Assembly (NCBI RefSeq): GCF_014696105.1
Contig: NZ_JACJPO010000067.1
Location: 1 to 64,000, forward strand
DNA: 64,000 nucleotides
Reading direction: 5' to 3'
Source of the DNA: Microcoleus sp. FACHB-1515
GTDB taxonomy: Bacteria > Cyanobacteriota > Cyanobacteriia > Elainellales > Elainellaceae
Shown here in pieces: positions 1-64,000 of the stretch (position 1 is its first letter; each line of letters starts with the position of its first letter). The notes beneath the pieces are model-generated. The model did not search any database and was not told where the DNA came from. It was given only the letters and a program-made list of their open reading frames with translations. A program made the position numbers and the translations under genes.

Positions 1-57
1 AATACGACCATTCTTCACCGTTTGAGTCGAGGTGCAACTGGGACAAGCAAGCATCAT
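1..57 (-). mobile_element. IS1-like transposase, N-terminal fragment cut by window edge
   Basis: The minus strand opens with ATG at 57 and reads 19 codons to the window edge: MMLACPSCTSTQTVKNGRI. The C-P-S-C...V-x-N-G pattern is the N-terminal zinc finger of IS1-family InsA proteins (E. coli InsA carries CPSCSATDGVVRNG). The family makes the DNA-binding half of an IS1 transposase, joined to InsB by frameshifting. The rest lies outside the window, so intactness cannot be judged. The element end should lie between this start and the gene that stops at 101. Only 19 residues are visible, so this is a likely call, not a certain one. Confidence 0.6.
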
Positions 58-100
58 AAAGAGTCCATCGAAATCTGTTGCTAACCTAGCATCATTACTT

Positions 101-406
101 CTACACGACTACCAAAATTTGATGCTTGCTTTTTTTAAAAGCGTAGAAAATAAAGACGGCGGCGGCAGTGATGCTTGCTAAAACAAACGCTATAAAAAAG
201 ATATCAAGCCACCAATTGCTTTGAGCATTGTTGTTCTCGGAGGTCAGTATGATCAAGAGCATTAATGCTCCTGGTGAAAGACACAGAAGCCCAAGAACAA
301 CAGAGCGAAAAAAATCTTTTGATGCGGGTTTAGAGTGCCCAAGCAACTCACCGAAACCTTCTGATCGAGCGATCGCAGTGACTTTTTCTGAATCTTTTTG
401 GCTCAT
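101..406 (-). CDS. Small two-helix membrane protein, unknown; 3' end possibly replaced by IS DNA
   Basis: A 101-residue protein with a charged N-terminal arm (1-33) followed by two hydrophobic segments, about 34-55 and 66-91, then a short basic tail ending LVVV. I do not recognise the family. Two membrane helices with a cytosolic N-terminal arm are all that can be seen. Its last codons (about 101-115) run into DNA that reads GGTAGTCGTGTAG on the minus strand, a plausible IS terminus just ahead of the IS1-like start at 57. The natural C-terminus may therefore have been lost by insertion. No operon partner is visible; secA lies 200 bp downstream on the same strand. Confidence 0.5.
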   Translation of the reverse strand: MSQKDSEKVTAIARSEGFGELLGHSKPASKDFFRSVVLGLLCLSPGALMLLIILTSENNNAQSNWWLDIFFIAFVLASITAAAVFIFYAFKKSKHQILVVV

Positions 407-546
407 CTATTGCATTCTCTAAAGAGTTGCTCGCTCTACGAGGTACTATTTATTATTTCTGAAACAGGTAAGCCTATGCAAGTCAATTGCTGATTTGCTT
501 AATGCCCATTGCTGCTAGCGAGATTGGCTTAGAAGGCTGACCAACA

Positions 547-581
547 AAAAGCGATCGCCCCACCCAAGAGCGATCGCTTTT
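547..581 (-). terminator. Rho-independent terminator of secA built on HIP1
   Basis: Left arm AAAAGCGATCGC (547-558) and right arm GCGATCGCTTTT (570-581) form a perfect 12-bp stem with an 11-nt loop. On the minus strand it is followed by TTTTT, 19 bp after the secA stop. The core of both arms is the HIP1 octamer. Confidence 0.8.
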
Positions 582-599
582 CTGTTACTGAATCGAGAA

Positions 600-3410
600 C
601 TACACGACTTCCGTTTGCTGCACCACAGGTTGCGGTTGCGGCTGGAATTGGAAGAGCGAGTAGACGACATTGCGGCGAATGTCGGTCATCATGTCGAGGA
701 AGATTTCGTAGCCTTCGCTTTTGTATTCAATCAGCGGGTCTTTTTGGCCGTAGCCGCGCAAGCCGACTGATTCGCGTAGACCGTCCATGCGCTGCAAGTG
801 TTCGCGCCAGAGCGTGTCGATTTGCTGGAGGATGAAGAACCGTTCGGCTTGGCGCATCAGACCGGGAGAAATCTGATCGACTTGGCCTTCCTTGAGGTCG
901 TAGGCGATCCGCACCTGTTCGTGCAGGAAGGTTTTAATTTCGCTCAACGAAAGGTCTTGGAGCTGATCGGGTTCAAGATCCTGAAGCAGATAGACGAACT
1001 CTTTCACCTTGGAAACGAGCTTATCAAGTTCCCATTCTTCCGGCGGCAAATCGGGATTGATGTAGGCTTCGGCGATGTCGTCCATCGTTTTTTCGGCGTA
1101 CTTGATCACCTGCTCTTTCAGGTCTTGGCCTTCGAGGACGCGGCGGCGTTCGGCGTAGATGGCGCGGCGCTGGTTGTTCATCACCTCGTCATACTCGAAC
1201 ACCTGCTTGCGGATGTCGTAGTAGTAGGTTTCGACTTTCTTCTGTGCGCCTTCCAGAGAGCGAGTCAGCATTCCCGATTCGATCGGCATGTCTTCCTCGA
1301 CGCGGAAGGCGTTCATCAGTCCGGCGACGCGATCGCCGCCAAAAATTCGCAGTAGGTTGTCTTGCAGACTGAGGAAGAACTTGGTCGAACCGGGGTCGCC
1401 CTGCCGTCCGGCTCGTCCGCGTAGCTGGTTGTCAATCCGGCGCGATTCGTGGCGTTCTGTGCCGATTACGTGGAGTCCGCCCAGCGACACGACTTCTTCA
1501 TGCTCGGCACTGGTGAAGGCTTCGTATTCTTTGCGAATCAGGTTGTAGGCATCGCGCAGCTTCAGGATAACCGGATCGGGTGAAGGCGCTTTTTCGGCTG
1601 CGGTGGCGAGGCGGTCTTCAGCTTCGAGTTCCGGTAGCGATCGCTCGCCATATTGCTGCACCGCAAAGTCAACCGCTTCCTTGATCGCTCGTTCGGCTTC
1701 AGATGAAAGTGCAGTCGGGAAAATTTGCGGCGAAACTTTCCAGGTTTTGGCTTTCTTGGTGTCGGTCGGCGCGAAACCTTTGGCCGGAGCGCGATCGCGG
1801 AACATCGCTTCGGGAATCGCAAATTCGCCTTCGTCTTCCGGCTGCACGAGTCGCGGCATGAAGTATTCCCGCACTTTCAGACGCGCCATGTAGTCGGCAT
1901 TCCCGCCCAGAATGATGTCGGTTCCGCGTCCGGCCATGTTGGTGGCGATCGTCACCTGGCCTTTACGTCCGGCCTGAGCGATAATTTCCGATTCACGCTC
2001 AACGTTTTCCGGCTTGGCGTTGAGCAGTTGATGCGGAACACCCAACTGGGCAAGTAGGCCGGAGAGCAGTTCGGATTTTTCGACGCTGGTTGTGCCCACC
2101 AAGACCGGACGACCGACTTCGTGCATTTCGGCGCATTCCTGGGCGATCGCTTTCCATTTGGCTTCTTCAGTCTTATAGACCACATCGGCCAAATTTTGCC
2201 GTTTGCTGACGCGGTTGGTGGGAATGATTGTGACTTCGAGCTTGTAAATTTTCTCGAATTCGGCTTCTTCGGTTTTGGCCGTTCCGGTCATGCCTGCCAG
2301 CTTAGGATAAAGCAGGAAGAAGTTTTGGTAGGTAATGGTGGCAAGAGTTTGGGTTTCCGGCTGAATTTCGACGCGCTCTTTGGCTTCGATCGCCTGATGC
2401 AAACCGTCGCTCCAACGGCGTCCCGGCATGACGCGCCCCGTGAATTCATCCACGATCACCACTTCACCGCCGCGCACGATGTAGTTCACGTCTTTGATGA
2501 ACAGTTCTTTCGCCTTGATCGCGTTGAAAACATAGTGCGCCCAAGGATCTTGCGGGTCAAACAGATCCGTCACGCCCAAAATTTGTTCGGCCAAGATATA
2601 GCCTTCATCGGCCAGCAGCACGTTTCGAGCTTTCTCGTCTACCTCGTAATGGCCTTCGGGATCGTCTTCGTCCTTTTTGCGTTTCAATTGGGCGGCGACT
2701 TCAGCAGCTTTCAGGTATTTTTCGCTGGGGCGCTCGACCTGACCAGAGATGATCAGCGGCGTCCGAGCTTCGTCGATCAAAACCGAGTCTACTTCGTCAA
2801 TGATGCAGTAGTTAAACGGACGCTGGACGACATCGCGCATATCGGTCGCCATGTTGTCGCGCAGATAGTCGAAGCCGAGTTCGCTGTTGGTTCCGTAGGT
2901 GATGTCGCACTCGTAGTTTTTCTTGCGATCGCTCGGCGTCATGTTCTGCTGAATCAGGCCGACGCTCAATCCCAAGAAGCGATGCACCTGTCCCATCCAT
3001 TCGGCGTCGCGGCGGGCGAGGTAGTCGTTGACGGTAATGACGTGAACGCCTTTGCCTTCCAGCGCGTTTAGATAGGCGGGCAAGGTGGCGACGAGGGTTT
3101 TGCCTTCGCCCGTTTTCATTTCGGCAATCTGGCCGTTGTGCAGCACCATGCCGCCCAAAAGCTGCACATCAAAGTGGCGCAGACCGAGGACGCGCTTTCC
3201 GGCTTCGCGCACGACGGCAAAGGCTTCCGGCAAAATGTCGTCCAGGGTTTCGCCCTTGGCAAGCCGCTCTTTGAATTCGGCAGTTTTACCGCGTAGTTCT
3301 TCGTCTGAGAGCGCTTCCATTTCTTCGGCTAGCGCGTTTACATCGGCAATGTCGGGCTGGTATTTCTTGAGCTTACGGGCGTTCGGGTCGCCCAGCAAAT
3401 TTTTCAACAT
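600..3410 (-). CDS. secA: Preprotein translocase ATPase SecA
   Basis: SecA is the ATPase that drives precursors through SecYEG at the plasma and thylakoid membranes. The 936-residue product has the normal length for cyanobacterial SecA. It starts [16 protein letters not shown] and has Walker A (MKTGEGKTL, near residue 98) and the [16 protein letters not shown] segment of helicase motif II (near 206-221). It also has [22 protein letters not shown] and the helical scaffold with the [14 protein letters not shown] end. The C-terminal zinc-binding CXCX8CH tail found in proteobacterial SecA is absent, and the protein ends in a Gln/Pro/Val-rich tail, as I expect for cyanobacteria. It follows a diheme cytochrome c on the same strand and ends at a strong hairpin. 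Confidence 0.98.
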
Positions 3411-3573
3411 GGCAGTGGCAGAAAGTAATAAGGGTCGATCGAGCCGTCAAATCGATCGCGCCAAAGCGTCAAAGCCAGTTGTGGCGACGCAGTTCGAGTT
3501 CCTTGATCGTATCATCCACGCTCATTTCATCTGAGGGCGGAAAATACCACTCCGAGAGGCGCGATCGCCCGTT

Positions 3574-4083
3574 TCACGGCGCGTTTTGCCATTCTGCACT
3601 GAGCGATCGAAAGTCATACGCACCCGCGCCTGGATGACAGGAAATGCAGCTTCCCAAGGTTGCAGGCTGCGGCAGGGGAACACGCGGATGCAGCGCTTTG
3701 AAATAGCGCGAATTGTGGATGCGGTAGGGAACGCTTTCGCCTTCCGCAAGGGGACGAGAGAAAGCTCTGAGGTAGTTCCAGATCAGAAGTCGGGGCGGAT
3801 CGACGATCGGCGCAAGCTGAACGCCGTAGTGCTGCCTGTCCTGTAGCAGTTGTCGCCAAGTTTCATCCGGCATCACAGCAGGTGAAGGCACGATGTGACA
3901 GCCGCCGCAGGTTTGCAGATACAGCGATTGCCCAAGCTGCTGATTTTGCGGGACGGGATCAACAGTTCCCAGTGCGGTCGTGTCCATTGCCCGCGCCGCA
4001 CTCCAACCGATCGCCGTGCAGCACAACACGACGATCGCCATCAGAAATGTAGTGGAGCGGCGAACCAGCGGGATCGACCTCAT
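3574..4083 (-). CDS. Exported diheme cytochrome c
   Basis: A 169-residue protein with an N-terminal signal peptide (MRSIPLVRRSTTFLMAIVV..., hydrophobic core 13-25, likely cleavage after ARA at about 32). It has two c-type heme-binding motifs, CGGCH (near 60) and CISCH (near 147). Two CXXCH motifs and export predict a periplasmic or lumenal diheme electron carrier. The region between them contains PAVMPDETW and DPPRLLIWNYLRAFSRPL, which I associate with a small cyanobacterial diheme family of unknown partner. It lies 160 bp upstream of secA on the same strand and may be cotranscribed. Divergent from the GNAT gene. Confidence 0.85.
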   Translation of the reverse strand: MRSIPLVRRSTTFLMAIVVLCCTAIGWSAARAMDTTALGTVDPVPQNQQLGQSLYLQTCGGCHIVPSPAVMPDETWRQLLQDRQHYGVQLAPIVDPPRLLIWNYLRAFSRPLAEGESVPYRIHNSRYFKALHPRVPLPQPATLGSCISCHPGAGAYDFRSLSAEWQNAP

Positions 4084-4265
4084 GCAGCTTGTACCGAGCA
4101 GTCTTGTATACAGCAGAAAAGCAAGTCAGCGAATGTCATGAATCTAACATTTTCTCGATCGAACCCACATCGATCGAAAACTTCTGGATCTATCCTAAAT
4201 GGTTGGAGCTTAAGATAACGAAATATTACGGCTCGATCGCAAATTTAATGAGGAATACCGAGTTA

Positions 4266-4757
4266 ATGACAGAAGACCGACAGATTCAGTTTCGCGTCCA
4301 TGCAGATTGGCAGCCGGACGCAGCCACCTTTAACCAACTTTTAGAACTTTTTGAGCAAACGGCATTTTGGGCGAAGAATCGCCGTTCTGAAGATTGGCGG
4401 ATTGCGATCGCCAACAGCAAACCGATCGTGACCGTGTGGGATCACGATCGGCTCATTGGGTTCGCCCGCGCTACGTCTGACGGCATTTTTCGCGCCACAA
4501 TTTGGGACGTGGTGATTCACTCGGACTATCAAGGCGCAGGACTGGGGCGCAAGCTGGTGGAAACGGTGCTGATGCATCCGCACGTCAACTCGGTGGAGCG
4601 GGTTTACCTGATGACGACGCATCAGCAAAAATTCTATGAGCGCATCGGCTTTCAGCCCAACTCGACCACGACGATGGTGCTGCACAATCAGCCGATTTCG
4701 CAGGCGCATTTGCCTATGGCGATCGAGTCTCATCGAAGCACATTGAAAGGTTGCTAG
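4266..4757 (+). CDS. GNAT-family N-acetyltransferase
   Basis: A 163-residue acetyltransferase transferring an acetyl group from acetyl-CoA to an amine; the substrate is unknown. The acetyl-CoA loop is visible as VVIHSDYQGAGLGRKLV (near 80-96), matching the Q/R-x-x-G-x-G/A signature of motif A, preceded by the RLIGFARATSDG strand. The C-terminal half carries YLMTTHQQKFYERIGF, typical of motif B. I chose ATG 4266 because GAGGA lies 11 bp upstream; ATG 4248 is also in frame, and the longer reading from 4089 has no family support. A single-gene unit, divergent from the cytochrome gene. Confidence 0.85.
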   Translation: MTEDRQIQFRVHADWQPDAATFNQLLELFEQTAFWAKNRRSEDWRIAIANSKPIVTVWDHDRLIGFARATSDGIFRATIWDVVIHSDYQGAGLGRKLVETVLMHPHVNSVERVYLMTTHQQKFYERIGFQPNSTTTMVLHNQPISQAHLPMAIESHRSTLKGC

Positions 4758-5037
4758 TACTCGGCCACCGTAAAACCTCTCTCATTAGACAGATATTTGA
4801 CTGGCTTGCACCCCTAAATCTGGGAAAAATGAGGACGCAAGAAAGTTTTTGACCCTTTAAATTGCGGTGGATGCAGGAATTGCATCGATCGAACCCGTAT
4901 CTCAAATTATTGGCTCCCCTCAGTATCATGCAATACCGTTGAGGCCAATGTTTCTACTTACTCTGTTTATAAGCGGAAACAGAAACCGTTAGGTTTCCGT
5001 AGAATCACGGTTGAAATTCAAAACCGTCGTCATTTCC

Positions 5038-5202
5038 ATGTCATCTAAAGCACAACTGAAGCCCAATCCCTTCACGACCTATCGTGATCCCGCCACTGGA
5101 CGCTGGATCGTTGTTCAGCCTACTAAAGAGCTATTGCCCAATTCCGTGAATTTATCGATCGTTTCCCCTTCGATCGAAGGGCTGAAGCCTTGCTGCGTAT
5201 AA
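5038..5202 (+). CDS. Small conserved cyanobacterial protein (NPFTTYRDP motif)
   Basis: A 54-residue product, MSSKAQLKPNPFTTYRDPAT and onward. The block NPFTTYRDPATGRWIVV is one I recall from short cyanobacterial hypothetical proteins, usually about 50-60 residues, without a known function. No signal peptide or membrane segment is visible. ATG 5038 is preferred over the in-frame start at 5011 because the family block begins shortly after it. The 280 bp upstream (4758-5037) contains no gene I can support. Confidence 0.55.
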   Translation: MSSKAQLKPNPFTTYRDPATGRWIVVQPTKELLPNSVNLSIVSPSIEGLKPCCV

Positions 5203-5320
5203 ATTCACCCGGATTTTCTTCGCGCCTGAGGTGAAAGACTGCGATCGATGTGAAGCGATCGAATCAAAAATGCTTGAATATTGAGGAGCCGCGATCGTGC
5301 ATTGCGGGCGCTGACTTTAA

Positions 5321-5851
5321 TTGGCTCTGGCTGTGAAAAAGCTTCCCTGGCTCTCGCTAGCGCTGCTGCTAGCTGCATACACGACGCTAAGCTGGCTGCT
5401 GTACCGCTTAAACGTCACTTGGCAACTGTGGGCGATCGTGCTGGGGCTGGCCTTGACGCAGGCATTTTTGCTCACGACATTCTCGCACGGCGTTCAGCAA
5501 TTTTTGGAAAAATGGCTGCGGTCAGACCTGGGATATTTCTCAGTGATTTTGCTGCTGGCAATGCTCGGCGTGTTTTTTCTGGCGTGGTTTCACTTTTTCG
5601 GCCACCTGTTGGTTTTGCTGGCGGCTGAAATTTTGGCACGGCTCGATCTGCGTCGAGCAGGCTACACTCGTGTTCAAGCTTTGATGATTTTAGTGTTGGT
5701 TTCGCTGCTGGGCTTGGGAGTCGGCGGCACAGCTTACTACTACAAGTACAGCGTGCCAAACGCGATCGAGCAGTCTCAAGAAACAGATACCTCCAGCTTG
5801 ACGCGGGCAGCACCGCTAGTTTCGATCGCCAAAATCGATCAAATTTCATAA
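5321..5851 (+). CDS. Conserved integral membrane protein, unknown function
   Basis: A 176-residue protein with four hydrophobic segments at roughly 9-27, 34-54, 71-101 and 117-138, and a polar C-terminal tail. I recognise the general look of a cyanobacterial conserved membrane protein but no named family. The frame is closed upstream by TGA and TAA at 5312-5320, so the start must be TTG 5321 or GTG 5333 (giving MKKLPWLSLALL). GTG 5333 is equally likely; neither has a clear Shine-Dalgarno. It precedes the superoxide dismutase gene by 100 bp on the same strand. Confidence 0.65.
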   Translation: MALAVKKLPWLSLALLLAAYTTLSWLLYRLNVTWQLWAIVLGLALTQAFLLTTFSHGVQQFLEKWLRSDLGYFSVILLLAMLGVFFLAWFHFFGHLLVLLAAEILARLDLRRAGYTRVQALMILVLVSLLGLGVGGTAYYYKYSVPNAIEQSQETDTSSLTRAAPLVSIAKIDQIS

Positions 5852-5950
5852 AACCGAGCCAAATTCTGCTGGGACTCAGCATTTGGGAAGAGTAAATTTC
5901 CGGGGTTTTGTTTCTACCCTGAGTTTGCATTTTCTTAAATTTGGCGACCC

Positions 5951-6691
5951 ATGAGACATTGGAAGCGATCGATGAATGTGTGGTTTGGCACAGTGCTGGT
6001 GTTGCTGCTGGTTGTAGCACAAGCCAAGTGGCAGCACGCGATCGCCCAGCCGCTCCCTGCCCCGATCGGCGGTTTGACGCAGCCAGCAGAACTGCCGCCC
6101 CTGCCTTATGCCTATGATGCCCTGGAGCCATACATTGATGCGGAAACCATGCGGCTGCATCACGACGCGCATCACGCGGCCTACGTCAACAATCTGAATG
6201 AAGCGGTGCAAAAGCATCCTGAACTGCAAGGTCAAACGGTTGAAGCGCTGCTCGGCAATCTCGAAGCACTGCCAGAAGATGTCCGCACGGCAATTCGCAA
6301 CAACGGCGGCGGACACCTCAATCACACGATGTTTTGGCAGATTATGAAGCCGGATGGCGGCGGCGAACCAACGGGCGCGATCGCCACCGTCATCGAAGAG
6401 AATTTTGGCGGTTTTGAGACGTTCAAGGAGCAGTTTAATCAGGCGGGAGTCGATCGCTTTGGCAGCGGTTGGGTTTGGCTGGTACGCAACACCGCAGGTC
6501 AATTTGAAATTATCACTACGCCCAATCAAGATAGCCCCGTGATGGAAGGCGCATATCCGATCATGGGCAACGATGTGTGGGAACACGCTTACTATTTGAC
6601 CTATCGCAATCGTCGGCCTGAATATCTCAGCAACTGGTGGAACGTCATCAACTGGGACGAGATCAATCGGCGTTTAGCGGCTGCAACCTAA
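5951..6691 (+). CDS. sodA: Membrane-anchored or exported Mn/Fe superoxide dismutase
   Basis: Disproportionates superoxide to hydrogen peroxide and oxygen. It is 246 residues, longer than the cytosolic 200-residue enzyme because of an N-terminal hydrophobic segment (10-24). That segment predicts a thylakoid or plasma-membrane anchor, or export. Metal ligands fit the family: [13 protein letters not shown] (first His), [12 protein letters not shown] (second His), and DVWEHAYYL (Asp and His). RFGSGWVWL and the GGGEP stretch look Mn-type rather than Fe-type, but metal choice cannot be settled by eye. It is convergent with phoX, with a hairpin between the two. Confidence 0.93.
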
Positions 6692-6696
6692 TCAAA

Positions 6697-6725
6697 AAAC
6701 AGCGGCGAGAATTCCACCGCTGTTT
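6697..6725. terminator. Bidirectional terminator between sodA and phoX
   Basis: AAACAGCGG (6697-6705) pairs with CCGCTGTTT (6717-6725), a 9-bp stem with an 11-nt loop. The left arm is preceded by A residues and the right ends in TTT, so it can serve both convergent genes. Confidence 0.7.
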
Positions 6726-6746
6726 GATCTTCTGAATTGAGACGGC

Positions 6747-8951
6747 TTAAATTGCTGCGCCGCTGGTGCGACGAATTGCAATTACAGCGGGTTTGGGCGG
6801 ATCGTTTTCGCCCTTGGTCGGCCAGTTGGAGCCGATCGGCACTTCGCGAGTTTGCATAAACATTTCACCGTTCACCGTCTTCATTGCAAACTGGCGCGTT
6901 TCGATCGCCATGTTTTCGCGAACGCCGCCGATTTCACCCGGATGCTGAGCGGCAATAAACAGCGTTTGCTGATCCGGCGTGAAAAACGGTCCAGTCATTT
7001 CCGAATCCATTGGCCCATAGCCAAACAGATAGGCTTCTCCTGCGTTGGCTCCTGAAGTCGGAATGAACCAGATCGAATTATTGCCGAACAGTCCGCGCAA
7101 ATCTGACTGGCTGACTGCCGAACCATCGGCCTTGGTGCGGCTGGGGATTGCGATGTTGTGCTTGTCGCTTGACATATCCGTGACGATCCACAGGTTGCCG
7201 CTGTTGTCGAAAGCGAGGTTGTCGGGATTGGAGAAGCCCAAGCCGCCTTCTGCGGGTTCGCCGCCCGTCGCAAAATTTTCCCAGCGGAAGGTCATTGCAG
7301 CCGGATCGTTGCCGTCTTCGATCAGATGGAAAATCCAGCCGTGTTCATAGGGCGTTTCGCCGTTGGGACCTTGAAACACGCGCTTGTCTGGGCTGCCGTC
7401 GCTGGAACTGGGTGAACCGGACGTGAAGGCGATGAAGACAGAACCATCTGCGGCCAGTTCCGTATCTTCTGGGCGTCCGGTGCAGGTGGCTCCCGCTGCG
7501 TTGGCGGCAAAGTGGGCGTCAATCAAAATTGCGCCTTGCTTTTCGCGATCGAATCCCGTGTACAAACTGCCCAACGTCGGAAACTGCCGCTTGTATGCTT
7601 CAACCGCTGCATCGTCGGTGTATTTCTCCACGCCGCCCGTCGGACGCTTCGGCAGCGTGATCATTCCGCCCGCATGAACGCTTGGCAGGTCAGGATTCAC
7701 AGTTGTACTCGGCGCAAGCGCAATCCAGCGGCCTGTGCCGTCCGGGTTAAACTTAGCGGCGTAGAGCATTCCGGTTTCGAGCAGGCGCGAATTCGCCTTG
7801 GACTTGGGATCAGAGATTGTGACCTGGCTGACGAACTTATAAATATGTCCGCCGCGTCGATCGCACCCTGAATAGAACGCCAATTGCTTGCCTGCTTCTG
7901 CCCGCACAGCCACCGCTTCATGCCGAAAGCGACCGAGCCAAGTGTGCTTTGTGCCGTAGTCGTTCGGATTGGCCGGATCAACTTCGACCATCCAGCCGTA
8001 TTTGTTTCCGGCCAGCCCGAACGGATTGCCCTTGCCGCCCATCTCGGTTTCAGTCAGGAAGAACGGCTTTTCGCTGGGATCGAGCGAGGTTCCGTCTGCA
8101 TTCACAGGTTCCGGCACAAAATCCTGAAAATTTTCTTCCGCGCTGAACACGGTTCCCCAAGGCGTTGTGCCTCCGGCGCAGTTGTTGAACGTGCCAATGA
8201 TTCGATCGCCCAACCCATCGACGTACCCAATGCCGCGCTGCTTGCGGAAAATTGCGACAGCCGGGCCAGTCGCTTTTAAGTAGCGGTTATCTTCCAGGCC
8301 GGAAATTCCTGTGATGCGGCGATCGGTGGGTGCCGCAACGCGCACCCACGAGCCATCGGCCTGCTTGCGGACGTAGATCACACTTAAGCCCAAATCGATC
8401 AGCGCTTCGCGGCTAATTTCTGCAATCTGACCTTTGAGCGTTTCATCTTCCAAGGCGGTCACGTCGATGCCATCTTCGCCTGCGGCTTCGGCAGCGGCAG
8501 TCACCGCTTCGATCGGCAGCGCTTTCCCTGTGACTTGTTCAAAGGTTTGCAGCCAAGGTTTAGCGCTGATGTATTCGTGATTAACCGTCAGATATCCCTC
8601 ACCGGGGCGGACTTCAACATACGAAAGGTAGTCGTTGTTGTAGCCAAAGCGGGAATCGCCGACGCGATCGCCCCAAGCGGCAATCACATCGTAAGTAAAT
8701 CCTTCTGGCAAAACGACATCATCGGCAACGGCGTAGCTGCTGTATGCGCTGGCCTGTTGAGCAGCGGTGACGCCATCGGTCGGAACGGGCATTGCGCCTT
8801 TAATGGGCACAAAGCTGAGGCCATTTGACGTGCTAGCGATCGCTGCCTTGCTCTGAAACGGCATGGAAAACTTGCTTGCAATCGGTGATAAAGCGATCGA
8901 ACCTGCGCTCGCGCCCAGAAATGCCAAAAAATGTCTGCGTTTGAGGCTCAT
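6747..8951 (-). CDS. phoX: PhoX-type (DUF839) alkaline phosphatase, Tat-exported
   Basis: About 734 residues from ATG 8951 (MSLKRRHFLAFLGASAGSIA). The twin-arginine pair followed by a hydrophobic stretch is a Tat signal, fitting PhoX, which folds with its metal cofactors before export. The body has the DUF839 features: RRITGISGLEDNRYLKATGP, NNCAGGTTPWGTVFSAEENF, and GGHIYKF with YAAKFNPDGTGRWI. It also has PDNLAFDNSGNLWIVTDM near the C-terminus. The enzyme releases phosphate from organic esters in the periplasm or outside the cell. An in-frame start at 8972 exists, but the shorter start places RR properly. A Pho-box-like repeat lies about 90 bp upstream, which suggests control by phosphate limitation. 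Confidence 0.9.
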   Translation of the reverse strand: MSLKRRHFLAFLGASAGSIALSPIASKFSMPFQSKAAIASTSNGLSFVPIKGAMPVPTDGVTAAQQASAYSSYAVADDVVLPEGFTYDVIAAWGDRVGDSRFGYNNDYLSYVEVRPGEGYLTVNHEYISAKPWLQTFEQVTGKALPIEAVTAAAEAAGEDGIDVTALEDETLKGQIAEISREALIDLGLSVIYVRKQADGSWVRVAAPTDRRITGISGLEDNRYLKATGPAVAIFRKQRGIGYVDGLGDRIIGTFNNCAGGTTPWGTVFSAEENFQDFVPEPVNADGTSLDPSEKPFFLTETEMGGKGNPFGLAGNKYGWMVEVDPANPNDYGTKHTWLGRFRHEAVAVRAEAGKQLAFYSGCDRRGGHIYKFVSQVTISDPKSKANSRLLETGMLYAAKFNPDGTGRWIALAPSTTVNPDLPSVHAGGMITLPKRPTGGVEKYTDDAAVEAYKRQFPTLGSLYTGFDREKQGAILIDAHFAANAAGATCTGRPEDTELAADGSVFIAFTSGSPSSSDGSPDKRVFQGPNGETPYEHGWIFHLIEDGNDPAAMTFRWENFATGGEPAEGGLGFSNPDNLAFDNSGNLWIVTDMSSDKHNIAIPSRTKADGSAVSQSDLRGLFGNNSIWFIPTSGANAGEAYLFGYGPMDSEMTGPFFTPDQQTLFIAAQHPGEIGGVRENMAIETRQFAMKTVNGEMFMQTREVPIGSNWPTKGENDPPKPAVIAIRRTSGAAI

Positions 8952-9664
8952 GACTTTCGTGTTCTCTCTCAATGTTGCTCGCGATCGATCGCAACACCCA
9001 ATTAGATAGGTGTTTGCTTCACAAGAAAACGCTACCGACTTTGCTTTAAGAAGCGGTAATTAGAACATTAAGAAAATAGCCGAAGCGTTTACGGAACTGA
9101 CACATTAACACCCGAAAATCAAGTTTCAACGCTCCAAGCCCAATTCCGTTGAAACAGTCTCAGCCTGTTACCCTAACCCATTTGAATGAGTTTGCGCTTT
9201 CAGCCGGAAATCAATTTCATAGCTTTTGCCGCTGTGCTGGTTTAATTTGCTACCGTAAACTGCCAGCAGATTGAGTACGGTTTAGCTGAGCGATCGCTAC
9301 AGGAACGGTGTCAAAACTCAAATCTTAAAAAATTCTTAGATTCCGCCATTTTTTGCGGTTAAATCAGATTAGAGAAGCGATCGCTTCAGTGTTTCTCTAA
9401 AGAATGTATCAATCTAAACATCAAAATCCTTTAGCAAGTTGATAGACCAATTTCTATAAAGTTTGTTTAAGCCAAAAGCCAATCTGTTTGTAGTTTTCTA
9501 TACTAAAATGAAGAAAGATGATGTGGGCAGTCCGTATGGCTGAACCGACCACCTGAACTTACTCGATCGCTCGGACGCTTTCCGAGATGCTTCGATCGCA
9601 GGTCGTAGTTACCAGCCAGTTCACCTTGAGCGATTCAGGCTGTCTACTGTGAAAAATCCTGACG
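8952..9664. other. 713-bp divergent intergenic region between phoX and the ABC1 kinase gene
   Basis: No coding frame with family content was found on either strand. The phoX-proximal part holds the Pho-box-like repeat (9043-9072). A 14-bp palindrome GAAGCGATCGCTTC at 9374-9387 extends a HIP1 site. The rest is AT-rich and must contain the promoters of both divergent genes. A small RNA cannot be excluded. Confidence 0.6.
9043..9072 (-). promoter_or_regulatory. Candidate Pho box upstream of phoX
   Basis: On the minus strand CTTAATGT (9072-9065) and CTTAAAGC (9050-9043) match the cyanobacterial Pho-box half-site PyTTAAPyPy(T/A). They lie exactly 22 bp apart, two 11-bp steps. The middle position (AATTACCG) matches poorly. 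It lies about 92 bp upstream of the phoX start. Confidence 0.45.
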
Positions 9665-11383
9665 ATGGAAGGCAACATGTATCAGCATCCGCTTAGCCGC
9701 ATGAAGCGCTACGACCAGAAGGCGATCGAGTCCTACTACCGCTGGCGAGTGTGGCGCACCGTCACTCGTGCCGTCCGCGTCCTCTGGCTGTTTGCCGGAT
9801 TTGTTTTGGGTCTTAGGTGGGACGAGTGGCAAGGCAAATGCAGTCCGCGCCGACCCGCCCAACTGCGCCGCATCCTCACCAATCTTGGCCCCACCTTCAT
9901 CAAAGTCGGTCAGGCACTTTCAACCCGTCCCGATTTGATTCGCAAAGACTTTTTGCCGGAACTTGAAAAGCTGCAAGACCAGCTACCGCCCGCGCCCACC
10001 TCGATCGCCTTTGCCATCATCGAAGCGGAACTCGGTCGCACGGTCGAAGAAATCTATCAGGAAATTACGCCCGCCCCGATCGCCGCTGCCAGCCTCGGCC
10101 AGGTCTATCGTGCCAAACTCCACACGGGCGAAGACGTAGCCGTGAAGGTGCAGCGTCCGCGCCTGCTGCCAACTTTGACGCTCGATCTGTATCTGATTCG
10201 TTGGGCAGCAAACTGGCTAGAGCCTTGGCTGCCGCTGAACTTGGGGCATGATTTGGTGTCGATCGTCGATGAATTTGGCGCAAAGCTGTTTGAAGAAATC
10301 GACTACCTCAACGAAGGCCGCAACGCCGAACGCTTTGCCGCCAACTTCCGCGACGACCCGACCGTGAAAGTTCCAACGATCTACTGGCGCTACACTAGCC
10401 AGCACGTTCTGACGCTAGAGTGGATTTCGGGCTTTAAACTTACCGACACGGCCAGCATTCAAGCCGCCAATCTCGACAGCAACGATCTAATTCAAATCGG
10501 CGTCACGGCCAGCCTGCGCCAACTGCTCGAATTTGGCTTTTTCCACGCCGACCCGCATCCGGGCAATCTGTTCGCCATGCCGGATGGCCGCATGGCCTAC
10601 ATCGACTTTGGCATGATGGATCAGCTTAGCCAAGAGATGAAGGAAACACTGGTCGATGCCGTCGTTCATTTGATCAATAAAGACTATTCGCTGCTGGCAC
10701 AAGATTTCGTCAAGCTCGGATTTCTCGCGCCGCAAACGGACATCACGCCGATCGTCCCTGCCCTCGAAGCCGTGTTGGACAACGCGATCGGTGAAAGCGT
10801 CGGCGACTTCAACTTCAAAACGATCACCGACCACTTCTCGGAACTGATGTATGACTATCCGTTCCGCGTTCCGGCCAAGTTTGCCCTGATTATTCGATCG
10901 GTAATCACGCAAGAAGGCTTGGCGCTCAGCCTCAATCCCAACTTCAAGATTGTCGAAGTGGCCTATCCTTACGTGGCTCGTCGCCTCTTGATGGATGAAT
11001 CGCCTGCTCTGCGTCGCCGCCTGATCGAAGTGCTGTTTAAAGATGGCAAGTTCCAGTGGGAGCGCCTGGAGAATTTGATTGCGATCGCCCGCTCTGACCA
11101 AAACTTTGATCTATTGCCCACCGCCCAACTCGGCTTACAATACCTCTTGTCGAGCGAAGGTCAATTTCTGCGGCGTCAGCTTGTCTTGGCTTTGGTGGAA
11201 GACGATCGCCTCCACACCGAGGAAGTCCAGCGCTTGTGGAACTTGATCAAGGCCGACCTAAAGCCGTCGCGCTTGCTGGATGCCGCCGTCGGTGCGTTCG
11301 GCGAATTTTCTGCCGAGCGAGCCGCCGCATTGCTGCCTAATATGGCCGCGATGTCGCTCTTTCCAGGACAAAAGCCTCGATAG
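9665..11383 (+). CDS. ABC1/AarF/UbiB-family atypical kinase
   Basis: A 572-residue protein of the ABC1 (ADCK/UbiB) family, atypical ATP-binding kinases linked to prenylquinone and lipid metabolism. The family hallmarks are clear: LGPTFIKVGQALSTRPDLIR, with the KxGQ motif near residue 80, and AAASLGQVYRAKL, the Ala-rich loop replacing the glycine-rich loop. VAVKVQRP gives the ATP-binding Lys, FFHADPHPGNLF the catalytic-type loop, and YIDFGMMD the metal-binding DFG. The C-terminal third is helical and less conserved. Cyanobacteria carry several paralogues, and I cannot assign which. A small membrane-protein gene follows after 32 bp, probably in the same operon. Confidence 0.93.
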   Translation: MEGNMYQHPLSRMKRYDQKAIESYYRWRVWRTVTRAVRVLWLFAGFVLGLRWDEWQGKCSPRRPAQLRRILTNLGPTFIKVGQALSTRPDLIRKDFLPELEKLQDQLPPAPTSIAFAIIEAELGRTVEEIYQEITPAPIAAASLGQVYRAKLHTGEDVAVKVQRPRLLPTLTLDLYLIRWAANWLEPWLPLNLGHDLVSIVDEFGAKLFEEIDYLNEGRNAERFAANFRDDPTVKVPTIYWRYTSQHVLTLEWISGFKLTDTASIQAANLDSNDLIQIGVTASLRQLLEFGFFHADPHPGNLFAMPDGRMAYIDFGMMDQLSQEMKETLVDAVVHLINKDYSLLAQDFVKLGFLAPQTDITPIVPALEAVLDNAIGESVGDFNFKTITDHFSELMYDYPFRVPAKFALIIRSVITQEGLALSLNPNFKIVEVAYPYVARRLLMDESPALRRRLIEVLFKDGKFQWERLENLIAIARSDQNFDLLPTAQLGLQYLLSSEGQFLRRQLVLALVEDDRLHTEEVQRLWNLIKADLKPSRLLDAAVGAFGEFSAERAAALLPNMAAMSLFPGQKPR

Positions 11384-11415
11384 CCGCCTTCATCCCTCAT
11401 CCTTCATCCCTTCGC

Positions 11416-11787
11416 ATGGACTATTATTTTGCTCCGCCCTACTTCCTGCTGTTCGCAGGATTGTTCATCAGCCTCACATCCGGCACGGCATTTCAGGCCA
11501 TCTTGAAGCAGTCGGTGCAGGAATGGTCGCGCAATCGATCGACCCGCACCCTCGCCACGCTTCAGGGAATGCAGCTTTTCCTGCCGTTCATCGGCATCAG
11601 CACAGGCATCTGCATGTTCCTCGCCTCCGGTCTGATTATCTTTGGCTTCCCTGTTTGGCTGGGCTATGGTCTTGCAATTCCGTTGACGCTGGGAACAGGC
11701 TGGCTGCTGTGGACGCAACTCGGCCAGAATTTAAGCCAGCTTGAACGGGGCGGATCGCAAGCGCTAGATCTTGACTCTTGGGGTTAA
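11416..11787 (+). CDS. Small conserved membrane protein, unknown
   Basis: A 123-residue protein with three hydrophobic segments, near 7-27, 54-78 and 80-98, and a short acidic tail. It starts MDYYFAPPYFLLFAGLF. I think it belongs to a cyanobacterial conserved family, but it has no name that I can supply. It lies 32 bp after the ABC1 kinase gene on the same strand and ends just before a 20-bp-stem hairpin, so the two are probably one transcription unit. Confidence 0.7.
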   Translation: MDYYFAPPYFLLFAGLFISLTSGTAFQAILKQSVQEWSRNRSTRTLATLQGMQLFLPFIGISTGICMFLASGLIIFGFPVWLGYGLAIPLTLGTGWLLWTQLGQNLSQLERGGSQALDLDSWG

Positions 11788-11809
11788 GTTCGATCGCTCA
11801 GAAAATTCT

Positions 11810-11860
11810 CAAAATTCGGTAGCAGTCCCGACGATTTGTGGGACCTGCTACCGAATTTTG
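11810..11860. terminator. Long imperfect hairpin between convergent genes
   Basis: Arms 11810-11829 (CAAAATTCGGTAGCAGTCCC) and 11840-11860 pair over 20 bp with a single bulged base; the loop is 10 nt. AATTTTG ends the right arm, and the mirror end reads similarly on the other strand. It lies between the small membrane gene and the hybrid kinase gene, consistent with a bidirectional terminator. Confidence 0.6.
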
Positions 11861-11952
11861 CTTCAATGATGGTCAAACATGAGCTAGCCATCCTCTTCGT
11901 TCTTGATGCGTTGCTCATCTAAACAGTCTTCATGGATATGATCCCTACAAAA

Positions 11953-14900
11953 TTACGCAGTTAGCAGCATAATCATTTTCACTAACGTCTCTGGCTCCGC
12001 AGGTTTTGCCAGGTGTCGTTGAAATCCGGCTGCGATCGCTTGCCGCTGATCATACTCACCCGCATAGGCCGTCAGCGCGATCGCAGGAATTTGATGTTCT
12101 TGCTGGCGTGCTCGGACTTGCTGCATCAGCATGTAGCCGTCCATGTCGGGCATTCCAATGTCGCTGATGATCAGGTCAGGAGCCGACTGCTCGATCGCTT
12201 GCAGCGCCTCGATTCCCGATGCCGCGCTGGAGACGATCGCACCTGCCGCTTCCAGCACAAACGCGACAAACTCACGCGAATCCGGTTCATCATCCACGAC
12301 CAAGATGTGCAAACCGCGCAAGTCGGCTGCTGAAGCGGCTGGCTGGGCGGGCGCAGGCGATTCGTCCAACGGAGCGGCCAGCGGAATCTGCACGGTAAAG
12401 GTTGCGCCCTGTCCTTCTCCCAAACTTTCCGCGCTGATTTGACCACCGTGCATCTCAACCAGTTGACGTGCGATCGCTAAGCCTAATCCCAGCCCACCAA
12501 ATTTTCGCGTCGTCGTACCATCTTCCTGACGAAAATGCTCAAACACATACGGCAGAAACTCGCGTTTGATGCCTTTTCCCGTGTCAGCCACCTGAATTTG
12601 GGCATGAGTTTTCGTTTGAGTTAACGTCACTGTAACCTGTCCTGCTGGCGGCGTGAATTTGACGGCATTGGAGAGCAAATTCCACACGACCTGCTGCAAT
12701 CGTCCGGCGTCCCCGCTGACTGAAACAGCGCTGGGCAACACCGTCCCAATCCGCAAAGATTTGGCCTTGGCGGACAGTTCAACCGTTTCCAGAGCGGCCA
12801 AGATCACAGCCCGCAGATCAACGAGCCGCACCTCCAGGCTCAATTTGCCGCGCAAAATGCGGGAGATATCGAGCAGGTCGCTGATCAGTTGGGATTGAAG
12901 TTGGGCATTGCGCTCGATCGCAGCTAGCGCCGTTTGCGTTTTGGCCGCATCCAGTTTTCCCTGCTGCAACAGCTTTGACCAGCCCAAAATCGGATTGAGC
13001 GGCGATCGCAATTCATGCGAGAGCACGGCTAAAAATTCATCTTTGACTCGATTGGCAGCCTCGGCAGATTCGCGTGCCGCCTGTTCGCGTGCCAACAGCG
13101 ATCGAAGCCGCTCTTCCGATTCAAATAGCTTTTCCTCCGCTTGCTTTCTGGCCGTGATGTCTTGAACCGTGCCGCGCAAGCCAACGATCGCTCCGTTGGA
13201 ATCGCGCAACACTTCGCTGCGGGTCGTTACCCAGATCAGTGTGCCGTTGCGATATGCCTGCACATCTAGTTCATAACCGAGTCCGGTTGCCAATGCTTGC
13301 TGCACCCCTTCATGAATGCGCTGCCAGCTTTCGTGCGGATATAGCCAGCCGTCTTGGTCGGCAAAGTTCGGGATTGTGTCGCGTTCTGGATCAAAGCCGT
13401 AGATTCGCAGCAGTTGATCCGAGCCAGTCGTGACATCAGTTTTTGCATCCCAATAACAACTGCCGATATTGCCGATGCGCTGTGCTTCTCTCAGTTCAGC
13501 TTCGCGATCGCGCAGTTGGGCTTCGGCTTGTCTGCGATCGGTAATGTTGTTGAGCAGAACGCCAACCTGTCGCAGTTCTGGCTCTCCTCGTCGAAATGCA
13601 AACACCTCATACCAAGCGTCAAATCCTTTCGCGTGATTTTCAAAACGGATCGCCTCGCCCGTCAAGGCAACTTTGCCGTATATTTCAAACCAGTATTCTT
13701 CATGGTCTGGCACCATTTCGCGGACTGTTTTGCCTTGTGCATTGCGAGTGCCCGTCTGCTGATCAAAGGCAGGATTGGTAATTAAAAATCGATAATCGAT
13801 CGGTCGATCGTCCTGATCAAAGAGCATTTCGATCACGCAAAAGCCTTCGGCCATCGTCTCAAACAGCGTGCGGTATCTCTCCTCTGATTTGCGTAAAGCG
13901 GCTCCTGCCTCTCGCCGGAGTTGCGCCAGTTTGAGACTGGCTTCGACTCGCGCCAGCAGTTCACGCGCCGAGAAGGGCTTGATTAAATAATCATCTGCAC
14001 CTGCTTCCAGTCCTTCAATTCGAGCTTCTTCTCCCGCGCGAGCAGACAAGAGAATCAACGGGATTTCTTGCGTGCCGGAATTTGCCCGCAGTTCACGCAG
14101 CAGCCCAAATCCATCCAGATTCGGCATCATCACGTCACTCAACACCAAATCCGGCAGTTGCTTGCGGATTGCAGCTAAGGCGGCAATGCCATCTGCGACC
14201 GCCTCGACCGTGTACTGTTGGCTTAACAGCCGCTTCACGTACTCGCGCATATCGGCATTGTCATCCACGAGCAAAATCCGGCCAGTGGGTGCAGCAACAT
14301 CCGGAAACGAAGCCGAAACCGACAAAGAAAGTTCTGCATTGATCGACTCCGCACGATCGATCGTGCCACTTGATAGCCACCGCGAGGCTTCTTCCACATA
14401 AGCATCGGCTCCTAATGCGGTCGATGTCAGGGTGCGAGTTGCTTCAATGCGATCGGCGGGCAGATGTGAGACACCGAGGGGAATGGCGATCGTAAACTTC
14501 GTGCCGCGATCGACTTGACTGCTGATGTGAATCGTTCCGCCATGCAGTTTGACCAGTTCTTGCACAAACGCCAGCCCAATCCCCGATCCTTCATAGGTGC
14601 GAGCGCGAGTGCCACTGATGCGATGGAAGCGCTCAAACAGTCGGGGCAGTTCGGCTGCTGGGATGCCAACACCTGTATCGGTCACTTCCAGTTCAGCACA
14701 GCCATCCACTGCCCGAAGTCGAACGGTAATGCCGCCCTCAAACGTGAATTTGAACGCATTCGAGAGCAGATTGAGGACAATTTTCTCCCACAAATCGCGA
14801 TCGACATACACAGGTTGCGGAAGCGGTGGACAGTCGATCGTCAAGGTCATCCCTGCCCGTTCAACCAGCGATCGAAACACACTGGCGAGTTCTGCGGTGA

Positions 14901-16194
14901 AGGTCGCCAGATCGATCGGTTCATACACGGCCTGCACTCGCCCCGCTTCGATGCGCGAAAAATCGAGCAATGTGTTGACCAGTTTTTGCAGTCGTAGACC
15001 GTTGCGCTGCACGAGCTGAAGCTGTTCGCGCTCCTCGTCCCGCAATCGTTGATCTAATGCGGTGGAAAGTTCTTCGAGCGGACTGAGCATCAGCGTCAGC
15101 GGTGTGCGGAACTCGTGCGAAACGTTGCTAAAGAAAATCGTTTTGGCGCGATCGAGTTCCGCCAACTGCTCTGCCCGCTCGCGCTCTTGCTCATAGGCAC
15201 GGGCATTGGCGATCGCGAGGGCAATCTGTCCAGTAAGCTGCGTGAAGAAATCACGATACTGATCGTCCAGGCGGCGGCGAGGACTGGCAACGGCAACCAG
15301 CACGCCCGTTACCTTGTTTTGCCCAGTAGCGGCGATGGGCAAAACCATCGCTTCTTGGGGTGGCTCCGGCCAAGGACTGCCAGAAATAACGCCGAAGCGA
15401 TCGACCAAATTGTTGACGATTTGCGGCTGGGCAGTGCGAGCAGCATGGGCGATCGGCCAGCCACCGTCATTCTGAGCGAGATCGATCGCTACGGGATTGA
15501 TTGGACTGTCTGAGATGGAACTGTCTGAAGTGGACTCAGTGCTGCTGCAAAGGCGGGCATGTTTGCCATCTGCATCGAGCAAATAGAGCAGCGCAAACGG
15601 AATGTCGAGTCGATCGGACTTGAACGCTTCTGTGATGAGGGCGCAGGATGCTTCGGCAGTCTTGGCGACTCCGGTTTGAGAAGCGACTTCCCGCAGCAGT
15701 TGAGCGCGGCGATCGCTCAAAACGCGATACGTGGTTTCGCTCACGATATTCAAAACGCCATCAATGACGCCATCTTGTCCCTGGATTGGGTTGAAGGTGT
15801 ACTCGAAGAAGCACTCCTCGGTATAGCCAAACCGACGCATGGACAATAGCTCGTCTTTGTGGAATGTGCCCTCGCCCGTTGCCAAAACGCCTGCCAACTC
15901 TGGCCCAATGTCAGCCCAAATTTCCGACCACACTTCACGGGCAGGACGCGCGATCGCCCAGGGATGTTTGTCCCCCACGATCGGTCGCCAGGCATCGTTG
16001 TAGAGCAGCAGGCAGTCTTGCCCCCAGTAGATCGCGATCGGGAAGCGAGAGTTGAGGCACGTCGATCGCAAGCTTTGCGGCCAAGTTTCCACAGCACCGA
16101 GCGCCGTTTGCGACCAGTCGAGTGATCGTAGGCGCTGTGCCATTTCGTCTGTGCCTGCAAAAAGCGATTCTGCCACCGATCGATCCTGAGTCAT
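11953..16194 (-). CDS. Double hybrid sensor histidine kinase (PAS-GAF-HK-REC-PAS-PAS-HK-REC)
   Basis: A 1413-residue cytosolic signalling protein with two complete kinase cores. Order: PAS-like domain (1-150), GAF (about 165-335), a HisKA with VSHEFRTPL (His near 361) and HATPase (460-580, NLLSNAFKFT). Then come a receiver with VDDNADMREY and LSDVMMPN (Asp near 686), two PAS domains (about 785-1030), a second HisKA with LSHELRSPL (His near 1059) and HATPase (NLLSNAVKFT). A C-terminal receiver with VDDEPDSREF and ISDIGMPD (Asp near 1342) ends the protein. No transmembrane segment is seen, so it senses an internal signal or a ligand bound in PAS/GAF. The GAF lacks an obvious bilin-binding Cys context, though I cannot exclude one. 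It stands alone, with no response-regulator gene adjacent. Confidence 0.95.
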   Translation of the reverse strand: MTQDRSVAESLFAGTDEMAQRLRSLDWSQTALGAVETWPQSLRSTCLNSRFPIAIYWGQDCLLLYNDAWRPIVGDKHPWAIARPAREVWSEIWADIGPELAGVLATGEGTFHKDELLSMRRFGYTEECFFEYTFNPIQGQDGVIDGVLNIVSETTYRVLSDRRAQLLREVASQTGVAKTAEASCALITEAFKSDRLDIPFALLYLLDADGKHARLCSSTESTSDSSISDSPINPVAIDLAQNDGGWPIAHAARTAQPQIVNNLVDRFGVISGSPWPEPPQEAMVLPIAATGQNKVTGVLVAVASPRRRLDDQYRDFFTQLTGQIALAIANARAYEQERERAEQLAELDRAKTIFFSNVSHEFRTPLTLMLSPLEELSTALDQRLRDEEREQLQLVQRNGLRLQKLVNTLLDFSRIEAGRVQAVYEPIDLATFTAELASVFRSLVERAGMTLTIDCPPLPQPVYVDRDLWEKIVLNLLSNAFKFTFEGGITVRLRAVDGCAELEVTDTGVGIPAAELPRLFERFHRISGTRARTYEGSGIGLAFVQELVKLHGGTIHISSQVDRGTKFTIAIPLGVSHLPADRIEATRTLTSTALGADAYVEEASRWLSSGTIDRAESINAELSLSVSASFPDVAAPTGRILLVDDNADMREYVKRLLSQQYTVEAVADGIAALAAIRKQLPDLVLSDVMMPNLDGFGLLRELRANSGTQEIPLILLSARAGEEARIEGLEAGADDYLIKPFSARELLARVEASLKLAQLRREAGAALRKSEERYRTLFETMAEGFCVIEMLFDQDDRPIDYRFLITNPAFDQQTGTRNAQGKTVREMVPDHEEYWFEIYGKVALTGEAIRFENHAKGFDAWYEVFAFRRGEPELRQVGVLLNNITDRRQAEAQLRDREAELREAQRIGNIGSCYWDAKTDVTTGSDQLLRIYGFDPERDTIPNFADQDGWLYPHESWQRIHEGVQQALATGLGYELDVQAYRNGTLIWVTTRSEVLRDSNGAIVGLRGTVQDITARKQAEEKLFESEERLRSLLAREQAARESAEAANRVKDEFLAVLSHELRSPLNPILGWSKLLQQGKLDAAKTQTALAAIERNAQLQSQLISDLLDISRILRGKLSLEVRLVDLRAVILAALETVELSAKAKSLRIGTVLPSAVSVSGDAGRLQQVVWNLLSNAVKFTPPAGQVTVTLTQTKTHAQIQVADTGKGIKREFLPYVFEHFRQEDGTTTRKFGGLGLGLAIARQLVEMHGGQISAESLGEGQGATFTVQIPLAAPLDESPAPAQPAASAADLRGLHILVVDDEPDSREFVAFVLEAAGAIVSSAASGIEALQAIEQSAPDLIISDIGMPDMDGYMLMQQVRARQQEHQIPAIALTAYAGEYDQRQAIAAGFQRHLAKPAEPETLVKMIMLLTA

Positions 16195-16388
16195 GCCTTC
16201 CTTTCACTCACAAACAGCTAGCACTCTCTACTATTTTTGCAAGGCAACGAGCCGATAGCCGTTCGCGTTTCGCTGCGTAGCTGCAAACCCAGAAGGGATG
16301 AAGTTCAAAATATACCTTTGGAAGTAGGGTTGACGATCGCAACATTAATAAAATACGGTAAATCTATCGGTTTACTGAAATATTGCGA

Positions 16389-16871
16389 ATGCTCAATCAA
16401 TCGCGATCGGCAGCAACCGAGTCAACCCCGACTCAGCCAGCCGCTCAAAGTCTGCTGCAACATCTCACTCAACTGCGCTGGCAAGACTTCAGCTTGAAGC
16501 GGATGCGCGGCGGTTTGCTCGTTGCGATCGGCTATTTGCTTTCGCCGCTGTGCTGGTGGAACGACTTGGTTTTCAATCTACCTGTTGCTTATGCCTTTGG
16601 CTATGTCTGTAGCTGGATTTCGGCGGATTGGCTGCTGCCGGGGGCGATCGTGGGCTACTGGCTCTCAAATTTGGTTGGCATTGTGATGATGCAGTTTGGG
16701 GCGATCGATGTCCTCGACAAAACTCGTAACTTCAAAAAAGATTTGTGGACGGGCTTTATCACTTCGACCGTTTACACGCTGGCAGTTTTGGCACTCGTGC
16801 AGTTCAAAATTCTCGATCTTGCCGCGCTGCTGCCGGATCTGAGCACGATCTTCTCGGCTGCCACAAAGTAG
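16389..16871 (+). CDS. Conserved membrane protein, unknown function
   Basis: About 160 residues from ATG 16389 (TTG 16383 is an in-frame alternative). After a polar N-terminal arm (1-45) there are hydrophobic segments near 48-66, 74-90, 95-116 and 128-145. The RWQDFSLKRMRGG stretch just before the first helix and WWNDLVFNLPVAYAF look conserved, but I know no function. The TauE/SafE carrier starts 9 bp after its stop, so the two are almost certainly cotranscribed, and it may be an accessory of that transporter. Divergent from the large hybrid kinase. Confidence 0.7.
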   Translation: MLNQSRSAATESTPTQPAAQSLLQHLTQLRWQDFSLKRMRGGLLVAIGYLLSPLCWWNDLVFNLPVAYAFGYVCSWISADWLLPGAIVGYWLSNLVGIVMMQFGAIDVLDKTRNFKKDLWTGFITSTVYTLAVLALVQFKILDLAALLPDLSTIFSAATK

Positions 16872-16880
16872 GCGATCGCC

Positions 16881-17675
16881 ATGCATTATTTACTGTTGGC
16901 TGTCCTCAGTTTCGCGGTGGGCATTGTCGTTGGACTCACTGGAATTGGCGGCGCATCGCTGATTACACCGATGCTGATCTTTGTGTTTCAAGTGCCGCCG
17001 ACTGTGGCCGTCAGTTCCGATGTAGTCGCAGCCACGCTGATGAAAATTGTCGGCGGCATCAAACACTGGCGGCAGCAGACGATCGATCCCCAAGCCGTCC
17101 GTTGGTTGGCAACAGGCAGCATTCCCGGTTCACTCTTGGGCGTGGCGATGCTGCATCAACTGCGCCACACCAATATCAACTTGGATGCGATTTTGCTGCG
17201 ATCGATCGGCGGCGCAATTTTGCTGATTAGCGCGATCGCTTTGATTCAACTGCTGCTGATGATGTTTGCGCCCAAGCTGACCTTTCCCACGCCACCGAAG
17301 CTGAATTTAGAAACAGTAAAAGGGCGAAGTTTGGCGATCGCGATCGGGGCGATTTTAGGCTGCATGGTTGGCCTAACCAGCGTTTCTTCCGGTTCGCTGT
17401 TTGCCCTCGTGCTGATCGTGCTATTTCAGCTTGATGCTCAAAAGCTGGTTGGAACGGATTTGGCACAGGCGGCGATTTTGCTGTCGTTCACTGCGATCGC
17501 TCACCTGAGCTTAGGAACCGTAAACTGGAGTTTGGTGCTACCGATTTGGGCGGGTTCAATTCCCGGTGTGCTGATTGGCGCAAGGCTGTGTGAAATTGCC
17601 CCGCAGCGACTGTTGCGCTTTGGAATTTATCTGCTGCTCGTTGGTGTGAGTTGGAAGTTGGCGCATCCAATTTGA
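16881..17675 (+). CDS. TauE/SafE-family anion (sulfite/organosulfonate) exporter
   Basis: A 264-residue polytopic protein with about eight helices. It shows the family's repeated glycine-rich entry helices, VGIVVGLTGIGGASLITPML near the N-terminus and GAILGCMVGLTSVSSGS at the centre, mirroring the two-fold repeat of TauE/SafE (DUF81). Members move sulfite, sulfoacetate or other anions across the plasma membrane; substrate cannot be read from sequence. VSSDVVAATLMKIVGG is also typical. Translation is coupled to the upstream membrane gene (9 bp gap). The sulfur island 6 kb away makes a sulfur-compound substrate attractive but unproven. Confidence 0.85.
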   Translation: MHYLLLAVLSFAVGIVVGLTGIGGASLITPMLIFVFQVPPTVAVSSDVVAATLMKIVGGIKHWRQQTIDPQAVRWLATGSIPGSLLGVAMLHQLRHTNINLDAILLRSIGGAILLISAIALIQLLLMMFAPKLTFPTPPKLNLETVKGRSLAIAIGAILGCMVGLTSVSSGSLFALVLIVLFQLDAQKLVGTDLAQAAILLSFTAIAHLSLGTVNWSLVLPIWAGSIPGVLIGARLCEIAPQRLLRFGIYLLLVGVSWKLAHPI

Positions 17676-17697
17676 GGGGAGCGATCGATTGCGAAAT

Positions 17698-18003
17698 ATG
17701 AAGCAAGATTGGATTTTTGAAGAAAATCGATTCTCATGGTTAGAAATTGTTGCTTCATTTTGCGGGTATGCTTTTGAAGCTGGCGATCGTGATGCCTTTG
17801 AAGTTGGTATTCAGAATACGAATCATGAGCAGGAGCGCTGGTTTGATTACGAGTTTTCGAGTTTTAGCTCGCTCAAATTGCAACTCGCTCGTGATCTAGG
17901 ATCATCCGTTATTTTTGCAAAAGCCCACTGCTCTCCAGATCTTCAACCTAAAATTGCGACAACAACACAGATCGCTCAGGAATATCGGCTCACAAGGCGA
18001 TAA
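17698..18003 (+). CDS. Small unknown protein, first gene of a three-gene cassette
   Basis: About 101 residues from ATG 17698 (TTG 17689 upstream is in frame). It is acidic-aromatic at the N-terminus (MKQDWIFEENRFSWLEIVAS), with WFDYEFSSFSSLKLQLARD in the middle and no signal or membrane segment. I do not recognise it. It sits 8 bp upstream of a DUF6883-like gene and 350 bp upstream of a DUF4926-like gene, all on the plus strand and tightly packed. This DNA is visibly more AT-rich than the flanking transporter and phosphatase genes, which hints at transfer. A role tied to the DUF6883/DUF4926 pair is an inference from position only. Confidence 0.6.
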   Translation: MKQDWIFEENRFSWLEIVASFCGYAFEAGDRDAFEVGIQNTNHEQERWFDYEFSSFSSLKLQLARDLGSSVIFAKAHCSPDLQPKIATTTQIAQEYRLTRR

Positions 18004-18011
18004 CTTTCACA

Positions 18012-18344
18012 ATGATAGTTCCCAACGCAGAAAATGCGATTGTCGATATTCGTAAACTGCGTGATTACTGCCTCAATCTCGAACATGAAGATGGAAAGCA
18101 TAAAGCTCGACTGTTTTTATCAATGCTTGGGATGACTGCTGAAAATGCAGAGCAGCTACGCCAAATTCTGCTGGAGGCTGTTAAAACTCACGAAGCTCAA
18201 CTTGGAAGACAAGATGAGTTTGGGCAACGCTACACAGTTGATTTTTCGATCGAATGGCAAAATAGACTTGCAACGCTCCGAAGTGGCTGGATAATTGAAA
18301 ATAGTTCAGAAATTCCAAAGCTAACGACCTGTTATCCTCTCTAG
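18012..18344 (+). CDS. DUF6883-like protein
   Basis: A 110-residue protein. The sequence MIVPNAENAIVDIRKLRDYC, then GKHKARLFLSMLG, a THEAQLG block and YTVDFSI followed by LRSGWIIE and PKLTTCYPL, is the pattern I recall for DUF6883. This small domain is found as single proteins or at the C-terminus of predicted toxins. Its biochemical role is unknown to me. It is followed 11 bp later by a DUF4926-like gene, a pairing I recall from many bacteria. The pair could be a toxin-antitoxin or immunity-type module, but nothing here shows it. Confidence 0.7.
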   Translation: MIVPNAENAIVDIRKLRDYCLNLEHEDGKHKARLFLSMLGMTAENAEQLRQILLEAVKTHEAQLGRQDEFGQRYTVDFSIEWQNRLATLRSGWIIENSSEIPKLTTCYPL

Positions 18345-18355
18345 TCAAGTCTGTC

Positions 18356-18589
18356 ATGAGCATGATAACCCGTACAATCAAACTATTAGATGTTGTCGCC
18401 TTAATTGTTGATTTGCCTCAATATAACTTGTGGCGAGGACAAGTCGGCACAGTAGTAGAAACATTGGCAAATGGTGCAGCCTTTGAAGTTGAATTTAGCG
18501 ATCGCCACGGACGCACGTACGAATCTTTAGGATTGCGTCCAGAGCAAATCATGGTGTTGCGTTTTGATCCAGTACCGCTAAATCGTTAA
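18356..18589 (+). CDS. DUF4926-like small beta protein
   Basis: A 77-residue protein, MSMITRTIKLLDVVALIVDL onward, with LWRGQVGTVVE, AFEVEFSDRHGRTYESLGL and a closing QIMVLRF. The V-x-L-x-x-D-L-P...G-x-x-G-T-V-V-E...F-E-V-E-F-x-D pattern is that of DUF4926, predicted as a small SH3-like barrel. It sits directly behind a DUF6883-like gene (11 bp). ATG 18362 is an alternative start. The PAP2 phosphatase gene begins 4 bp after its stop, so read-through transcription is likely. Confidence 0.7.
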   Translation: MSMITRTIKLLDVVALIVDLPQYNLWRGQVGTVVETLANGAAFEVEFSDRHGRTYESLGLRPEQIMVLRFDPVPLNR

Positions 18590-18593
18590 GCGA

Positions 18594-19331
18594 ATGTTAG
18601 ATTTTGAAATTTCTTTATTGTCTCGATTTTTTAGCTTTGCTAAGCAATTGCTATCTGCTCGCTGGCGCGGGTTGTTGCTGTTACTGCTAGGGGTTGGTTT
18701 GCCGCTGCTAGCCGTTGAGGAACTGGCGATCGCCATCTTCCAATCCGGCGGCTTTCTTTGGGATGAACCGTTACTACTGGCCGTTCATAGTGTTACGAAT
18801 GCGAGGCTCGATCGCTTTGCCAAAATCTTCACCAAGTTCGGCGTTTATTTAGGGGTTTTTCCGGCTTCGGTTGCCCTTTCACTGCTGCTTTTACAGTTGC
18901 GAAAATGGCGATCGCTGCTTTACTTCAATGCGGTCATGATTGGCAGCATGATTTTGAATCGAACGGCAAAAGCGTACTGGCATCGATCGCGCCCTAGCCT
19001 GTGGGAGTGGCCTGTGTCCGAAATTGACTTCAGCTTTCCCAGCGGTCACGCGATGTCGAGCATGTCGTTTGTCGCTGCGCTGCTAATTTTGACTTGGGGA
19101 TCGCGCTGGTTTGGCTTGACTTTGGCAGCGGGCAGCGTGTTTGTCGTCAGCATTGCTTGGACGCGCTTGTACTTGGGCGTTCACTTTCCCAGCGATATTC
19201 TTGCAGGCTGGCTCGTGTCGATCGCGTGGGCGATCGGGTTATGTGCGCTGATTCGTCCGCATCTGGTTGCGCCTGCCGCCTCGGAAACCGAGTTGACCAC
19301 TCAGGAAGAGGAGTCGATCGCTACTCAATAA
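18594..19331 (+). CDS. PAP2-family membrane phosphatase
   Basis: A 245-residue membrane protein that removes phosphate from lipid or prenyl phosphates on the outer face. All three motifs of the PAP2 signature are visible: KAYWHRSRP (K-x6-RP), SFPSGHAMS (PSGH) and TRLYLGVHFPSD (variant of S-R-x5-H-x3-D, with Thr in the first position). About six hydrophobic segments surround them. It is translationally close to the DUF4926 gene (4 bp), and its last 11 bp overlap the end of the convergent DUF202 gene. Substrate (phosphatidate, undecaprenyl diphosphate or other) cannot be told. Confidence 0.9.
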   Translation: MLDFEISLLSRFFSFAKQLLSARWRGLLLLLLGVGLPLLAVEELAIAIFQSGGFLWDEPLLLAVHSVTNARLDRFAKIFTKFGVYLGVFPASVALSLLLLQLRKWRSLLYFNAVMIGSMILNRTAKAYWHRSRPSLWEWPVSEIDFSFPSGHAMSSMSFVAALLILTWGSRWFGLTLAAGSVFVVSIAWTRLYLGVHFPSDILAGWLVSIAWAIGLCALIRPHLVAPAASETELTTQEEESIATQ

Positions 19332-19743
19332 TCACGGCGTTGAGCATTTCTAGCGGCACGGTGAAAACATAGTAAATCACGCCCAAACCGAGCAGGACGA
19401 TCGCCAAACTGGACACAATTACCCAGCGATCGGGCGGCTCATAGCTGTCTTCGTCAATGTCATTTCGTACTGCGAAATAGTGCTGCGTTGAAAGCAAAAC
19501 TGTTAGCAATCCAACGACGGCAAAGGCTAAGCCGAGTTTCCAACCAGCACCCGGAGCCTGTGGAGCCATTGGCGGACGAAGAATGCGGATTCGCACAATC
19601 AGGACACCGAAACCCATCAGGGCGATCGCGCTTCGCATCCAGGCCAAATAGGTGCGCTCATTCGCAAGATGGTCGCGGACTCGATCGGATGTGCGCTTGG
19701 GTTTTTCAGTTGTTTTTGTGGAAAATTTGAACCAGGACAGCAT
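19321..19743 (-). CDS. DUF202 (YidH-like) membrane protein
   Basis: A 140-residue protein with a basic N-terminal arm and three hydrophobic segments (near 39-51, 68-84 and 105-126). DRVRDHLANERTYLAWMRSAIALMGF is split here into DHLANERTYLAWMR and SAIALMGFGV, which together are the DUF202 signature. The family is widespread and its function is unknown. It ends inside the 3' end of the PAP2 gene on the other strand. Confidence 0.85.
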   Translation of the reverse strand: MLSWFKFSTKTTEKPKRTSDRVRDHLANERTYLAWMRSAIALMGFGVLIVRIRILRPPMAPQAPGAGWKLGLAFAVVGLLTVLLSTQHYFAVRNDIDEDSYEPPDRWVIVSSLAIVLLGLGVIYYVFTVPLEMLNAVIIE

Positions 19744-19829
19744 GAATAGATTAGTTGGAAATTGAAGCAGTAAAAATAACAGGAATCAGCGGAGAAAATA
19801 GTCTCTCCGCCGACATTTCAAGACCGCAA

Positions 19830-20462
19830 TTAATCAACAGGTGCGTTCGGCGTTTGCGCGGCGATATCGGCCTGCGTCAAACTCGGAATATCCCAGCTAA
19901 CATCACCTGCTTTGAATACTTTAGCAGGCGGAAGATTGAATTCCACTGCGCCCGTGTCAGGATTTGTGGTTGCAACAATTTGAGCGCCATCCAGAACTTT
20001 AAGCGCGATCGCTTCACCGAGTTCTTGAGGGGCGATCGAATTCACGCCTGCCACGTTCGTTCCCGCAGGCAAATAGAAGCCGTTGCAGTTCCAATCATCG
20101 TCCGTTTCTTCACTCACACCGAGATAGAACAAGGTGTTTGGCTGATCGGCGGTTGCTTTCTTCGGTTTGTTGGCGTAAACGGCGATCGTTTGTCCGGTTT
20201 GGTTGCGACACTGCGCCCAATCTTCTGAAGTTTCGAGAATGTATTTCTGAAGCTGCAATTGACCAATTTGCTGCTGAAGTTCTGCTTCAGTGTAATCGGT
20301 TTGATTGGGATCGGTGGCAGTTTTCAGCAAGCGGTTCAAGTTGTCTGTTAGTTCGGCGTAGGCTGGCGTTTTGGTGAGGTTTACGTCTGCCCAAGCGGGA
20401 CGGACGATCGCAAAGTTCACCAGCAAAACGAGGACAACAACAGCGAGTTTGAGGAATTTCAT
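19830..20462 (-). CDS. Exported conserved cyanobacterial protein, unknown
   Basis: About 210 residues from ATG 20462, chosen because GGAG lies just upstream and the protein then begins with a signal peptide (MKFLKLAVVVLVLLVNFAIV, cleavage probably after AWA). The mature part has an alpha-helical start (AYAELTDNLNRLL) and a W-x-C...N-C pair of cysteines (AQCRNQTG and DDWNCNGFY). It has a mixed C-terminus ending TPNAPVD. I recall homologues annotated only as hypothetical in cyanobacteria. It lies 19 bp downstream of the CadD-like pair on the same strand, so it may be coexpressed. Confidence 0.7.
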   Translation of the reverse strand: MKFLKLAVVVLVLLVNFAIVRPAWADVNLTKTPAYAELTDNLNRLLKTATDPNQTDYTEAELQQQIGQLQLQKYILETSEDWAQCRNQTGQTIAVYANKPKKATADQPNTLFYLGVSEETDDDWNCNGFYLPAGTNVAGVNSIAPQELGEAIALKVLDGAQIVATTNPDTGAVEFNLPPAKVFKAGDVSWDIPSLTQADIAAQTPNAPVD

Positions 20463-20481
20463 TGGAATTTCTCCGAGTGAA

Positions 20482-21111
20482 TTAGAGGGAGATCGATCGC
20501 GGCAGCAACAATTGATATGCGCCGCTTTCGTAGAGGATGTAGAGGCCGAGTGCAATCAGAACAAAGGGAACAACAATATGACCGTAGCGAGTCAAACTTT
20601 TGGCAATTAAAGGGTGGCGAGCAAGCTGAGCGGCGATCGAACACCAAACAATAATCATGATGGCAAAGACGCTCAAAATTACCGTCAGTTGAAAGGCGTT
20701 GCTGCTCGCAAAGAGAGGAAGATAAATGCCGACATTGTCTCCACCATTGGCGATCGTAACAGCAGCAACTTGAAGCGTTTGGGCAGGCAGCAGGCTCGAT
20801 GAATTTGCCGCATTAATTGAGACATCTTGTGTATCGGAATCTCGATCGAACCAGGCTTTGATTCCAATTGCGATCGGCAGAAATCCCAGCAGTCCAATCA
20901 CCGATTCAGGAAGTAGAAAACCGCCGAAAAATCCGGGTAGACTTGCAACAATCAAAACCACAAATCCTAAATACTGGCCGCTGATGATGTGCCGAGGACG
21001 AAAAATTGAATTGACCTGTGCGTAAAAGATCATCAGTACCACGATGTCATCAATGTTCGTTGCGGCAAATGCCGTTACTGCGGCGATCGCTGCCTCGATC
21101 AGTTCGCTCAT
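20482..21111 (-). CDS. CadD-family (cadmium resistance) transporter, copy 1
   Basis: A 209-residue membrane protein. ATNIDDIVVLMIFYAQ at the N-terminus and ANGGDNVGIYLPLFAS in the second half are the paired signature stretches of the CadD family, of the LysE-type fold, named for staphylococcal cadmium resistance. There are about six hydrophobic segments. It lies 22 bp downstream of a second CadD-like gene and was probably formed by tandem duplication. Actual substrate in cyanobacteria is unknown; a cation role is from the family name only. Confidence 0.85.
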   Translation of the reverse strand: MSELIEAAIAAVTAFAATNIDDIVVLMIFYAQVNSIFRPRHIISGQYLGFVVLIVASLPGFFGGFLLPESVIGLLGFLPIAIGIKAWFDRDSDTQDVSINAANSSSLLPAQTLQVAAVTIANGGDNVGIYLPLFASSNAFQLTVILSVFAIMIIVWCSIAAQLARHPLIAKSLTRYGHIVVPFVLIALGLYILYESGAYQLLLPRSISL

Positions 21112-21133
21112 GTCACCACCAAATTCACCTCCT

Positions 21134-21856
21134 TTAATCTTCGGATATTGAGGAAACTACTTCGATCGCGACGGTCGCATTTCGATAGGCCGAAATCAAA
21201 CAGCAACCGCTAATCACCAGCGACAAAACGGCTAGACCGCGATTTTCTAACGTGCCGCTGTCATTCAAAATTAAAATGCCTAGACCGATGAGGACGAAGG
21301 GAACAAGCTGATTACCGTAGCGGGTGAGCGTGTTAGCGATCGCGGGAACCTGCGTCAGTCGAAATGCCGTGTAGCACCAAACGCCAACCAGCAAGAAAAA
21401 CACGCCTAAAATCGCAATCAAACCTTCTAATGTGCAGTTAGCGAACAGCGGCACATAAATTCCAACATTGTCACCGCCATTCGCAAAAGTGACGGCGGCA
21501 ACGCTGTAGGTTTGCGGTGACAAAAAGCTGGTGAACCAAGGCTTTTCAGATTGCATTTCGAGGTCAGCATTTTCGTCATCGCTATCGGAATTGAGGAAGC
21601 GGTTAATACCGATCGCGATCGGCAGAATTCCAAGCATTCCGATCCAGGGTCGCGGCAGCAGAACGCTTCCGAAAAAGCTGGGTAAACTCGTCAGAACTAA
21701 AGCAGAAAAACCGAGATATTGTCCCACGACAATGTGTTTGTGCTTGAGGATATGATTCACCTGAGAAAAGAACAGTAAAAGAATCACAACATCGTCAAGA
21801 TTGGTCGCAGTAAAGGCAGTCAAACCAGTCGAAATTGCGGGTAGGAATTGAGTCAT
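21134..21856 (-). CDS. CadD-family transporter, copy 2
   Basis: A 240-residue paralogue of the next gene. It shares ATNLDDVVILLLFFSQ and FANGGDNVGIYVPLFAN, and LTRYGNQLVPFVLIGLGI against LTRYGHIVVPFVLIALGL in copy 1. It is about 30 residues longer, with an extra C-terminal hydrophobic stretch (RGLAVLSLVISGCCLIS). It begins 11 bp after the APC permease stop, so permease, both CadD copies and the exported protein read as one minus-strand operon. Confidence 0.85.
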   Translation of the reverse strand: MTQFLPAISTGLTAFTATNLDDVVILLLFFSQVNHILKHKHIVVGQYLGFSALVLTSLPSFFGSVLLPRPWIGMLGILPIAIGINRFLNSDSDDENADLEMQSEKPWFTSFLSPQTYSVAAVTFANGGDNVGIYVPLFANCTLEGLIAILGVFFLLVGVWCYTAFRLTQVPAIANTLTRYGNQLVPFVLIGLGILILNDSGTLENRGLAVLSLVISGCCLISAYRNATVAIEVVSSISED

Positions 21857-21867
21857 TTTTCGCTAGC

Positions 21868-23340
21868 TTAAAGGTCATCTTGACGAGAGACGGGGATTGC
21901 TTGCGGGGCGAATCGATCGTTCAAATCGCGCTGCATTTTACGAAGTATTTGAGGCGATCGCATCCGCTGAATCACAAAGAAGCCGCAGGCAATTATTAAG
22001 TACGCCAAGAACAAATAGGGGAACAGATTATAGGGTGCTTCAGGCGGCGGAAATAGTGTGCTGCCCGGAACACCAACGCTGCCCAAAACCGGAATCATCA
22101 TGAAGGCGATCGCTAATGCTGAAAAGATGAGATGGCGAATCTTGAGCTTGCCAATTTTGTGCAAATAGACGGGGGCGGCGATCGAAATCAAAATGTAGAC
22201 CGTCAAAAATCCGTAAGTACAAATCGCGCCCAAATAGCCCATGCTCTCGAACAATTTGATGTGACACATTGCGAGTCCAGCAGGAACCAAAAACATCAGC
22301 AGCGAACACACAGTTACAGCGATGTGCGGAGTTTTATTCGCACGATGCGCTTCACCTAAAGAAGAGGGAAACAGGCCGTGTCGTGCCATTGTAAAAAATA
22401 CGCGAGCGGCGGGATTAATGCTGCCTAAAACGCAGGTGAAAAAGCTTAGCAAGGCACTCAGCGCAATGAGATCGCCCAGCCATCCGAGGCCGACTTGTCG
22501 AGATAGAAAACCGAGCGGTTCTTCCGATGTCGTAATTGAAACGCCCGTGTTGCTAAAGCCTAATACTTCAATATAGGTCATTACTACGAAGAACAAACCT
22601 GCCAAAACTGCGCTGCCAATTACGGCCTTGGGAATATTTTTCAGCGGTTTCTTTGCTTCATCGCCTAACGTTGTTGCGCTTTCAAAGCCAGAGAAACCGA
22701 AGACAACGAGTACCAAACCCATTGCCATGCCGCCCGGAGTTGCGCCTTTCAAAGTTAATTGCGTCAGGTCGATCGCAAAGTTGTGATGTGCCCAAATAAT
22801 GCCGCCCAAAATGGCAATTAAAGCGATCGAAACGCCTTCCATCCACAGCATTGCGATCGCGGAAAGCTGAATGTCTTTGTAGGCGGCGTACCATGCAATT
22901 CCTGCACCGATCGCCAACATCGTAATGCTCGACGGATGAACGCCCAAATGTCCCAAAACTGCCGTACTAAAGTTAGCAAAGCCGCACAAAACCGACATTC
23001 CGGTAAATAAGTAGGCCAGCACCAAACTCCAACCGCAGACTACGCCCGCAGTCGCACCTAAACCTTTGGCGATGTAGGAATAGAGTGAACCGGGAGAAGC
23101 CGATCGACTGGCGAACTGATTGATATTCAGGCTGACAAAAACTAAACCAATCATGCCGATCACGAAGCTCAGCCAAGTTCCCGTTCCGGCGATCGCTACA
23201 ATCAAACCGAGATTAGAAGCGGGGATCGTGGTTGGCGCAATTACGGCGACCGACTGCGCCAACACCTCCCCAAACGAAAGACAGTCGGGCTTCAAACCGT
23301 GCTTGCTGGGGACGCTTTGAAGTCGAATTTCACTGGTCAT
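21868..23340 (-). CDS. APC-superfamily amino acid/amine permease
   Basis: About 490 residues from ATG 23340, chosen for the AGGGGA Shine-Dalgarno 10 bp upstream; an upstream in-frame start at 23427 adds 29 residues with no family look. It has twelve likely helices. LSFGEVLAQSVAVIAPTTIP, SPGSLYSYIAKGLG and FGFSGFESATTLGDEAKKP are APC-superfamily features, the last being the conserved F-x-G-F-E-x-A-x-x-x-x-E-A motif. It imports or exchanges an amino acid or amine at the plasma membrane, substrate unknown. It is divergent from the LysR regulator across a 247-bp spacer that holds the palindrome at 23520-23532, so it is the natural candidate target of that regulator. Confidence 0.88.
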   Translation of the reverse strand: MTSEIRLQSVPSKHGLKPDCLSFGEVLAQSVAVIAPTTIPASNLGLIVAIAGTGTWLSFVIGMIGLVFVSLNINQFASRSASPGSLYSYIAKGLGATAGVVCGWSLVLAYLFTGMSVLCGFANFSTAVLGHLGVHPSSITMLAIGAGIAWYAAYKDIQLSAIAMLWMEGVSIALIAILGGIIWAHHNFAIDLTQLTLKGATPGGMAMGLVLVVFGFSGFESATTLGDEAKKPLKNIPKAVIGSAVLAGLFFVVMTYIEVLGFSNTGVSITTSEEPLGFLSRQVGLGWLGDLIALSALLSFFTCVLGSINPAARVFFTMARHGLFPSSLGEAHRANKTPHIAVTVCSLLMFLVPAGLAMCHIKLFESMGYLGAICTYGFLTVYILISIAAPVYLHKIGKLKIRHLIFSALAIAFMMIPVLGSVGVPGSTLFPPPEAPYNLFPYLFLAYLIIACGFFVIQRMRSPQILRKMQRDLNDRFAPQAIPVSRQDDL

Positions 23341-23519
23341 GTGTGCAAATTCCCCTGTAAATGGTTTTCGAGTTCTGGGGGAAGAACTCAAACAGGTGTC
23401 GTTTGCAAAGGCCGTTGCGTTAAACACAAGATCACTTTAGGTCTGAAGACAGATGCGATCAAACATTCTTTTTTGTCGATTGCATCACTTGAAGTTATCC
23501 ATTCAAAGAATATCTGATA

Positions 23520-23532
23520 AACTACGGTAGTT
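23520..23532. promoter_or_regulatory. Palindrome AACTAC-G-GTAGTT, candidate regulator site
   Basis: A perfect 6+6 palindrome around a central G, 56 bp before the lysR start and 180 bp before the divergent permease start. The same core (ACTACGG) appears again in intergenic DNA at 27787-27798, 29012-29023 and 29103-29114. Confidence 0.55.
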
Positions 23533-23587
23533 CGATCGATTTAATGATGATAGTAAAATTGCGCCCAGAAAGCGATCGCCAACCCAT

Positions 23588-24526
23588 ATGACCTTAGAGC
23601 AGTTAAAAATTTTCTTAGCCGTCGTTGAACACATGCACTTCACCAGAGCAGCAGACGCGCTCTACATCACTCAACCCGCCGTTAGTGCCGCCATTCAAAG
23701 TTTGGAAGAAGAATTTGGTGTCAAACTCTTTCACCGCATCGGTAGAAGAATTGAAATCACAGATGCCGGAACTTTTCTGCAAGTTGAAGCACAAAACCTT
23801 CTCAAGCAAGTTGAACTGACAGAGCGAGGTTTGCGCGAACTAAATAATCTTCAGCGTGGCGAACTTCGCATCGGTTCCAGCTTGACGATCGGCAACTACT
23901 GGTTGCCTGATAAAATCAGCCAGTTCAAACAGCAATACCCCGGAATTCTAGTAAACTGCACCTTAGCAAACGCTGAGGAAATTTGCGAAGGAACCGCAAC
24001 TGGACTGTTTGACCTTGGATTAGTTACAGGAGATGTTAAACCATCCCTACAGCAACATCTGGAGCAGGAAGCAGTGGGAAGCGATCGCCTGCAAATTATC
24101 GTGGGTCGATCGCATCCTTGGTTCGGCAAAACTCAGATTTCTGTGCAAGATTTGACAACTACAGATTGGGTGATGCGCGAATCCGGTTCTGGTGTTCAGC
24201 GCATGTTTGAACAAGCGGTTCAGCAATGGGACATTAATATCAATGAGCTAAATGTTGTCCTGACGTTGAACAGCAGTGAAATGGTGAAAGCTGTTGTTGA
24301 AAGCGGCGTCGGTGCGGCAGCAATTCCTGAAGTGATGGTACAAAAAGAGCGGCAGTTAAGTACACTTTGGGCGGTTCATGTTGTTCGATCCAGCAAAAAG
24401 ACTGACAAAGTCCTCGAAATCATTCAACCTGTTTGGAAGCTGAAGCATCGCCGTCGATTTCAAACTCGCTTGGCGATCGCTTTTGAAGAAATGCTGCTTC
24501 CGCAAGCCGCTGCTTCTTACCGCTGA
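23588..24526 (+). CDS. LysR-family transcriptional regulator
   Basis: A 312-residue LysR-type regulator. The N-terminal winged helix is clear (MTLEQLKIFLAVVEHMHFTR, AADALYITQPAVSAAIQSLE, residues 1-60) and is followed by the linker helix. A two-lobed effector-binding domain runs from about 90 to 300 (LRIGSSLTIGNYWLPD, then ESGSGVQRMFEQ). The effector is unknown. It is divergent from the APC permease, the usual layout for a regulator and its target. Given the sulfur genes downstream, a sulfur-assimilation signal is one possibility. Its last 10 bp overlap the convergent prohibitin gene. Confidence 0.93.
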   Translation: MTLEQLKIFLAVVEHMHFTRAADALYITQPAVSAAIQSLEEEFGVKLFHRIGRRIEITDAGTFLQVEAQNLLKQVELTERGLRELNNLQRGELRIGSSLTIGNYWLPDKISQFKQQYPGILVNCTLANAEEICEGTATGLFDLGLVTGDVKPSLQQHLEQEAVGSDRLQIIVGRSHPWFGKTQISVQDLTTTDWVMRESGSGVQRMFEQAVQQWDININELNVVLTLNSSEMVKAVVESGVGAAAIPEVMVQKERQLSTLWAVHVVRSSKKTDKVLEIIQPVWKLKHRRRFQTRLAIAFEEMLLPQAAASYR

Positions 24527-25350
24527 CTGTATTTCATTAATTCCTGTAGTTCCAGCTCAAATAATTTGTTGTTTTCACCTCCCATAATCAAAGGTAGCTG
24601 ACCGTTCCACCGATCGATCGCTTGTCGCTGCAAAAGTTCGATCGTCAAATTCTCTTTAAGCAACTGTTGTGCCTCGGCTTCTCCTCGCGCCAGATTTACT
24701 TTTGCCTCAGCTTCATTCAGTGCTTTTTGAGCAATAAATCCGGCTCGTTTGGCTTCTTGTTCAGCAATTTGTTTGGCTTCAACTGCGCTTCTAAATCGCT
24801 CTGAGAAATGCACGTGAACCAGTGAAATATCATCCACAGCAATGTGATAAGTCGAGAGGCGATCGCTCAACGATTCATCCACATTCCGTTTTACTTCACC
24901 TCGCCGCGTAATAATTTCTTCTGCCGTGTATTGTGCCATTACTGCTTTTAACACTTCTTCAACGGCAGGATTAATAATTCGATCGACGATCGCCTCTTGA
25001 TTACCAACTTGTTGAAAAATTAAGTTCGTTTCTTCCGGTAAAATGTGCCAGTTTAACGCTACATCTGAATAGACATCCTGCAAATCTTTCGTGGATGCTT
25101 CTGCCGAAATTTCTTGATTTTGAACGCGGACGCTGAGCTTTTCAACTGTGTCTCGCAGCGGAATGACAAAGTGAAGTCCTTCACTCAAAATTCGGTCTTG
25201 AACTTGACCAAACTGCATCAAAACGCCGCGATCGCCCGCTTCCACAATCACAAAAAACTTGGTGCAAATCAGCAAGATCAGCAGTATGACAAGCACTCGA
25301 ACAACGACATAGCCATCTGTGCGGGATTTGCGGCTGGACTCGATCGCCAT
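24517..25350 (-). CDS. Prohibitin/SPFH-domain membrane protein
   Basis: A 277-residue prohibitin-type protein. One membrane anchor (about 16-35) is followed by the SPFH domain (VEAGDRGVLMQFGQVQDRIL, EGLHFVIPLRDTVEKL, VQNQEISAEASTKDLQ). A long coiled coil follows (about 195-250, EAKQIAEQEAKRAGFIAQK). Such proteins form ring-like membrane scaffolds; in cyanobacteria a prohibitin is known in thylakoid and plasma membranes, with no settled function. It is 25 bp downstream of the broken rrf2 gene on the same strand, so the two were probably one operon. Confidence 0.92.
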   Translation of the reverse strand: MAIESSRKSRTDGYVVVRVLVILLILLICTKFFVIVEAGDRGVLMQFGQVQDRILSEGLHFVIPLRDTVEKLSVRVQNQEISAEASTKDLQDVYSDVALNWHILPEETNLIFQQVGNQEAIVDRIINPAVEEVLKAVMAQYTAEEIITRRGEVKRNVDESLSDRLSTYHIAVDDISLVHVHFSERFRSAVEAKQIAEQEAKRAGFIAQKALNEAEAKVNLARGEAEAQQLLKENLTIELLQRQAIDRWNGQLPLIMGGENNKLFELELQELMKYSQR

Positions 25351-25375
25351 GCTTCATCCGATGAGGGTTCGATCG

Positions 25376-25747
25376 CTAAATATAATACATCGGATTGATA
25401 AGCTGATGAGCATCGCGTTTTTGACACAAATCCTGGAGCGTGTATTGCTGCAAAACGGTTGATGATGCAGTGTGTTCTTCTTTCCAGACATCTTGTAGAA
25501 CGCTTTTTTCCAAGCATCTGATTCGACTGATTGTCTTTTGAATTTGGCTCACCTTCGATCGCCTGAAAAATATCGACCAGCGTAATCTTCCAGGCTTCAC
25601 GCGCCAGCACATATCCGCCCTTTGCGCCGCGCAAGCTTTGCACAATGCCACCGCGCCGCAGGCTCATCAACACCTGCTCAAGATAACGTTCAGGAATGTC
25701 TTGTTTCGCTGCAATTTCACTGACTTTAAGCGGGTCTTCTTTAATGG
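25376..25747 (-). pseudogene. Rrf2-family regulator: 5'-truncated and frameshifted
   Basis: On the minus strand from 25747 the reading SIKEDPLKVSEIAAKQDIPE, then RYLEQVLMSLRRGGIVQSLR and GAKGGYVLAREAWKITLVDI, is the Rrf2 winged helix without its first 20 or so residues. Near 25548-25555 the frame shifts. The other frame continues KSVLQDVWKEEH, TVLQQYTLQDLCQKRD and ends NPMYYI, the normal C-terminus of cyanobacterial Rrf2 proteins. So both the start and the frame are lost. Rrf2 regulators include CymR, a cysteine/sulfur regulator, which fits the neighbouring sulfonate transporter debris. Upstream of 25747 the sequence switches to an antiparallel ssuC fragment, marking a deletion junction. Confidence 0.8.
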
Positions 25748-26065
25748 ATTGAAATGGGCGAAATTTATGGACTGCGATCGCACGAATTGTTCTGGCAAAT
25801 TATTTTACCAGGAGCGCTTCCGGGTATTCTTGTCGGCCTTCGCTATGCCCTCGGTTTGATGTGGCTAACGCTGATTGTGGCCGAAACGATCGCCGCCAAT
25901 TCAGGCATCGGCTACATGGCAATGAACGCTAGAGAATTTATGCAAACCGATGTTGTTGTGCTGAGCATTTTGCTTTACGCCTTACTCGGTAAATTGGCCG
26001 ATTCGATCGTGCGAATTCTAGAGCGCTGGTTACTTCCCTGGCATCCCAGCCAACATTTAGCTTAA
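25748..26065 (+). pseudogene. ssuC: Sulfonate/taurine ABC permease (SsuC) C-terminal fragment
   Basis: The plus strand reads IEMGEIYGL, then ILPGALPGILVGLRYALGL, WLTLIVAETIAANSGIGYMA and MNAREFMQTDVVVLSILLYA, ending at 26065. This is the last 105 or so residues of an SsuC/TauC inner-membrane permease, including the cytoplasmic EAA loop (the G-x-x-x-x-x-x-x-x-LP part). The first 150 or more residues are missing, and a stop codon (25742-25744) closes the frame just upstream. It abuts the truncated rrf2 gene. The intact gene would work with SsuA and SsuB to import alkanesulfonates as a sulfur source. Confidence 0.8.
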
Positions 26066-26075
26066 AGGAGATTTC

Positions 26076-26345
26076 ATGGTTACACTCAGTTCAAATCAAG
26101 CGCAGATCCAGCCGTAATACGGCACAGAAATTCGCCTGAAAAATCTCGGAAAATCGTTTGGTGATGTACAAGTTTTAAGCAACATCAACCTCGATATGCA
26201 TTCTGGTGAATTTGTCGCGATCGTCGGACGAAGCGGCTGCGGCAAAAGTACATTGCTACGTTTGATTGCTGGATTAGAAACACCAACGAGTGGCGAAATT
26301 GCCATCCTGGAGATGCGGAATTTGCAAGGGTTAAATCACAAATTC
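26076..26345 (+). pseudogene. ssuB: SsuB ATPase fragment with in-frame stop and missing 3' end
   Basis: It starts ATG 26076 with AAGGAG just upstream, 10 bp after the ssuC stop, as in an ssuC-ssuB operon. Codons 1-13 (MVTLSSNQAQIQP) are followed by TAA, and the same frame then continues [33 protein letters not shown], Walker [21 protein letters not shown] and LQGLNH. After about 26340 homology ends; the Q-loop, signature motif and Walker B are absent. It cannot make a working ATPase. It is cut off before the hairpin at 26386. Confidence 0.8.
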
Positions 26346-26385
26346 TCGATCGAATTCTCCAGAAGTCGTAGCAACATCAAGCTGA

Positions 26386-26425
26386 AAAAGAACCCCGGCA
26401 GAGTACTATCTACCGGGGTTCTTTT
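26386..26425. terminator. Strong bidirectional terminator after the ssu remnant
   Basis: AAAAGAACCCCGG (26386-26398) and CCGGGGTTCTTTT (26413-26425) pair perfectly over 13 bp with a 14-nt loop. It carries A-run and T-run ends, so it works on both strands. It may be the original end of the ssu operon. Confidence 0.85.
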
Positions 26426-26436
26426 CGTCAGTGAAA

Positions 26437-26613
26437 TTAAGAGCGATTCGTTGTTGTCGGCTCCTGCTGACTGCTTGAATCTTGCGTTTCAGTTGGAGCG
26501 CAACTAATCAACTGTCCAGCGTTCAAGTGTCGATTTAGGCTCGTGGAAATAGACCCGATCGAAGCAAAAGCACTAAGAGAGAAAAGGGCGATCGCAAATT
26601 TCAAACTCATCAT
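26437..26613 (-). CDS. Short exported peptide, unknown
   Basis: About 58 residues. The in-frame ATG at 26619 lies directly against AGAAGG, so the better starts are ATG 26613 or 26610, with proper spacing. [20 protein letters not shown] looks like a signal peptide; the rest is polar ([20 protein letters not shown]) with a single Cys. I know no family. It is framed by a terminator just downstream (26386-26425) and a 13-bp inverted repeat just upstream (26630-26666), so it looks like an independent small unit. It could still be a chance frame in degraded DNA. Confidence 0.4.
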
Positions 26614-26629
26614 TTTCATCCTTCTAAAT

Positions 26630-26666
26630 TAATAGAGATGCAACAGTATTTGCTGCATCTCTATTA
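26630..26666. repeat. 13-bp inverted repeat between rhodanese and small ORF
   Basis: TAATAGAGATGCA (26630-26642) and TGCATCTCTATTA (26654-26666) are perfect inverted copies with an 11-nt loop. It lies just after the rhodanese stop on the minus strand. It could act as its terminator, although there is no long T-run. Confidence 0.55.
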
Positions 26667-26682
26667 TCTCTAGTAACAGTAG

Positions 26683-27654
26683 CTATGCGCCTGCGCCAGT
26701 TTCAACGGGTAGTTCAGGATGAGAAGAATATTCGGTCCAAGAGCCTTCATAAACTCGCACTTTTGGATAGCCCAGCAGATGCTTCAGCACGTTGTACTGC
26801 AAGGTTGCTTCTCGTCCGGTGCTGCAAGTGACGATGATATCATCTTCGGGCGTAATTCCTCGATCGGCTAACAGTTGGCGAATCTCATCAAGCGGTTTAA
26901 GCTGATGAAAATTTGCCTCTCCAACTGTGAAGGTCGGCCAAGGAATGTTTTTCGCACCGGGAATATGTCCGTTCCGCACCCAAATGTCTTGAGTGCCTGC
27001 AAACACATCGGCAGGACGCGGATCGATAAAGGTAATTTCCGGTTTGCCGATGAACTGCCGCACCTGATCTAAAGTGACGCGAATCGAGTCATTATCCTGT
27101 GCAGTGAATCGTCCGGGCGTATAGCTGGGAAATGCTTTGGTTACAGGCAGATTTGCTGCTTTATAGCCTGCAAAACCGCCGTCCAAGATGGCGACGTTGC
27201 TGTGTCCAGTCCGCTCTAGCAAATAGGCAACCATCGTTGCGCCTAGAACGTCTCTTCCGTCTGAATAAATTAGCACGTTGCTGTCATCAGTTACGCCTGC
27301 TTGAGCAAAAAGCGAACTTAACTTTTGTGTATCCCAATATTGCACAGGCAAGACACCGTTGGGACCGCGAAAGGTATTATCAGCCACGTGAACGGCGTTG
27401 GGAAGATGGGCAGTGAAGTAGTCAAACGGGTTAATTCGCACATCTAAAACGCGCAAATTCGGATCATTGGCATGTTCAGCAACCCAGGAGGGCGAAACGA
27501 ATTCAACGCGAGTCGAGGAGGCAGTTGTTGCGGTGACAGCGATCGACCACAGCGGAATTGCAACCACACAAACGAGTAAAGATGCAAAAAATGCTAGCAC
27601 TTTCGATTGCCAATTTCGAGCGTGAAACAGTTGTCGTAAACGATTCAATTTCAT
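26683..27654 (-). CDS. Exported two-domain rhodanese (sulfurtransferase)
   Basis: About 323 residues from ATG 27654, chosen because GGAG lies 8 bp upstream; an in-frame start at 27690 is less likely. A hydrophobic N-terminal segment (about 18-42) predicts export or a membrane anchor. Two rhodanese domains follow. The first (about 55-180) has SDGR where the catalytic Cys would be, as is normal for the inactive N-terminal domain. The second (about 190-315) has the active loop TCSTGREAT with its Cys. Members transfer sulfur from thiosulfate or 3-mercaptopyruvate to acceptors; the substrate here is unknown. It has motif copies at 27767-27798 upstream and sits next to cysA. Confidence 0.9.
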   Translation of the reverse strand: MKLNRLRQLFHARNWQSKVLAFFASLLVCVVAIPLWSIAVTATTASSTRVEFVSPSWVAEHANDPNLRVLDVRINPFDYFTAHLPNAVHVADNTFRGPNGVLPVQYWDTQKLSSLFAQAGVTDDSNVLIYSDGRDVLGATMVAYLLERTGHSNVAILDGGFAGYKAANLPVTKAFPSYTPGRFTAQDNDSIRVTLDQVRQFIGKPEITFIDPRPADVFAGTQDIWVRNGHIPGAKNIPWPTFTVGEANFHQLKPLDEIRQLLADRGITPEDDIIVTCSTGREATLQYNVLKHLLGYPKVRVYEGSWTEYSSHPELPVETGAGA

Positions 27655-27766
27655 TCGAGGCGCTCCTAAAAGATTGAAGATCGATCGCAATTGAGACTGG
27701 CTGATTGCAAGCTCTCAGCAGATTAGCAGCTTGTTTCCAGCGACTCCATCCGCTGCTAACCAAAAT

Positions 27767-27798
27767 ATTACAGTAATTTGACCAATTTACCGTAGTAT
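27767..27798 (-). promoter_or_regulatory. Two dyads upstream of the rhodanese gene (ATTACAGTAAT and TTACCGTAGTAT)
   Basis: ATTACAGTAAT (27767-27777) is a perfect TAC-N-GTA palindrome. TTACCGTAGTAT (27787-27798) carries the ACTACGGTAA core on the minus strand. Both lie 110-145 bp upstream of the rhodanese start and resemble the site in front of lysR. Confidence 0.5.
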
Positions 27799-27893
27799 AC
27801 AGCAATAGTGACTGCTCAATCAAGCTGTAAAACTCTAAATCGGCCTCCAATAAGTTCCATTACTAGGAGCTGATTCAAACTTCCAATTGAAGT

Positions 27894-28907
27894 TCAGTTG
27901 AAGGCATATTCTGGAAACGTTTTGACCTGCTTCGGCTTCACGTAAACTTGCTGACGAGGTGTAAGCTGAAGCCTGTCGTAATCTTCGCGGCTCAGATGCG
28001 CGTTGACAATTTGACCTGATTCAAGCAGAAGTTCTACTTGAATTTCCCAGCCGAGATGAACAATGTGATTAATTTGAGCAGGAACCGCTTCTTCGATCGC
28101 CTCTGGTTGAATTAGGATGTCATGCGGTCGCAAAAAGACGCGATCGCTCGCCGCAACCTTTTCTTTAGGCAAAATTCCTGAAGCAGCAGGCAACACATTC
28201 ACAGGTCCAATAAAGCTCATCACAAATGGCGTTGCAGGATGATCGTAGATATCTGCGGGCTTGCCAACCTGCTCAATTCGACCTTTGTTCATCACCACGA
28301 CTTCATCGGAAACTTCCATTGCTTCCTCTTGATCGTGCGTCACAAAAACGGTTGTCACTTGCACTTCTTCATGCAGATGCCGCAGCCATTGCCTGAGATC
28401 TTTTCGCACTTTGGCATCAAGTGCGCCGAACGGTTCATCTAGCAGCAATACCTGCGGTTGAATCGCAAGTGCTCGTGCGAGGGCGACCCGCTGCCGCTGT
28501 CCTCCTGACAGTTGGGAGGGATAGCGATCGCCCAATCCGCCAAGCTGCACAAGCCCCAGCAGTTCTTCCACACGATTTTTTACTCGTGCTTTCGGCCACT
28601 TGTTAATCTCCAGCCCAAACGCAACATTTTCACGAATCGTCAAATGCTTGAATAAAGCGTAGTGCTGAAACACAAAGCCCATTCGTCGAGCCTGTACTGG
28701 GTCGTGAGTGGCATCGCGTCCTGACACATAAATGTTGCCGCTGTCGGGCTTTTCCAGTCCTGCAATGACGCGCAGCAGCGTAGATTTGCCTGAGCCAGAT
28801 GGTCCTAACAGGGCAACGAGCGATCCGGTTTTGATTTCGAGATTGATGCGATCGAGCGCTTGGAAGCTACCGAAGTGTTTTGAGACGTTATCTACTGTAA
28901 TACCCAT
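27894..28907 (-). CDS. cysA: Sulfate/thiosulfate ABC transporter ATPase CysA
   Basis: A 337-residue ATPase from ATG 28907 ([25 protein letters not shown] 9 bp upstream). It has Walker [13 protein letters not shown]-loop [11 protein letters not shown], signature [15 protein letters not shown], Walker [13 protein letters not shown] and the switch His (FVTHDQEEA). The C-terminal regulatory domain (about 240-337) includes [10 protein letters not shown] and VFLRPHDI, typical of CysA. It energises sulfate/thiosulfate uptake by CysT/CysW/SbpA. None of those partners is in the window; on the 5' side there is only a NIL-domain remnant and a Crp-family regulator. It would have to use permeases encoded elsewhere. 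Confidence 0.93.
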
Positions 28908-29011
28908 GTGTTGATTTCCTAGCAAAATCGATCGGTGAAAGGAGTGAATACATCTGCGTAGCTTGGCCGTAAGCAGGCGTTTCAAACCCTACATGGCTGC
29001 ATAATAGAGCA

Positions 29012-29023
29012 ATACTACGGCAA
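29012..29023. promoter_or_regulatory. ACTACGGCAA motif upstream of cysA
   Basis: ATACTACGGCAA, 105 bp upstream of the cysA start, forms an inverted pair with TTGCCGTAGTTT at 29103-29114, 79 bp away. Same core as the sites before lysR and rhodanese. Confidence 0.5.
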
Positions 29024-29102
29024 TTTGATCGATCTATCGTATTTTTATAGAATTCAGTTTGCGATCGTCTCAATCAGCAGTAAATACTTATTTTCGATTT
29101 AC

Positions 29103-29114
29103 TTGCCGTAGTTT
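29103..29114. promoter_or_regulatory. TTGCCGTAGTTT motif upstream of the NIL remnant
   Basis: Inverted copy of the 29012-29023 motif, 16 bp before the ATG of the NIL-domain remnant. The two sites could serve the divergent cysA and NIL promoters. Confidence 0.5.
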
Positions 29115-29129
29115 ATTAGAACAACAGTG

Positions 29130-29255
29130 ATGGCGATTCGCTTGATGATGAGCAGCAAAACGCAACTGCGATCGCGGATCTATATTCCCCACCACCATTT
29201 GCAAGAACCAGTTTTATCGAGCCTGATTGCCGACTACAGCCTGAGCGTAGCAATT
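29130..29255 (+). pseudogene. NIL-domain protein, N-terminal remnant
   Basis: From ATG 29130 the reading MAIRLMMSSKTQLRSRIYIP continues HHHLQEPVLSSLIADYSLSV, which matches the first strand and helix of the NIL domain (R-x-x-I-P-x-x-x-x-x-E-P-v-i-s-x-L-x-x-x-y). The domain occurs in methionine ABC ATPases and in small stand-alone cyanobacterial proteins near sulfur genes. Intact forms run to about 75 or more residues; here homology stops at about 29255. The frame then reads unrelated sequence into the opposing crp-family gene (stop 29352 area). It is another piece lost from this island. Confidence 0.55.
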
Positions 29256-29294
29256 GATTGGCAAAGCAAACCCCACAGGCGACGACTGGCACTG

Positions 29295-29912
29295 CTAAAT
29301 CTCGTAGTGCCAAGTTTCCCATTCGTGCAGCAGAATTTGTCGCACCGATGAGCGCTCAATCAAACCTTGCGCTTCAAGCTGTTGCAGGCAGCGTGTAATC
29401 GTGACGCGAGTTGCGCCCAGCAGTTCAGCGATGTCTTGATGCGTCAGACGTAATTCAAGCAGTTGACCGCGATCGATCGTCCGTCCAAATCGGTTCGCAA
29501 GCCAACCCAAAAGTTTAATCAAGGCAGGTTCAATTCGCCGAATACTGCGAATAATCATTAGTTCTTCGGTCTGCTGAAGATGCGCGGCGAGAATGTCGTT
29601 CAGTTGTTTCGCATCGGCGATCGCAGCGGGCAAAACTTCAACTGTTGTTAGGCATTCGATGTGCTGATTCGATCGCGACACCCCGACAATATCACCTGTT
29701 CCCCACACGCCCAACGGCACAGTTGTTCCGTCTTCGAGATAGCTTAACGTGCGGACAAATCCGGTTTGAATCTGCCAGCCAGTCGGCGCAGCGGGAAGAA
29801 GCGATCGCGCAGCAAATTTCTTCGATTGCGGTTCAGCTTGAGCTGTTCCAAAGGTGGAAACATTCTGCGAATGAAAAGTCGAAAGCAGAGGGCGAAGTAA
29901 CGAGGTTGACAT
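29295..29912 (-). CDS. Crp/Fnr (NtcA/CysR)-like transcriptional regulator
   Basis: A 205-residue regulator. A partial cNMP-type sensor domain is followed by a C-terminal helix-turn-helix (LRLTHQDIAELLGATRVTIT, then RCLQQLEAQGLIERSSVRQI), the normal end of this family. The beta-roll (GWQIQTGFVRTLSYLEDGTT, VPLGVWGTGDIVG) is shorter than in NtcA and lacks the classic cAMP-binding RSAR block, as in CysR-like proteins. Cyanobacterial CysR controls sulfate uptake genes, and this gene sits beside cysA, so a sulfur role is plausible but inferred. ATG 29912 is the only ATG available. Confidence 0.85.
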   Translation of the reverse strand: MSTSLLRPLLSTFHSQNVSTFGTAQAEPQSKKFAARSLLPAAPTGWQIQTGFVRTLSYLEDGTTVPLGVWGTGDIVGVSRSNQHIECLTTVEVLPAAIADAKQLNDILAAHLQQTEELMIIRSIRRIEPALIKLLGWLANRFGRTIDRGQLLELRLTHQDIAELLGATRVTITRCLQQLEAQGLIERSSVRQILLHEWETWHYEI

Positions 29913-30073
29913 AGTAAAAAATGACCAAAAGAACGATTAGGAAGGGAAAAGTTTTGATCGAGTCTGCCATCGGGCAAAAAGGCAGATCTCACCTCGATCG
30001 CTTGGGGAATGGCCTGAGCGTTACGAGACAAATTAGCGGCTTCTTGCTGAGCAGTTTGCGTTTCCACTGTCAC
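29744..30073 (-). CDS. Doubtful ORF ahead of the crp-family gene; only its first half looks protein-like
   Basis: A 109-codon frame. The first 55 or so codons (MTVETQTAQQEAANLSRNAQ, AIEVRSAFLPDGRLDQNFSL, PNRSFGHF) have normal-looking composition. The last 50 overlap the start of the crp-family gene in another frame and look like noise. It may be a truncated gene, a leader peptide or chance. I recognise no family. A degenerate copy of the sulfur-island motif (GTTACCGTGTTTTATAG, from 30242) lies 170 bp upstream. The rest of 29913-30483 holds no other gene I can support. Confidence 0.2.
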   Translation of the reverse strand: MTVETQTAQQEAANLSRNAQAIPQAIEVRSAFLPDGRLDQNFSLPNRSFGHFLLCQPRYFALCFRLFIRRMFPPLEQLKLNRNRRNLLRDRFFPLRRLAGRFKPDLSAR

Positions 30074-30483
30074 GGGCTACACAATCCATCATCTTGAGGG
30101 CAGCCTGCACTCAAGAGCAGGCTCAAGCCGATTGGTCTTACCGAAACGGTTCTTCGCTTCAGACGCATTCGATCGTCCTCCAAAGTCAATCAGAACTATC
30201 AATCGCATCTCAAATCCAGTCAAATACGATAAGTCGATCGAGTTACCGTGTTTTATAGTCAAAACTATGACACAAGGCAGATTAAAAAGCAAGGTTGACT
30301 CTTGCCTAACTCACAAACCCCAAGTGATTCAGAAACTAGATCGCCGCAATTCGCGTCATCTGAAACATTTTCTTAAAACCGAATTGCACTCAAGCGCGAT
30401 CGCCCGACAATTTCTTCTAAATTGGATCAAGATTTAGAGGCAAGGGAGGCTACTTATTGCTTAGCCGATCGGCTGCCCACAAA

Positions 30484-30508
30484 AAAGCCCCCCAAACCGG
30501 GGGGCTTT
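30484..30508 (-). terminator. Rho-independent terminator of tkt
   Basis: AAAGCCCCCC (30484-30493) pairs with GGGGGGCTTT (30499-30508), a 10-bp GC stem with a 5-nt loop. On the minus strand it is followed by TTTTTT, 28 bp beyond the tkt stop. Confidence 0.9.
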
Positions 30509-30535
30509 GGCTTTCTAAACCTGGAAGCCTACAAA

Positions 30536-32539
30536 CTAGCCGAGCAGCGCTTTAGCCCGATTGACGACGTTATCGACGGTGTAGCCGAACTTCTCCATGC
30601 AAACGCCACCCGGAGCCGATGCGCCAAACCGCTCGATGCTGACCATGTCGCCCTCAAAACCGATGTAGCGATGCCAGCCGAAGCTGGTAGCTGCTTCCAC
30701 AACAAGCCGCTTGGTGACGGATTTGGGCAGAACCGATTCTTGATATTCTGCCGATTGCGCTTCAAACAAATCGGTGCTGGGAATTGAGACGACGCGGACT
30801 TTATGTCCAGCTTCCGTCAGTTGCTTCGCCGCCTCGACGCAGAGCGACACTTCGCTGCCTGTGCCGATCAAAATCAGGTCGGGCGTACCGTCGCTGTCAG
30901 ACAGAATGTAGCCGCCTTTGAGCGTGTTTTCGATCGAGCTTCCCGCCAGATTCGGCAAGTTCTGCCGCGACATCGCCAGCAAGGTCGGATAGTTGCGATT
31001 TTCAACCGCGAACTTGTACGCGCCCGATGTTTCGTTGCCATCAGCGGGACGGAAAACGGTCAGATTTGGAATGGCACGGAGCGAGGCTAAGGTTTCGATC
31101 GGCTGGTGCGTGGGGCCATCTTCACCTAACGCCACCGAGTCGTGCGTCATCACGTAGATCACCTGCGATTGCGACAGGGCAGACAGGCGAATCGCCGCCC
31201 GCATGTAGTCGGCAAACACAAGGAACGTCGCGCAGTAAGGCAAAATGCCGCCGTGCAGGTAGAGACCATTGCAGATCGCGCCCATGCCGTGTTCGCGGAC
31301 GCCAAAGTGGAGGTTGCGATTTTCGTACTGGCCTTTTTGGAAATCGCCAAAGCCCTTCAGCAGCGTGTAGTTTGAGTGCGTCAGGTCAGCCGAGCCGCCG
31401 AACAGTTCGGGCAGGACGGGCGCGATCGCATTCAAGGTAATCTCCGACAGCTTCCGGGTTGCCAGCGGCTTATCGTCGGGCGTGTAGGTCGGCAGACAGT
31501 CCGCCCAGTTTTCCGGCAAGCGACCTTCCATCAAGCGCTCAAATTCCGCTGCGTCTTCGGCATATTTGGCTTTGTATTCTTCAAACTTTTTGTTCCACTC
31601 GGTTTCCAGATTTGCACCGCGATCGACTGCCTGCCGGAAATGTCCCAAAACGTCATCGGGAATTTCAAACGGTTCGTATTCCCAGCCGAGTTGCTTGCGG
31701 GTCGCTTCGATTTCCGCTGCTCCCAAGGCTGCGCCGTGAACGTCGGCAGTATTCGCTTTGTTGGGCGAGCCGTAGCCGATCGTGGTTGTCACCTTGATCA
31801 TCGAAGGCTTGTCGGTGACAGATTTGGCATTAGCGATCGCTTCCGCAATGGCTTCCAGATTCGTGTTGCCTTCGGGAACGTGCTGAACGTGCCAGCCATA
31901 GGCTTCAAAGCGCTTGCTCACGTCTTCAGTGAAGGCGATATCGGTCGAGCCGTCGATCGAGATGTGGTTGTCGTCGTAGAGCGCAATCAGCTTACCCAAT
32001 CCTTGGTGTCCAGCTAGCGAGCAGGCTTCGCCCGACACGCCTTCCATGTTGCAGCCGTCGCCCAAAATGACGTAGGTGTAGTGATCGACGATCGTGGCGT
32101 CGGGCTTGTTGAACTTGGCGGCGAGGTGCGCTTCGGCCATTGCCAAGCCGACCGCATTGGCGATGCCTTGACCGAGCGGACCTGTCGTGACTTCCACGCC
32201 TGCGGTTTCAAAGTTTTCCGGGTGTCCGGGCGTGCGCGATTCCCACTGGCGAAACTGCTTGATGTCGTCGATCGTGACGCTGTCGTAGCCCGTCAGATAC
32301 AGCAGGGCGTACTGCAACATACAGCCGTGACCTGCTGACAGCACGAAGCGATCGCGATCGACCCACTTGGGATTTTTGGGATTGAAGCGCATGAACTGAT
32401 CCCACAGCACAAACGCCATTGGCGCTGCACCCATTGGCAAACCGGGATGGCCGGATTTTGCTTTTTCAACGGCATCGATCGCCAAAAAGCGAATCGAATT
32501 AATACACAGTTCGGTGAGCGATTGGGTTGCAACAGCCAT
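30536..32539 (-). CDS. tkt: Transketolase
   Basis: A 667-residue thiamine-diphosphate enzyme that moves two-carbon ketol units in the Calvin cycle and pentose phosphate pathway. The N-terminal domain has [21 protein letters not shown] and the ThDP/metal segment [14 protein letters not shown]. The middle domain has [13 protein letters not shown] and [18 protein letters not shown] (catalytic Glu and His region), and the C-terminal domain ends [12 protein letters not shown]. Length is normal. It is the last gene of acpP-fabF-tkt on the minus strand, with 208 bp to fabF, and ends at a strong terminator. Confidence 0.98.
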
Positions 32540-32747
32540 AATCTCTTTTACTCAATGACGGTTTGTGCTGGAGGAAGCCGGACAAGCGAACAAACTTCGA
32601 TCATCCCATTGGGCGATCGAGGACGCAAGGCGTCTAGACGACAACCCTTGCGATTGGCCAATAGCGATAAGTAAATGTGCTTACCAACAACTCTATCGTT
32701 AATTGCGCGACAAATCTATAGCTTTTGCCAAATTCGATTCCTGCTGG

Positions 32748-34001
32748 TTAAGCCCGATACTTTTTCAATGCTAGCGTCACGTTATGGCCGCCGAATCCGA
32801 ACGAGTTTGACAGCGCCACCTCAACGGGCATCTCACGGCTAACGTTGGGCACGTAATCGAGATCGCAGTCAGCATCGGGGTGGTCGAGGTTGATCGTGGG
32901 CGGGACGCGATCGGTGGCGATCGCCATTGCCGTTGCCACTGCTTCGATTCCGCCTGCCCCGCCGAGCAAATGTCCGGTCATTGATTTGGTCGAACTGACG
33001 GCAATTTTGTAAGCGCGATCGCCCAAGGTTTTCTTGATCGCCGCCGTTTCGGTCGGGTCGTTGAGCGGCGTACTTGTGCCGTGCGCGTTGATGTAGCTGA
33101 CCTGTTCGGGCGTCAGGCTCCCATCCTTGAGCGCCATTGCCATTGCTCTAGCTGCGTGAACGCCTCCGGGAGCTTGACCCGTCATGTGATAGGCATCGCA
33201 GGTCATGCCGTAGCCGACGATTTCGGCGTAGATTTTTGCGCCGCGACTGAGGGCATGTTCGAGTTCTTCGATCAGCAAAATGCCTGCGCCTTCGCCCAGC
33301 ACGAAGCCGTCGCGGTCTTTATCAAAGGGGCGACTGGCGTGCAGCGGATCGTCGTTGCGCGTCGAAACCGCTTTGCAGGCAGCAAATCCGGCGATCGATA
33401 GCGGGGTCACAGCCGCCTCAGTTCCGCCGCAGATCATCGCCTGCGCGTAGCCCTGCCGCACAATCCGAAACGCATCGCCGACCGCATTTGAGCCTGCCGC
33501 GCAAGCCGTAACCGGACAAGAGTTCGGTCCTTGTGCGCCAATGTGAATCGCCGTCAAGCCTGCCGCCATGTTTGCGATCATCATCGGTACCATGAACGGG
33601 CTACAGCGATCGGGGCCGCGCGTCAGGTTGATTTCCTGCTGCTCTTCCATCACCTTCAGGCCACCGATTCCAGTGCCGATCATCACGCCGACCTGTTCCG
33701 AGTTGAGGTCGTTGATCGTGAAATTGGCGTCTGCGAGTGCCATTTTGCTGGCGGCGATCGCAAACTGGGCAAAGCGATCCGTCCGCTTGGCCTCTTTGCG
33801 ATCCATGTAGGCATGGGGATCAAACCCTTTGACTTCTCCGGCAATGCGACAGTCGTGCCGTGAGGCATCAAAGAGGGTAATCGGGCCGATGCCGTTGCGA
33901 CCGCTCATCAAGCCTTCCCAATATTCAGCGAGGGTATTGCCGATCGGCGTAATCGCTCCCAGTCCGGTGACGACGACGCGCCGTCCAGAGTCAGTTGTCA
34001 T
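32748..34001 (-). CDS. fabF: 3-oxoacyl-[ACP] synthase II (KAS II)
   Basis: A 417-residue condensing enzyme that elongates fatty acids from malonyl-ACP. The catalytic triad is visible: Cys in VTACAAGSNAVGDAF, His in INAHGTSTPLNDPTET and His in SMTGHLLGGAGGIEA. The start VVVTGLGAITPIGNTLAEYW and the end NSFGFGGHNVTLALKKY are standard. It lies 45 bp downstream of acpP on the same strand, a typical fatty-acid synthesis pairing in cyanobacteria. Confidence 0.97.
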   Translation of the reverse strand: MTTDSGRRVVVTGLGAITPIGNTLAEYWEGLMSGRNGIGPITLFDASRHDCRIAGEVKGFDPHAYMDRKEAKRTDRFAQFAIAASKMALADANFTINDLNSEQVGVMIGTGIGGLKVMEEQQEINLTRGPDRCSPFMVPMMIANMAAGLTAIHIGAQGPNSCPVTACAAGSNAVGDAFRIVRQGYAQAMICGGTEAAVTPLSIAGFAACKAVSTRNDDPLHASRPFDKDRDGFVLGEGAGILLIEELEHALSRGAKIYAEIVGYGMTCDAYHMTGQAPGGVHAARAMAMALKDGSLTPEQVSYINAHGTSTPLNDPTETAAIKKTLGDRAYKIAVSSTKSMTGHLLGGAGGIEAVATAMAIATDRVPPTINLDHPDADCDLDYVPNVSREMPVEVALSNSFGFGGHNVTLALKKYRA

Positions 34002-34046
34002 GATGTCAATAAGGATTCAATCACCCAAACAGTAGTTTCAAGTCGC

Positions 34047-34292
34047 TCAAGCGGCGACCTTGCCGTTGATGTAGTCCACAGCCGCCTGCACAGTGGCGAT
34101 GCCTTCCGCCGCTTCGTCGGGAATTTCAATGTCAAATTCTTCTTCCAAGGCCATGACTAGCTCAACCGTGTCGAGCGAATCGGCTCCCAAGTCGTTGGCA
34201 AAGCTGGCTTCCGGCTTGACTTCGCTTTCATCGACGCTAAGCTGTTCGGCCACAATTTGCTTGACTTTTTGATAAATTTCGTCCTGGCTCAT
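34047..34292 (-). CDS. acpP: Acyl carrier protein
   Basis: An 81-residue acidic protein from ATG 34292 ([18 protein letters not shown]), with AAGGAA upstream; the longer reading from 34439 has no family support. The phosphopantetheine attachment Ser lies in [11 protein letters not shown] (Ser 39). It carries growing fatty acyl chains to FabF and partners. First gene of acpP-fabF(-tkt). Its upstream region is shared with the divergent HEAT-protein gene. Confidence 0.97.
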
Positions 34293-34684
34293 AGCAGTTC
34301 CTTCGTTGCGTGCAGCAACTAAAATTCTAGATGGCATTGCGCCCAAATTTGTGCGATCGAACTGACTCGATCGCGCCTCAATCGGGCATCCCTTCATCTT
34401 ATCTGAAAGCGTACCGGGGATAAGGGGTCGAGCCAGCAAAGACGCTCAACCTTCGTCGAGCAAACAGATTGAAGCATGAGAGAGGCAAGGAAAACCCGAA
34501 TTTGCCGCAGCATGACGACCTCATAACGTTGTTTGATCCAAACTGACAACGCTCATCATTTTCACGTTTGAAATTGTCAGTTTGGATTTTGTTTGTTGAA
34601 ATTTTCAGGCTCTCTATTTCGGTAGAGGTTTCGGGCACGATCGCCATACTCAAATGGAAGAACACAGAGTTTACGGTGAGGAAC
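34293..34684. other. 392-bp divergent intergenic region (acpP / HEAT protein)
   Basis: No supported gene on either strand. It holds a perfect 14-bp inverted repeat at 34536-34587 and presumably both promoters. The long upstream readings of the flanking genes into this region have no family content. Confidence 0.6.
34536..34587 (+). terminator. Terminator-like 14-bp hairpin without an upstream gene
   Basis: ATCCAAACTGACAA (34536-34549) and TTGTCAGTTTGGAT (34574-34587) pair perfectly across a 24-nt loop, followed on the plus strand by TTTTGTTTG. There is no plus-strand gene in front of it, so it could end a short RNA or act as a leader structure. Confidence 0.45.
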
Positions 34685-35476
34685 ATGGCGATCGTATTGG
34701 GTGTTTTGGCCGCGCTAGCAATCATCTCGGCAGTCGGGTCGGCCTCGAAAGTTGCAAGGCAGCGTTCCCGTCAGCCTGGAAGCACATCCGCAGCCAAGGC
34801 GATACAGAAGTCGATCGAAACCGTGCAAAAAGCGATCGAAACGCCCGCCCTTCCTCCGGCTGAAGCGTCTTCTAAAGCATCCGAGCCAGTACAGGCCGAA
34901 CCGCGATCGATCGAGCCAGAAGTTGAACCACCTGTTGAACCATCGATCGAACCACCTGCCGAATCTGAGTCGATCGAATCACCAGAACCGCAGTCGATCG
35001 AGCCACAATTGACCGAATCAGAACCCGTCGCGGCTGAGTCCACAGTGACAGAAGAACTGGTGGAATCGATTTTGGAAAGAATGCCAGATGTGCCGATGGC
35101 GGCTTCGCTGCTGGTGAGTGAAGTGGTGAACCCCGAAGGCAACGATTTGGGCGTGCAGCTCGATCGCCCCAACTTCCCGATCGATCCGCAAGAAACGCCG
35201 CCTACGCATCACGGCAACAATTTGATCGAGGAAATTGCCGAACTAGAGCAGGGCGATCGCATCTCGCAGCTCGCTTCAGCGGTAGAAGATCCTGACAGTG
35301 CAATGCGTGTTTCTGCCGCTTATGCCTTGGGCGATCTGGCAACGCGCACACAAGGAGCCGATCGCGACCAGATTATTGCGATTTTGATGCGGCTGAGTGA
35401 AGATGTTGACCCGCAAGTGCGCGTCCAAGCTGCCGCCGCGCTGGGCAGCATTGGAAATCCGGTGATTGGCGAGTAA
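34685..35476 (+). CDS. Membrane-anchored HEAT-repeat protein with Pro/Glu-rich linker
   Basis: About 263 residues from ATG 34685 (GTGAGG just before; the longer reading from 34568 is unlikely). Architecture: an N-terminal hydrophobic anchor (MAIVLGVLAALAIISAVGSA), a basic stretch and a low-complexity Pro/Glu/Ser linker of SIEP-type repeats (about 55-125). Two HEAT-like repeats close the protein (IAELEQGDRISQLASAVEDP, MRVSAAYALGDLA, PQVRVQAAAALGSIG). HEAT repeats bind other proteins; the partner is unknown. The linker is encoded by repeated TCGATCGA-type octamers. A cbpA-like gene follows 130 bp downstream. Confidence 0.75.
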   Translation: MAIVLGVLAALAIISAVGSASKVARQRSRQPGSTSAAKAIQKSIETVQKAIETPALPPAEASSKASEPVQAEPRSIEPEVEPPVEPSIEPPAESESIESPEPQSIEPQLTESEPVAAESTVTEELVESILERMPDVPMAASLLVSEVVNPEGNDLGVQLDRPNFPIDPQETPPTHHGNNLIEEIAELEQGDRISQLASAVEDPDSAMRVSAAYALGDLATRTQGADRDQIIAILMRLSEDVDPQVRVQAAAALGSIGNPVIGE

Positions 35477-35606
35477 CGCGGTTTGCCTTCCAAATGCATA
35501 CGGGGATTGCGATGAATATCAGCGTAGAAACCGACCTCGCTCCCACTTTGATTTTTGGTAGTTTACGATCGGAAATATACCAAATGGCTATGTGGGAGGC
35601 AGGCGG

Positions 35607-36578
35607 ATGGCTGCAACCGACTTTAAGGATTATTACGCGCTGTTAGGCGTGAACAAAACGGCCAGCGCAGATGAAATCAAAAAGGCGTTTCGCAAACTGG
35701 CGCGGCAATATCACCCAGATATGAATCCTGGTGACAAAGCCGCAGAAGCCAGATTTAAGGAAGTCAACGAAGCCTATGAGGTGCTGTCTGACCCCGACAA
35801 ACGCAAAAAATATGACCAGTTTGGGCAGTATTGGCGGCAGGCGGAAGGCTTCGGCGGCGCACGTTCCGGCGTCAACGTAGACGGCTTTGACTTTAACCAG
35901 TACGGCAGCTTCGACGACTTTATCAATGAACTGCTGGGACGCTTCGGCACGGGTGCAGGCGGCGCACGCGGCTATCGCACCAGTCCCAGCGGCTTCGGTG
36001 GCTTTAGCGGCTTCGACAACTTTGAGACGGGACAAACAACAGGCGCAGATCTTGAATCGACCTTGACACTTTCGCTCTCCGAAGCGTTTCGCGGCACACA
36101 AAAGCGCTTGAGCTTGGGCAGCGAATCGATCGAAGTGACGATTCCGCGCGGCGTCAAACCCGGAACCCGCATTCGCGTTAAAGGCAAAGGCCAGCCCAAT
36201 CCCTATGGCGGACAGCGCGGCGATCTCTACCTAATTGTTGCGCTTCAGCCGCATCCGTTCTTTCACTTTGATGGCGATAGCTTGACCTGTGAACTGCCGA
36301 TCGCGCCCGATGAAGCTGTTTTGGGCGGTTCCGTCGAAGTGCCCACGCCGGACGGCAGCGTGACAATGAACATTCCTGCCGGAATTCGATCGGGTCAAAC
36401 CTTGCGGCTGCGGGGTAAAGGCTGGTCGAGTCCCAAGGGCGATCGCGGCGATCAGCTTGTGAAGATTGTGATCGTGCCGCCGCGTGAGCTGAGTGCGATC
36501 GAACGCGAAGCGTATGAAAAAATTCGCGACCATCGCAGCTTCGATCCGCGCGGCCACCTCAAGAACGTCCAGCTATAA
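35607..36578 (+). CDS. DnaJ/CbpA-type co-chaperone
   Basis: About 323 residues from ATG 35607 (GGGAGG upstream). The J domain (1-75) has the HPD motif in [17 protein letters not shown] Gly/Phe-rich region follows (about 80-150), then two C-terminal substrate-binding domains ([49 protein letters not shown]). The Cys-rich zinc domain of true DnaJ is missing, so it is CbpA/type-II-like. It stimulates DnaK ATPase and delivers clients. The histidine kinase starts 2 bp after its stop. Confidence 0.95.
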
Positions 36579-36580
36579 GC

Positions 36581-37855
36581 ATGTTTCAAGCGACTCGGCA
36601 GCGACTCGCCCTCTGGTATGGCGCTGTGACGGCGGTGTTGCTGCTGCTGTTTGCAACAGGTTTTTATCTGTATGTGCGGCACACCTTAGTTGAGCGGGTG
36701 GATGACACGCTCAATCATGTCGTCGAGGTGGTGCAGCGATCGATCGTTGTGGAATCCGTCAACGACCCCGCTCAGCCTCCCTTCCGCCTCAACCTGGAAG
36801 CCAGCTTTGGCAACAACGCCGTCACAGCGGAAGACGACCACATCGATCTCGAATGGTTCAGCCCAACCGGAGATCTGCTGTGGTCTACGCTCGACATGCC
36901 CCTAAACCTACCTGTGCATCCCAGCAGTGGCGAAACGGTGCATCAAACCGTTGATCTGCTGCTTCGGCAGGTGACGCAGCGGGTCGAAGTGGGGCGGCAG
37001 GTTTTGGGCTATTTGCGCGTCAGTCATCCCTGGTTTGAAGTCACGAAACCGAGCCGCCAACTGATTTTTGACCTCAGCTTAGGAATTGTGCTGATGGTCG
37101 CAATTGTCGGGGCGATCGGTTGGTTTTTGTCTGGGTTGGCAATGGCTCCTGTCCGCGATTCCTATCAGCGACTCAAGCAGTTCACCGCAGACGCATCGCA
37201 CGAACTGCGAAATCCGATCGCCGTCATCCAAACCAATGTGCAGGTGGCGCTGGCCGATCCTGACCCGGATTTGCAGCATCAGCAGCTTGAAGTGGTCGAA
37301 CGATTAACGCGCCGTTTAGGTCGATTGGTTGATGATTTGCTGTTTCTGGCACGTCAAGATAGCGCCATTGCACCGCGCCGCAGCGATCGCTTGAATCTGC
37401 AAGAATTACTTTCAGAAGTCGTGCAGGAACAGCAGTCGATCGCATTAGAAAAAAACATCACCTTTAGCTTAGAGATAAGTGGTGGATTAGAAATGCTGGG
37501 CGATCGCGATCAGTTGATTCGTCTCTTTACCAATCTGTTGAGCAACGCCGTTCAATACACACCATCTGGCGGCAAAGTTCAAGTCACTGCAACACCTCAC
37601 AAGCACTTAGGACAGCTAGAAATTCAAGTGCAAGATACCGGAATTGGCATTCCGGCTGAGGCAATTCCCAACCTGTTCGATCGATTTTATCGAGTCGATT
37701 CAGCCCGCAGCCGAAAGCAGGCCGGAACCACCAGCGGATCGGGGTTGGGATTAGCAATTGCTAAAACAATTATCGAAGCCCATCAAGGCGAAATTCAAGT
37801 TGACAGCACTCCCAATCAAGGCACTTGCTTCACGGTGATGTTGCCCTCGCTTTAA
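36581..37855 (+). CDS. Membrane sensor histidine kinase
   Basis: A 424-residue kinase with two membrane segments (about 11-34 and 164-186) around a periplasmic domain of about 130 residues. A HAMP-like linker follows (FLSGLAMAPVRDSYQRLKQF), then HisKA with DASHELRNPI (His near 206) and HATPase (NLLSNAVQYT, DTGIGIP, GSGLGLAIAKTI). It resembles RppB/NrsS-type sensors by my recollection. No response-regulator gene is adjacent, so it is an orphan. Tight coupling to the cbpA-like gene (2 bp) is unusual and suggests control linked to protein folding. Confidence 0.92.
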   Translation: MFQATRQRLALWYGAVTAVLLLLFATGFYLYVRHTLVERVDDTLNHVVEVVQRSIVVESVNDPAQPPFRLNLEASFGNNAVTAEDDHIDLEWFSPTGDLLWSTLDMPLNLPVHPSSGETVHQTVDLLLRQVTQRVEVGRQVLGYLRVSHPWFEVTKPSRQLIFDLSLGIVLMVAIVGAIGWFLSGLAMAPVRDSYQRLKQFTADASHELRNPIAVIQTNVQVALADPDPDLQHQQLEVVERLTRRLGRLVDDLLFLARQDSAIAPRRSDRLNLQELLSEVVQEQQSIALEKNITFSLEISGGLEMLGDRDQLIRLFTNLLSNAVQYTPSGGKVQVTATPHKHLGQLEIQVQDTGIGIPAEAIPNLFDRFYRVDSARSRKQAGTTSGSGLGLAIAKTIIEAHQGEIQVDSTPNQGTCFTVMLPSL

Positions 37856-37893
37856 GTGAGTGGGGTGGGGCGATCGATCTCTTTCAGCGACAA

Positions 37894-38898
37894 TCAACTT
37901 TCTATTTTTGCAAGCAAACACTCTGGCACGTTGTAGGTACTTTCTAGAAGAAATGAATCGAGCGAAAATAATTTCTTCCAATCTAGAATCAATTCCTTGG
38001 TAATCCAGCGATCGACTGCTTCTCGAAACATACGAATGTTTTCGCTGGGAAGAAATTCTTTGTTATCGTTGTACTTCTCTATCAGGACGTAACTGGCTTC
38101 GAGTGAACCAGCACCAGAACCAAGCCCACGAGATTTCTGCCAAATTGCGGGAATTGCTTCTTCAATTTGAGAAGGAGTAATTACGAATTCATGCAGTAGG
38201 TCATAAATTCCTAATAACCACACCATCAATGCACCTCTCCAATAAGGATCGCGAATTGAGATGCACGAGTGCAACCACGATGAAATTTCCTGCGGCTTGA
38301 GATATTTCAAGCAGAAAAACATCATGGCTGAGAGATTACAGTCTGCTCTACCTGCGTCCCAGTTCATCTTGCGAATTCCACGTTTATTAGTCCAAATCTG
38401 AAACTTAAACTTAGAGTAAAAGTCTTTTGTCTTTTCATCTTCATAAGAGAACCATAGATCAGCACTCATTAAACACATTGACAGCGAATTAATCACATCT
38501 TCCCGAAATTCAGCATACTCCTGTGGAATTCCTTTCCAATAAACATTGATGAATGCCCTTACAACATCTTGAAGCAGCAACGCTGAGTAATCTGCCATCT
38601 CATGGCTGCGAACGATTAGATCAGGCAACAGATATTTGAACCATCCGTCCCACTCATCTCGATGACCAAAGCAAAAGATTCCAGATGATATTTCGGTCAA
38701 TGCTTTCGACAATATTTTGACTGAAACTTCTTCGATCGGCTGCTCCATCAATTCGTGAAACATTCGCCTTTGTTCACCCATAAACCATGCTTCGCCCATT
38801 GGCTCTAGAGGCTTGCGAAAATGTGCACGCATTCTACTTACTGCCTCTAAATCAACTCCTCTCTTGGGCATCCATCGGTATTCAGACTGTTTGGACAT
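37894..38898 (-). CDS. Unknown helical protein, 334 residues
   Basis: I do not recognise this protein. It is mostly helical and rich in Trp and aromatic residues (FGHRDEWDGWFKYLLPDL, WTNKRGIRKMNWDAGRADCN, SIRDPYWRGALMVWLLGIYD). It has no signal peptide or clear membrane segment and no visible catalytic motif. Its DNA is clearly more AT-rich than both neighbours and contains few HIP1 sites, suggesting recent acquisition. It stands alone between the histidine kinase (convergent) and the ParM-like gene, with about 180 bp of unassigned sequence upstream. Confidence 0.7.
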   Translation of the reverse strand: MSKQSEYRWMPKRGVDLEAVSRMRAHFRKPLEPMGEAWFMGEQRRMFHELMEQPIEEVSVKILSKALTEISSGIFCFGHRDEWDGWFKYLLPDLIVRSHEMADYSALLLQDVVRAFINVYWKGIPQEYAEFREDVINSLSMCLMSADLWFSYEDEKTKDFYSKFKFQIWTNKRGIRKMNWDAGRADCNLSAMMFFCLKYLKPQEISSWLHSCISIRDPYWRGALMVWLLGIYDLLHEFVITPSQIEEAIPAIWQKSRGLGSGAGSLEASYVLIEKYNDNKEFLPSENIRMFREAVDRWITKELILDWKKLFSLDSFLLESTYNVPECLLAKIES

Positions 38899-39077
38899 AA
38901 TTGATGGTTATTTGAGGGCAACTATTTCACAGTGTCATATTGTTTGATGCATGGAGGCAGTTAATATTAACATGATCAAACCTATGCAAAGTCGATCGTA
39001 ACGCGACAGCAGGTATGAGGCGATCGCCCCCACGCCATCTGGAACAGGAGGTGATCGCCCAATTCAAACAGGTTGGC

Positions 39078-40304
39078 TTACGCTTCGACGCGACTGCGGG
39101 TCGATCGCGTCGTTTTCTTGCGCGGTTCGGGCAGAACGGCGGCAACCGCTTCGGAGAGCGTTGCTTCGGGTTCGGGTGCAGGCAAAGCAGCCAGCTTTTT
39201 CATTTTGCTAGCGAGGACGCGGAAGCTGCCGTACACGTCGAAGAGGCGAAAGGCAAGGCTGGGTTCGATCGCGCCGTCCAAATCTGCTTCGATCAGTTCG
39301 GTGACGGGTTCCTGCCAAAACAGCGTCAGGTTGGGATAGTCGGCAAAGAACGCTTCAATTTCCGGACGGAAGTAAAGGGCTGCGCCGCCCGACGCGACGA
39401 CTTCATCGAGTTCATACAGGTCTTGGCCGAGCATGGTTTTCAGCCAGCTAAACAGGTTGTTGAGGTAGCGAGCTTCAGCCTGATCGATCGCCGCCTGAAT
39501 TTGTGCTGCTTTGTGTTCCACCTCCAAATCGCCAACGACCATGCGGGCAATGCGGGCAACATAGGCGGGAGCCTGTCGCGCTTGAAACAGATATTCGGGC
39601 AGGCGAGCCATGTCGCGGACGCTGAGGTTGAGTGCCGATCGCCGCACCACATCGTCTTGAAACTCGACAAAGCCCAAGTGTTCGCCAATTCCTTGCTGCG
39701 GAGTGCCTTGCTTGAAGGGCAACAAGGACGCATCGCGCTGGCCGAGCATCAGCATCAGCATGTTTTGCTGAGCAAAAGCATTGGGATTGGCGCTGCGGTG
39801 GTTTTGGGCAAGTCCGGCTCCTTCCGGGCGCACATCGAGGCTATCGATCGTGACGCTGTAGCGCGTGCCGCGAAACTCGAAGCTGTTGAGGTGGCGCGTC
39901 AGCAGTTCCACGAAGCGGCTGCGGTCTTGATATTCGGCATACGGTAAAAGTGTGGAGAGGCAGACGGAAAAGGCGCTCGGTAGATTTGCGGTCTGAGCGA
40001 TCGCCCCCACAACGGCCACAATCTTGTAAGCGGCGGGGACGTATTTCGACAGCTTGACGGGCGGTTTGCCGCGCAGCCCTTGCGCCTTCATCCCCAGCAC
40101 GAACAGCTTACCGTCTGGCAGTTTGATGTAGGCGTCGTTTTCCGGTCTGCCGCCAGACAAGCCCATGTCCAGCAAATCGGCAGAAGAGACTTCCAGCACT
40201 TCTGCCCCCATTCGCATCAGTTCGATCGCGCCGTCGGGCAAGCGCTGCCACAAAATTTTGCTTTCGGACGTACCGTTGTCGATCGCGGCGATTAAATCTG
40301 GCAT
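39078..40304 (-). CDS. Actin/ParM-like ATPase family protein
   Basis: About 408 residues from ATG 40304 (the TTG at 40328 is an in-frame alternative). The N-terminus MPDLIAAIDNGTSESKILW fits the phosphate-1 loop of the actin/Hsp70 fold, and a second conserved spot is DEVVASGGAALYFRPEI. It resembles StbA/ParM-type proteins that form filaments to segregate plasmids, but no parR-like partner or centromere repeats are visible nearby. The C-terminus is a basic Thr/Arg tail. On a chromosome such proteins have no settled function; a plasmid relic or a cellular filament are both possible. Confidence 0.7.
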   Translation of the reverse strand: MPDLIAAIDNGTSESKILWQRLPDGAIELMRMGAEVLEVSSADLLDMGLSGGRPENDAYIKLPDGKLFVLGMKAQGLRGKPPVKLSKYVPAAYKIVAVVGAIAQTANLPSAFSVCLSTLLPYAEYQDRSRFVELLTRHLNSFEFRGTRYSVTIDSLDVRPEGAGLAQNHRSANPNAFAQQNMLMLMLGQRDASLLPFKQGTPQQGIGEHLGFVEFQDDVVRRSALNLSVRDMARLPEYLFQARQAPAYVARIARMVVGDLEVEHKAAQIQAAIDQAEARYLNNLFSWLKTMLGQDLYELDEVVASGGAALYFRPEIEAFFADYPNLTLFWQEPVTELIEADLDGAIEPSLAFRLFDVYGSFRVLASKMKKLAALPAPEPEATLSEAVAAVLPEPRKKTTRSTRSRVEA

Positions 40305-40557
40305 GGTTCGCTTGGGGGTAAAGGACAAGGTAAAATGCTGTGCAGGCAGAGGGCGTTAAAGCGTTTGGTACAAAAGTACTAGTTTCATGCCAAAAGCATA
40401 TCGGAAAATTTGGGCAGCGTCTAGTTTTTTATAAAACTCAACGAAGAACGATCGAAAAAACGTGAAGCACCAGCTTTCATGCCGATCGCCTCAGGCCGAT
40501 CGTGGCTAGGTCGAGGAATCTTTCAAATGGTTCGAGCGATCGCTGATCATCGCGTCG

Positions 40558-41130
40558 CTAAACGGAAGCGCCCGTTCCCGCGATGATGGCTCGAATTGCG
40601 CTCACCTGCTCGCTATAGGCGCGATCGCTCAAAACTTCGATCGCGCCTTCGGTCGAAAGTTCTTCCAGTTCAATCCACGATTTGCAGCCGCCATATTGCG
40701 ATCGATACGGAACTTGGTGCGGCGTATCCAGCCGAAAAACGCGCAGCAGCAGGACATACAGCGGCTCACGAGCTTTCCAGCGCAGGCGATCGCGCACAAA
40801 CGCTTCGTTCCAAACGTGAAAGGGCAGCAAGGCCGACACCACGTTTGGATCGCTGACCTGAAACACCTCGGTGATGTCTGCAAATGCCTGTATGGTCACG
40901 ATTTCAGGATGCCAATCGATTTCGACAAGCTGAAGCTGATCGGCGTAAAACGGTTTGAGGAGTTGGGCTTGCTGATGCTCGTGGGTTGGATACAGCCACA
41001 CTCGCGACTGCTCGATCGAAAAGCGTCCGCCGACTTCACGAATGCCGCCTTTACGCAGCAGCAGGATCGTTTCGCCGCGTGCGAGTGCTTCGGTTGCCAC
41101 TGCCCATTCTTTGAGTGCTGATTTCAACAT
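40558..41130 (-). CDS. DUF1802 protein
   Basis: A 190-residue protein. ALKEWAVATEALARGETILL, LLRKGGIREVGGRFSIEQS and VWLYPTHEHQQ are the signature of DUF1802, a family I know from cyanobacteria and a few other bacteria with no known role. Later there is WHPEIVTIQAFADI, then VYVLLLRV-type strands (PLYVLLLRVFRLD) and YGGCKSWIELEE. No signal peptide or membrane segment. It is a single gene with 253 bp of otherwise empty sequence between it and the ParM-like start. Confidence 0.85.
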   Translation of the reverse strand: MLKSALKEWAVATEALARGETILLLRKGGIREVGGRFSIEQSRVWLYPTHEHQQAQLLKPFYADQLQLVEIDWHPEIVTIQAFADITEVFQVSDPNVVSALLPFHVWNEAFVRDRLRWKAREPLYVLLLRVFRLDTPHQVPYRSQYGGCKSWIELEELSTEGAIEVLSDRAYSEQVSAIRAIIAGTGASV

Positions 41131-41258
41131 GGCTGTTTCGTGAATCGAGCTGAACTAATTGATGCCATCAATTTTAAGTAATGCTTACGGAAGTGGAACT
41201 CGATCGCATCCGCAAGCTAAAACAGCATTAATTGTCATGATTTGCAGAAATTATCGAA

Positions 41259-41498
41259 ATGGCTAGAAAAATTTATCTTTCAGACGAAACTCTGCCCGAA
41301 TCGCTTCAGGAGACGCTCAGCCAAGTTGCAGCTCAGGGCAGCGATCGCAAAGATGAAGTCGTCGAAGCGCTCAGCGACGAGCAGCCTGCCAAAAGCCGCT
41401 TTGTCGATTCGGAATATGTCGCCTGTACCTGGTGGGAAGGCTGCTACTACTGCCAAGACGACGATAAAACCTGGCATCGCGTCAAGTGCTTTAGATAA
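41259..41498 (+). CDS. Small Cys/Trp-rich conserved protein, unknown
   Basis: A 79-residue acidic protein, MARKIYLSDETLPESLQETL onward, with a Cys-Trp cluster in the second half (VACTWWEGCYYCQDDDKTWH). It holds four cysteines in all (VKCF is the fourth), compatible with a small metal or disulfide site. I do not know a family name but the length and pattern look conserved in cyanobacteria. It is divergent from the DUF1802 gene and precedes the antiporter gene by 140 bp. Confidence 0.6.
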   Translation: MARKIYLSDETLPESLQETLSQVAAQGSDRKDEVVEALSDEQPAKSRFVDSEYVACTWWEGCYYCQDDDKTWHRVKCFR

Positions 41499-41532
41499 AG
41501 CATCCAAGACGAAGGGCGATCGAATATGTCGG

Positions 41533-41590
41533 GGCACGGCCTGCCGTGCCTGTCGCTCAAATGGCAGGGAATCTGCTGTAATCTGCTGTA
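41533..41590. repeat. Hairpin GGCACGGC-CT-GCCGTGCC and a 10-bp tandem repeat
   Basis: GGCACGGC (41533-41540) and GCCGTGCC (41543-41550) pair as a tight hairpin within GGGGCACGGCCTGCCGTGCC. This looks like the short dispersed palindromes of cyanobacterial genomes. ATCTGCTGTA is repeated directly at 41571-41580 and 41581-41590. Confidence 0.5.
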
Positions 41591-41636
41591 ATTTGATCAG
41601 CGACCGTCTCAACCCTTCACCTCCTGTCACTTTCTG

Positions 41637-43760
41637 ATGCCCATCCTGCTTGTCATTAATCAAACCGAGCCGATCGTTACCTTTGCGCTGTTGCTGGCCG
41701 TCATTTTGATCGTGCCTTTGTGCTTTGAGCGAATCAAACTGCCGGGACTGCTCGGACTGTTGGCAGCAGGCGTCGTACTCGGACAAAACGGGCTAAATCT
41801 GCTCTCGACCGATTCCGAGACGATGAAGCTGCTCTCAGATATCGGTTTGGTGTATCTGATGTTTGTGGCAGGGCTGGAAGTTGATATTGAGCAGTTTCAG
41901 CACACCCGCAATCGATCGATCGGGTTTGGCTTTTTTACGTTCATTGTGCCGATGATTGTCGGCACGATCGTCGGGCGGATGTTCGGCTTTGGCTGGAACG
42001 CTTCGATTTTGATTGGGTCGCTGTTCGCCTCACATACGCTGCTGGCCTATCCGATCGTCAGCCGCATGGGATTGGTCAACAACGAAGCCGTCATGGTAAC
42101 GATCGGCGCAACGATCTTCACCGATATCGGCGCACTGCTGGTTTTGGCCGTTTGCGTTGGCATTCATGCGGGCAACTTCACCACGTTCAGCTTGATTCGC
42201 CTGCTGCTGTCGCTGGCGATCTATTCAGCGATTATTTTGTTTGGCTTTAGCTGGCTGGGCAAAGAATTTTTTCGGCGATCGGGCAGTGAGGAAGGCAATC
42301 AGTTTTTGTTTATTTTGCTGGTTGTGTTTGTGTCGGCTTTGGGCGCAGAACTGATCGGCGTGGAAAAAATCGTGGGTGCGTTCTTGGCCGGACTTGCGGT
42401 CAACAGTGCGATCGGCGATGGTCCGGTCAAGGAAAAGGTCGTGTTTGTCGGCAGCGTGCTGTTCATTCCGATTTTCTTTGTGGATTTGGGACTGCTGATT
42501 AATATTCCTGCCTTCATCAGCAGTTTGGGCGCGATTAAAGTGACGATCGCGGTTGTCCTCGGCTTAGTCGGCAGCAAATTTGGCGCGGCACTGCTGGCAA
42601 AATTGGCCTACCGCTATAGCTGGCGCGAAATGATTGTGATGTGGTCGCTCTCACTGCCGCAGGTTGCTGCCACGCTTGCCGCGACGCTGGTGGGCTATCG
42701 CGTCGGTCTGCTGACTGAAGATATTTTGAACAGCGTAATTGTGCTGATGCTGGTGACGGCGACTGGAGGACCGCTGCTGACGGCTCGCAGCGCGATCGGT
42801 CTGACGGTTCCAGAAACGATCGCGTCGTCTGCGCCCGGAAGCAGCGGAGCCTTTGCGCTTGACTTGAGCGAAGAACCAGAAGCCGAACCTGTCGTGGTTG
42901 TGCCCGTTTACAATCCTGACACCGAGCAGTATTTGATCGAACTGGCCGCCTTGCTGGTGAAGCCGCATCCGGGCGGGCGCGTCATGCCCTTGGCGATCAC
43001 GAATCCGCACACGCAAATGATGGATGCGCCACAGTTGCGCCATGCCTTGCAGCGATCGCAGCGCTTACTCAACCGCGCTAGCGAAATTTGTGAACAGTTT
43101 GGCGTTGCATCTGACCCGATCTTACGCATTGACGACGCGATCGCGCAGGGCATCAGCCACGCCAGCCGCGAGCAAAACGCCAGCTTCATCGTGCTGGGCT
43201 GGGGACGCACATCTGGCTTTCGCGCTCGTGCCTTTGGCAATTTAATTGACAGCGTGTTGTGGGCGGCACATTGTCCGGTTGCGGTTTCGCGCCTGTTAGC
43301 CGCTCCCAGCACAATTCGCCGCATTCTAGTGCCGATCGAAAACATGACGCAAGATGCGCTGCGTAGCGTCCGCTTTGCCGAAGCGCTGGCTGATACCAAT
43401 CAGGCGCAAATTACGCTGCTGCATGTGGCCGATCGCCATCTGTCTCCGGTGCGGCTGGCGTGGCTGGAAAATCAGCTTGACCTGCTGGTGCACAAATATT
43501 CCTCGAATCGCACGTTTGATTTGCGTGTCGTCCGCAACGACGACATTCCCGGTACGATCGCTGAAACTGCACGAGCGCACGATCTGGTTGTGCTGCGATC
43601 GCGGCGACAGCGGCTCAGCCTGGGTGAACTGACGATCAGTAACGTCACTGAGCAAGTGACGCGCCAGCTTACCTGCTCGGTTGTGCTGCTGGGCGAACCG
43701 CAGCGATCGATGGTGATGATGCAGTCCGGTGGAACGACACAGCCTGTGCCGCTGCGCTGA
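41637..43760 (+). CDS. CPA2 cation/proton antiporter with two universal-stress-protein domains
   Basis: A 707-residue transporter. Residues 1-395 form the Kef/CPA2-type membrane domain with about 11-12 helices (VYLMFVAGLEVDIEQFQ, LVFVSALGAELIGVEKIVGA as LVVFVSALGAELIG, VDLGLLINIPAFIS). Residues about 410-700 carry two USP-like cytosolic domains (VVVPVYNPDTEQYLIELAAL, EQNASFIVLGWGR, RRILVPIENMTQDALRSVRF, AHDLVVLRSRRQRLSLGEL). It exchanges Na+ or K+ for protons, with likely nucleotide-sensed regulation through the USP part. The fusion is a recurrent cyanobacterial form. Confidence 0.88.
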   Translation: MPILLVINQTEPIVTFALLLAVILIVPLCFERIKLPGLLGLLAAGVVLGQNGLNLLSTDSETMKLLSDIGLVYLMFVAGLEVDIEQFQHTRNRSIGFGFFTFIVPMIVGTIVGRMFGFGWNASILIGSLFASHTLLAYPIVSRMGLVNNEAVMVTIGATIFTDIGALLVLAVCVGIHAGNFTTFSLIRLLLSLAIYSAIILFGFSWLGKEFFRRSGSEEGNQFLFILLVVFVSALGAELIGVEKIVGAFLAGLAVNSAIGDGPVKEKVVFVGSVLFIPIFFVDLGLLINIPAFISSLGAIKVTIAVVLGLVGSKFGAALLAKLAYRYSWREMIVMWSLSLPQVAATLAATLVGYRVGLLTEDILNSVIVLMLVTATGGPLLTARSAIGLTVPETIASSAPGSSGAFALDLSEEPEAEPVVVVPVYNPDTEQYLIELAALLVKPHPGGRVMPLAITNPHTQMMDAPQLRHALQRSQRLLNRASEICEQFGVASDPILRIDDAIAQGISHASREQNASFIVLGWGRTSGFRARAFGNLIDSVLWAAHCPVAVSRLLAAPSTIRRILVPIENMTQDALRSVRFAEALADTNQAQITLLHVADRHLSPVRLAWLENQLDLLVHKYSSNRTFDLRVVRNDDIPGTIAETARAHDLVVLRSRRQRLSLGELTISNVTEQVTRQLTCSVVLLGEPQRSMVMMQSGGTTQPVPLR

Positions 43761-43857
43761 AGTTCGATCAGCAAGTCACGAATTGTTGCAAAGAGAGGCG
43801 ATTGCCAAGCAAACTAGAGGCAGCATAGAAGCATTATTTACTGCGCCAGATTGCGTA

Positions 43858-45354
43858 ATGTATCAATCGATCGCTGCGCTGCCAGCTAACATTCTGGTCA
43901 TCGATGACACGCCAGAAAATCTAGAGCTACTGTCGGCTTTACTGAGTACCCAGGGCTACAAGGTGCGAAGCGTCACCAAAGGCTCATCCGGTCTGCGAGG
44001 CGCACAGGCTGCACCGCCCGATTTGATTTTGCTCGATGTCAACATGCCGCAAATGGACGGCTACGAAGTGTGTCGGCGGCTCAAGGCAGACCAGCGCACT
44101 CGCCATATTCCCGTCATTTTCATTAGCGCGCTTGAAGATGTGCTCGACAAGGTCAAAGCGTTTGAAGTCGGTGGCGTGGACTACATTACCAAGCCGTTCC
44201 ACGTTGAGGAAGTGCTCGCCCGGATCGAAACGCACCTGACCACGCAACTGCTTCAGCGACAGCTACAGGCGCAAAATCTCCGCTTGCAGCAGGAAATTCG
44301 CGACCATGAACTGGCCGAAGAAAAATTCGTCAAAGCTTTTCGCGCCAGTCCCAGCCCGATCGCCATTACCACGCTGGCAGAAGGCCGCTTTGTCGAAGTC
44401 AATCCCAGCTTTTCGCGCATCAGCGGCTACAGCAAAGCAGAACTGATCGATCGCACAACGGCAGAACTGAATCTTGGCATCGCTCCGGCTACCTATGCCA
44501 CTGCCGTACAACTGCTGCTGAAGGATGGCGTCCTGCTGAATCAAGAATGTGAATTTCGCACCAAATCCGGCGAGGCCAAAACTGTTTTGCTGTCGCTAGA
44601 ACGCATCGAACTGTCAGGATTACCCTGCACGCTCAACATCGTCAACGACATCACCGATCGCAAACGCCTCGAAAACGAATTTATCTCGCTGGTCAGCCAC
44701 GAACTGCGAACGCCGCTCACTTCGCTGGTGGGAGCGCTCGATCTGCTGATTGCTGGCGAACTGGGAACCCTCAGCGAGCAGGGACAGCACATCCTCAAAA
44801 TTGCCACCACCAACACGGAACGCTTGATGCGCTTGATTAACGACATCCTCGATCTAGAGCAGATGAAATCAGGCAAAATCACGATTCGCAAAAGCCGCTG
44901 CGATCTCGCCGATCTGCTTGCTTTGGCGATCGAAGCAATGCAGGTCATGGCCGATCGATCGCAAATCAAGCTGATTGCCGAACCGATCGATCTGGCAATC
45001 TGGGCGGATAGCGATCGGCTTTTGCAAACGCTCACCAATCTGTTGAGCAATGCGATCAAATTCTCGGAAGCCGGAAGCAGCATTCGGATCAGCGCTCAGG
45101 TGAAAGCAGGCAGCCCGGACGCTGTGCTAATTGCCGTTCAAGATCAAGGACGTGGCATTCCTGCTGACAAACTGCAAATTGTCTTCGATCGATTTCAACA
45201 GGTTGATGCTTCAGATTCCAGGCAAAAAGGCGGCACGGGCTTGGGGCTGGCGATTTGCCGCAGCATTGTTGAGCAGCACAATGGCAAAATTTGGGTCGAA
45301 AGCGTGCTGGGACAGGGCAGCACGTTCTACGTTTGGCTGCCGATCGCGTCGTGA
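43858..45354 (+). CDS. Response regulator-PAS-histidine kinase
   Basis: A 498-residue protein from ATG 43858 (the longer reading from 43729 has no domain support). An N-terminal receiver (VIDDTPENLELL, LLDVNMPQMDGYEVCRRLKA, phosphoacceptor Asp near 60) is followed by a coiled linker. A PAS domain (about 155-265, SPSPIAITTLAEGRFVEVNP) and a kinase core with VSHELRTPLTSLVGALDLL (His near 280), NLLSNAIKFSE, DQGRGIPADKL and GTGLGLAICRSIVEQHNGK follow. No membrane segment. The receiver-first order suggests it sits in a phosphorelay. It is separated from the antiporter by about 100 bp and might be cotranscribed. Confidence 0.93.
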   Translation: MYQSIAALPANILVIDDTPENLELLSALLSTQGYKVRSVTKGSSGLRGAQAAPPDLILLDVNMPQMDGYEVCRRLKADQRTRHIPVIFISALEDVLDKVKAFEVGGVDYITKPFHVEEVLARIETHLTTQLLQRQLQAQNLRLQQEIRDHELAEEKFVKAFRASPSPIAITTLAEGRFVEVNPSFSRISGYSKAELIDRTTAELNLGIAPATYATAVQLLLKDGVLLNQECEFRTKSGEAKTVLLSLERIELSGLPCTLNIVNDITDRKRLENEFISLVSHELRTPLTSLVGALDLLIAGELGTLSEQGQHILKIATTNTERLMRLINDILDLEQMKSGKITIRKSRCDLADLLALAIEAMQVMADRSQIKLIAEPIDLAIWADSDRLLQTLTNLLSNAIKFSEAGSSIRISAQVKAGSPDAVLIAVQDQGRGIPADKLQIVFDRFQQVDASDSRQKGGTGLGLAICRSIVEQHNGKIWVESVLGQGSTFYVWLPIAS

Positions 45355-45469
45355 GGCAGCGAATCGCAAAAGTTTGAACGAATGCGATCGCTGCGGTTTC
45401 AAAGCTGCTCCGTCCTGCGTCGAGGTGCAGCCGAGTCTAGACCTTTGTGCTACCCACCACAGCACAGCA

Positions 45470-45664
45470 CTAGTGAGCTTGCTGACTGCGATTCACCATC
45501 GCTTGCAACCGCTCTAGCGGATACTCTGCCGCAAAGCTGTCCCAAGGTTTGGCTTGACCTGCGGCGTTGTAGACATAAAGCACTCCGTTCACCTTGCGAC
45601 TGGCAATGACCAAATCAAGCGCTTTGGCAAGGTTAAAACACTGCGTAAACTCGTTCGGATTCAT
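45470..45664 (-). CDS. Small hypothetical protein, 64 residues
   Basis: MNPNEFTQCFNLAKALDLVI continues with GVLYVYNAAGQAKPW and AEYPLERLQAMVNR. No signal or membrane segment. It looks like a compact alpha-beta protein with normal codon use. I recognise no family. It stands alone, convergent with the kinase gene. Confidence 0.45.
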   Translation of the reverse strand: MNPNEFTQCFNLAKALDLVIASRKVNGVLYVYNAAGQAKPWDSFAAEYPLERLQAMVNRSQQAH

Positions 45665-45987
45665 ATCGGTTTCTAATTGTTCTCAATCAAAGAATTTGTA
45701 GTTTGTCAGCCTTTGCTTGCCAAGGCAACGAGCAGCAATTCTCAGCAGCGATCGATCGCCGTGAAAAGCGGCAGGTGGCGTTTCCATCTTCGTTCTAACC
45801 TTCGCTATTTGCTAATATGGCAGATTATTTTGATCTCAAGCGAGTTTGTATCGACTTGTAACTAAGCGTCCGCGATCGCGAGGCTGAAAGTACGAACGCG
45901 ATCGTGACAAACCTTAAGAAATGCAGGACAAAGTAGGGTTTTGAGTTAGCTTGGTTCTGCATCTTTTGAGTCTTTCGGAGAAATTTC
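45665..45987. other. 323-bp gene-free stretch
   Basis: No coding frame I can support. It has several GATCGATCG and GCGATCG sites and the ribosome-binding and promoter region of the following exported-protein gene (GGAG at about 45977). Nothing else is recognised. Confidence 0.5.
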
Positions 45988-46413
45988 ATGAAAATTCAGT
46001 TCATCCTGGCAATTGCCGCACTGACGCTTGGTGCAGCAACCAGCAGCATACCCACGATCGCACAAACATCCTCCCCCACAGAATTGACGGCTCAAGCCTC
46101 CGGTGCTGCCGCCACCGCGCAGTCGCTCATTTCGCTGCTCTCCAGCGGCGACTACGCTGCCGCCCGCAATCTGTATGACCCAGCCAATACCAGCGTCACG
46201 CCAGAAACGCTGCGCCAAACCTGGAGCGATGTAGTTGCGCTGCATGGCGACTTGCAGCAGGTCGGCGACACGCGCACCGTTCCGCTGGAAAATCCGGTTG
46301 GCGGCACGATGGCGATCGTTTCAGCACAATTTGCCAACGGGCGCAGAAGTATTTACGTCACGCTCAATCCTGCCGGACAAGCCGTCAGCTTTGATCTGGT
46401 GCAGGAAGAATAG
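45988..46413 (+). CDS. Exported DUF3887-like protein
   Basis: A 141-residue protein with a signal peptide (MKIQFILAIAALTLGAATSS, cleavage probably after IAQ at about 27) and GGAG at the right place upstream. The mature part (LISLLSSGDYAAARNLYDPA, LRQTWSDVVALHGDLQQVG, VSAQFANGRRSIYVTLNPAG) follows the pattern of DUF3887. This small alpha-beta domain is often found at the N-terminus of secreted hydrolases and also alone. No catalytic residues can be named. Confidence 0.7.
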   Translation: MKIQFILAIAALTLGAATSSIPTIAQTSSPTELTAQASGAAATAQSLISLLSSGDYAAARNLYDPANTSVTPETLRQTWSDVVALHGDLQQVGDTRTVPLENPVGGTMAIVSAQFANGRRSIYVTLNPAGQAVSFDLVQEE

Positions 46414-46475
46414 CCGACGTCCGCCACCCATTCAATTCACATCTAATCAGCTAAAGGTGCTTCATTCGCTTGACT

Positions 46476-47771
46476 ATGAAACGTTCTCTTCGCCGTTCAT
46501 TGAAAACGATCGCTGCGGCAGCAGCCACTACGGGCGCGATCGTCACGACGGTTGCTGCCCTCGCTGCAACTTTTGGTCAGCAAGACCTTGACCAATCGCG
46601 CATTATTGCGATCGCCGCTCCGGTGGGCACAACGGGCAATCACCAGTTGCTGGTGGTTCAGCAGCTTACAGATGCGCGGCCTTGCTATGCCGAGTCGGGC
46701 AGCAATCCGGTGACGGTGACGCCGCTGCTGCTGGAGTTTGACTTTACTGGAATTTGCGGACGCGCCACCGACAGTAATGGCTACTCGATTCGGGTTGCAG
46801 GTCAAGACCTCGGCTTGCAGTACAGCCTGCGCGTCGCAAACCGCAATGGCGATCTGGTGCTGCTGGGCGCACCGAGCGATCGACGCACTCGTCGGGAACT
46901 CACGATCGCGCGTGCCAGCGGCGCTACTCCGGGCTTTGCCAAACTTGTCCTCGAACCGGGCTGGCGATTTACCCGTCGGACATTTAACGATCGCCCACTT
47001 GGTCACTTTTATCTAACGCACGACGCACCCCTTGATCTGGTTCAGTCGCCGTCACCCACACCCACGCCGACCCCAACTCGCACGCCCACGCCGACTCCCA
47101 CTCCTTCTCCTAGCCCAACGCCCACACCAACTCCCACTCCGACACCAACTCCCACTCCGACCCCAACTCCCACCCCAATCAATCTACGGGACATTAATAC
47201 AGACATCTACGCGAATGAAATTCGGCAGGCGGTGCAGAGCGGCTTTATCTCTGGCTTCCAGGACAACACCTTCCGTCCGCTAGAGTCGGTGACGCGAGAG
47301 CAGCTTGTTTCGATGGTGATCGATGCGCTGCGGCAAGTTCCCGGCGCGAGTTTGAACGTTCCCACCAGTGCCAGCAGCAACCCTTATCCGGATGTGCAGC
47401 GCGATCGCTGGAGTGCCGCCAAAATTCAGTTTGCTCGCCAAAACAACATCATCAGCGGCTATCAAGATGGTACATTCCGTCCGACACAGCCCGTCACTCG
47501 TGCAGAACTGCTGGCCGTGTTGCGACGAGCGGCAGAGTATGGAAATACGCTCAGGGGTCGATCGCCCGAACTGACGCAAACTCAAGCGCCGCGCACTTTT
47601 TCGGACACGGCAAGCCACTGGTCGGCCAGTTTGGTCACGCAAATGTCTGGCTACTGCGGTGTAGCCTCGCCTGTGAACGAACAGGGAACCGCGTTTGAGC
47701 CAAACAGTGCGGCGCGTCGCAACTATGCGGCGGCAGCAACGCTGCGAATGCTCAACTGCGTGCGTCGTTAG
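46476..47771 (+). CDS. Exported DUF3747 protein with Pro/Thr linker and SLH domains
   Basis: About 431 residues from ATG 46476. Signal peptide ([20 protein letters not shown]) is followed by a DUF3747 domain (about 30-185; [20 protein letters not shown], with paired Cys at PCYAESG and GICGRAT). A linker of PTPTPT repeats follows (about 190-235), then three SLH-type domains ([40 protein letters not shown]). SLH domains bind cell-wall polysaccharide, so the protein is anchored at the cell envelope. DUF3747 plus SLH is a known cyanobacterial combination; what it does is unknown. Confidence 0.88.
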
Positions 47772-47933
47772 TACAGCGATCGCGACAGTTACCTAGCGAG
47801 ATCGATCGCTTCACCCTACCTTTTTAGGGATGCTTGGAGCGATCGATTTCTCTCATTTGAAAGAAGATTTTGACGAATAGATTCTCTAAGCTAAAGCCAT
47901 CAATTGAAGTATTGAATAAAGCAGGACTTTGAT

Positions 47934-48305
47934 ATGGCTACAGCCGATAGAGATTCGATGCCCAAACAAGAAGAAGGCCGGATTAATCAGCCGATGACGC
48001 CGGAAGAAGTTGATCCGGAACAAAAGCGGGCACAAAAAGAAGAACTGCTGCGCGAAGGTAATAATCTCACTGCCAATCCGGGCGATCGCATTGACGATTC
48101 AATGTCGATCGAAGAGAAAGCCAAGCAGGTTGCCGTAGACGCGCCGGACATCACAGGCGATCACATCACGGTTCCGACCTACTTTGTTGTGGATGAACCA
48201 GACGGTTCGCAAAAAGCGCTGCATCACGTTAAAGATGCAGAAGAAATTTCCGACGTAATTCGTATGGCGCGAGTCAACGAAGACGGCGAGCGCGAGTGGC
48301 GCTAA
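47934..48305 (+). CDS. Acidic hydrophilic protein, unknown
   Basis: A 123-residue, highly charged protein (MATADRDSMPKQEEGRINQP, EEVDPEQKRAQKEELLREGN) with a more ordered second half (DITGDHITVPTYFVVDEPDG, HHVKDAEEISDVIRMAR). It has no Cys and no signal peptide. It resembles the hydrophilic, possibly stress-related proteins of cyanobacteria, without a firm family. It precedes an SDR gene by 101 bp. Confidence 0.6.
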   Translation: MATADRDSMPKQEEGRINQPMTPEEVDPEQKRAQKEELLREGNNLTANPGDRIDDSMSIEEKAKQVAVDAPDITGDHITVPTYFVVDEPDGSQKALHHVKDAEEISDVIRMARVNEDGEREWR

Positions 48306-48406
48306 TTTCTCTAGTTTAGTTTGATTTGCTTGGACGAAGGGGATACAGCAATGCTGTGTCCCTCTTCTTTGAATTTATCGATAAAAAACAGTTGAGAAAA
48401 CAAATC

Positions 48407-49264
48407 ATGGATATCACAAAACTTCAGCCACCCCAACATCAAGACCAGCAGCCTGGTGTGCAATCCGAAATGACACCGCAGCCGAAAAGCGGAGAATCCA
48501 CCTACAAGGCAGCAGGCAAGCTTGAAAGCAAAGTCGCGCTGATTACCGGAGGCGACAGCGGCATCGGGCGATCGGTTGCGATCCTTTACGCTAAAGAAGG
48601 TGCAGACGTGGCGATCGCCTATCTCAACGAACATGAAGACGCCGAAGAAACCAAACGCCTGGTCGAAGCAGAAGGCCGCAAGTGCATCACAATGGCGGGT
48701 GACATCGGCGATGAGCAATTCTGTCAGCAGCTTGTGAAAGAAACGATCAGCCGCCTTGGAAAGCTTGACATTTTGGTTAATAATGCTGCCGAACAGCATC
48801 CGCAAAAAAGCTTGGAAGACATCACTGCCGAGCAGCTAGAGCGCACGTTTCGCACGAATATTTTCGGCATGTTCTTCTTAACCAAAGCTGCTTTGCCGCA
48901 TCTCAAAGAAGGCAGCGCAATTATCAATACAACTTCCGTAACGGCCTACCAAGGCAATCCACAACTGCTGGATTATTCATCCACAAAAGGCGCAATCGTA
49001 GCCTTTACGCGATCGCTTTCGCAAGCCCTGATCGATAAGAAAATTCGCGTCAATGGAGTTGCTCCTGGTCCAATTTGGACACCGCTGATCCCCGCAACTT
49101 TTCCAGCAACGCAGGTGGCAACCTTTGGTCAGCAAGTGCCAATGAGCCGCGCCGGACAGCCGGAAGAAGTTGCACCGTCTTACGTTTTCTTGGCATCGAG
49201 TGATTCGTCCTACATGTCCGGTCAAATTCTGCACCCGAACGGCGGCGAAGTCGTGAACGGCTAA
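48407..49264 (+). CDS. Short-chain dehydrogenase/reductase (YghA/YdaD-like)
   Basis: A 285-residue oxidoreductase from ATG 48407; the longer reading from 48326 is not needed. After a 40-residue Gln/Pro-rich extension (TPQPKSGESTYKAAGKLESK) comes the Rossmann fold with the cofactor loop TGGDSGIGRSVA and VNNAAEQHPQ. The catalytic Tyr-x-x-x-Lys is DYSSTKGA with its Ser in NTTSVTAYQG, and VNGVAPGPIWTPLIP follows. The N-terminal extension is typical of the YghA/YdaD subgroup of general-stress SDRs. Substrate unknown; NAD(P) choice not resolved. Confidence 0.93.
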   Translation: MDITKLQPPQHQDQQPGVQSEMTPQPKSGESTYKAAGKLESKVALITGGDSGIGRSVAILYAKEGADVAIAYLNEHEDAEETKRLVEAEGRKCITMAGDIGDEQFCQQLVKETISRLGKLDILVNNAAEQHPQKSLEDITAEQLERTFRTNIFGMFFLTKAALPHLKEGSAIINTTSVTAYQGNPQLLDYSSTKGAIVAFTRSLSQALIDKKIRVNGVAPGPIWTPLIPATFPATQVATFGQQVPMSRAGQPEEVAPSYVFLASSDSSYMSGQILHPNGGEVVNG

Positions 49265-49280
49265 AATTGCAGTCGTGAAG

Positions 49281-49329
49281 AGGAGCGACACCGTTCCGCA
49301 AGCTTCGCGATCGCGAGCGGGTCGCCCCT
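49281..49329 (+). terminator. Probable terminator after the SDR gene
   Basis: AGGAGCGAC (49281-49289) pairs with GTCGCCCCT (49321-49329) with one mismatch, and TTT follows. The loop contains a smaller HIP1 hairpin, TTCGCGATCGCGA. It begins 17 bp after the stop. Confidence 0.5.
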
Positions 49330-49384
49330 TTTGCTTACAGCTTGCAGCAAGCTAGGATCAAGTCAACGCTTTTCTTTGGAACCG

Positions 49385-49726
49385 ATGCCTGACTGTCCGC
49401 GCTGCCACCAGCCGATCGATGCCCAAGCGATCGCCTGTCCCTATTGCCGCACTTCGCTCAAAGCCTTTGGGCATCCGGGCATTCCGCTGCATCGCGCCGA
49501 AGGTGAAGCCTACTTGTGTCAAAGCTGCCAGTACGATGCAGACGACACCTGCAATTTTCCGCAGCGACCTTATGCCCGTGAATGTACGCTGTATGTCGAT
49601 CGCAACCAGTCGATTGCTACGCCCGTCTACAAGCCGCGCTTCAGCCTTGGCGGTTGGCTACAGCGCAATGCGGCGTTGCTGGTGGTGATTGGTCTAATTG
49701 TGATTAGCTTGATGATTGCGCTGTAG
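49385..49726 (+). CDS. Zinc-ribbon membrane protein
   Basis: A 113-residue protein from ATG 49385. Two CxxC pairs make a zinc-ribbon (MPDCPRCHQPIDAQAIACPY with CPYCRTS), and a second Cys group follows (LCQSCQYDADDTCNFPQRPY, then ECTLY). There is one C-terminal hydrophobic segment (about 92-112). The architecture predicts a cytosolic metal-binding head on a membrane anchor. I recognise it as a conserved cyanobacterial type without an assigned role. Its last 23 bp overlap the end of nblS on the other strand. Confidence 0.75.
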   Translation: MPDCPRCHQPIDAQAIACPYCRTSLKAFGHPGIPLHRAEGEAYLCQSCQYDADDTCNFPQRPYARECTLYVDRNQSIATPVYKPRFSLGGWLQRNAALLVVIGLIVISLMIAL

Positions 49727-51803
49727 GTTCGGTGGAACTCAGCGCGATGGCTTCGGCTTCGTTGCCGACGGACGCTTTGCGGGGCGGACGATCGATCGGG
49801 CAGGATTCTTCAAAGACTTTCAGATCAAACCAGAAGGTTGTGCCCACGCCGACTTCGCTGACGAGGTGGACAGCGCTTTGATGCTTTTCAATGATGTTGC
49901 GGACGATCGACAATCCTAAGCCTGTGCCTTCCAAGGTGTGGACGCGATTTTCCACGCGGAAGAAGCGATCGAAAATTGCTTCTTGGTCTTCAGGGTCGAT
50001 GCCGATTCCCGTATCTGCAACTTCGATCCGCACATGCGATGGAATTTCAGGATTCAGCACATAGGCGCGGATGGCAACCTGCCCACCTGCGGGCGTGAAC
50101 TTAAAGGCGTTGCCAACCAGATTCGTGAGAACTTGCAGCAGCAAATCATAATTGCCCCAAATCGTCGGCAGTTCCGGCTCGATGTCTTGAACGAGCGTGA
50201 TGCCTTTGTCTTTGGCGTTGAGCTGGTAGGTGCGTAAGGTTTGCTCGATCGCCTGCGTCACTTCGACCGCTTCAAACTGATAGCGCTTGTTCGACTCTAG
50301 CCGCGACAAATCAAGGACATCGTTGACCAATCGCGTGAGGCGATCGGTTTCGCGATTGGCCGTTTCCAGAAAATCGCGTCGCTGTTTTTCCGTCAAATCT
50401 TCGTCGTATTCGTGCAGCGTTTCGATAAACGACTTGATGTTGAACAAAGGCGTGCGTAATTCGTGGGAAACGTTGCTGATGAAGTGGCTTTTGGCTTCGT
50501 TGAGTTCCACCTCGCGCGTGATGTCTTGAACCGTAATCGCGATGCCTCGGACGCTTTCGCGATACTGGTCAAACACGGTTGTGAGCAGAATGCGGACGGT
50601 GCGATTGGTCGGTTCAGGAATCGTAATCCGAAATTCCGTACCTTCCCGATAGCCGCCTGAGACGCTGTGTGTATCGTGGTGCGCGTCGATCGGTTCGCCT
50701 GCGGCAATTTGATAGAGCGGCTGCGCCAATTCTGACTTAACAGGTTCTGGCAGATGATAGAGGACGTTTTCACCTAAGATGTGGTTTTCATTTTCCCAAC
50801 CGAACAAGCGGCGAGCGGTCGGATTCACTAGGACAATTTGCATCTGGTTGTCGAGCAGCACGGCTCCATCCGCGATCGTTGCCACCAAACTTTCCAGCTT
50901 GGCTTTTTCTGCCGTCAGTTCTTCGATGTTCTGCTCTTCATAGCGCTCTAGCTTTTCAGCCATTTCGTTGAAGTTAACGATCAGTTCGTCCAGTTCGCCA
51001 CCAAGGGGAAGATCAATGCGCTGCTTGAAGTTTCCGGCAGCGATGTTTTTGACGCCAACCACGAGTTCTTTAATCGGCTGCGTGATTGTGAGGGCGTTGA
51101 AGACTGCGCCGAGAATTACCATCACCCAGATGGAGACGAAAACAGCGATCGTCACGTCCCTGGTTAAATGCGACGACGTGACGACAGTGGGATTCGGGTT
51201 GATGCCGATCGCCATTGTGCCGAGATGTTTGCCGTCGTGAACCAGCGGCACAAACACATCGGTAACTTCGCCATCGGGTGTGAGATGCTGACGCACCATC
51301 GGGTAGTCCGCATTTTGGGCGTAGTTGTCGGGCAGATTCATGCGGCGGCGAATCGTCAGTGAGTTTTGCACTTCCGATTCTGAGAAGGGAATGCCAAAGA
51401 AGATATTGCCGTCTTCATCGGCATAAAGCATGTAGCGAACGCTGGAGGTGCTGCTGTAGAAGCGATGGGAAAATCGCGCCAGCTCTGTGCGGTTGTCTTC
51501 GCTGATCAAGGGCGCGACGTTCGCCGCCAACAGCAAGCCCAAATCGCGCCCAAATCGCGTGTCGTTGAGGCGAGCGTCTTGCTGAATGGTATTGACTGCC
51601 CAAAAGGTGAGGCCGCTCATAATCAGCGACACAACCAAGGTTGCCGCTGCCATCAGGCGCGTTTGCAGGGCAAACTTTGACCACCAGCGGGCAATAAGTT
51701 CTCGCAGTTTGGCAAGCAGAGTGAGCAAGGCGAATCTTGAGTGACGAGTAACAACAGCGATCGCAATCTTTTGGCAGCAGCTGCCAAAAGATAGTTTGAT
51801 CAT
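49704..51803 (-). CDS. nblS: Sensor histidine kinase NblS (Hik33/DspA)
   Basis: A 699-residue membrane kinase that in cyanobacteria governs responses to high light, nutrient stress and cold, including phycobilisome degradation and high-light gene induction, through RpaB. Order: membrane helix (about 50-70), periplasmic domain, second helix (about 218-240), HAMP (about 240-295), PAS (about 310-435), HisKA with VSHELRTPLFNIKSFIET (His near 444), HATPase (NLVGNAFKFT, DTGIGIDPED, GTGLGLSIVRNI). RWWSKFALQTRLMAAATLVV at the first helix is characteristic of NblS. It is directly downstream of purD, a linkage I recall for nblS in several cyanobacteria. Confidence 0.93.
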   Translation of the reverse strand: MIKLSFGSCCQKIAIAVVTRHSRFALLTLLAKLRELIARWWSKFALQTRLMAAATLVVSLIMSGLTFWAVNTIQQDARLNDTRFGRDLGLLLAANVAPLISEDNRTELARFSHRFYSSTSSVRYMLYADEDGNIFFGIPFSESEVQNSLTIRRRMNLPDNYAQNADYPMVRQHLTPDGEVTDVFVPLVHDGKHLGTMAIGINPNPTVVTSSHLTRDVTIAVFVSIWVMVILGAVFNALTITQPIKELVVGVKNIAAGNFKQRIDLPLGGELDELIVNFNEMAEKLERYEEQNIEELTAEKAKLESLVATIADGAVLLDNQMQIVLVNPTARRLFGWENENHILGENVLYHLPEPVKSELAQPLYQIAAGEPIDAHHDTHSVSGGYREGTEFRITIPEPTNRTVRILLTTVFDQYRESVRGIAITVQDITREVELNEAKSHFISNVSHELRTPLFNIKSFIETLHEYDEDLTEKQRRDFLETANRETDRLTRLVNDVLDLSRLESNKRYQFEAVEVTQAIEQTLRTYQLNAKDKGITLVQDIEPELPTIWGNYDLLLQVLTNLVGNAFKFTPAGGQVAIRAYVLNPEIPSHVRIEVADTGIGIDPEDQEAIFDRFFRVENRVHTLEGTGLGLSIVRNIIEKHQSAVHLVSEVGVGTTFWFDLKVFEESCPIDRPPRKASVGNEAEAIALSSTEPTAQSSS

Positions 51804-51854
51804 AAATCTGCTTTCGATTGTGAACCTATTGTTACACTTTGTAAAGTTCGTTGC

Positions 51855-53147
51855 CTATTGTGAAGTCAGGCTGGATTGCCGCACTCGATAGCCAATGTCG
51901 GGACGGTAATATTTCCCTTCAAATTCGATCGAGTCAACTGCTCGATAGGCCGTTTCAAATGCTCGATCGAAACTTTCCCCAGTCGCCACCACGTTCAAAA
52001 CGCGCCCGCCATCGGTCAGAAGCTGATTTTGCTTGAGAATCGTTCCGGCCTGAAACACGATCGCGCCTTGGTCTTCCGCCTGGGAAATTCCGGTAATCGG
52101 CAGTTTTTTCTGGTAGCGATCGGGATAGCCACCTGCGGCCATCACCACGCAAGCGCAGACTTCCGGCTTCCATTCTAGGGGAGGCAGCTTCTCTAGCTGC
52201 TGCTGAGCGCAGGCCAGCAGGACGCGATCGAGCGGAGTTTCCAGCAAGGGCAAAATCACTTGAGTTTCCGGGTCGCCAAACCGACAGTTAAACTCAATCA
52301 CCTTCGGATCGCCTTCCGGTGTAATCATCAATCCGGCATAGAGAATGCCGCGATAGTCGATGCCACGATTGGTTAGGGCGGCGATCGCAGGCTCCAAAAT
52401 CTCCTGCTGAACGCGCTGCATCATTTCGGGCGTGGCGATCGGAGCGGGAGCATAAGCACCCATGCCGCCTGTGTTGGCTCCGGTGTCGCCTGCGCCGATG
52501 CGTTTGTGGTCTTGGGCGGGCAACAGCGGGCGAATTGTTCGTCCGTCCGTGCAGGCGAGGATCGAAACTTCCTGGCCTGCAAGAAATTCTTCGATCACGA
52601 TGCAGTTGCCCGCCGCGCCAAACTGACCGTCAAAGGCGGCAGCGATCGCAGCTTTGGCTTCCTCGATCGATTCGGCAACCGTTACGCCTTTGCCTGCCGC
52701 GAGTCCGTCTGCTTTGATGACGATCGGAGCGGTTTGCGTTTCGAGATAGCAAAGAGCAGCGGTGCGATCGGTAAAGGCGTTCGATCGAGCGGTGGGAATG
52801 TTCGCTGCTTGCATCAGCGCTTTTGCCCAAGCTTTGCTAGATTCAATTTGCGCTCCGGCCTGCGTCGGGCCAAAAACCGTAAGATTTTCCGATCGCAACG
52901 CATCCGTAATTCCCGCTGCGAGTGGCACTTCTGGCCCCACAACAATCAGTCCGATGTTGTTGACCAGGGCAAATCGCTTCATGCCTTCAAAATCCGTGAC
53001 GGAAAGCGCCAAATTGCGACAGCGGGGCAGGCTAGCCGTGCCGCCATTGCCCGGAATGCAAAAAATTTCTTGCACGCGATCGGACTGCAAAAGCTTCCAA
53101 GCAAGGGCGTGTTCCCGTCCGCCATTGCCAACGACTAATACTTTCAT
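51855..53147 (-). CDS. purD: Phosphoribosylamine-glycine ligase (GAR synthetase)
   Basis: A 430-residue ATP-grasp enzyme that joins phosphoribosylamine and glycine in purine synthesis. It has MKVLVVGNGGREHALAWKL at the start, VGPEVPLAAGI, and the ATP-grasp glycine loop KADGLAAGKGV. It also has EEFLAGQEVSILACTDG and FNCRFGDPETQVILPLL. The length is normal. nblS follows after 51 bp on the same strand. Confidence 0.97.
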   Translation of the reverse strand: MKVLVVGNGGREHALAWKLLQSDRVQEIFCIPGNGGTASLPRCRNLALSVTDFEGMKRFALVNNIGLIVVGPEVPLAAGITDALRSENLTVFGPTQAGAQIESSKAWAKALMQAANIPTARSNAFTDRTAALCYLETQTAPIVIKADGLAAGKGVTVAESIEEAKAAIAAAFDGQFGAAGNCIVIEEFLAGQEVSILACTDGRTIRPLLPAQDHKRIGAGDTGANTGGMGAYAPAPIATPEMMQRVQQEILEPAIAALTNRGIDYRGILYAGLMITPEGDPKVIEFNCRFGDPETQVILPLLETPLDRVLLACAQQQLEKLPPLEWKPEVCACVVMAAGGYPDRYQKKLPITGISQAEDQGAIVFQAGTILKQNQLLTDGGRVLNVVATGESFDRAFETAYRAVDSIEFEGKYYRPDIGYRVRQSSLTSQ

Positions 53148-53425
53148 GTCCCCACTCGTGCCGCTTCTACAGTAATTAATCCTTGCCCCATCATCTCACG
53201 CCTGCGCGATCGAGCAAGCATTCAGCCTTTTGCAGTTGAGTTTGCGTCAGCATTCGGCCTGTATCTCCAGGCAGATTTCAAAGTGGAAATACGGATACGG
53301 AGGTGAAAATTTACGATATCAGGGCAAAATAAAGAAAAAATTGCCTTTTGCAGAGGAAATCGACGGCTGACGCGATCGAATGCAATGGGCGCTATTGGTT
53401 CACTTATACAGTTGCTTGGGGGTGT

Positions 53426-54529
53426 GTGGTGTACAAACCCATTTTAGTTGCGATCGCGCTATCGGTTACGGGGGGGGCAGTAACGCTGGGCAGTGGCGCA
53501 GTGGCGCTGCGATCGCTTACTTGGACAGCAGCAGGAGCGACCGCTCAGCCGCGCGTCACCGACACTCAGCTTACCGCCTGTCGAAATTTTCTTCCGAGCG
53601 TTTTTCCGCAGGTTCCCGCCGCAGACATTACCGTCAGCAGTGGCGGCGATTTGGACAATCAAGGCAATGCCCGCGTCAACTGGCAGCTTAAAGACGGTAC
53701 CGCAGGCTTTTGCGTCGTCAACGCCAGCAATCAAGTTGTGCGTTATGAAACGCAGTTCACGCCCAGTCCGAGTCCAAGTCCGTCCCCCAGCCCAACGCCC
53801 AGTCCAACGCCCAGTCCTTCTCCTTCGCCGTTCGATCCGCAATCGCTACGCGATCTAAACAAAGATGAAGCAATTAGTCTGGCTCAGCAAAACGGCTATG
53901 CGCTCACGGATGCCAGCGACCCCCAGCGCGTCAGAATGGCGAACAATCAGCAGCAGCTTATTTTGAACATTCGTCGCTTTTTCAATACCGTCAGTTCGGT
54001 GGAAGTGACGAGTTTGCCGACGCCTACCCCTTCGCCGTCACCCGGAGCGTTCAACCCGCTAACGCTGGTCGGGCTAGAGAAAAATCGAGCGATCGCCACT
54101 GCTCAGCAAAATGGCTACACGCTCAATCAAGACAGCGGCAATCAAGTATTTCTGTCCAACAATGTTCAAGGATTGATCCTCAATGTTGGGCAACCGCTCA
54201 ATACGGTCACATCCGTTGCGATTAGCAGCAATCCCACGCCCACCCCGACACCTTCGCCGTCACCCGGAGGCGGACAAGCGACGATCGACCAGTTGCAAAC
54301 CTGTCGCACTTTTGTCGCGGATGTATTTTCTCCGGCGAATGCAACTGTGTTTTCGGGGTCGCCCGACGTGGCAGGAAATGCGATCGTCGAGTGGCGCACC
54401 AGCAGCGGTGCATCCGGTTACTGCCGCATGGACAATTCCAACAACATCATCGATTTCATTGTTGAGAATCCCGGTGAGCAACCGGAGGCCGACTTTTCTC
54501 CGCGCCCGCCCGTCATCGGGCTGTGGTAG
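53426..54529 (+). CDS. Exported modular protein with Pro/Ser/Thr linkers and a repeated two-Cys module
   Basis: About 367 residues from GTG 53426 (GTG 53429 is an adjacent alternative; the upstream TTG reading from 53348 is unlikely). A signal-like N-terminus (YKPILVAIALSVTGGAVTLG) is followed by a two-Cys module (LTACRNFLPSVFPQV...NARVNWQLKDGTAGFCVVN). A PSPSPT linker follows. Two similar blocks come next: DEAISLAQQNGYALTDASDP with LILNIRRFFNTVSSV, and NRAIATAQQNGYTLNQDSGN with LILNVGQPLNTVTSV. After another linker comes a second two-Cys module (LQTCRTFVADVFSP...NAIVEWRTSSGASGYCRMD). Function unknown; extracellular. It overlaps the convergent peptidoglycan-binding gene by 17 bp. Confidence 0.75.
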   Translation: MVYKPILVAIALSVTGGAVTLGSGAVALRSLTWTAAGATAQPRVTDTQLTACRNFLPSVFPQVPAADITVSSGGDLDNQGNARVNWQLKDGTAGFCVVNASNQVVRYETQFTPSPSPSPSPSPTPSPTPSPSPSPFDPQSLRDLNKDEAISLAQQNGYALTDASDPQRVRMANNQQQLILNIRRFFNTVSSVEVTSLPTPTPSPSPGAFNPLTLVGLEKNRAIATAQQNGYTLNQDSGNQVFLSNNVQGLILNVGQPLNTVTSVAISSNPTPTPTPSPSPGGGQATIDQLQTCRTFVADVFSPANATVFSGSPDVAGNAIVEWRTSSGASGYCRMDNSNNIIDFIVENPGEQPEADFSPRPPVIGLW

Positions 54530-55028
54530 CCGGACGATACGCAACGCGAGCATCCAGTCCATTGTCGCGGAGCTGGCGTGACACTCGCTCGGCCAGCGAT
54601 CGCTGGGCAAAAGCGCCAGCCCGAATGTATGCACCGCGATCGGAACGCGCCAAAAATGCCGCAGGCTGAAAGCGCCGGACTTGATTGAGCAAAACAGTGG
54701 TATTTCCGGGAACCACGACAACATAAGGGCTGCTGGTGCTGCCAGGAGGATTGCTACCATCCACAATCAAATCAGACAAGCCGAGTGCTCTGAGCGTGTC
54801 GGGACCAACAACGCCATCGACGGGCAAGCCGCGCCGCTGCTGAAAATCTCGCACGGCGCTTTCGGTTGCGGGTCCGTAGATGCCATCAATGCCGATGCCC
54901 AACCGCAACTGAATTCGCTCGACGGCCTCGCCCCGACTGCCCCGCTGATAAACCTGTGCGATCGCAGCAGGCGCAAATCCTAACATTAGCGCGATCACAA
55001 TGGCAATTCGCACCCAAGCTTTCATCAT
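54513..55028 (-). CDS. Exported peptidoglycan-binding-domain protein
   Basis: A 171-residue protein with a signal peptide (MMKAWVRIAIVIALMLGFAP, cleavage probably after AIA). A PG_binding_1 domain follows (about 25-90; RGEAVERIQLRLGIGIDGIY, VRDFQQRRGLPVDGVVGPDT). A C-terminal segment (about 125-171; IRAGAFAQRSLAERVSRQLR, DNGLDARV) resembles a SPOR-type repeat. Both parts would bind cell-wall glycan, so it is envelope-located. Divergent from the next exported two-Cys-module gene. Confidence 0.82.
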   Translation of the reverse strand: MMKAWVRIAIVIALMLGFAPAAIAQVYQRGSRGEAVERIQLRLGIGIDGIYGPATESAVRDFQQRRGLPVDGVVGPDTLRALGLSDLIVDGSNPPGSTSSPYVVVVPGNTTVLLNQVRRFQPAAFLARSDRGAYIRAGAFAQRSLAERVSRQLRDNGLDARVAYRPATTAR

Positions 55029-55181
55029 TCACACTCCTCATCACACCAATAGTTGAATGTTTTCACTATAGAACTGTGAGAGAAGATAGAGTTGTTCCAG
55101 GTCAAGAATTTTGCTAGCGTGCAGGATGAGATATCGTATCGATATTGACCGTGCTGCACACTGCGATCGAGATTGAGAAAA

Positions 55182-55598
55182 ATGAAAGGAATTTTTTGGA
55201 CAGTCGCGCTGCTAGCGGCATCGATTCCCAATATGGCGATCGCTCAGGTTTTCTCGCCGCCGATTACGGCACCGACATCGCGTCCGGAGCGTCCGGCGCA
55301 GCGACCCAATCAGCCTGCGCCCGCTCAAAACGTGCGATCGGCGCAGCTTAGTGGCTGTCAAAACTGGGTGCTACGGCTTCAGAACGTATCGCAATCGCAA
55401 GTGATGGTTGCACCCGGAACGGCGAGAAGCGTAGAGGGCATTGCACAAGTGCTGTGGCAAATTCGCGATGGCGTCGATCGCGGCTACTGTTTGGTGCGGC
55501 GGGATGGTCGCGTCACGGCAGCAGTGCAGTACACCTCTGGCGGCACGCTGCACTACTTCCCAACCGAATCCGATGCGCTCGGCGGTCCGGTTCAATAA
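55182..55598 (+). CDS. Exported single two-Cys-module protein
   Basis: About 138 residues from ATG 55182. Signal peptide (MKGIFWTVALLAASIPNMAI, cleavage probably after AIA), then a Pro/Arg-rich stretch (SRPERPAQRPNQPAPA). A module with LSGCQNWVLRLQNVSQSQVM, AQVLWQIRDGVDRGYCLVRR and VTAAVQYTSGG follows. This is the same C...W-x-(I/L)-(R/K)-D-G...G-(Y/F)-C pattern seen twice in the protein at 53426-54529. The two genes are 650 bp apart with one opposing gene between them. Function unknown. Confidence 0.7.
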   Translation: MKGIFWTVALLAASIPNMAIAQVFSPPITAPTSRPERPAQRPNQPAPAQNVRSAQLSGCQNWVLRLQNVSQSQVMVAPGTARSVEGIAQVLWQIRDGVDRGYCLVRRDGRVTAAVQYTSGGTLHYFPTESDALGGPVQ

Positions 55599-55601
55599 CG
55601 G

Positions 55602-56255
55602 CTAGGTGGTCAGACCGATCGGGCAAGAGACGTTTGTGCCGCCCAAGCCGCAGTATCCACCGGGATTTTTGGCGAGATACTGCTGGTGATAGCCTTCGGC
55701 GTAATAGAATTCCGGCGCATCGAGAATTTCCGTCGCGATCGCTTGATATCCTGCCTGCTGAAGCGCTTGCTGGTAGGCGGCTCGTGAAGCTTCGGCACTG
55801 CGACGCTGTTCCTCAGAGTAGACATAAATGCCCGATCGATACTGCGTGCCAATGTCGTTGCCTTGACGCATCACCTGCGTCGGATCGTGGCCTTCCCAAA
55901 ACACTTTGAGAATTTGCTCGAAGCGAATGATCTTCGGGTCAAATACGACTAGCACCACTTCGTTGTGTCCGGTCATGCCGCTACAGACTTCTTGGTAGGT
56001 GGGGTTGGGCGTGTAGCCTGCTGCATAGCCAACTGCCGTTACATACACGCCGTCTTGCTGCCAAAATTTGCGCTCTGCGCCCCAAAAGCAGCCCATGCCA
56101 ACGATCACTTTTTCCATGCCGTCTGGAAACGGCGGTTTGATTGAGTGGCCGTTGACGAAGTGCTTGTCCGGCACGGGTAGCGGTTCGGCGCGTCCGGGTA
56201 GCGCTTCTTCTGGTTTCGGTAGAGAAAGTTTTTTACCAAATCCAAATAGCACCAT
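55602..56255 (-). CDS. msrA: Peptide methionine-S-sulfoxide reductase MsrA
   Basis: A 217-residue enzyme that repairs methionine-S-sulfoxide in proteins. The catalytic motif [13 protein letters not shown] (Cys at about 54) is present, followed by [52 protein letters not shown] and the end [20 protein letters not shown]. It is about 40 residues longer than the shortest family members, with an N-terminal extension. Its stop lies 3 bp from the convergent exported protein. Confidence 0.96.
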
Positions 56256-56489
56256 GAGGCATTCCTACTTTGTAATGTTTCTTTACTAATTTTATCCTTG
56301 CTCGCAAGTTTCGGGCAGACGAGTTCCCAAGCGGTTGAGCAAAAATTTTATTAAGTTGGGTAGTGCGCCCAACTTCTACCTTTTGCTGTTGAACAACGGC
56401 AGCTTTTTCTGTCTAATTACCGATTTTGGTGCGATCGCCCTTCAGTAACTTCAGTAATAGATAACAAATGTGAAGTTAGGGATAAAGTC

Positions 56490-57002
56490 ATGGTCGAAGA
56501 CGATAAATACAAACCGTCGATGGCGGATTTTAGCGATGGCACGCCGGTAGCCGATGCAGACGAGGATGAAGAAATCATCAACGACGATGACATTCCCCAG
56601 GAATATACGGAGTCGCTGGGCACAGGCGTTCACGATTTGCCCGGATCGAACATTGGCGGACGAGTGATGCGCGATCGCGCCAGCGAAATGCACGAAGCCA
56701 GTCCGATTTTGACGGGTGGCGATATTGATGCCAACTGGGAACAAGCGAATGCGGTCGGCGATGAAGCGGTAGGCGGAACGGTGGCGACGCCGGATCAAGA
56801 CATCGTCGATGAATTGGGTGCAGCGGTTGGATTGGAAATGGACGATCGAGCTTTTCTACGCACAACTGAAATTCTCGATCAGCGTGACGATCGCCGCTGG
56901 GAACTCGACCCAATGTCTTCGGATGATTACCGCGATCGCCGCCAAATGGCCGATGAAGACGACGCTGCTCTGAGCGACTACACAGACGAAACGGAAGTTT
57001 AA
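56490..57002 (+). CDS. Acidic DUF6335-like protein
   Basis: A 170-residue very acidic protein (MVEDDKYKPSMADFSDGTPV, EDEEIINDDDIPQEYTESLG, TGVHDLPGSNIGGRVMRDRA, ASPILTGGDIDANWEQANAV, GDEAVGGTVATPDQDIVDEL). The PILTGGDIDANWEQA block is the DUF6335 hallmark as I recall it, found mainly in cyanobacteria, with no known function. It starts 19 bp before the SDR gene downstream, so the two form an operon. Confidence 0.75.
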   Translation: MVEDDKYKPSMADFSDGTPVADADEDEEIINDDDIPQEYTESLGTGVHDLPGSNIGGRVMRDRASEMHEASPILTGGDIDANWEQANAVGDEAVGGTVATPDQDIVDELGAAVGLEMDDRAFLRTTEILDQRDDRRWELDPMSSDDYRDRRQMADEDDAALSDYTDETEV

Positions 57003-57020
57003 TAAAAAGGATTAAATCAA

Positions 57021-58046
57021 ATGCAGCTTAAGCCCATCCGGGATCAAGTCGCCGTCATTGTCGGCGCATCTAGTGGAATTGGTCGAATCACGGCCAAAAA
57101 ATTTGCTCAGCAGGGCGCAAAGGTGGTTGCTGCCAGCCGCAGTATCGACGGTCTGACCACGTTGGTTGGCGAAATTCACGATTTTGGCGGCGAGGCGATC
57201 GCTGTTCCCGCTGATGTAGCTGAATATGAGCAGGTGGAAGCGATCGCCGCCAAAGCCGTGCAGGAATACGGACGCATCGATACATGGGTACATGCCGCCG
57301 CGACCGGAATCATTGCGCCGTTTGATCAGCTAACGCCGCAGGAATTCAAGCGCGTGATTGATGTCAACCTGAACGGACAGGCATACGGAGCGATGGCCGC
57401 TTTGCCGCACCTGAAGCGGGAAGGACAAGGATCGCTGATTCACATTACCTCGGTGGAAGCGCGGCGATCGCTGCCTTATCAAAGCGTCTACTCGGCCTCA
57501 AAGCACGGCGTTGAAGGCTTTCTTGACGCGATGCGGCTGGAACTGATGCACGAAGGCTACAACATCAACGTCGCTAACATTCTGCCCGCCGTAATCAACA
57601 CGCCCTACTACAACAAGGTGCAGACCAAGCTGGGCGTGAAGCCAACCGGAGTGCCGCCCTACTATTCGCCGGAACTGGTGGCCGATTCGATTCTGTATGC
57701 GGCTGAGCATCCGACTCGCGACATGATTGTGGGGGATGTGGGTCGCGTGGTCGATTTGCTTCAGCGCATCGCGCCCAAAGTGGCCGATAGCTTGCTGCTG
57801 GCGATCGCTTTTCCCGGCCAGAAAACGCCCGAACCAAAATCGGCAGATTCACCTAGCAACGTGTTTGAAGCAGTTCCGCCAGAACTCGGATACGATCGCG
57901 TCGAAGGGGACTTCGGCCAGTTGACAATTCCGAGCTTCTTGGACTGGTTCGATCGCAATCCGATCGCCAAATGGGGCACAACTGCTGCTTTGGCCGCAAC
58001 TGGAATCGCAGTTCTACTCAACAGCGCACTAGATAAGCCAATGTAA
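57021..58046 (+). CDS. SDR oxidoreductase with C-terminal membrane anchor
   Basis: A 341-residue short-chain dehydrogenase. The Rossmann loop IVGASSGIGRITAKKFAQQG, DTWVHAAATGI and SVEARRSLPYQSVYSASKHG (Ser and Tyr-x-x-x-Lys) give the active site. NILPAVINTPYYNKVQTKLG follows, then a 90-residue extension (about 250-341). A final hydrophobic segment WGTTAALAATGIAVLLNSAL would tether it to a membrane. Substrate unknown. It is cotranscribed with the DUF6335 gene and ends just before a strong HIP1-based hairpin. Confidence 0.9.
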   Translation: MQLKPIRDQVAVIVGASSGIGRITAKKFAQQGAKVVAASRSIDGLTTLVGEIHDFGGEAIAVPADVAEYEQVEAIAAKAVQEYGRIDTWVHAAATGIIAPFDQLTPQEFKRVIDVNLNGQAYGAMAALPHLKREGQGSLIHITSVEARRSLPYQSVYSASKHGVEGFLDAMRLELMHEGYNINVANILPAVINTPYYNKVQTKLGVKPTGVPPYYSPELVADSILYAAEHPTRDMIVGDVGRVVDLLQRIAPKVADSLLLAIAFPGQKTPEPKSADSPSNVFEAVPPELGYDRVEGDFGQLTIPSFLDWFDRNPIAKWGTTAALAATGIAVLLNSALDKPM

Positions 58047-58059
58047 AGCTGAGAATTGC

Positions 58060-58100
58060 AAGCAAAAAGCGATCGCCTGAAGCGCGATCGCTTTTTGCTT
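58060..58100. terminator. HIP1-containing terminator after the SDR gene
   Basis: AAGCAAAAAGCGATCGC (58060-58076) and GCGATCGCTTTTTGCTT (58084-58100) pair perfectly over 17 bp with a 7-nt loop. T-runs occur on both sides, so it serves both the SDR gene and the convergent XRE-type gene whose stop codon it touches. Confidence 0.9.
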
Positions 58101-58474
58101 TAACGGGAAACAGGTTCACGCTGAAGTGCAGTAGTGAGCATTCGCTTCAGGTCGCTCATTTCCGACTTGAGGTCGGCCACATCTGCACTGAGCTGATCGA
58201 GACGGGTGGTCAGTTGAGCGATGGCTTCGCCACTGAGTGCACTGGGTTCGATCGGCGTTTTGGTCTGCCACAGGGAGACATTGAGCGCCGACAGAATTTT
58301 TTGGACGGTGGAAAGAGTCGGGTCATAAGTGGGATCGTTGAGGATGCGGCTAATTTGCTGCGTGTAGCCGCTCGGACTGCCGCCGTGCTGTTCAGCAATG
58401 CGGGCAGAGACTTTGCGGACGCTCATCTGCTGAAGTTCCATCAGCTCGCGAATCGCTTCGGCTACCGTGTGCAT
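58100..58474 (-). CDS. XRE-like helix-turn-helix protein with coiled-coil tail
   Basis: A 124-residue DNA-binding protein. Residues 1-70 resemble an XRE/Cro helix-turn-helix (VAEAIRELMELQQMSVRKVS, GYTQQISRILNDPTYDPTLS, TVQKILSALNVSLW). Residues about 85-120 form a short coiled coil (IAQLTTRLDQLSADVADLKS) that would make it a dimer. The target is unknown; it could be the dyads at 59427-59446 and 59845-59864, but that is only proximity. It follows three small unknown genes on the same strand with a 261-bp gap. Confidence 0.75.
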   Translation of the reverse strand: MHTVAEAIRELMELQQMSVRKVSARIAEQHGGSPSGYTQQISRILNDPTYDPTLSTVQKILSALNVSLWQTKTPIEPSALSGEAIAQLTTRLDQLSADVADLKSEMSDLKRMLTTALQREPVSR

Positions 58475-58735
58475 TTTTCCTCACCCAGAATTGAATCAAA
58501 CAGACGCGATCGGTTTTGTCTGCTTGCGGTTTAAGACTTTGCCCCTCATCCCTGGCAGCGTTTTAACAGGCATTGATCCTCCCCAACCCCACAACAAGGA
58601 GGGAGCCAAACCGCCCCTCAAAATCCTCCTTGTTAAGGGGACAGAGGGATCGATTCCTGCCAAGAGCGCTTCGCGGCTAGCGTTGCTGATCCCTATCGGA
58701 TCGGGCACGAGGAGCATCGCTACCAATCGATCGCC
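58475..58735. other. Non-coding stretch with a dispersed palindromic repeat
   Basis: No supported gene. AACAAGGAGG (58593-58602) and CCTCCTTGTT (58625-58634) are inverted copies within a C/G-rich, CCTCC and GGAGG-type sequence. It resembles the CCCCCTTGTTAAGGGGG-type dispersed repeats of cyanobacterial genomes. It separates the XRE-type gene from the three small genes upstream. Confidence 0.5.
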
Positions 58736-59104
58736 CTACAGCCCGACTAGCTCACGCGATTCGAGGCCAACGAGCTTTTCGGCGATCGCCCAGCGTGCTT
58801 CGAGCTTGGCAACGCTGAACTGGTTGCGGAGATATTCAAGGTGAGAAAGGCCGTTCGATTTCTGTGAGGTGAGCATAACAAGCTTGCCGAGAAGCTGCTG
58901 ATACTCATCGTTTTCTTGCAGAATTTCAAAGCGGCGGGCTTTGCGCTGATTGTCGTTCTTCAGCGTCGATTCAAACGCAACGATGACTTCGGCTTTGCCT
59001 TCTAGCGCGGCGATGTCCTGACGCAGATCGAGAATTTGGCGATCGAGGTCATTCACCGCTTGAGCGGCTTGGTCAATCAAAGCAGGATACTGGCTGAGCT
59101 TCAT
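58736..59104 (-). CDS. Small coiled-coil protein, unknown
   Basis: About 122 residues from ATG 59104 (GGAG 5-6 bp upstream). MKLSQYPALIDQAAQAVNDL, DRQILDLRQDIAALEGKAEV, KNDNQRKARRFEILQENDEY and QLLGKLVMLTSQKSNGLSHL are almost entirely helical, with heptad-like spacing. No known family. It is the third gene of a compact minus-strand series (59818 to 58736). No membrane segment, no signal. Confidence 0.65.
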   Translation of the reverse strand: MKLSQYPALIDQAAQAVNDLDRQILDLRQDIAALEGKAEVIVAFESTLKNDNQRKARRFEILQENDEYQQLLGKLVMLTSQKSNGLSHLEYLRNQFSVAKLEARWAIAEKLVGLESRELVGL

Positions 59105-59147
59105 AACACTCCAACAAGTAATAAGCAATACAAAACGAGGCAACAGG

Positions 59148-59396
59148 TTATGACGCAATCAGCGCTTGGGCACGAGGCGCAATTGCGATCGGACTGGGCG
59201 GCAGGCTGGCGTTTTCTAAGACCGTGACTTCTACGTTGACCGAGAGCAGATAAGCACCAGCGGGAATATCGCCCAATGATTCGGCAACGAGCCTTGCCAA
59301 ATCCGGACGTTCAGCGGTGATCGGGTCGCGCAACACGCAGCGATCCCATTCATATTCAGCGGACGGGTCAAGACTCAAAACGTAGTGCTTCGACAT
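59148..59396 (-). CDS. Small unknown protein, 82 residues
   Basis: MSKHYVLSLDPSAEYEWDRC begins a mixed alpha-beta protein with RPDLARLVAESLGDIPAGAY and LLSVNVEVTVLENASLPPSP. I recognise no family. It starts 31 bp downstream of a 20-bp near-dyad (59427-59446) that carries a -10-like TACAAT on the minus strand. The next gene in the series begins 43 bp after its stop. Confidence 0.6.
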   Translation of the reverse strand: MSKHYVLSLDPSAEYEWDRCVLRDPITAERPDLARLVAESLGDIPAGAYLLSVNVEVTVLENASLPPSPIAIAPRAQALIAS

Positions 59397-59426
59397 GATG
59401 ATGGGGGAAGCAGTTGATGATTCTAT

Positions 59427-59446
59427 TGTAGTGCAAATTCACAACA
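59427..59446 (-). promoter_or_regulatory. Operator-like dyad TGTAGTG-N6-CACAACA with overlapping -10
   Basis: TGTAGTG (59427-59433) and CACAACA (59440-59446), one mismatch from a perfect dyad. ATTGTA at 59425-59430 reads TACAAT, a good -10 box, on the minus strand. It is 31 bp upstream of the start at 59396. Confidence 0.6.
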
Positions 59447-59461
59447 ACTGCACGGGCTGCA

Positions 59462-59818
59462 TCAAGCGGCAACAGGTGCGGTTTCAGGCGCAATAACCGT
59501 CAGCCTTTCAGGACGCGAAGCGATTTGACGTTCCCAGGCAGCAAGGGTGGAAGCAAGGTCGGGTCTATCGCGCACCACAACTTCATAGCTGGAGTTTTTG
59601 AACATCTGACTTTGCCGCAGTTCAACGCTCAAACCAGGATGAGCAAGCGATCGCAGAAATTTTTGCGCCTGCCGCAAGCTGCCAAATCCAATGCAGCAAA
59701 ACTGGCTTGGTCCGGTTAAACTCGTGCGGCGAAAGGGCGATCGCACATTTAACACACGGGGAGAGAGGTACTGACCGACGCGGCCTTGTCCCAATGCAAA
59801 GAAGCGACCAATCTGCAT
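59462..59818 (-). CDS. Small unknown protein, about 118 residues
   Basis: ATG 59818 is preferred, because the alternative start at 59860 lies inside the upstream dyad. MQIGRFFALGQGRVGQYLSP, RVLNVRSPFRRTSLTGPSQF and CCIGFGSLRQAQKFLRSLAH are followed by a C-terminal FKNSSYEVVVRDRPDL and ERLTVIAPETAPVAA. The end again uses VRDRPDLA, echoing RPDLARLV in the neighbouring 82-residue protein, so the two may be distantly related. No family recognised. First gene of the series. Confidence 0.6.
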   Translation of the reverse strand: MQIGRFFALGQGRVGQYLSPRVLNVRSPFRRTSLTGPSQFCCIGFGSLRQAQKFLRSLAHPGLSVELRQSQMFKNSSYEVVVRDRPDLASTLAAWERQIASRPERLTVIAPETAPVAA

Positions 59819-59844
59819 AAAATCATTTCTACTCACTCTTCTAT

Positions 59845-59864
59845 TGTAGTGCAAGCTCACTACA
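59845..59864 (-). promoter_or_regulatory. Operator-like perfect dyad TGTAGTG-N6-CACTACA with overlapping -10
   Basis: TGTAGTG (59845-59851) and CACTACA (59858-59864) form a perfect dyad. The 15 bases TCTATTGTAGTGCAA are identical to those at 59423-59437. The TACAAT -10-like box on the minus strand overlaps it. It is 27 bp upstream of the start at 59818, the same distance class as the other copy. Confidence 0.65.
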
Positions 59865-60055
59865 TCTGGCGTCGAGATTCCCGATCGCTGCGGTTCGCCA
59901 TGCTAGTACTAGTGTACTTATTATCGAGCGATTTTGCCAATTTGAAGGGCGATCGCTTCAGTTCACAAAGCTGCATGTTCTGTCCGAATGTCGATTCGAG
60001 GAGCGATCGCGTTTGGCTAAGCTCTTGCTCAGTTCTCAAAGCATTCCTTCGACCT

Positions 60056-61336
60056 GTGGATCTCGCTCAATTTGTTGATAAAAACCTTTACACACTTGAT
60101 TTACTGCTGATCGGCTTGGTGCTGATGGGCGTAACGCTCGGATCAGGCTGGATTACGCGCCTGCCGATTTCCTATGCGCTGATTTACCTCGTCGTGGGGA
60201 TTGCGCTGAGTCCTTACGGTCTAAATTTGGTGCGTGTTCGACCGGATGCGGAATTTCTAGAGCGGCTGACGGAAATTGTCGTCTTGGTGTCGCTGTTTAG
60301 CTGCGGGCTGAAGATGAATCGTCCGCTGAATCTGTGGGCGTGGCGATCGACCATCCGCCTGATCGGGCTGCTGATGCCACTGACGATTTTTGCCGTTGCT
60401 GCGATCGGCCACTATTTCCTAAAGTTCGATTGGGGCGAAGCCATTTTGCTGGGAGCGATTCTTGCACCAACCGATCCAGTGTTGGCCTCGGAGGTGCAGC
60501 TTTTTGACACAGAAGACCGTGACGAGTTGCGCTTTGGTTTAACTTCCGAAGGTGGACTCAACGACGCGCTGGCTTTTCCATTTGTCTACTTTGGAATTCA
60601 CTGGCTGGAAAATGACCAGTGGCAAACGTGGTTTCCCAAGTGGGTGGGCGTGGATTTGATTTGGGCGATCGCTGCCGGATTGGTGATGGGCATTGTGGTT
60701 CCGCAAGCGATCGTATGGGTCGATCGACGGTTGCAGCGCATTCGTCCGGTTGACACGCTGATGGAAGAATTCATAGCGCTCAGTATCGTTTTAATTACCT
60801 ACGCCGTCACAGAACTGGTTTATGGCTATGGCTTTATGGCCGTTTTTGTAGCGGGAATCGTGACGCAGCGCAGCTACCACAATCCCGATAAGCAACTGGC
60901 GCAGCTTGAATTTACCGAACGGATCGAAAAGCTGCTGGAAGTCGCGACGATTTTGCTACTCGGATCGCTACTGCGGGTCGAGCCGATCGCTCGCTTTGGC
61001 GTCGAGGGCTTGTTCATCGCCGGAATTTTGCTGTTTGTGATTCGACCTGTCAGCACGATGCTGTGTACTTGGGGTGAAAACACGCATATCGTGCGCCGCT
61101 TGCTGTTTGGCTGGTTTGGCGTGCGCGGCGTGGGGTCGCTCTACTACCTGTTTTATGCATTTGGCAACGGACTTGGCGACGAAACAGGCGAAGCGATCGC
61201 CTGGATCACGTTCATCACGATCGTCGTTTCCGTTGTGCTGCATGGCGTCACCTCCACGCCGATCATGAACTGGTACGAAAAGCACCTCGAAACCCGTCGG
61301 CAAAAGCTGGCAAACTCCGACTACATTCGACCTTGA
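60056..61336 (+). CDS. CPA1-family sodium/proton antiporter
   Basis: About 426 residues from GTG 60056 (ATG 59975 and 59900 are in frame but add sequence without homology). It has about 12 hydrophobic segments. GAILAPTDPVLASEVQLFDT and SEGGLNDALAFPFVYFG carry the conserved Asp-rich transport sites of NhaP-type CPA1 exchangers, and FGWFGVRGVGSLYYLFYA is the last conserved block. It swaps Na+ or K+ for H+ at the plasma membrane and contributes to salt and pH balance. It begins 190 bp from the unknown-gene cluster. Confidence 0.9.
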   Translation: MDLAQFVDKNLYTLDLLLIGLVLMGVTLGSGWITRLPISYALIYLVVGIALSPYGLNLVRVRPDAEFLERLTEIVVLVSLFSCGLKMNRPLNLWAWRSTIRLIGLLMPLTIFAVAAIGHYFLKFDWGEAILLGAILAPTDPVLASEVQLFDTEDRDELRFGLTSEGGLNDALAFPFVYFGIHWLENDQWQTWFPKWVGVDLIWAIAAGLVMGIVVPQAIVWVDRRLQRIRPVDTLMEEFIALSIVLITYAVTELVYGYGFMAVFVAGIVTQRSYHNPDKQLAQLEFTERIEKLLEVATILLLGSLLRVEPIARFGVEGLFIAGILLFVIRPVSTMLCTWGENTHIVRRLLFGWFGVRGVGSLYYLFYAFGNGLGDETGEAIAWITFITIVVSVVLHGVTSTPIMNWYEKHLETRRQKLANSDYIRP

Positions 61337-61485
61337 GTTGCATTCGACTTTAGAAGCAAAGTTGCATGAGCCGTCCCAAACGGGTTAAGCGACTCAATTC
61401 GTCAGTCCTGCTCAAGCTCCTCCAGACGATTGGGTCAAGTCGGTATGGTTGCAATAGCTAGAGGTGTATACGGGTACACTACAAA

Positions 61486-63507
61486 GTGGTTCGGCTCTTC
61501 CAGGTCGCCCAGCTTTCGTTGATTTCGATCGTTCCGCAAATGATGCTCCTGGTTTGTCTGGTTGGAAGAATTTTGCTTCAACAATTCACTTCTCTTGTAC
61601 AAGCCCAGCCTTCATTAACGCGCCATACCTTGATCAATTTATTGATCCGGATGGCCGGAATCTTCATCATTTCTGCTCTGCTGACCTACGGGCATATCGT
61701 GGGGCAGGCGCAGTTTGCCACTCAGGAGCAGCTTCAGAAATACGTTACTGAGCGAGGCAAGCGCGAAGAAGCCATTTTTCAACTGGCGATCGATCGCCAC
61801 CGTTTGATTCAACAAGCCTTTGCCGTTATCGCCGCCCAAGCCTTGCCCGCTCAACCGCTGACCAAGCTGTTTGCCTGGTCAGATGGCACGCACCGCAACT
61901 TTCCAGAACAGCAGGATTTGCAGCAGTTCGAGGGTGAGTCAAAGTCCTCGGTTTTTGTCGGGCGAGATGTTGCTTTGACGCCAACGCTCCAGCAGCAGAT
62001 TCGGCGGTTTGAACAGTTGCTCTTGCAGTATGCCCCAGCATGGCGCGATCGCTTCATCAATACCTGGATAGCATCTCCTGAAAATGTCGCTGTCACCTAC
62101 TGGCCGGAAGTGCCTGGGCCATTGATGGTTGCAGGTGATTTTGATGTTCGCAACGAAAGGTTTTTCTACCTGTCCGATCGCCAGCATGACCCCCAGCGGC
62201 AAACGGTCTGGACGGATGCCTATCAAGATCCAGCCAGTCCCGATTGGGTCGTTTCTGTGGTCACACCGATCGACAATGCCGCAGGGCAGCACATCGCCAG
62301 CGTGGGGAATGACGTTGTGCTGAACCATTTGATCGATCGCACGAATGCCGATCGATTTCCCGGAACTTACAATTTGATCGTGCAAGAGGATGGCAACTTG
62401 ATTGCTCATCCCAACTACACCACGCTGATCGCGGCAAAGCACAAAACGCTCAAGCTGCAAGAGTTGGCCGATGCCCATCTCAGCCGCATCTTTGCCTTGA
62501 TTCAATCCACCGAACTGACCGATGCAGTTGCCGATCGATCGCCAAGCAGTGCGCGAGTGATTGAGAACAATCGCGATCGCGAATACATTGCTGTCACTCG
62601 ACTGGCCGGGCCAAACTGGTATTTTGTCGCGGTTTATCCTCGCTCTTTAATGCAGGAAAGTGCCTGGAGCGCAGCGCGGTTCGTTTTGCTCTCTGGTGGC
62701 GTTGCGCTCGTGGTTGAAATGCTGTTCATCTACCGCGCCCTGAATGAGCAGGTTACTCAGCCACTCGCTCAACTTCTGCACTCGACTGAGCAGTTGGCTC
62801 AGGGCAACTTTCAGGTGCAGTTGCCCATCGGAAGGCAAGACGAGTTGGGGCAACTGTCGCAAGCATTCGTCCAAATGTCAGACCAGTTACAAACTCTGTT
62901 CGCCACCTTGGAAGAGCAGGTTGCCCATCGGACGGCTGAGCTAGAAGCTGCAAATCAAGAACTCCAACGCTTGTCACGCTTAGACGGGCTTACGCAAGTG
63001 GCGAACCGACGGTATTTTGACGAGTACCTGGCTCAGGAATGGCTGCGGCTGCGACGAGAACAGCAACCGCTGGGGCTGATTTTGTGCGATGTTGACTTTT
63101 TCAAACAGTACAACGACCACTATGGACACCTGGGAGGAGATGACTGTTTGCAGCAGGTGGCACAGCAAATTCAACTTGCACTTGCTCGTCCCGCCGATTT
63201 GGTTGCACGCTATGGGGGTGAAGAGTTTGCCGTCATTTTACCCAACACCTCGCTAGATGGAGCTATTGTCGTTGCCCAAAAAATTCAAGCCCAAATTCGG
63301 CAGGCTCAGATTCCGCATTCTGCCTCTAGCATTTGCTCATTTGTGACGCTGAGTCTCGGTGTCGTCAGTTTCATACCCGATCGAGAAACAACCTTTGTCT
63401 CGCTGATTAAGCAGGCAGACGAAGCACTCTACCAAGCAAAACAGCAGGGGCGCGATCGCCTCCAGATAGCTTGTCACCCGGAGGCGATCGCTGTGATTGA
63501 AAAGTAG
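61486..63507 (+). CDS. Membrane diguanylate cyclase with periplasmic sensor
   Basis: A 673-residue protein from GTG 61486; in-frame ATGs at 61540 and 61651 are alternatives. A first membrane helix (about 55-72) is followed by a large Cache-like sensor (about 75-385), a second helix (about 392-412) and HAMP (about 412-470, [20 protein letters not shown]). A coiled linker and a GGDEF domain (about 500-670) come last. The catalytic site is [12 protein letters not shown] (near 576), so cyclic di-GMP synthesis is possible. RPAD sits exactly five residues before GGEEF, the inhibitory I-site for product feedback. The signal is unknown. No EAL domain. Confidence 0.93.
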
Positions 63508-63702
63508 AAAGCTTCCTGAAGCTTTTGCCACTCCAGCAATCGCCGCAGTAGAGGCAGTCGATCGCGCCCAACAATGATCGTTACAAGTGCCTTCCTTTTC
63601 ACGACATCCTCCAAAAAATCTCTGGGCGAGGGTCGGTTTTCTGATAGCTTACTTACTGAGGGTCAGAAAAGCCGCTCTTGCTTTACTGGGAGGAAATTAT
63701 CG

Positions 63703-63891
63703 ATGTCGATTTTGTTTCAATTGGCGCTTGGCGCTTTGGTGTTGCTGTCGTTCGCAATGGTTGTTGGCGTTCCGGTTGCTTATGCTTCGCCGCGCAACTG
63801 GGATCAATCGAAGCGGTTGATTTTCTTGGGATCGATCGTCTGGGTCGTTCTGGTTTTCCTCGTCGGCGGGTTGAACTATCTGGTGGTTTAA
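63703..63891 (+). CDS. psbZ: Photosystem II protein PsbZ (Ycf9)
   Basis: A 62-residue thylakoid protein with two membrane helices (about 4-26 and 40-58). [20 protein letters not shown], the loop [20 protein letters not shown] and [17 protein letters not shown] match PsbZ throughout. It sits in the photosystem II core at the CP43 side and stabilises contact with light-harvesting antenna. ATG 63703 has GGAGG 8-9 bp upstream. ribH begins 33 bp after its stop, a linkage I recall in several cyanobacteria. Confidence 0.96.
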
Positions 63892-63924
63892 GCTAGAAGA
63901 AACGTTCAATTTTTCGGGTTTAAC

Positions 63925-64000
63925 ATGGCCGTTTTTGAAGGCACTTTTACTCAAACCGAACCGCTTAGGTTTGCGATCGTCATCGGTCGCTTTAATGACT
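63925..64000 (+). CDS. ribH: 6,7-dimethyl-8-ribityllumazine synthase, N-terminal part cut by window edge
   Basis: ATG 63925 opens MAVFEGTFTQTEPLRFAIVI then GRFND at the window end. This is the typical N-terminus of RibH, which condenses the ribityl-uracil amine with a four-carbon phosphate in riboflavin synthesis. Only 25 residues are visible. It follows psbZ on the same strand with a 33-bp gap. Confidence 0.85.
   Translation, partial: MAVFEGTFTQTEPLRFAIVIGRFND

Follow-up and report, generated by a model that had tools for sequence, protein, structure and literature searches.

The 64,000-nucleotide stretch of DNA from Microcoleus sp. FACHB-1515 analysed here (positions 1 to 64,000 of contig NZ_JACJPO010000067.1; the window) harbors an island of sulfur genes, whose intergenic regions share a dyad with the core ACTACGGYAA. 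This raises the question of what the dyad is, how far it extends beyond the island and which protein reads it. The original prediction was that a single regulator, perhaps the LysR protein, the Rrf2 protein lost from the island or the Crp-like protein, recognizes the dyad and defines a small sulfur regulon. We propose, with a probability of roughly 60%, that the dyad serves as operator for a sulfur/cysteine regulon of cyanobacteria, putatively read by the Crp-like protein, which would activate its targets. The features of the locus are compiled in Table 1.

Table 1. Genes, gene relics and 34-bp sites of the sulfur island (PWM, score with the matrix trained on other genomes)
Feature	Position (strand)	Core of site	PWM	Remarks
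Site before the TauE pair	16350..16383 (.)	16354-16379 TACGGTAAATCTATCGGTTTACTGAA	35.6	directly 5' of TM protein/TauE; own-genome Infernal match, E 1.4e-4
TM protein, family unassigned	16383-16871 (+)			predicted regulon member; pair with TauE conserved beside the site
TauE/SafE exporter	16881-17675 (+)			predicted regulon member; Pfam TauE over 16881-17672
Site 5' of lysR	23519..23552 (.)	23523-23548 TACGGTAGTTCGATCGATTTAATGAT	27.2	one arm perfect, the other weak
LysR-type regulator	23588..24526 (+)			Pfam HTH_1 and LysR_substrate
Rrf2 gene fragment, relic	25497..25736 (-)			49% identity to the Rrf2 of G058, residues 29-108 only
SsuC (sulfonate permease) C-terminal fragment, relic	25754..26065 (+)			NCBIfam SsuC profile 157-258 of 263
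SsuB (ATPase) N-terminal fragment, relic	26083..26330 (+)			ABC_tran 9-51 of 137; in-frame stop near start
Exported rhodanese (sulfurtransferase)	26683..27657 (-)			predicted regulon member; Pfam Rhodanese
Site 5' of rhodanese	27765..27798 (.)	27769-27794 TACAGTAATTTGACCAATTTACCGTA	35.9	both arms perfect
cysA, sulfate ABC transporter ATPase	27894..28907 (-)			predicted regulon member; TIGR00968 430.8 bits, above cut-off
Site 5' of cysA, first of pair	29012..29045 (.)	29016-29041 TACGGCAATTTGATCGATCTATCGTA	34.3	
Site 5' of cysA, second of pair	29081..29114 (.)	29085-29110 TACTTATTTTCGATTTACTTGCCGTA	20.8	69 bp from the first
NIL-domain remnant adjoining the cysA sites	29130..29311 (+)			likeness by eye to stand-alone NIL proteins of relatives
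Crp/Fnr-family regulator, CysR-like, proposed reader	29295..29912 (-)			Pfam HTH_Crp_2 and Crp
Site upstream of Crp-like gene	30221..30254 (.)	30225-30250 TACGATAAGTCGATCGAGTTACCGTG	34.9	about 0.3 kb upstream; best Infernal match of the genome, E 5.8e-5

All strings quoted in the original prediction are present at the positions given for them, but the 10-bp core, taken there for the motif, turned out to be one arm of a 34-bp palindrome (AAAnTACGGTAAnTYGA-TCRAnTTACCGTAnTTT) rather than a complete unit and was therefore rejected as the functional element. Each 34-bp site contains two TACGGTAA arms with their centres 19 bp apart; each arm by itself is a TAC-N-GTA dyad, and across the palindrome the half-sites are spaced GTA-N12-TAC. 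The elements at 27767-27777 and 27787-27798, regarded as separate, belong together as left and right arm, at a distance of 19 bp, of a single site before the rhodanese gene, and the "degenerate copy" near 30242 is among the four best sites of the window.

Trained solely on 33 sites of other genomes, a weight matrix yields exactly six sites for the window, with scores from 20.8 to 35.9; the next best position scores 1.8. In 5.8 Mb of random DNA generated to match the dinucleotide statistics of the window, only 1 position reached 16 or more, and with 200 column-permuted matrices the maximum in the window never rose above 15.6. The core ACTACGGYAA occurs with at most one mismatch 12 times in the window (3.3 expected), a number reached by 0 of 100 shuffles. 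The statement that it lies in non-coding DNA only at the places then listed is wrong already within the window, since a strong site upstream of the TauE pair, at 16354-16379, had been overlooked.

The matrix scan was extended to 1.19 Mb of the strain's own DNA outside the window, and the pattern and Infernal scans to the whole genome. The sole site in the 1.19 Mb scoring 11 or more precedes cysK (contig C13); the motif thus does not show the background frequency before unrelated genes that would have spoken against the original prediction. A further site, with a score of 25.2, lies before sbpA-cysT-cysW (contig C16). Exact matches to ACTACGGYAA number 17 genome-wide, of which the 3 in the island are all intergenic and the 14 beyond it lie nearly all in long open frames, typically coding for 'DYGK/N', with 3 left unassigned. 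The small sulfur regulon thus stands insofar as a shared type of site marks sulfur genes, but it is not confined to the island, as the sites before sbpA and cysK show.

The scan with a position matrix, as suggested with the original prediction, also found sites at sulfur genes in the relatives. The loci scanned, from 49 genomes, contain 165 sites, 6 of them deep within open reading frames. In the relatives almost every site lies between genes, in front of cysA, sbpA, rhodanese, TauE, ssu/tau genes, cysE, cysK or Rrf2. The Crp-like gene heads the target families in these loci (18 genomes), followed by cysA (12), rhodanese (12; orthologues with 57-74% identity), the TauE pair (9, with the site at the place equivalent to that at 16354), SsuA (9), sbpA (8) and TauD (7). 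Before cysA or sbpA the sites occur in at least 8 relatives as pairs spaced 61-80 bp. At orthologous promoters the sites are kept across families while the flanking DNA diverges. Judged by its placement, the predicted operator stands before genes for the transport of sulfate, the use of sulfonate and taurine and the export by TauE, before those of rhodanese, cysK and cysE and before the Crp-like gene, with practically no copies in other places, and this distribution in the own genome and in the relatives supports the notion of one regulator and a sulfur regulon.

The Crp-like protein has a Crp-type winged helix-turn-helix (PF13545 with 55.7 and PF00325 with 46.7 bits, each exceeding its cut-off). 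Its AlphaFold model (pLDDT 82.5) has a Crp fold, in which the strands of an N-terminal beta-roll (31-95) are followed by a long dimer helix (101-122), and the closest structures in the PDB are NtcA and then CAP; the recognition helix, TRVTVTR, is identical to that of NtcA. An orthologue is present in 21/30 site-bearing and in 0/30 site-less genomes (P 4e-9, where the Fisher value, as in the LysR and Rrf2 counts below, overstates independence because the genomes are related). The orthologues form a single clade in the tree; 48 of their 57 loci carry a site within 500 bp upstream, as against 0/23 loci of paralogues, and the loci of orthologues contain 162 sites in 989 kb, those of paralogues 1 in 334 kb. 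Among the predicted readers it is the Crp-like protein that tracks the sites across genomes; LysR, whose orthologue is absent from many site-rich genomes, is not supported, and neither is the lost Rrf2 as a universal reader. Of these three candidates the Crp-like protein is, from the sequence data, the best. If this protein is the reader, its half-sites, GTA-N12-TAC, do not fall into the N6/N8 class of Crp sites (about one helical turn apart), which concerns the site and not the fold of the protein.

Against the Crp-like protein it can be held that the reader is some other, unlinked regulator, binding for example as two dimers, one on each TAC-N-GTA arm, with the Crp-like gene as no more than its most constant target. 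Each arm is indeed a dyad, at a spacing of 19 bp. Moreover, nine genomes have sites without an orthologue of the Crp-like protein, seven of them with Crp paralogues only; in the other two (G012 and G013) there was no Crp match at E 1e-15. Microcystis has the orthologue beside sulfur genes, yet no sites, and no substitute dyad was recognised there by eye. We nevertheless consider an unlinked reader unlikely, as among the regulators tested none tracks the sites as well as the Crp-like protein and the near-universal site at the Crp-like gene suggests autoregulation.

Long palindromes fit Rrf2 proteins, and from the length of the site an Rrf2 protein had been the first choice. A regulator of the CymR kind would repress the genes at ample cysteine, possibly with CysK as partner; after loss of the island copy the Rrf2 protein encoded on contig C13 would have taken over, or the sites would be relics. 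CymR acts with CysK in Bacillus subtilis (PMC2940859), cysK and cysE occur here as neighbours or as targets, and Rrf2 genes occur in 36/57 Crp loci, 27/37 of them with a site upstream. The choice was weakened by distribution and tree: island Rrf2 is found in about 13/30 site-bearing versus 3/30 site-less genomes, its genes do not form one clade, and in eight site-rich genomes (G003, G005, G007, G018, G026, G042, G054 and G059) only the two ubiquitous Rrf2 genes were found. The latter are present nearly everywhere, site-less genomes included, and have no upstream site, the copy on C13 among them. We regard an Rrf2 reader as improbable.

That the LysR protein is the reader is very doubtful. It is encoded in the island behind a site of its own and shows a weaker association with the sites (14/30 versus 2/30 of these related genomes), but an orthologue is not present wherever the site occurs, being missing from site-rich G009, G018, G020, G025, G026, G027, G053 and G059, and this distribution led to its rejection. 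The usual LysR dyad is T-N11-A, from which the shape of the site differs. With lysR a site target in only 2 genomes among the relatives, the protein is probably a target rather than the reader. Finally, chance likeness, or an origin of the sites as copies of some small mobile element of repeat type, suggested by the sites at 29016 and 29085, which face each other at 69 bp like terminal repeats, can be taken as refuted for practical purposes, as the sites are conserved at orthologous promoters with diverging flanks, lie nearly all before sulfur genes and have no background in the own genome.

In the preferred reading, the Crp-like protein, with its NtcA-like recognition helix, would sit on the sites as a homodimer or as a pair of dimers and, when sulfur is short, would activate the genes of the regulon, its own included. 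A search downstream of the sites for a fixed promoter element or -10 box gave no clear signal, there being only a weak excess of TANNNT about 32 bp from the site centre, so that activation is put forward as a proposal from sequence. The paired sites 69 bp apart may have served divergent cysA/sbpA promoters of an ancestor. Decay has struck the ssu genes and the island Rrf2 in this strain, but cysA, rhodanese, TauE, LysR, Crp, sbpA and cysK still have their sites.

With the matrix, which has almost no background, the sulfur regulon of each single genome can be predicted, from the uptake of sulfate, sulfonate and taurine to cysE/cysK, rhodanese, TauE and NIL proteins, and the control of these genes is reduced to a simple binding question. 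Genes of unknown function are thereby drawn into sulfur metabolism, namely those of the TM protein beside TauE, of a Band7 protein and of stand-alone NIL proteins, the last intact in G042 and Nostoc. Our literature searches found no described motif corresponding to the 34-bp site. Tentatively, and with somewhat less than even odds, we regard it as a widespread, hitherto undescribed sulfur/cysteine operator of cyanobacteria with a reader of the Crp family and a new geometry, in which the 34-bp site is read either as GTA-N12-TAC or by one dimer on each TAC-N-GTA arm; the reader would be the sulfur counterpart of NtcA.

Three known systems invite comparison. CysR, like the protein described here, is a regulator of the Crp family encoded beside sulfate transporter genes; the likeness lies in family and gene context. 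In Synechococcus elongatus PCC 7942 CysR is reported to regulate sulfate transport and assimilation, is encoded with the sulfate transporter genes and, when deleted, leaves an impaired mutant (PMC12016511). The Crp-like gene similarly adjoins cysA in the own genome and in G042 is part of a cysT-cysW-NIL-crp operon; a DNA site for CysR was not found in the literature searched. The CymR-CysK system of the Rrf2 family is the master control of cysteine metabolism in B. subtilis (PMC2940859); cysK, cysE and an Rrf2 gene also belong to the predicted regulon, whereas here the site is tracked by the Crp-like protein, and island Rrf2 is missing in several site-rich genomes. NtcA reads GTAN8TAC, its sites being centred near -41.5 (PMC3898017). 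It is the nearest solved structure, shares TRVTVTR with the Crp-like protein and, as here, has GTA/TAC half-sites, but identity is only about 24%, its genes are those of nitrogen rather than sulfur, and the 34-bp site is four bases wider between the half-sites (N12 instead of N8) and carries on each of its arms, further out, an extra TAC and AAA.

An extended-pattern search of the relatives gave matches in 8 of 36 genomes of the family, some of them on contigs bearing the orthologous rhodanese gene, and on reading, the matched regions were seen to be pairs of TAC-N-GTA elements 19 bp apart. From 33 such sites, none of them taken from our own genome, we derived a 34-bp palindrome with the halves AAAnTACGGTAAnTYGA and TCRAnTTACCGTAnTTT. 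The strings quoted in the original prediction, which proposed a shared dyad with the core ACTACGGYAA, are all present at the positions given and the motif is real, but its unit is longer: the core is just one arm of the palindrome, and the elements at 27767 and 27787 together make up a single site, one for each arm. With at most one mismatch the core occurs 12 times in the window (3.3 expected). Exact matches number 17 genome-wide; the 3 in the sulfur island are intergenic, and the other 14 lie nearly all within long open frames, mostly coding YYG/DYG triplets (3 left undecided by the frame test).

The matrix built from the 33 sites finds six sites in the window (Table), the next best position scoring 1.8. 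In 5.8 Mb of random sequence one position scored 16 or more, and with 200 column-permuted matrices the maximum in the window never exceeded 15.6. An Infernal sequence model run on the whole genome (96 contigs) gave four sites at E ≤0.01; among the matches listed, all fall in the window. Scanning beyond the window, as had been proposed, revealed in 1.19 Mb a single site scoring ≥11, upstream of cysK. The sbpA-cysT-cysW genes, located on another contig by targeted look-up and then scored, have a site (25.2) directly before sbpA; the matrix was already fixed when both sites were found. An apparent tRNA gene also lies just upstream there. Paired sites 61–80 bp apart precede cysA or sbpA in at least 8 relatives, and the window pair 29016/29085 is likewise 69 bp apart.

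Table. Sites and genes discussed
Feature	Position	Matrix score
Site	16354	35.6
Site	23523	27.2
Site	27769	35.9
Site	29016	34.3
Site	29085	20.8
Site	30225	34.9
Membrane protein without Pfam family	16383-16871	
Conserved island genes	19321-21856	
LysR (+)	23588-24526	
Rrf2, ssuC and ssuB remains	25497-26330	
NIL-domain protein, remnant	29130-29311	
Crp-like protein (-)	29295-29912	
sbpA-cysT-cysW (L367-L369)	G000:C16:46052-48931	
cysT-cysW-NIL-crp operon	L242 (G042) 5200-7901	

The scanned loci of 49 genomes hold 165 sites, only 6 of them deep inside ORFs. Targets are the Crp-like gene (18 genomes), cysA and the rhodanese (12 each), the TM/TauE pair and SsuA-like proteins (9 each), sbpA (8), TauD (7), Rrf2 (6), Band7 (5) and SsuD (4), the SsuA, SsuD and Band7 labels in relatives resting on similarity by eye, without Pfam test. 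Among genomes with a name (Nostoc, Pseudanabaena, Elainella, Oculatella and Stenomitos for the most part; families labeled with Pfam) a site lies upstream of a serine acetyltransferase-like gene in 23 of 25 loci, of sbpA in 16 of 19 members, of an NIL-like family in 16 of 16 and of Rrf2 in 27 of 37. The common site precedes functionally coherent genes and is conserved across families. The Crp-like gene is tied most neatly to sulfate transport in G042, where cysT-cysW-NIL-crp form one operon after a strong site.

The membrane protein repeatedly found paired with TauE and a site is a candidate new sulfur-export partner. Other conserved island genes, here and in relatives, encode paired membrane proteins, by eye similar to CadD, together with a DUF202-like protein and a small one that is exported. 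The NIL-domain remnant in the window is of the stand-alone type; intact NIL genes of relatives adjoin cysW or the Crp-like gene, often with a site. Since the ssu genes, and in several cases Rrf2, are intact in the relatives' islands and relics here, our lineage seems, judged from these genes, to be losing sulfonate use.

A single reader had been proposed among LysR, Rrf2 and the Crp-like protein, and all three were weighed, using 30 site-bearing and 30 site-less genomes drawn up by hand from search results. Rrf2 follows the site less closely (island type in about 13 versus 3 genomes, approximate counts), the island-type genes fall into more than one clade, no site was found upstream of the ubiquitous Rrf2 genes, and the window's copy is a fragment. 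LysR (14 versus 2) is also weaker than the Crp-like orthologue, which is present in 21 versus 0. The orthologues form one clade, which in a second Crp tree takes in all site-bearing rows plus three without a site. A site lies ≤500 bp upstream of 48 of 57 orthologous genes versus 0 of 23 paralogues, and density is 162 sites in 989 kb of orthologue loci versus 1 in 334 kb of paralogue loci.

Nine site-bearing genomes have no Crp-like orthologue; seven of these contain Crp paralogues only, and G012 and G013 gave no Crp match at E 1e-15. In Microcystis the orthologue adjoins cysK, TauE, Band7 and rhodanese, and no recognisable site was found in these loci; at two loci of Microcystis aeruginosa (L306, L307) its recognition helix is nearly unchanged, and there the site was either lost or has diverged. 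In Phormidium tanganyikae the gene is broken and sites are absent.

Structurally, the Crp-like protein carries a helix-turn-helix of the Crp type. Its AlphaFold model (pLDDT 82.5) finds NtcA and CAP as PDB matches, and in a profile search NtcA ranks first, with an identical recognition segment, TRVTVTR. NtcA recognizes GTAN8TAC (PMC3898017), whereas the new site reads GTA-N12-TAC. This mismatch is the chief doubt over the Crp-like protein as reader: either members of its clade space their two heads more widely, or each site takes two dimers, or a different protein reads it.

If this CysR-like Crp protein is the reader, it would turn to DNA binding upon sulfur shortage and activate uptake, cysteine synthesis and its own gene. 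A weak excess of TANNNT about 32 bp past the site center gives only a hint of activation. Speculatively, the signal might be O-acetylserine, or else a sulfur amino acid to which the NIL proteins bind.

CysR of S. elongatus regulates sulfate assimilation genes (PMC12016511); the open-access literature searched gives no DNA site for it and, this being the literature covered, the motif is likely, short of proof, to be new. In Bacillus, cysteine genes are controlled through an Rrf2 protein in the CymR-CysK system (PMC2940859).
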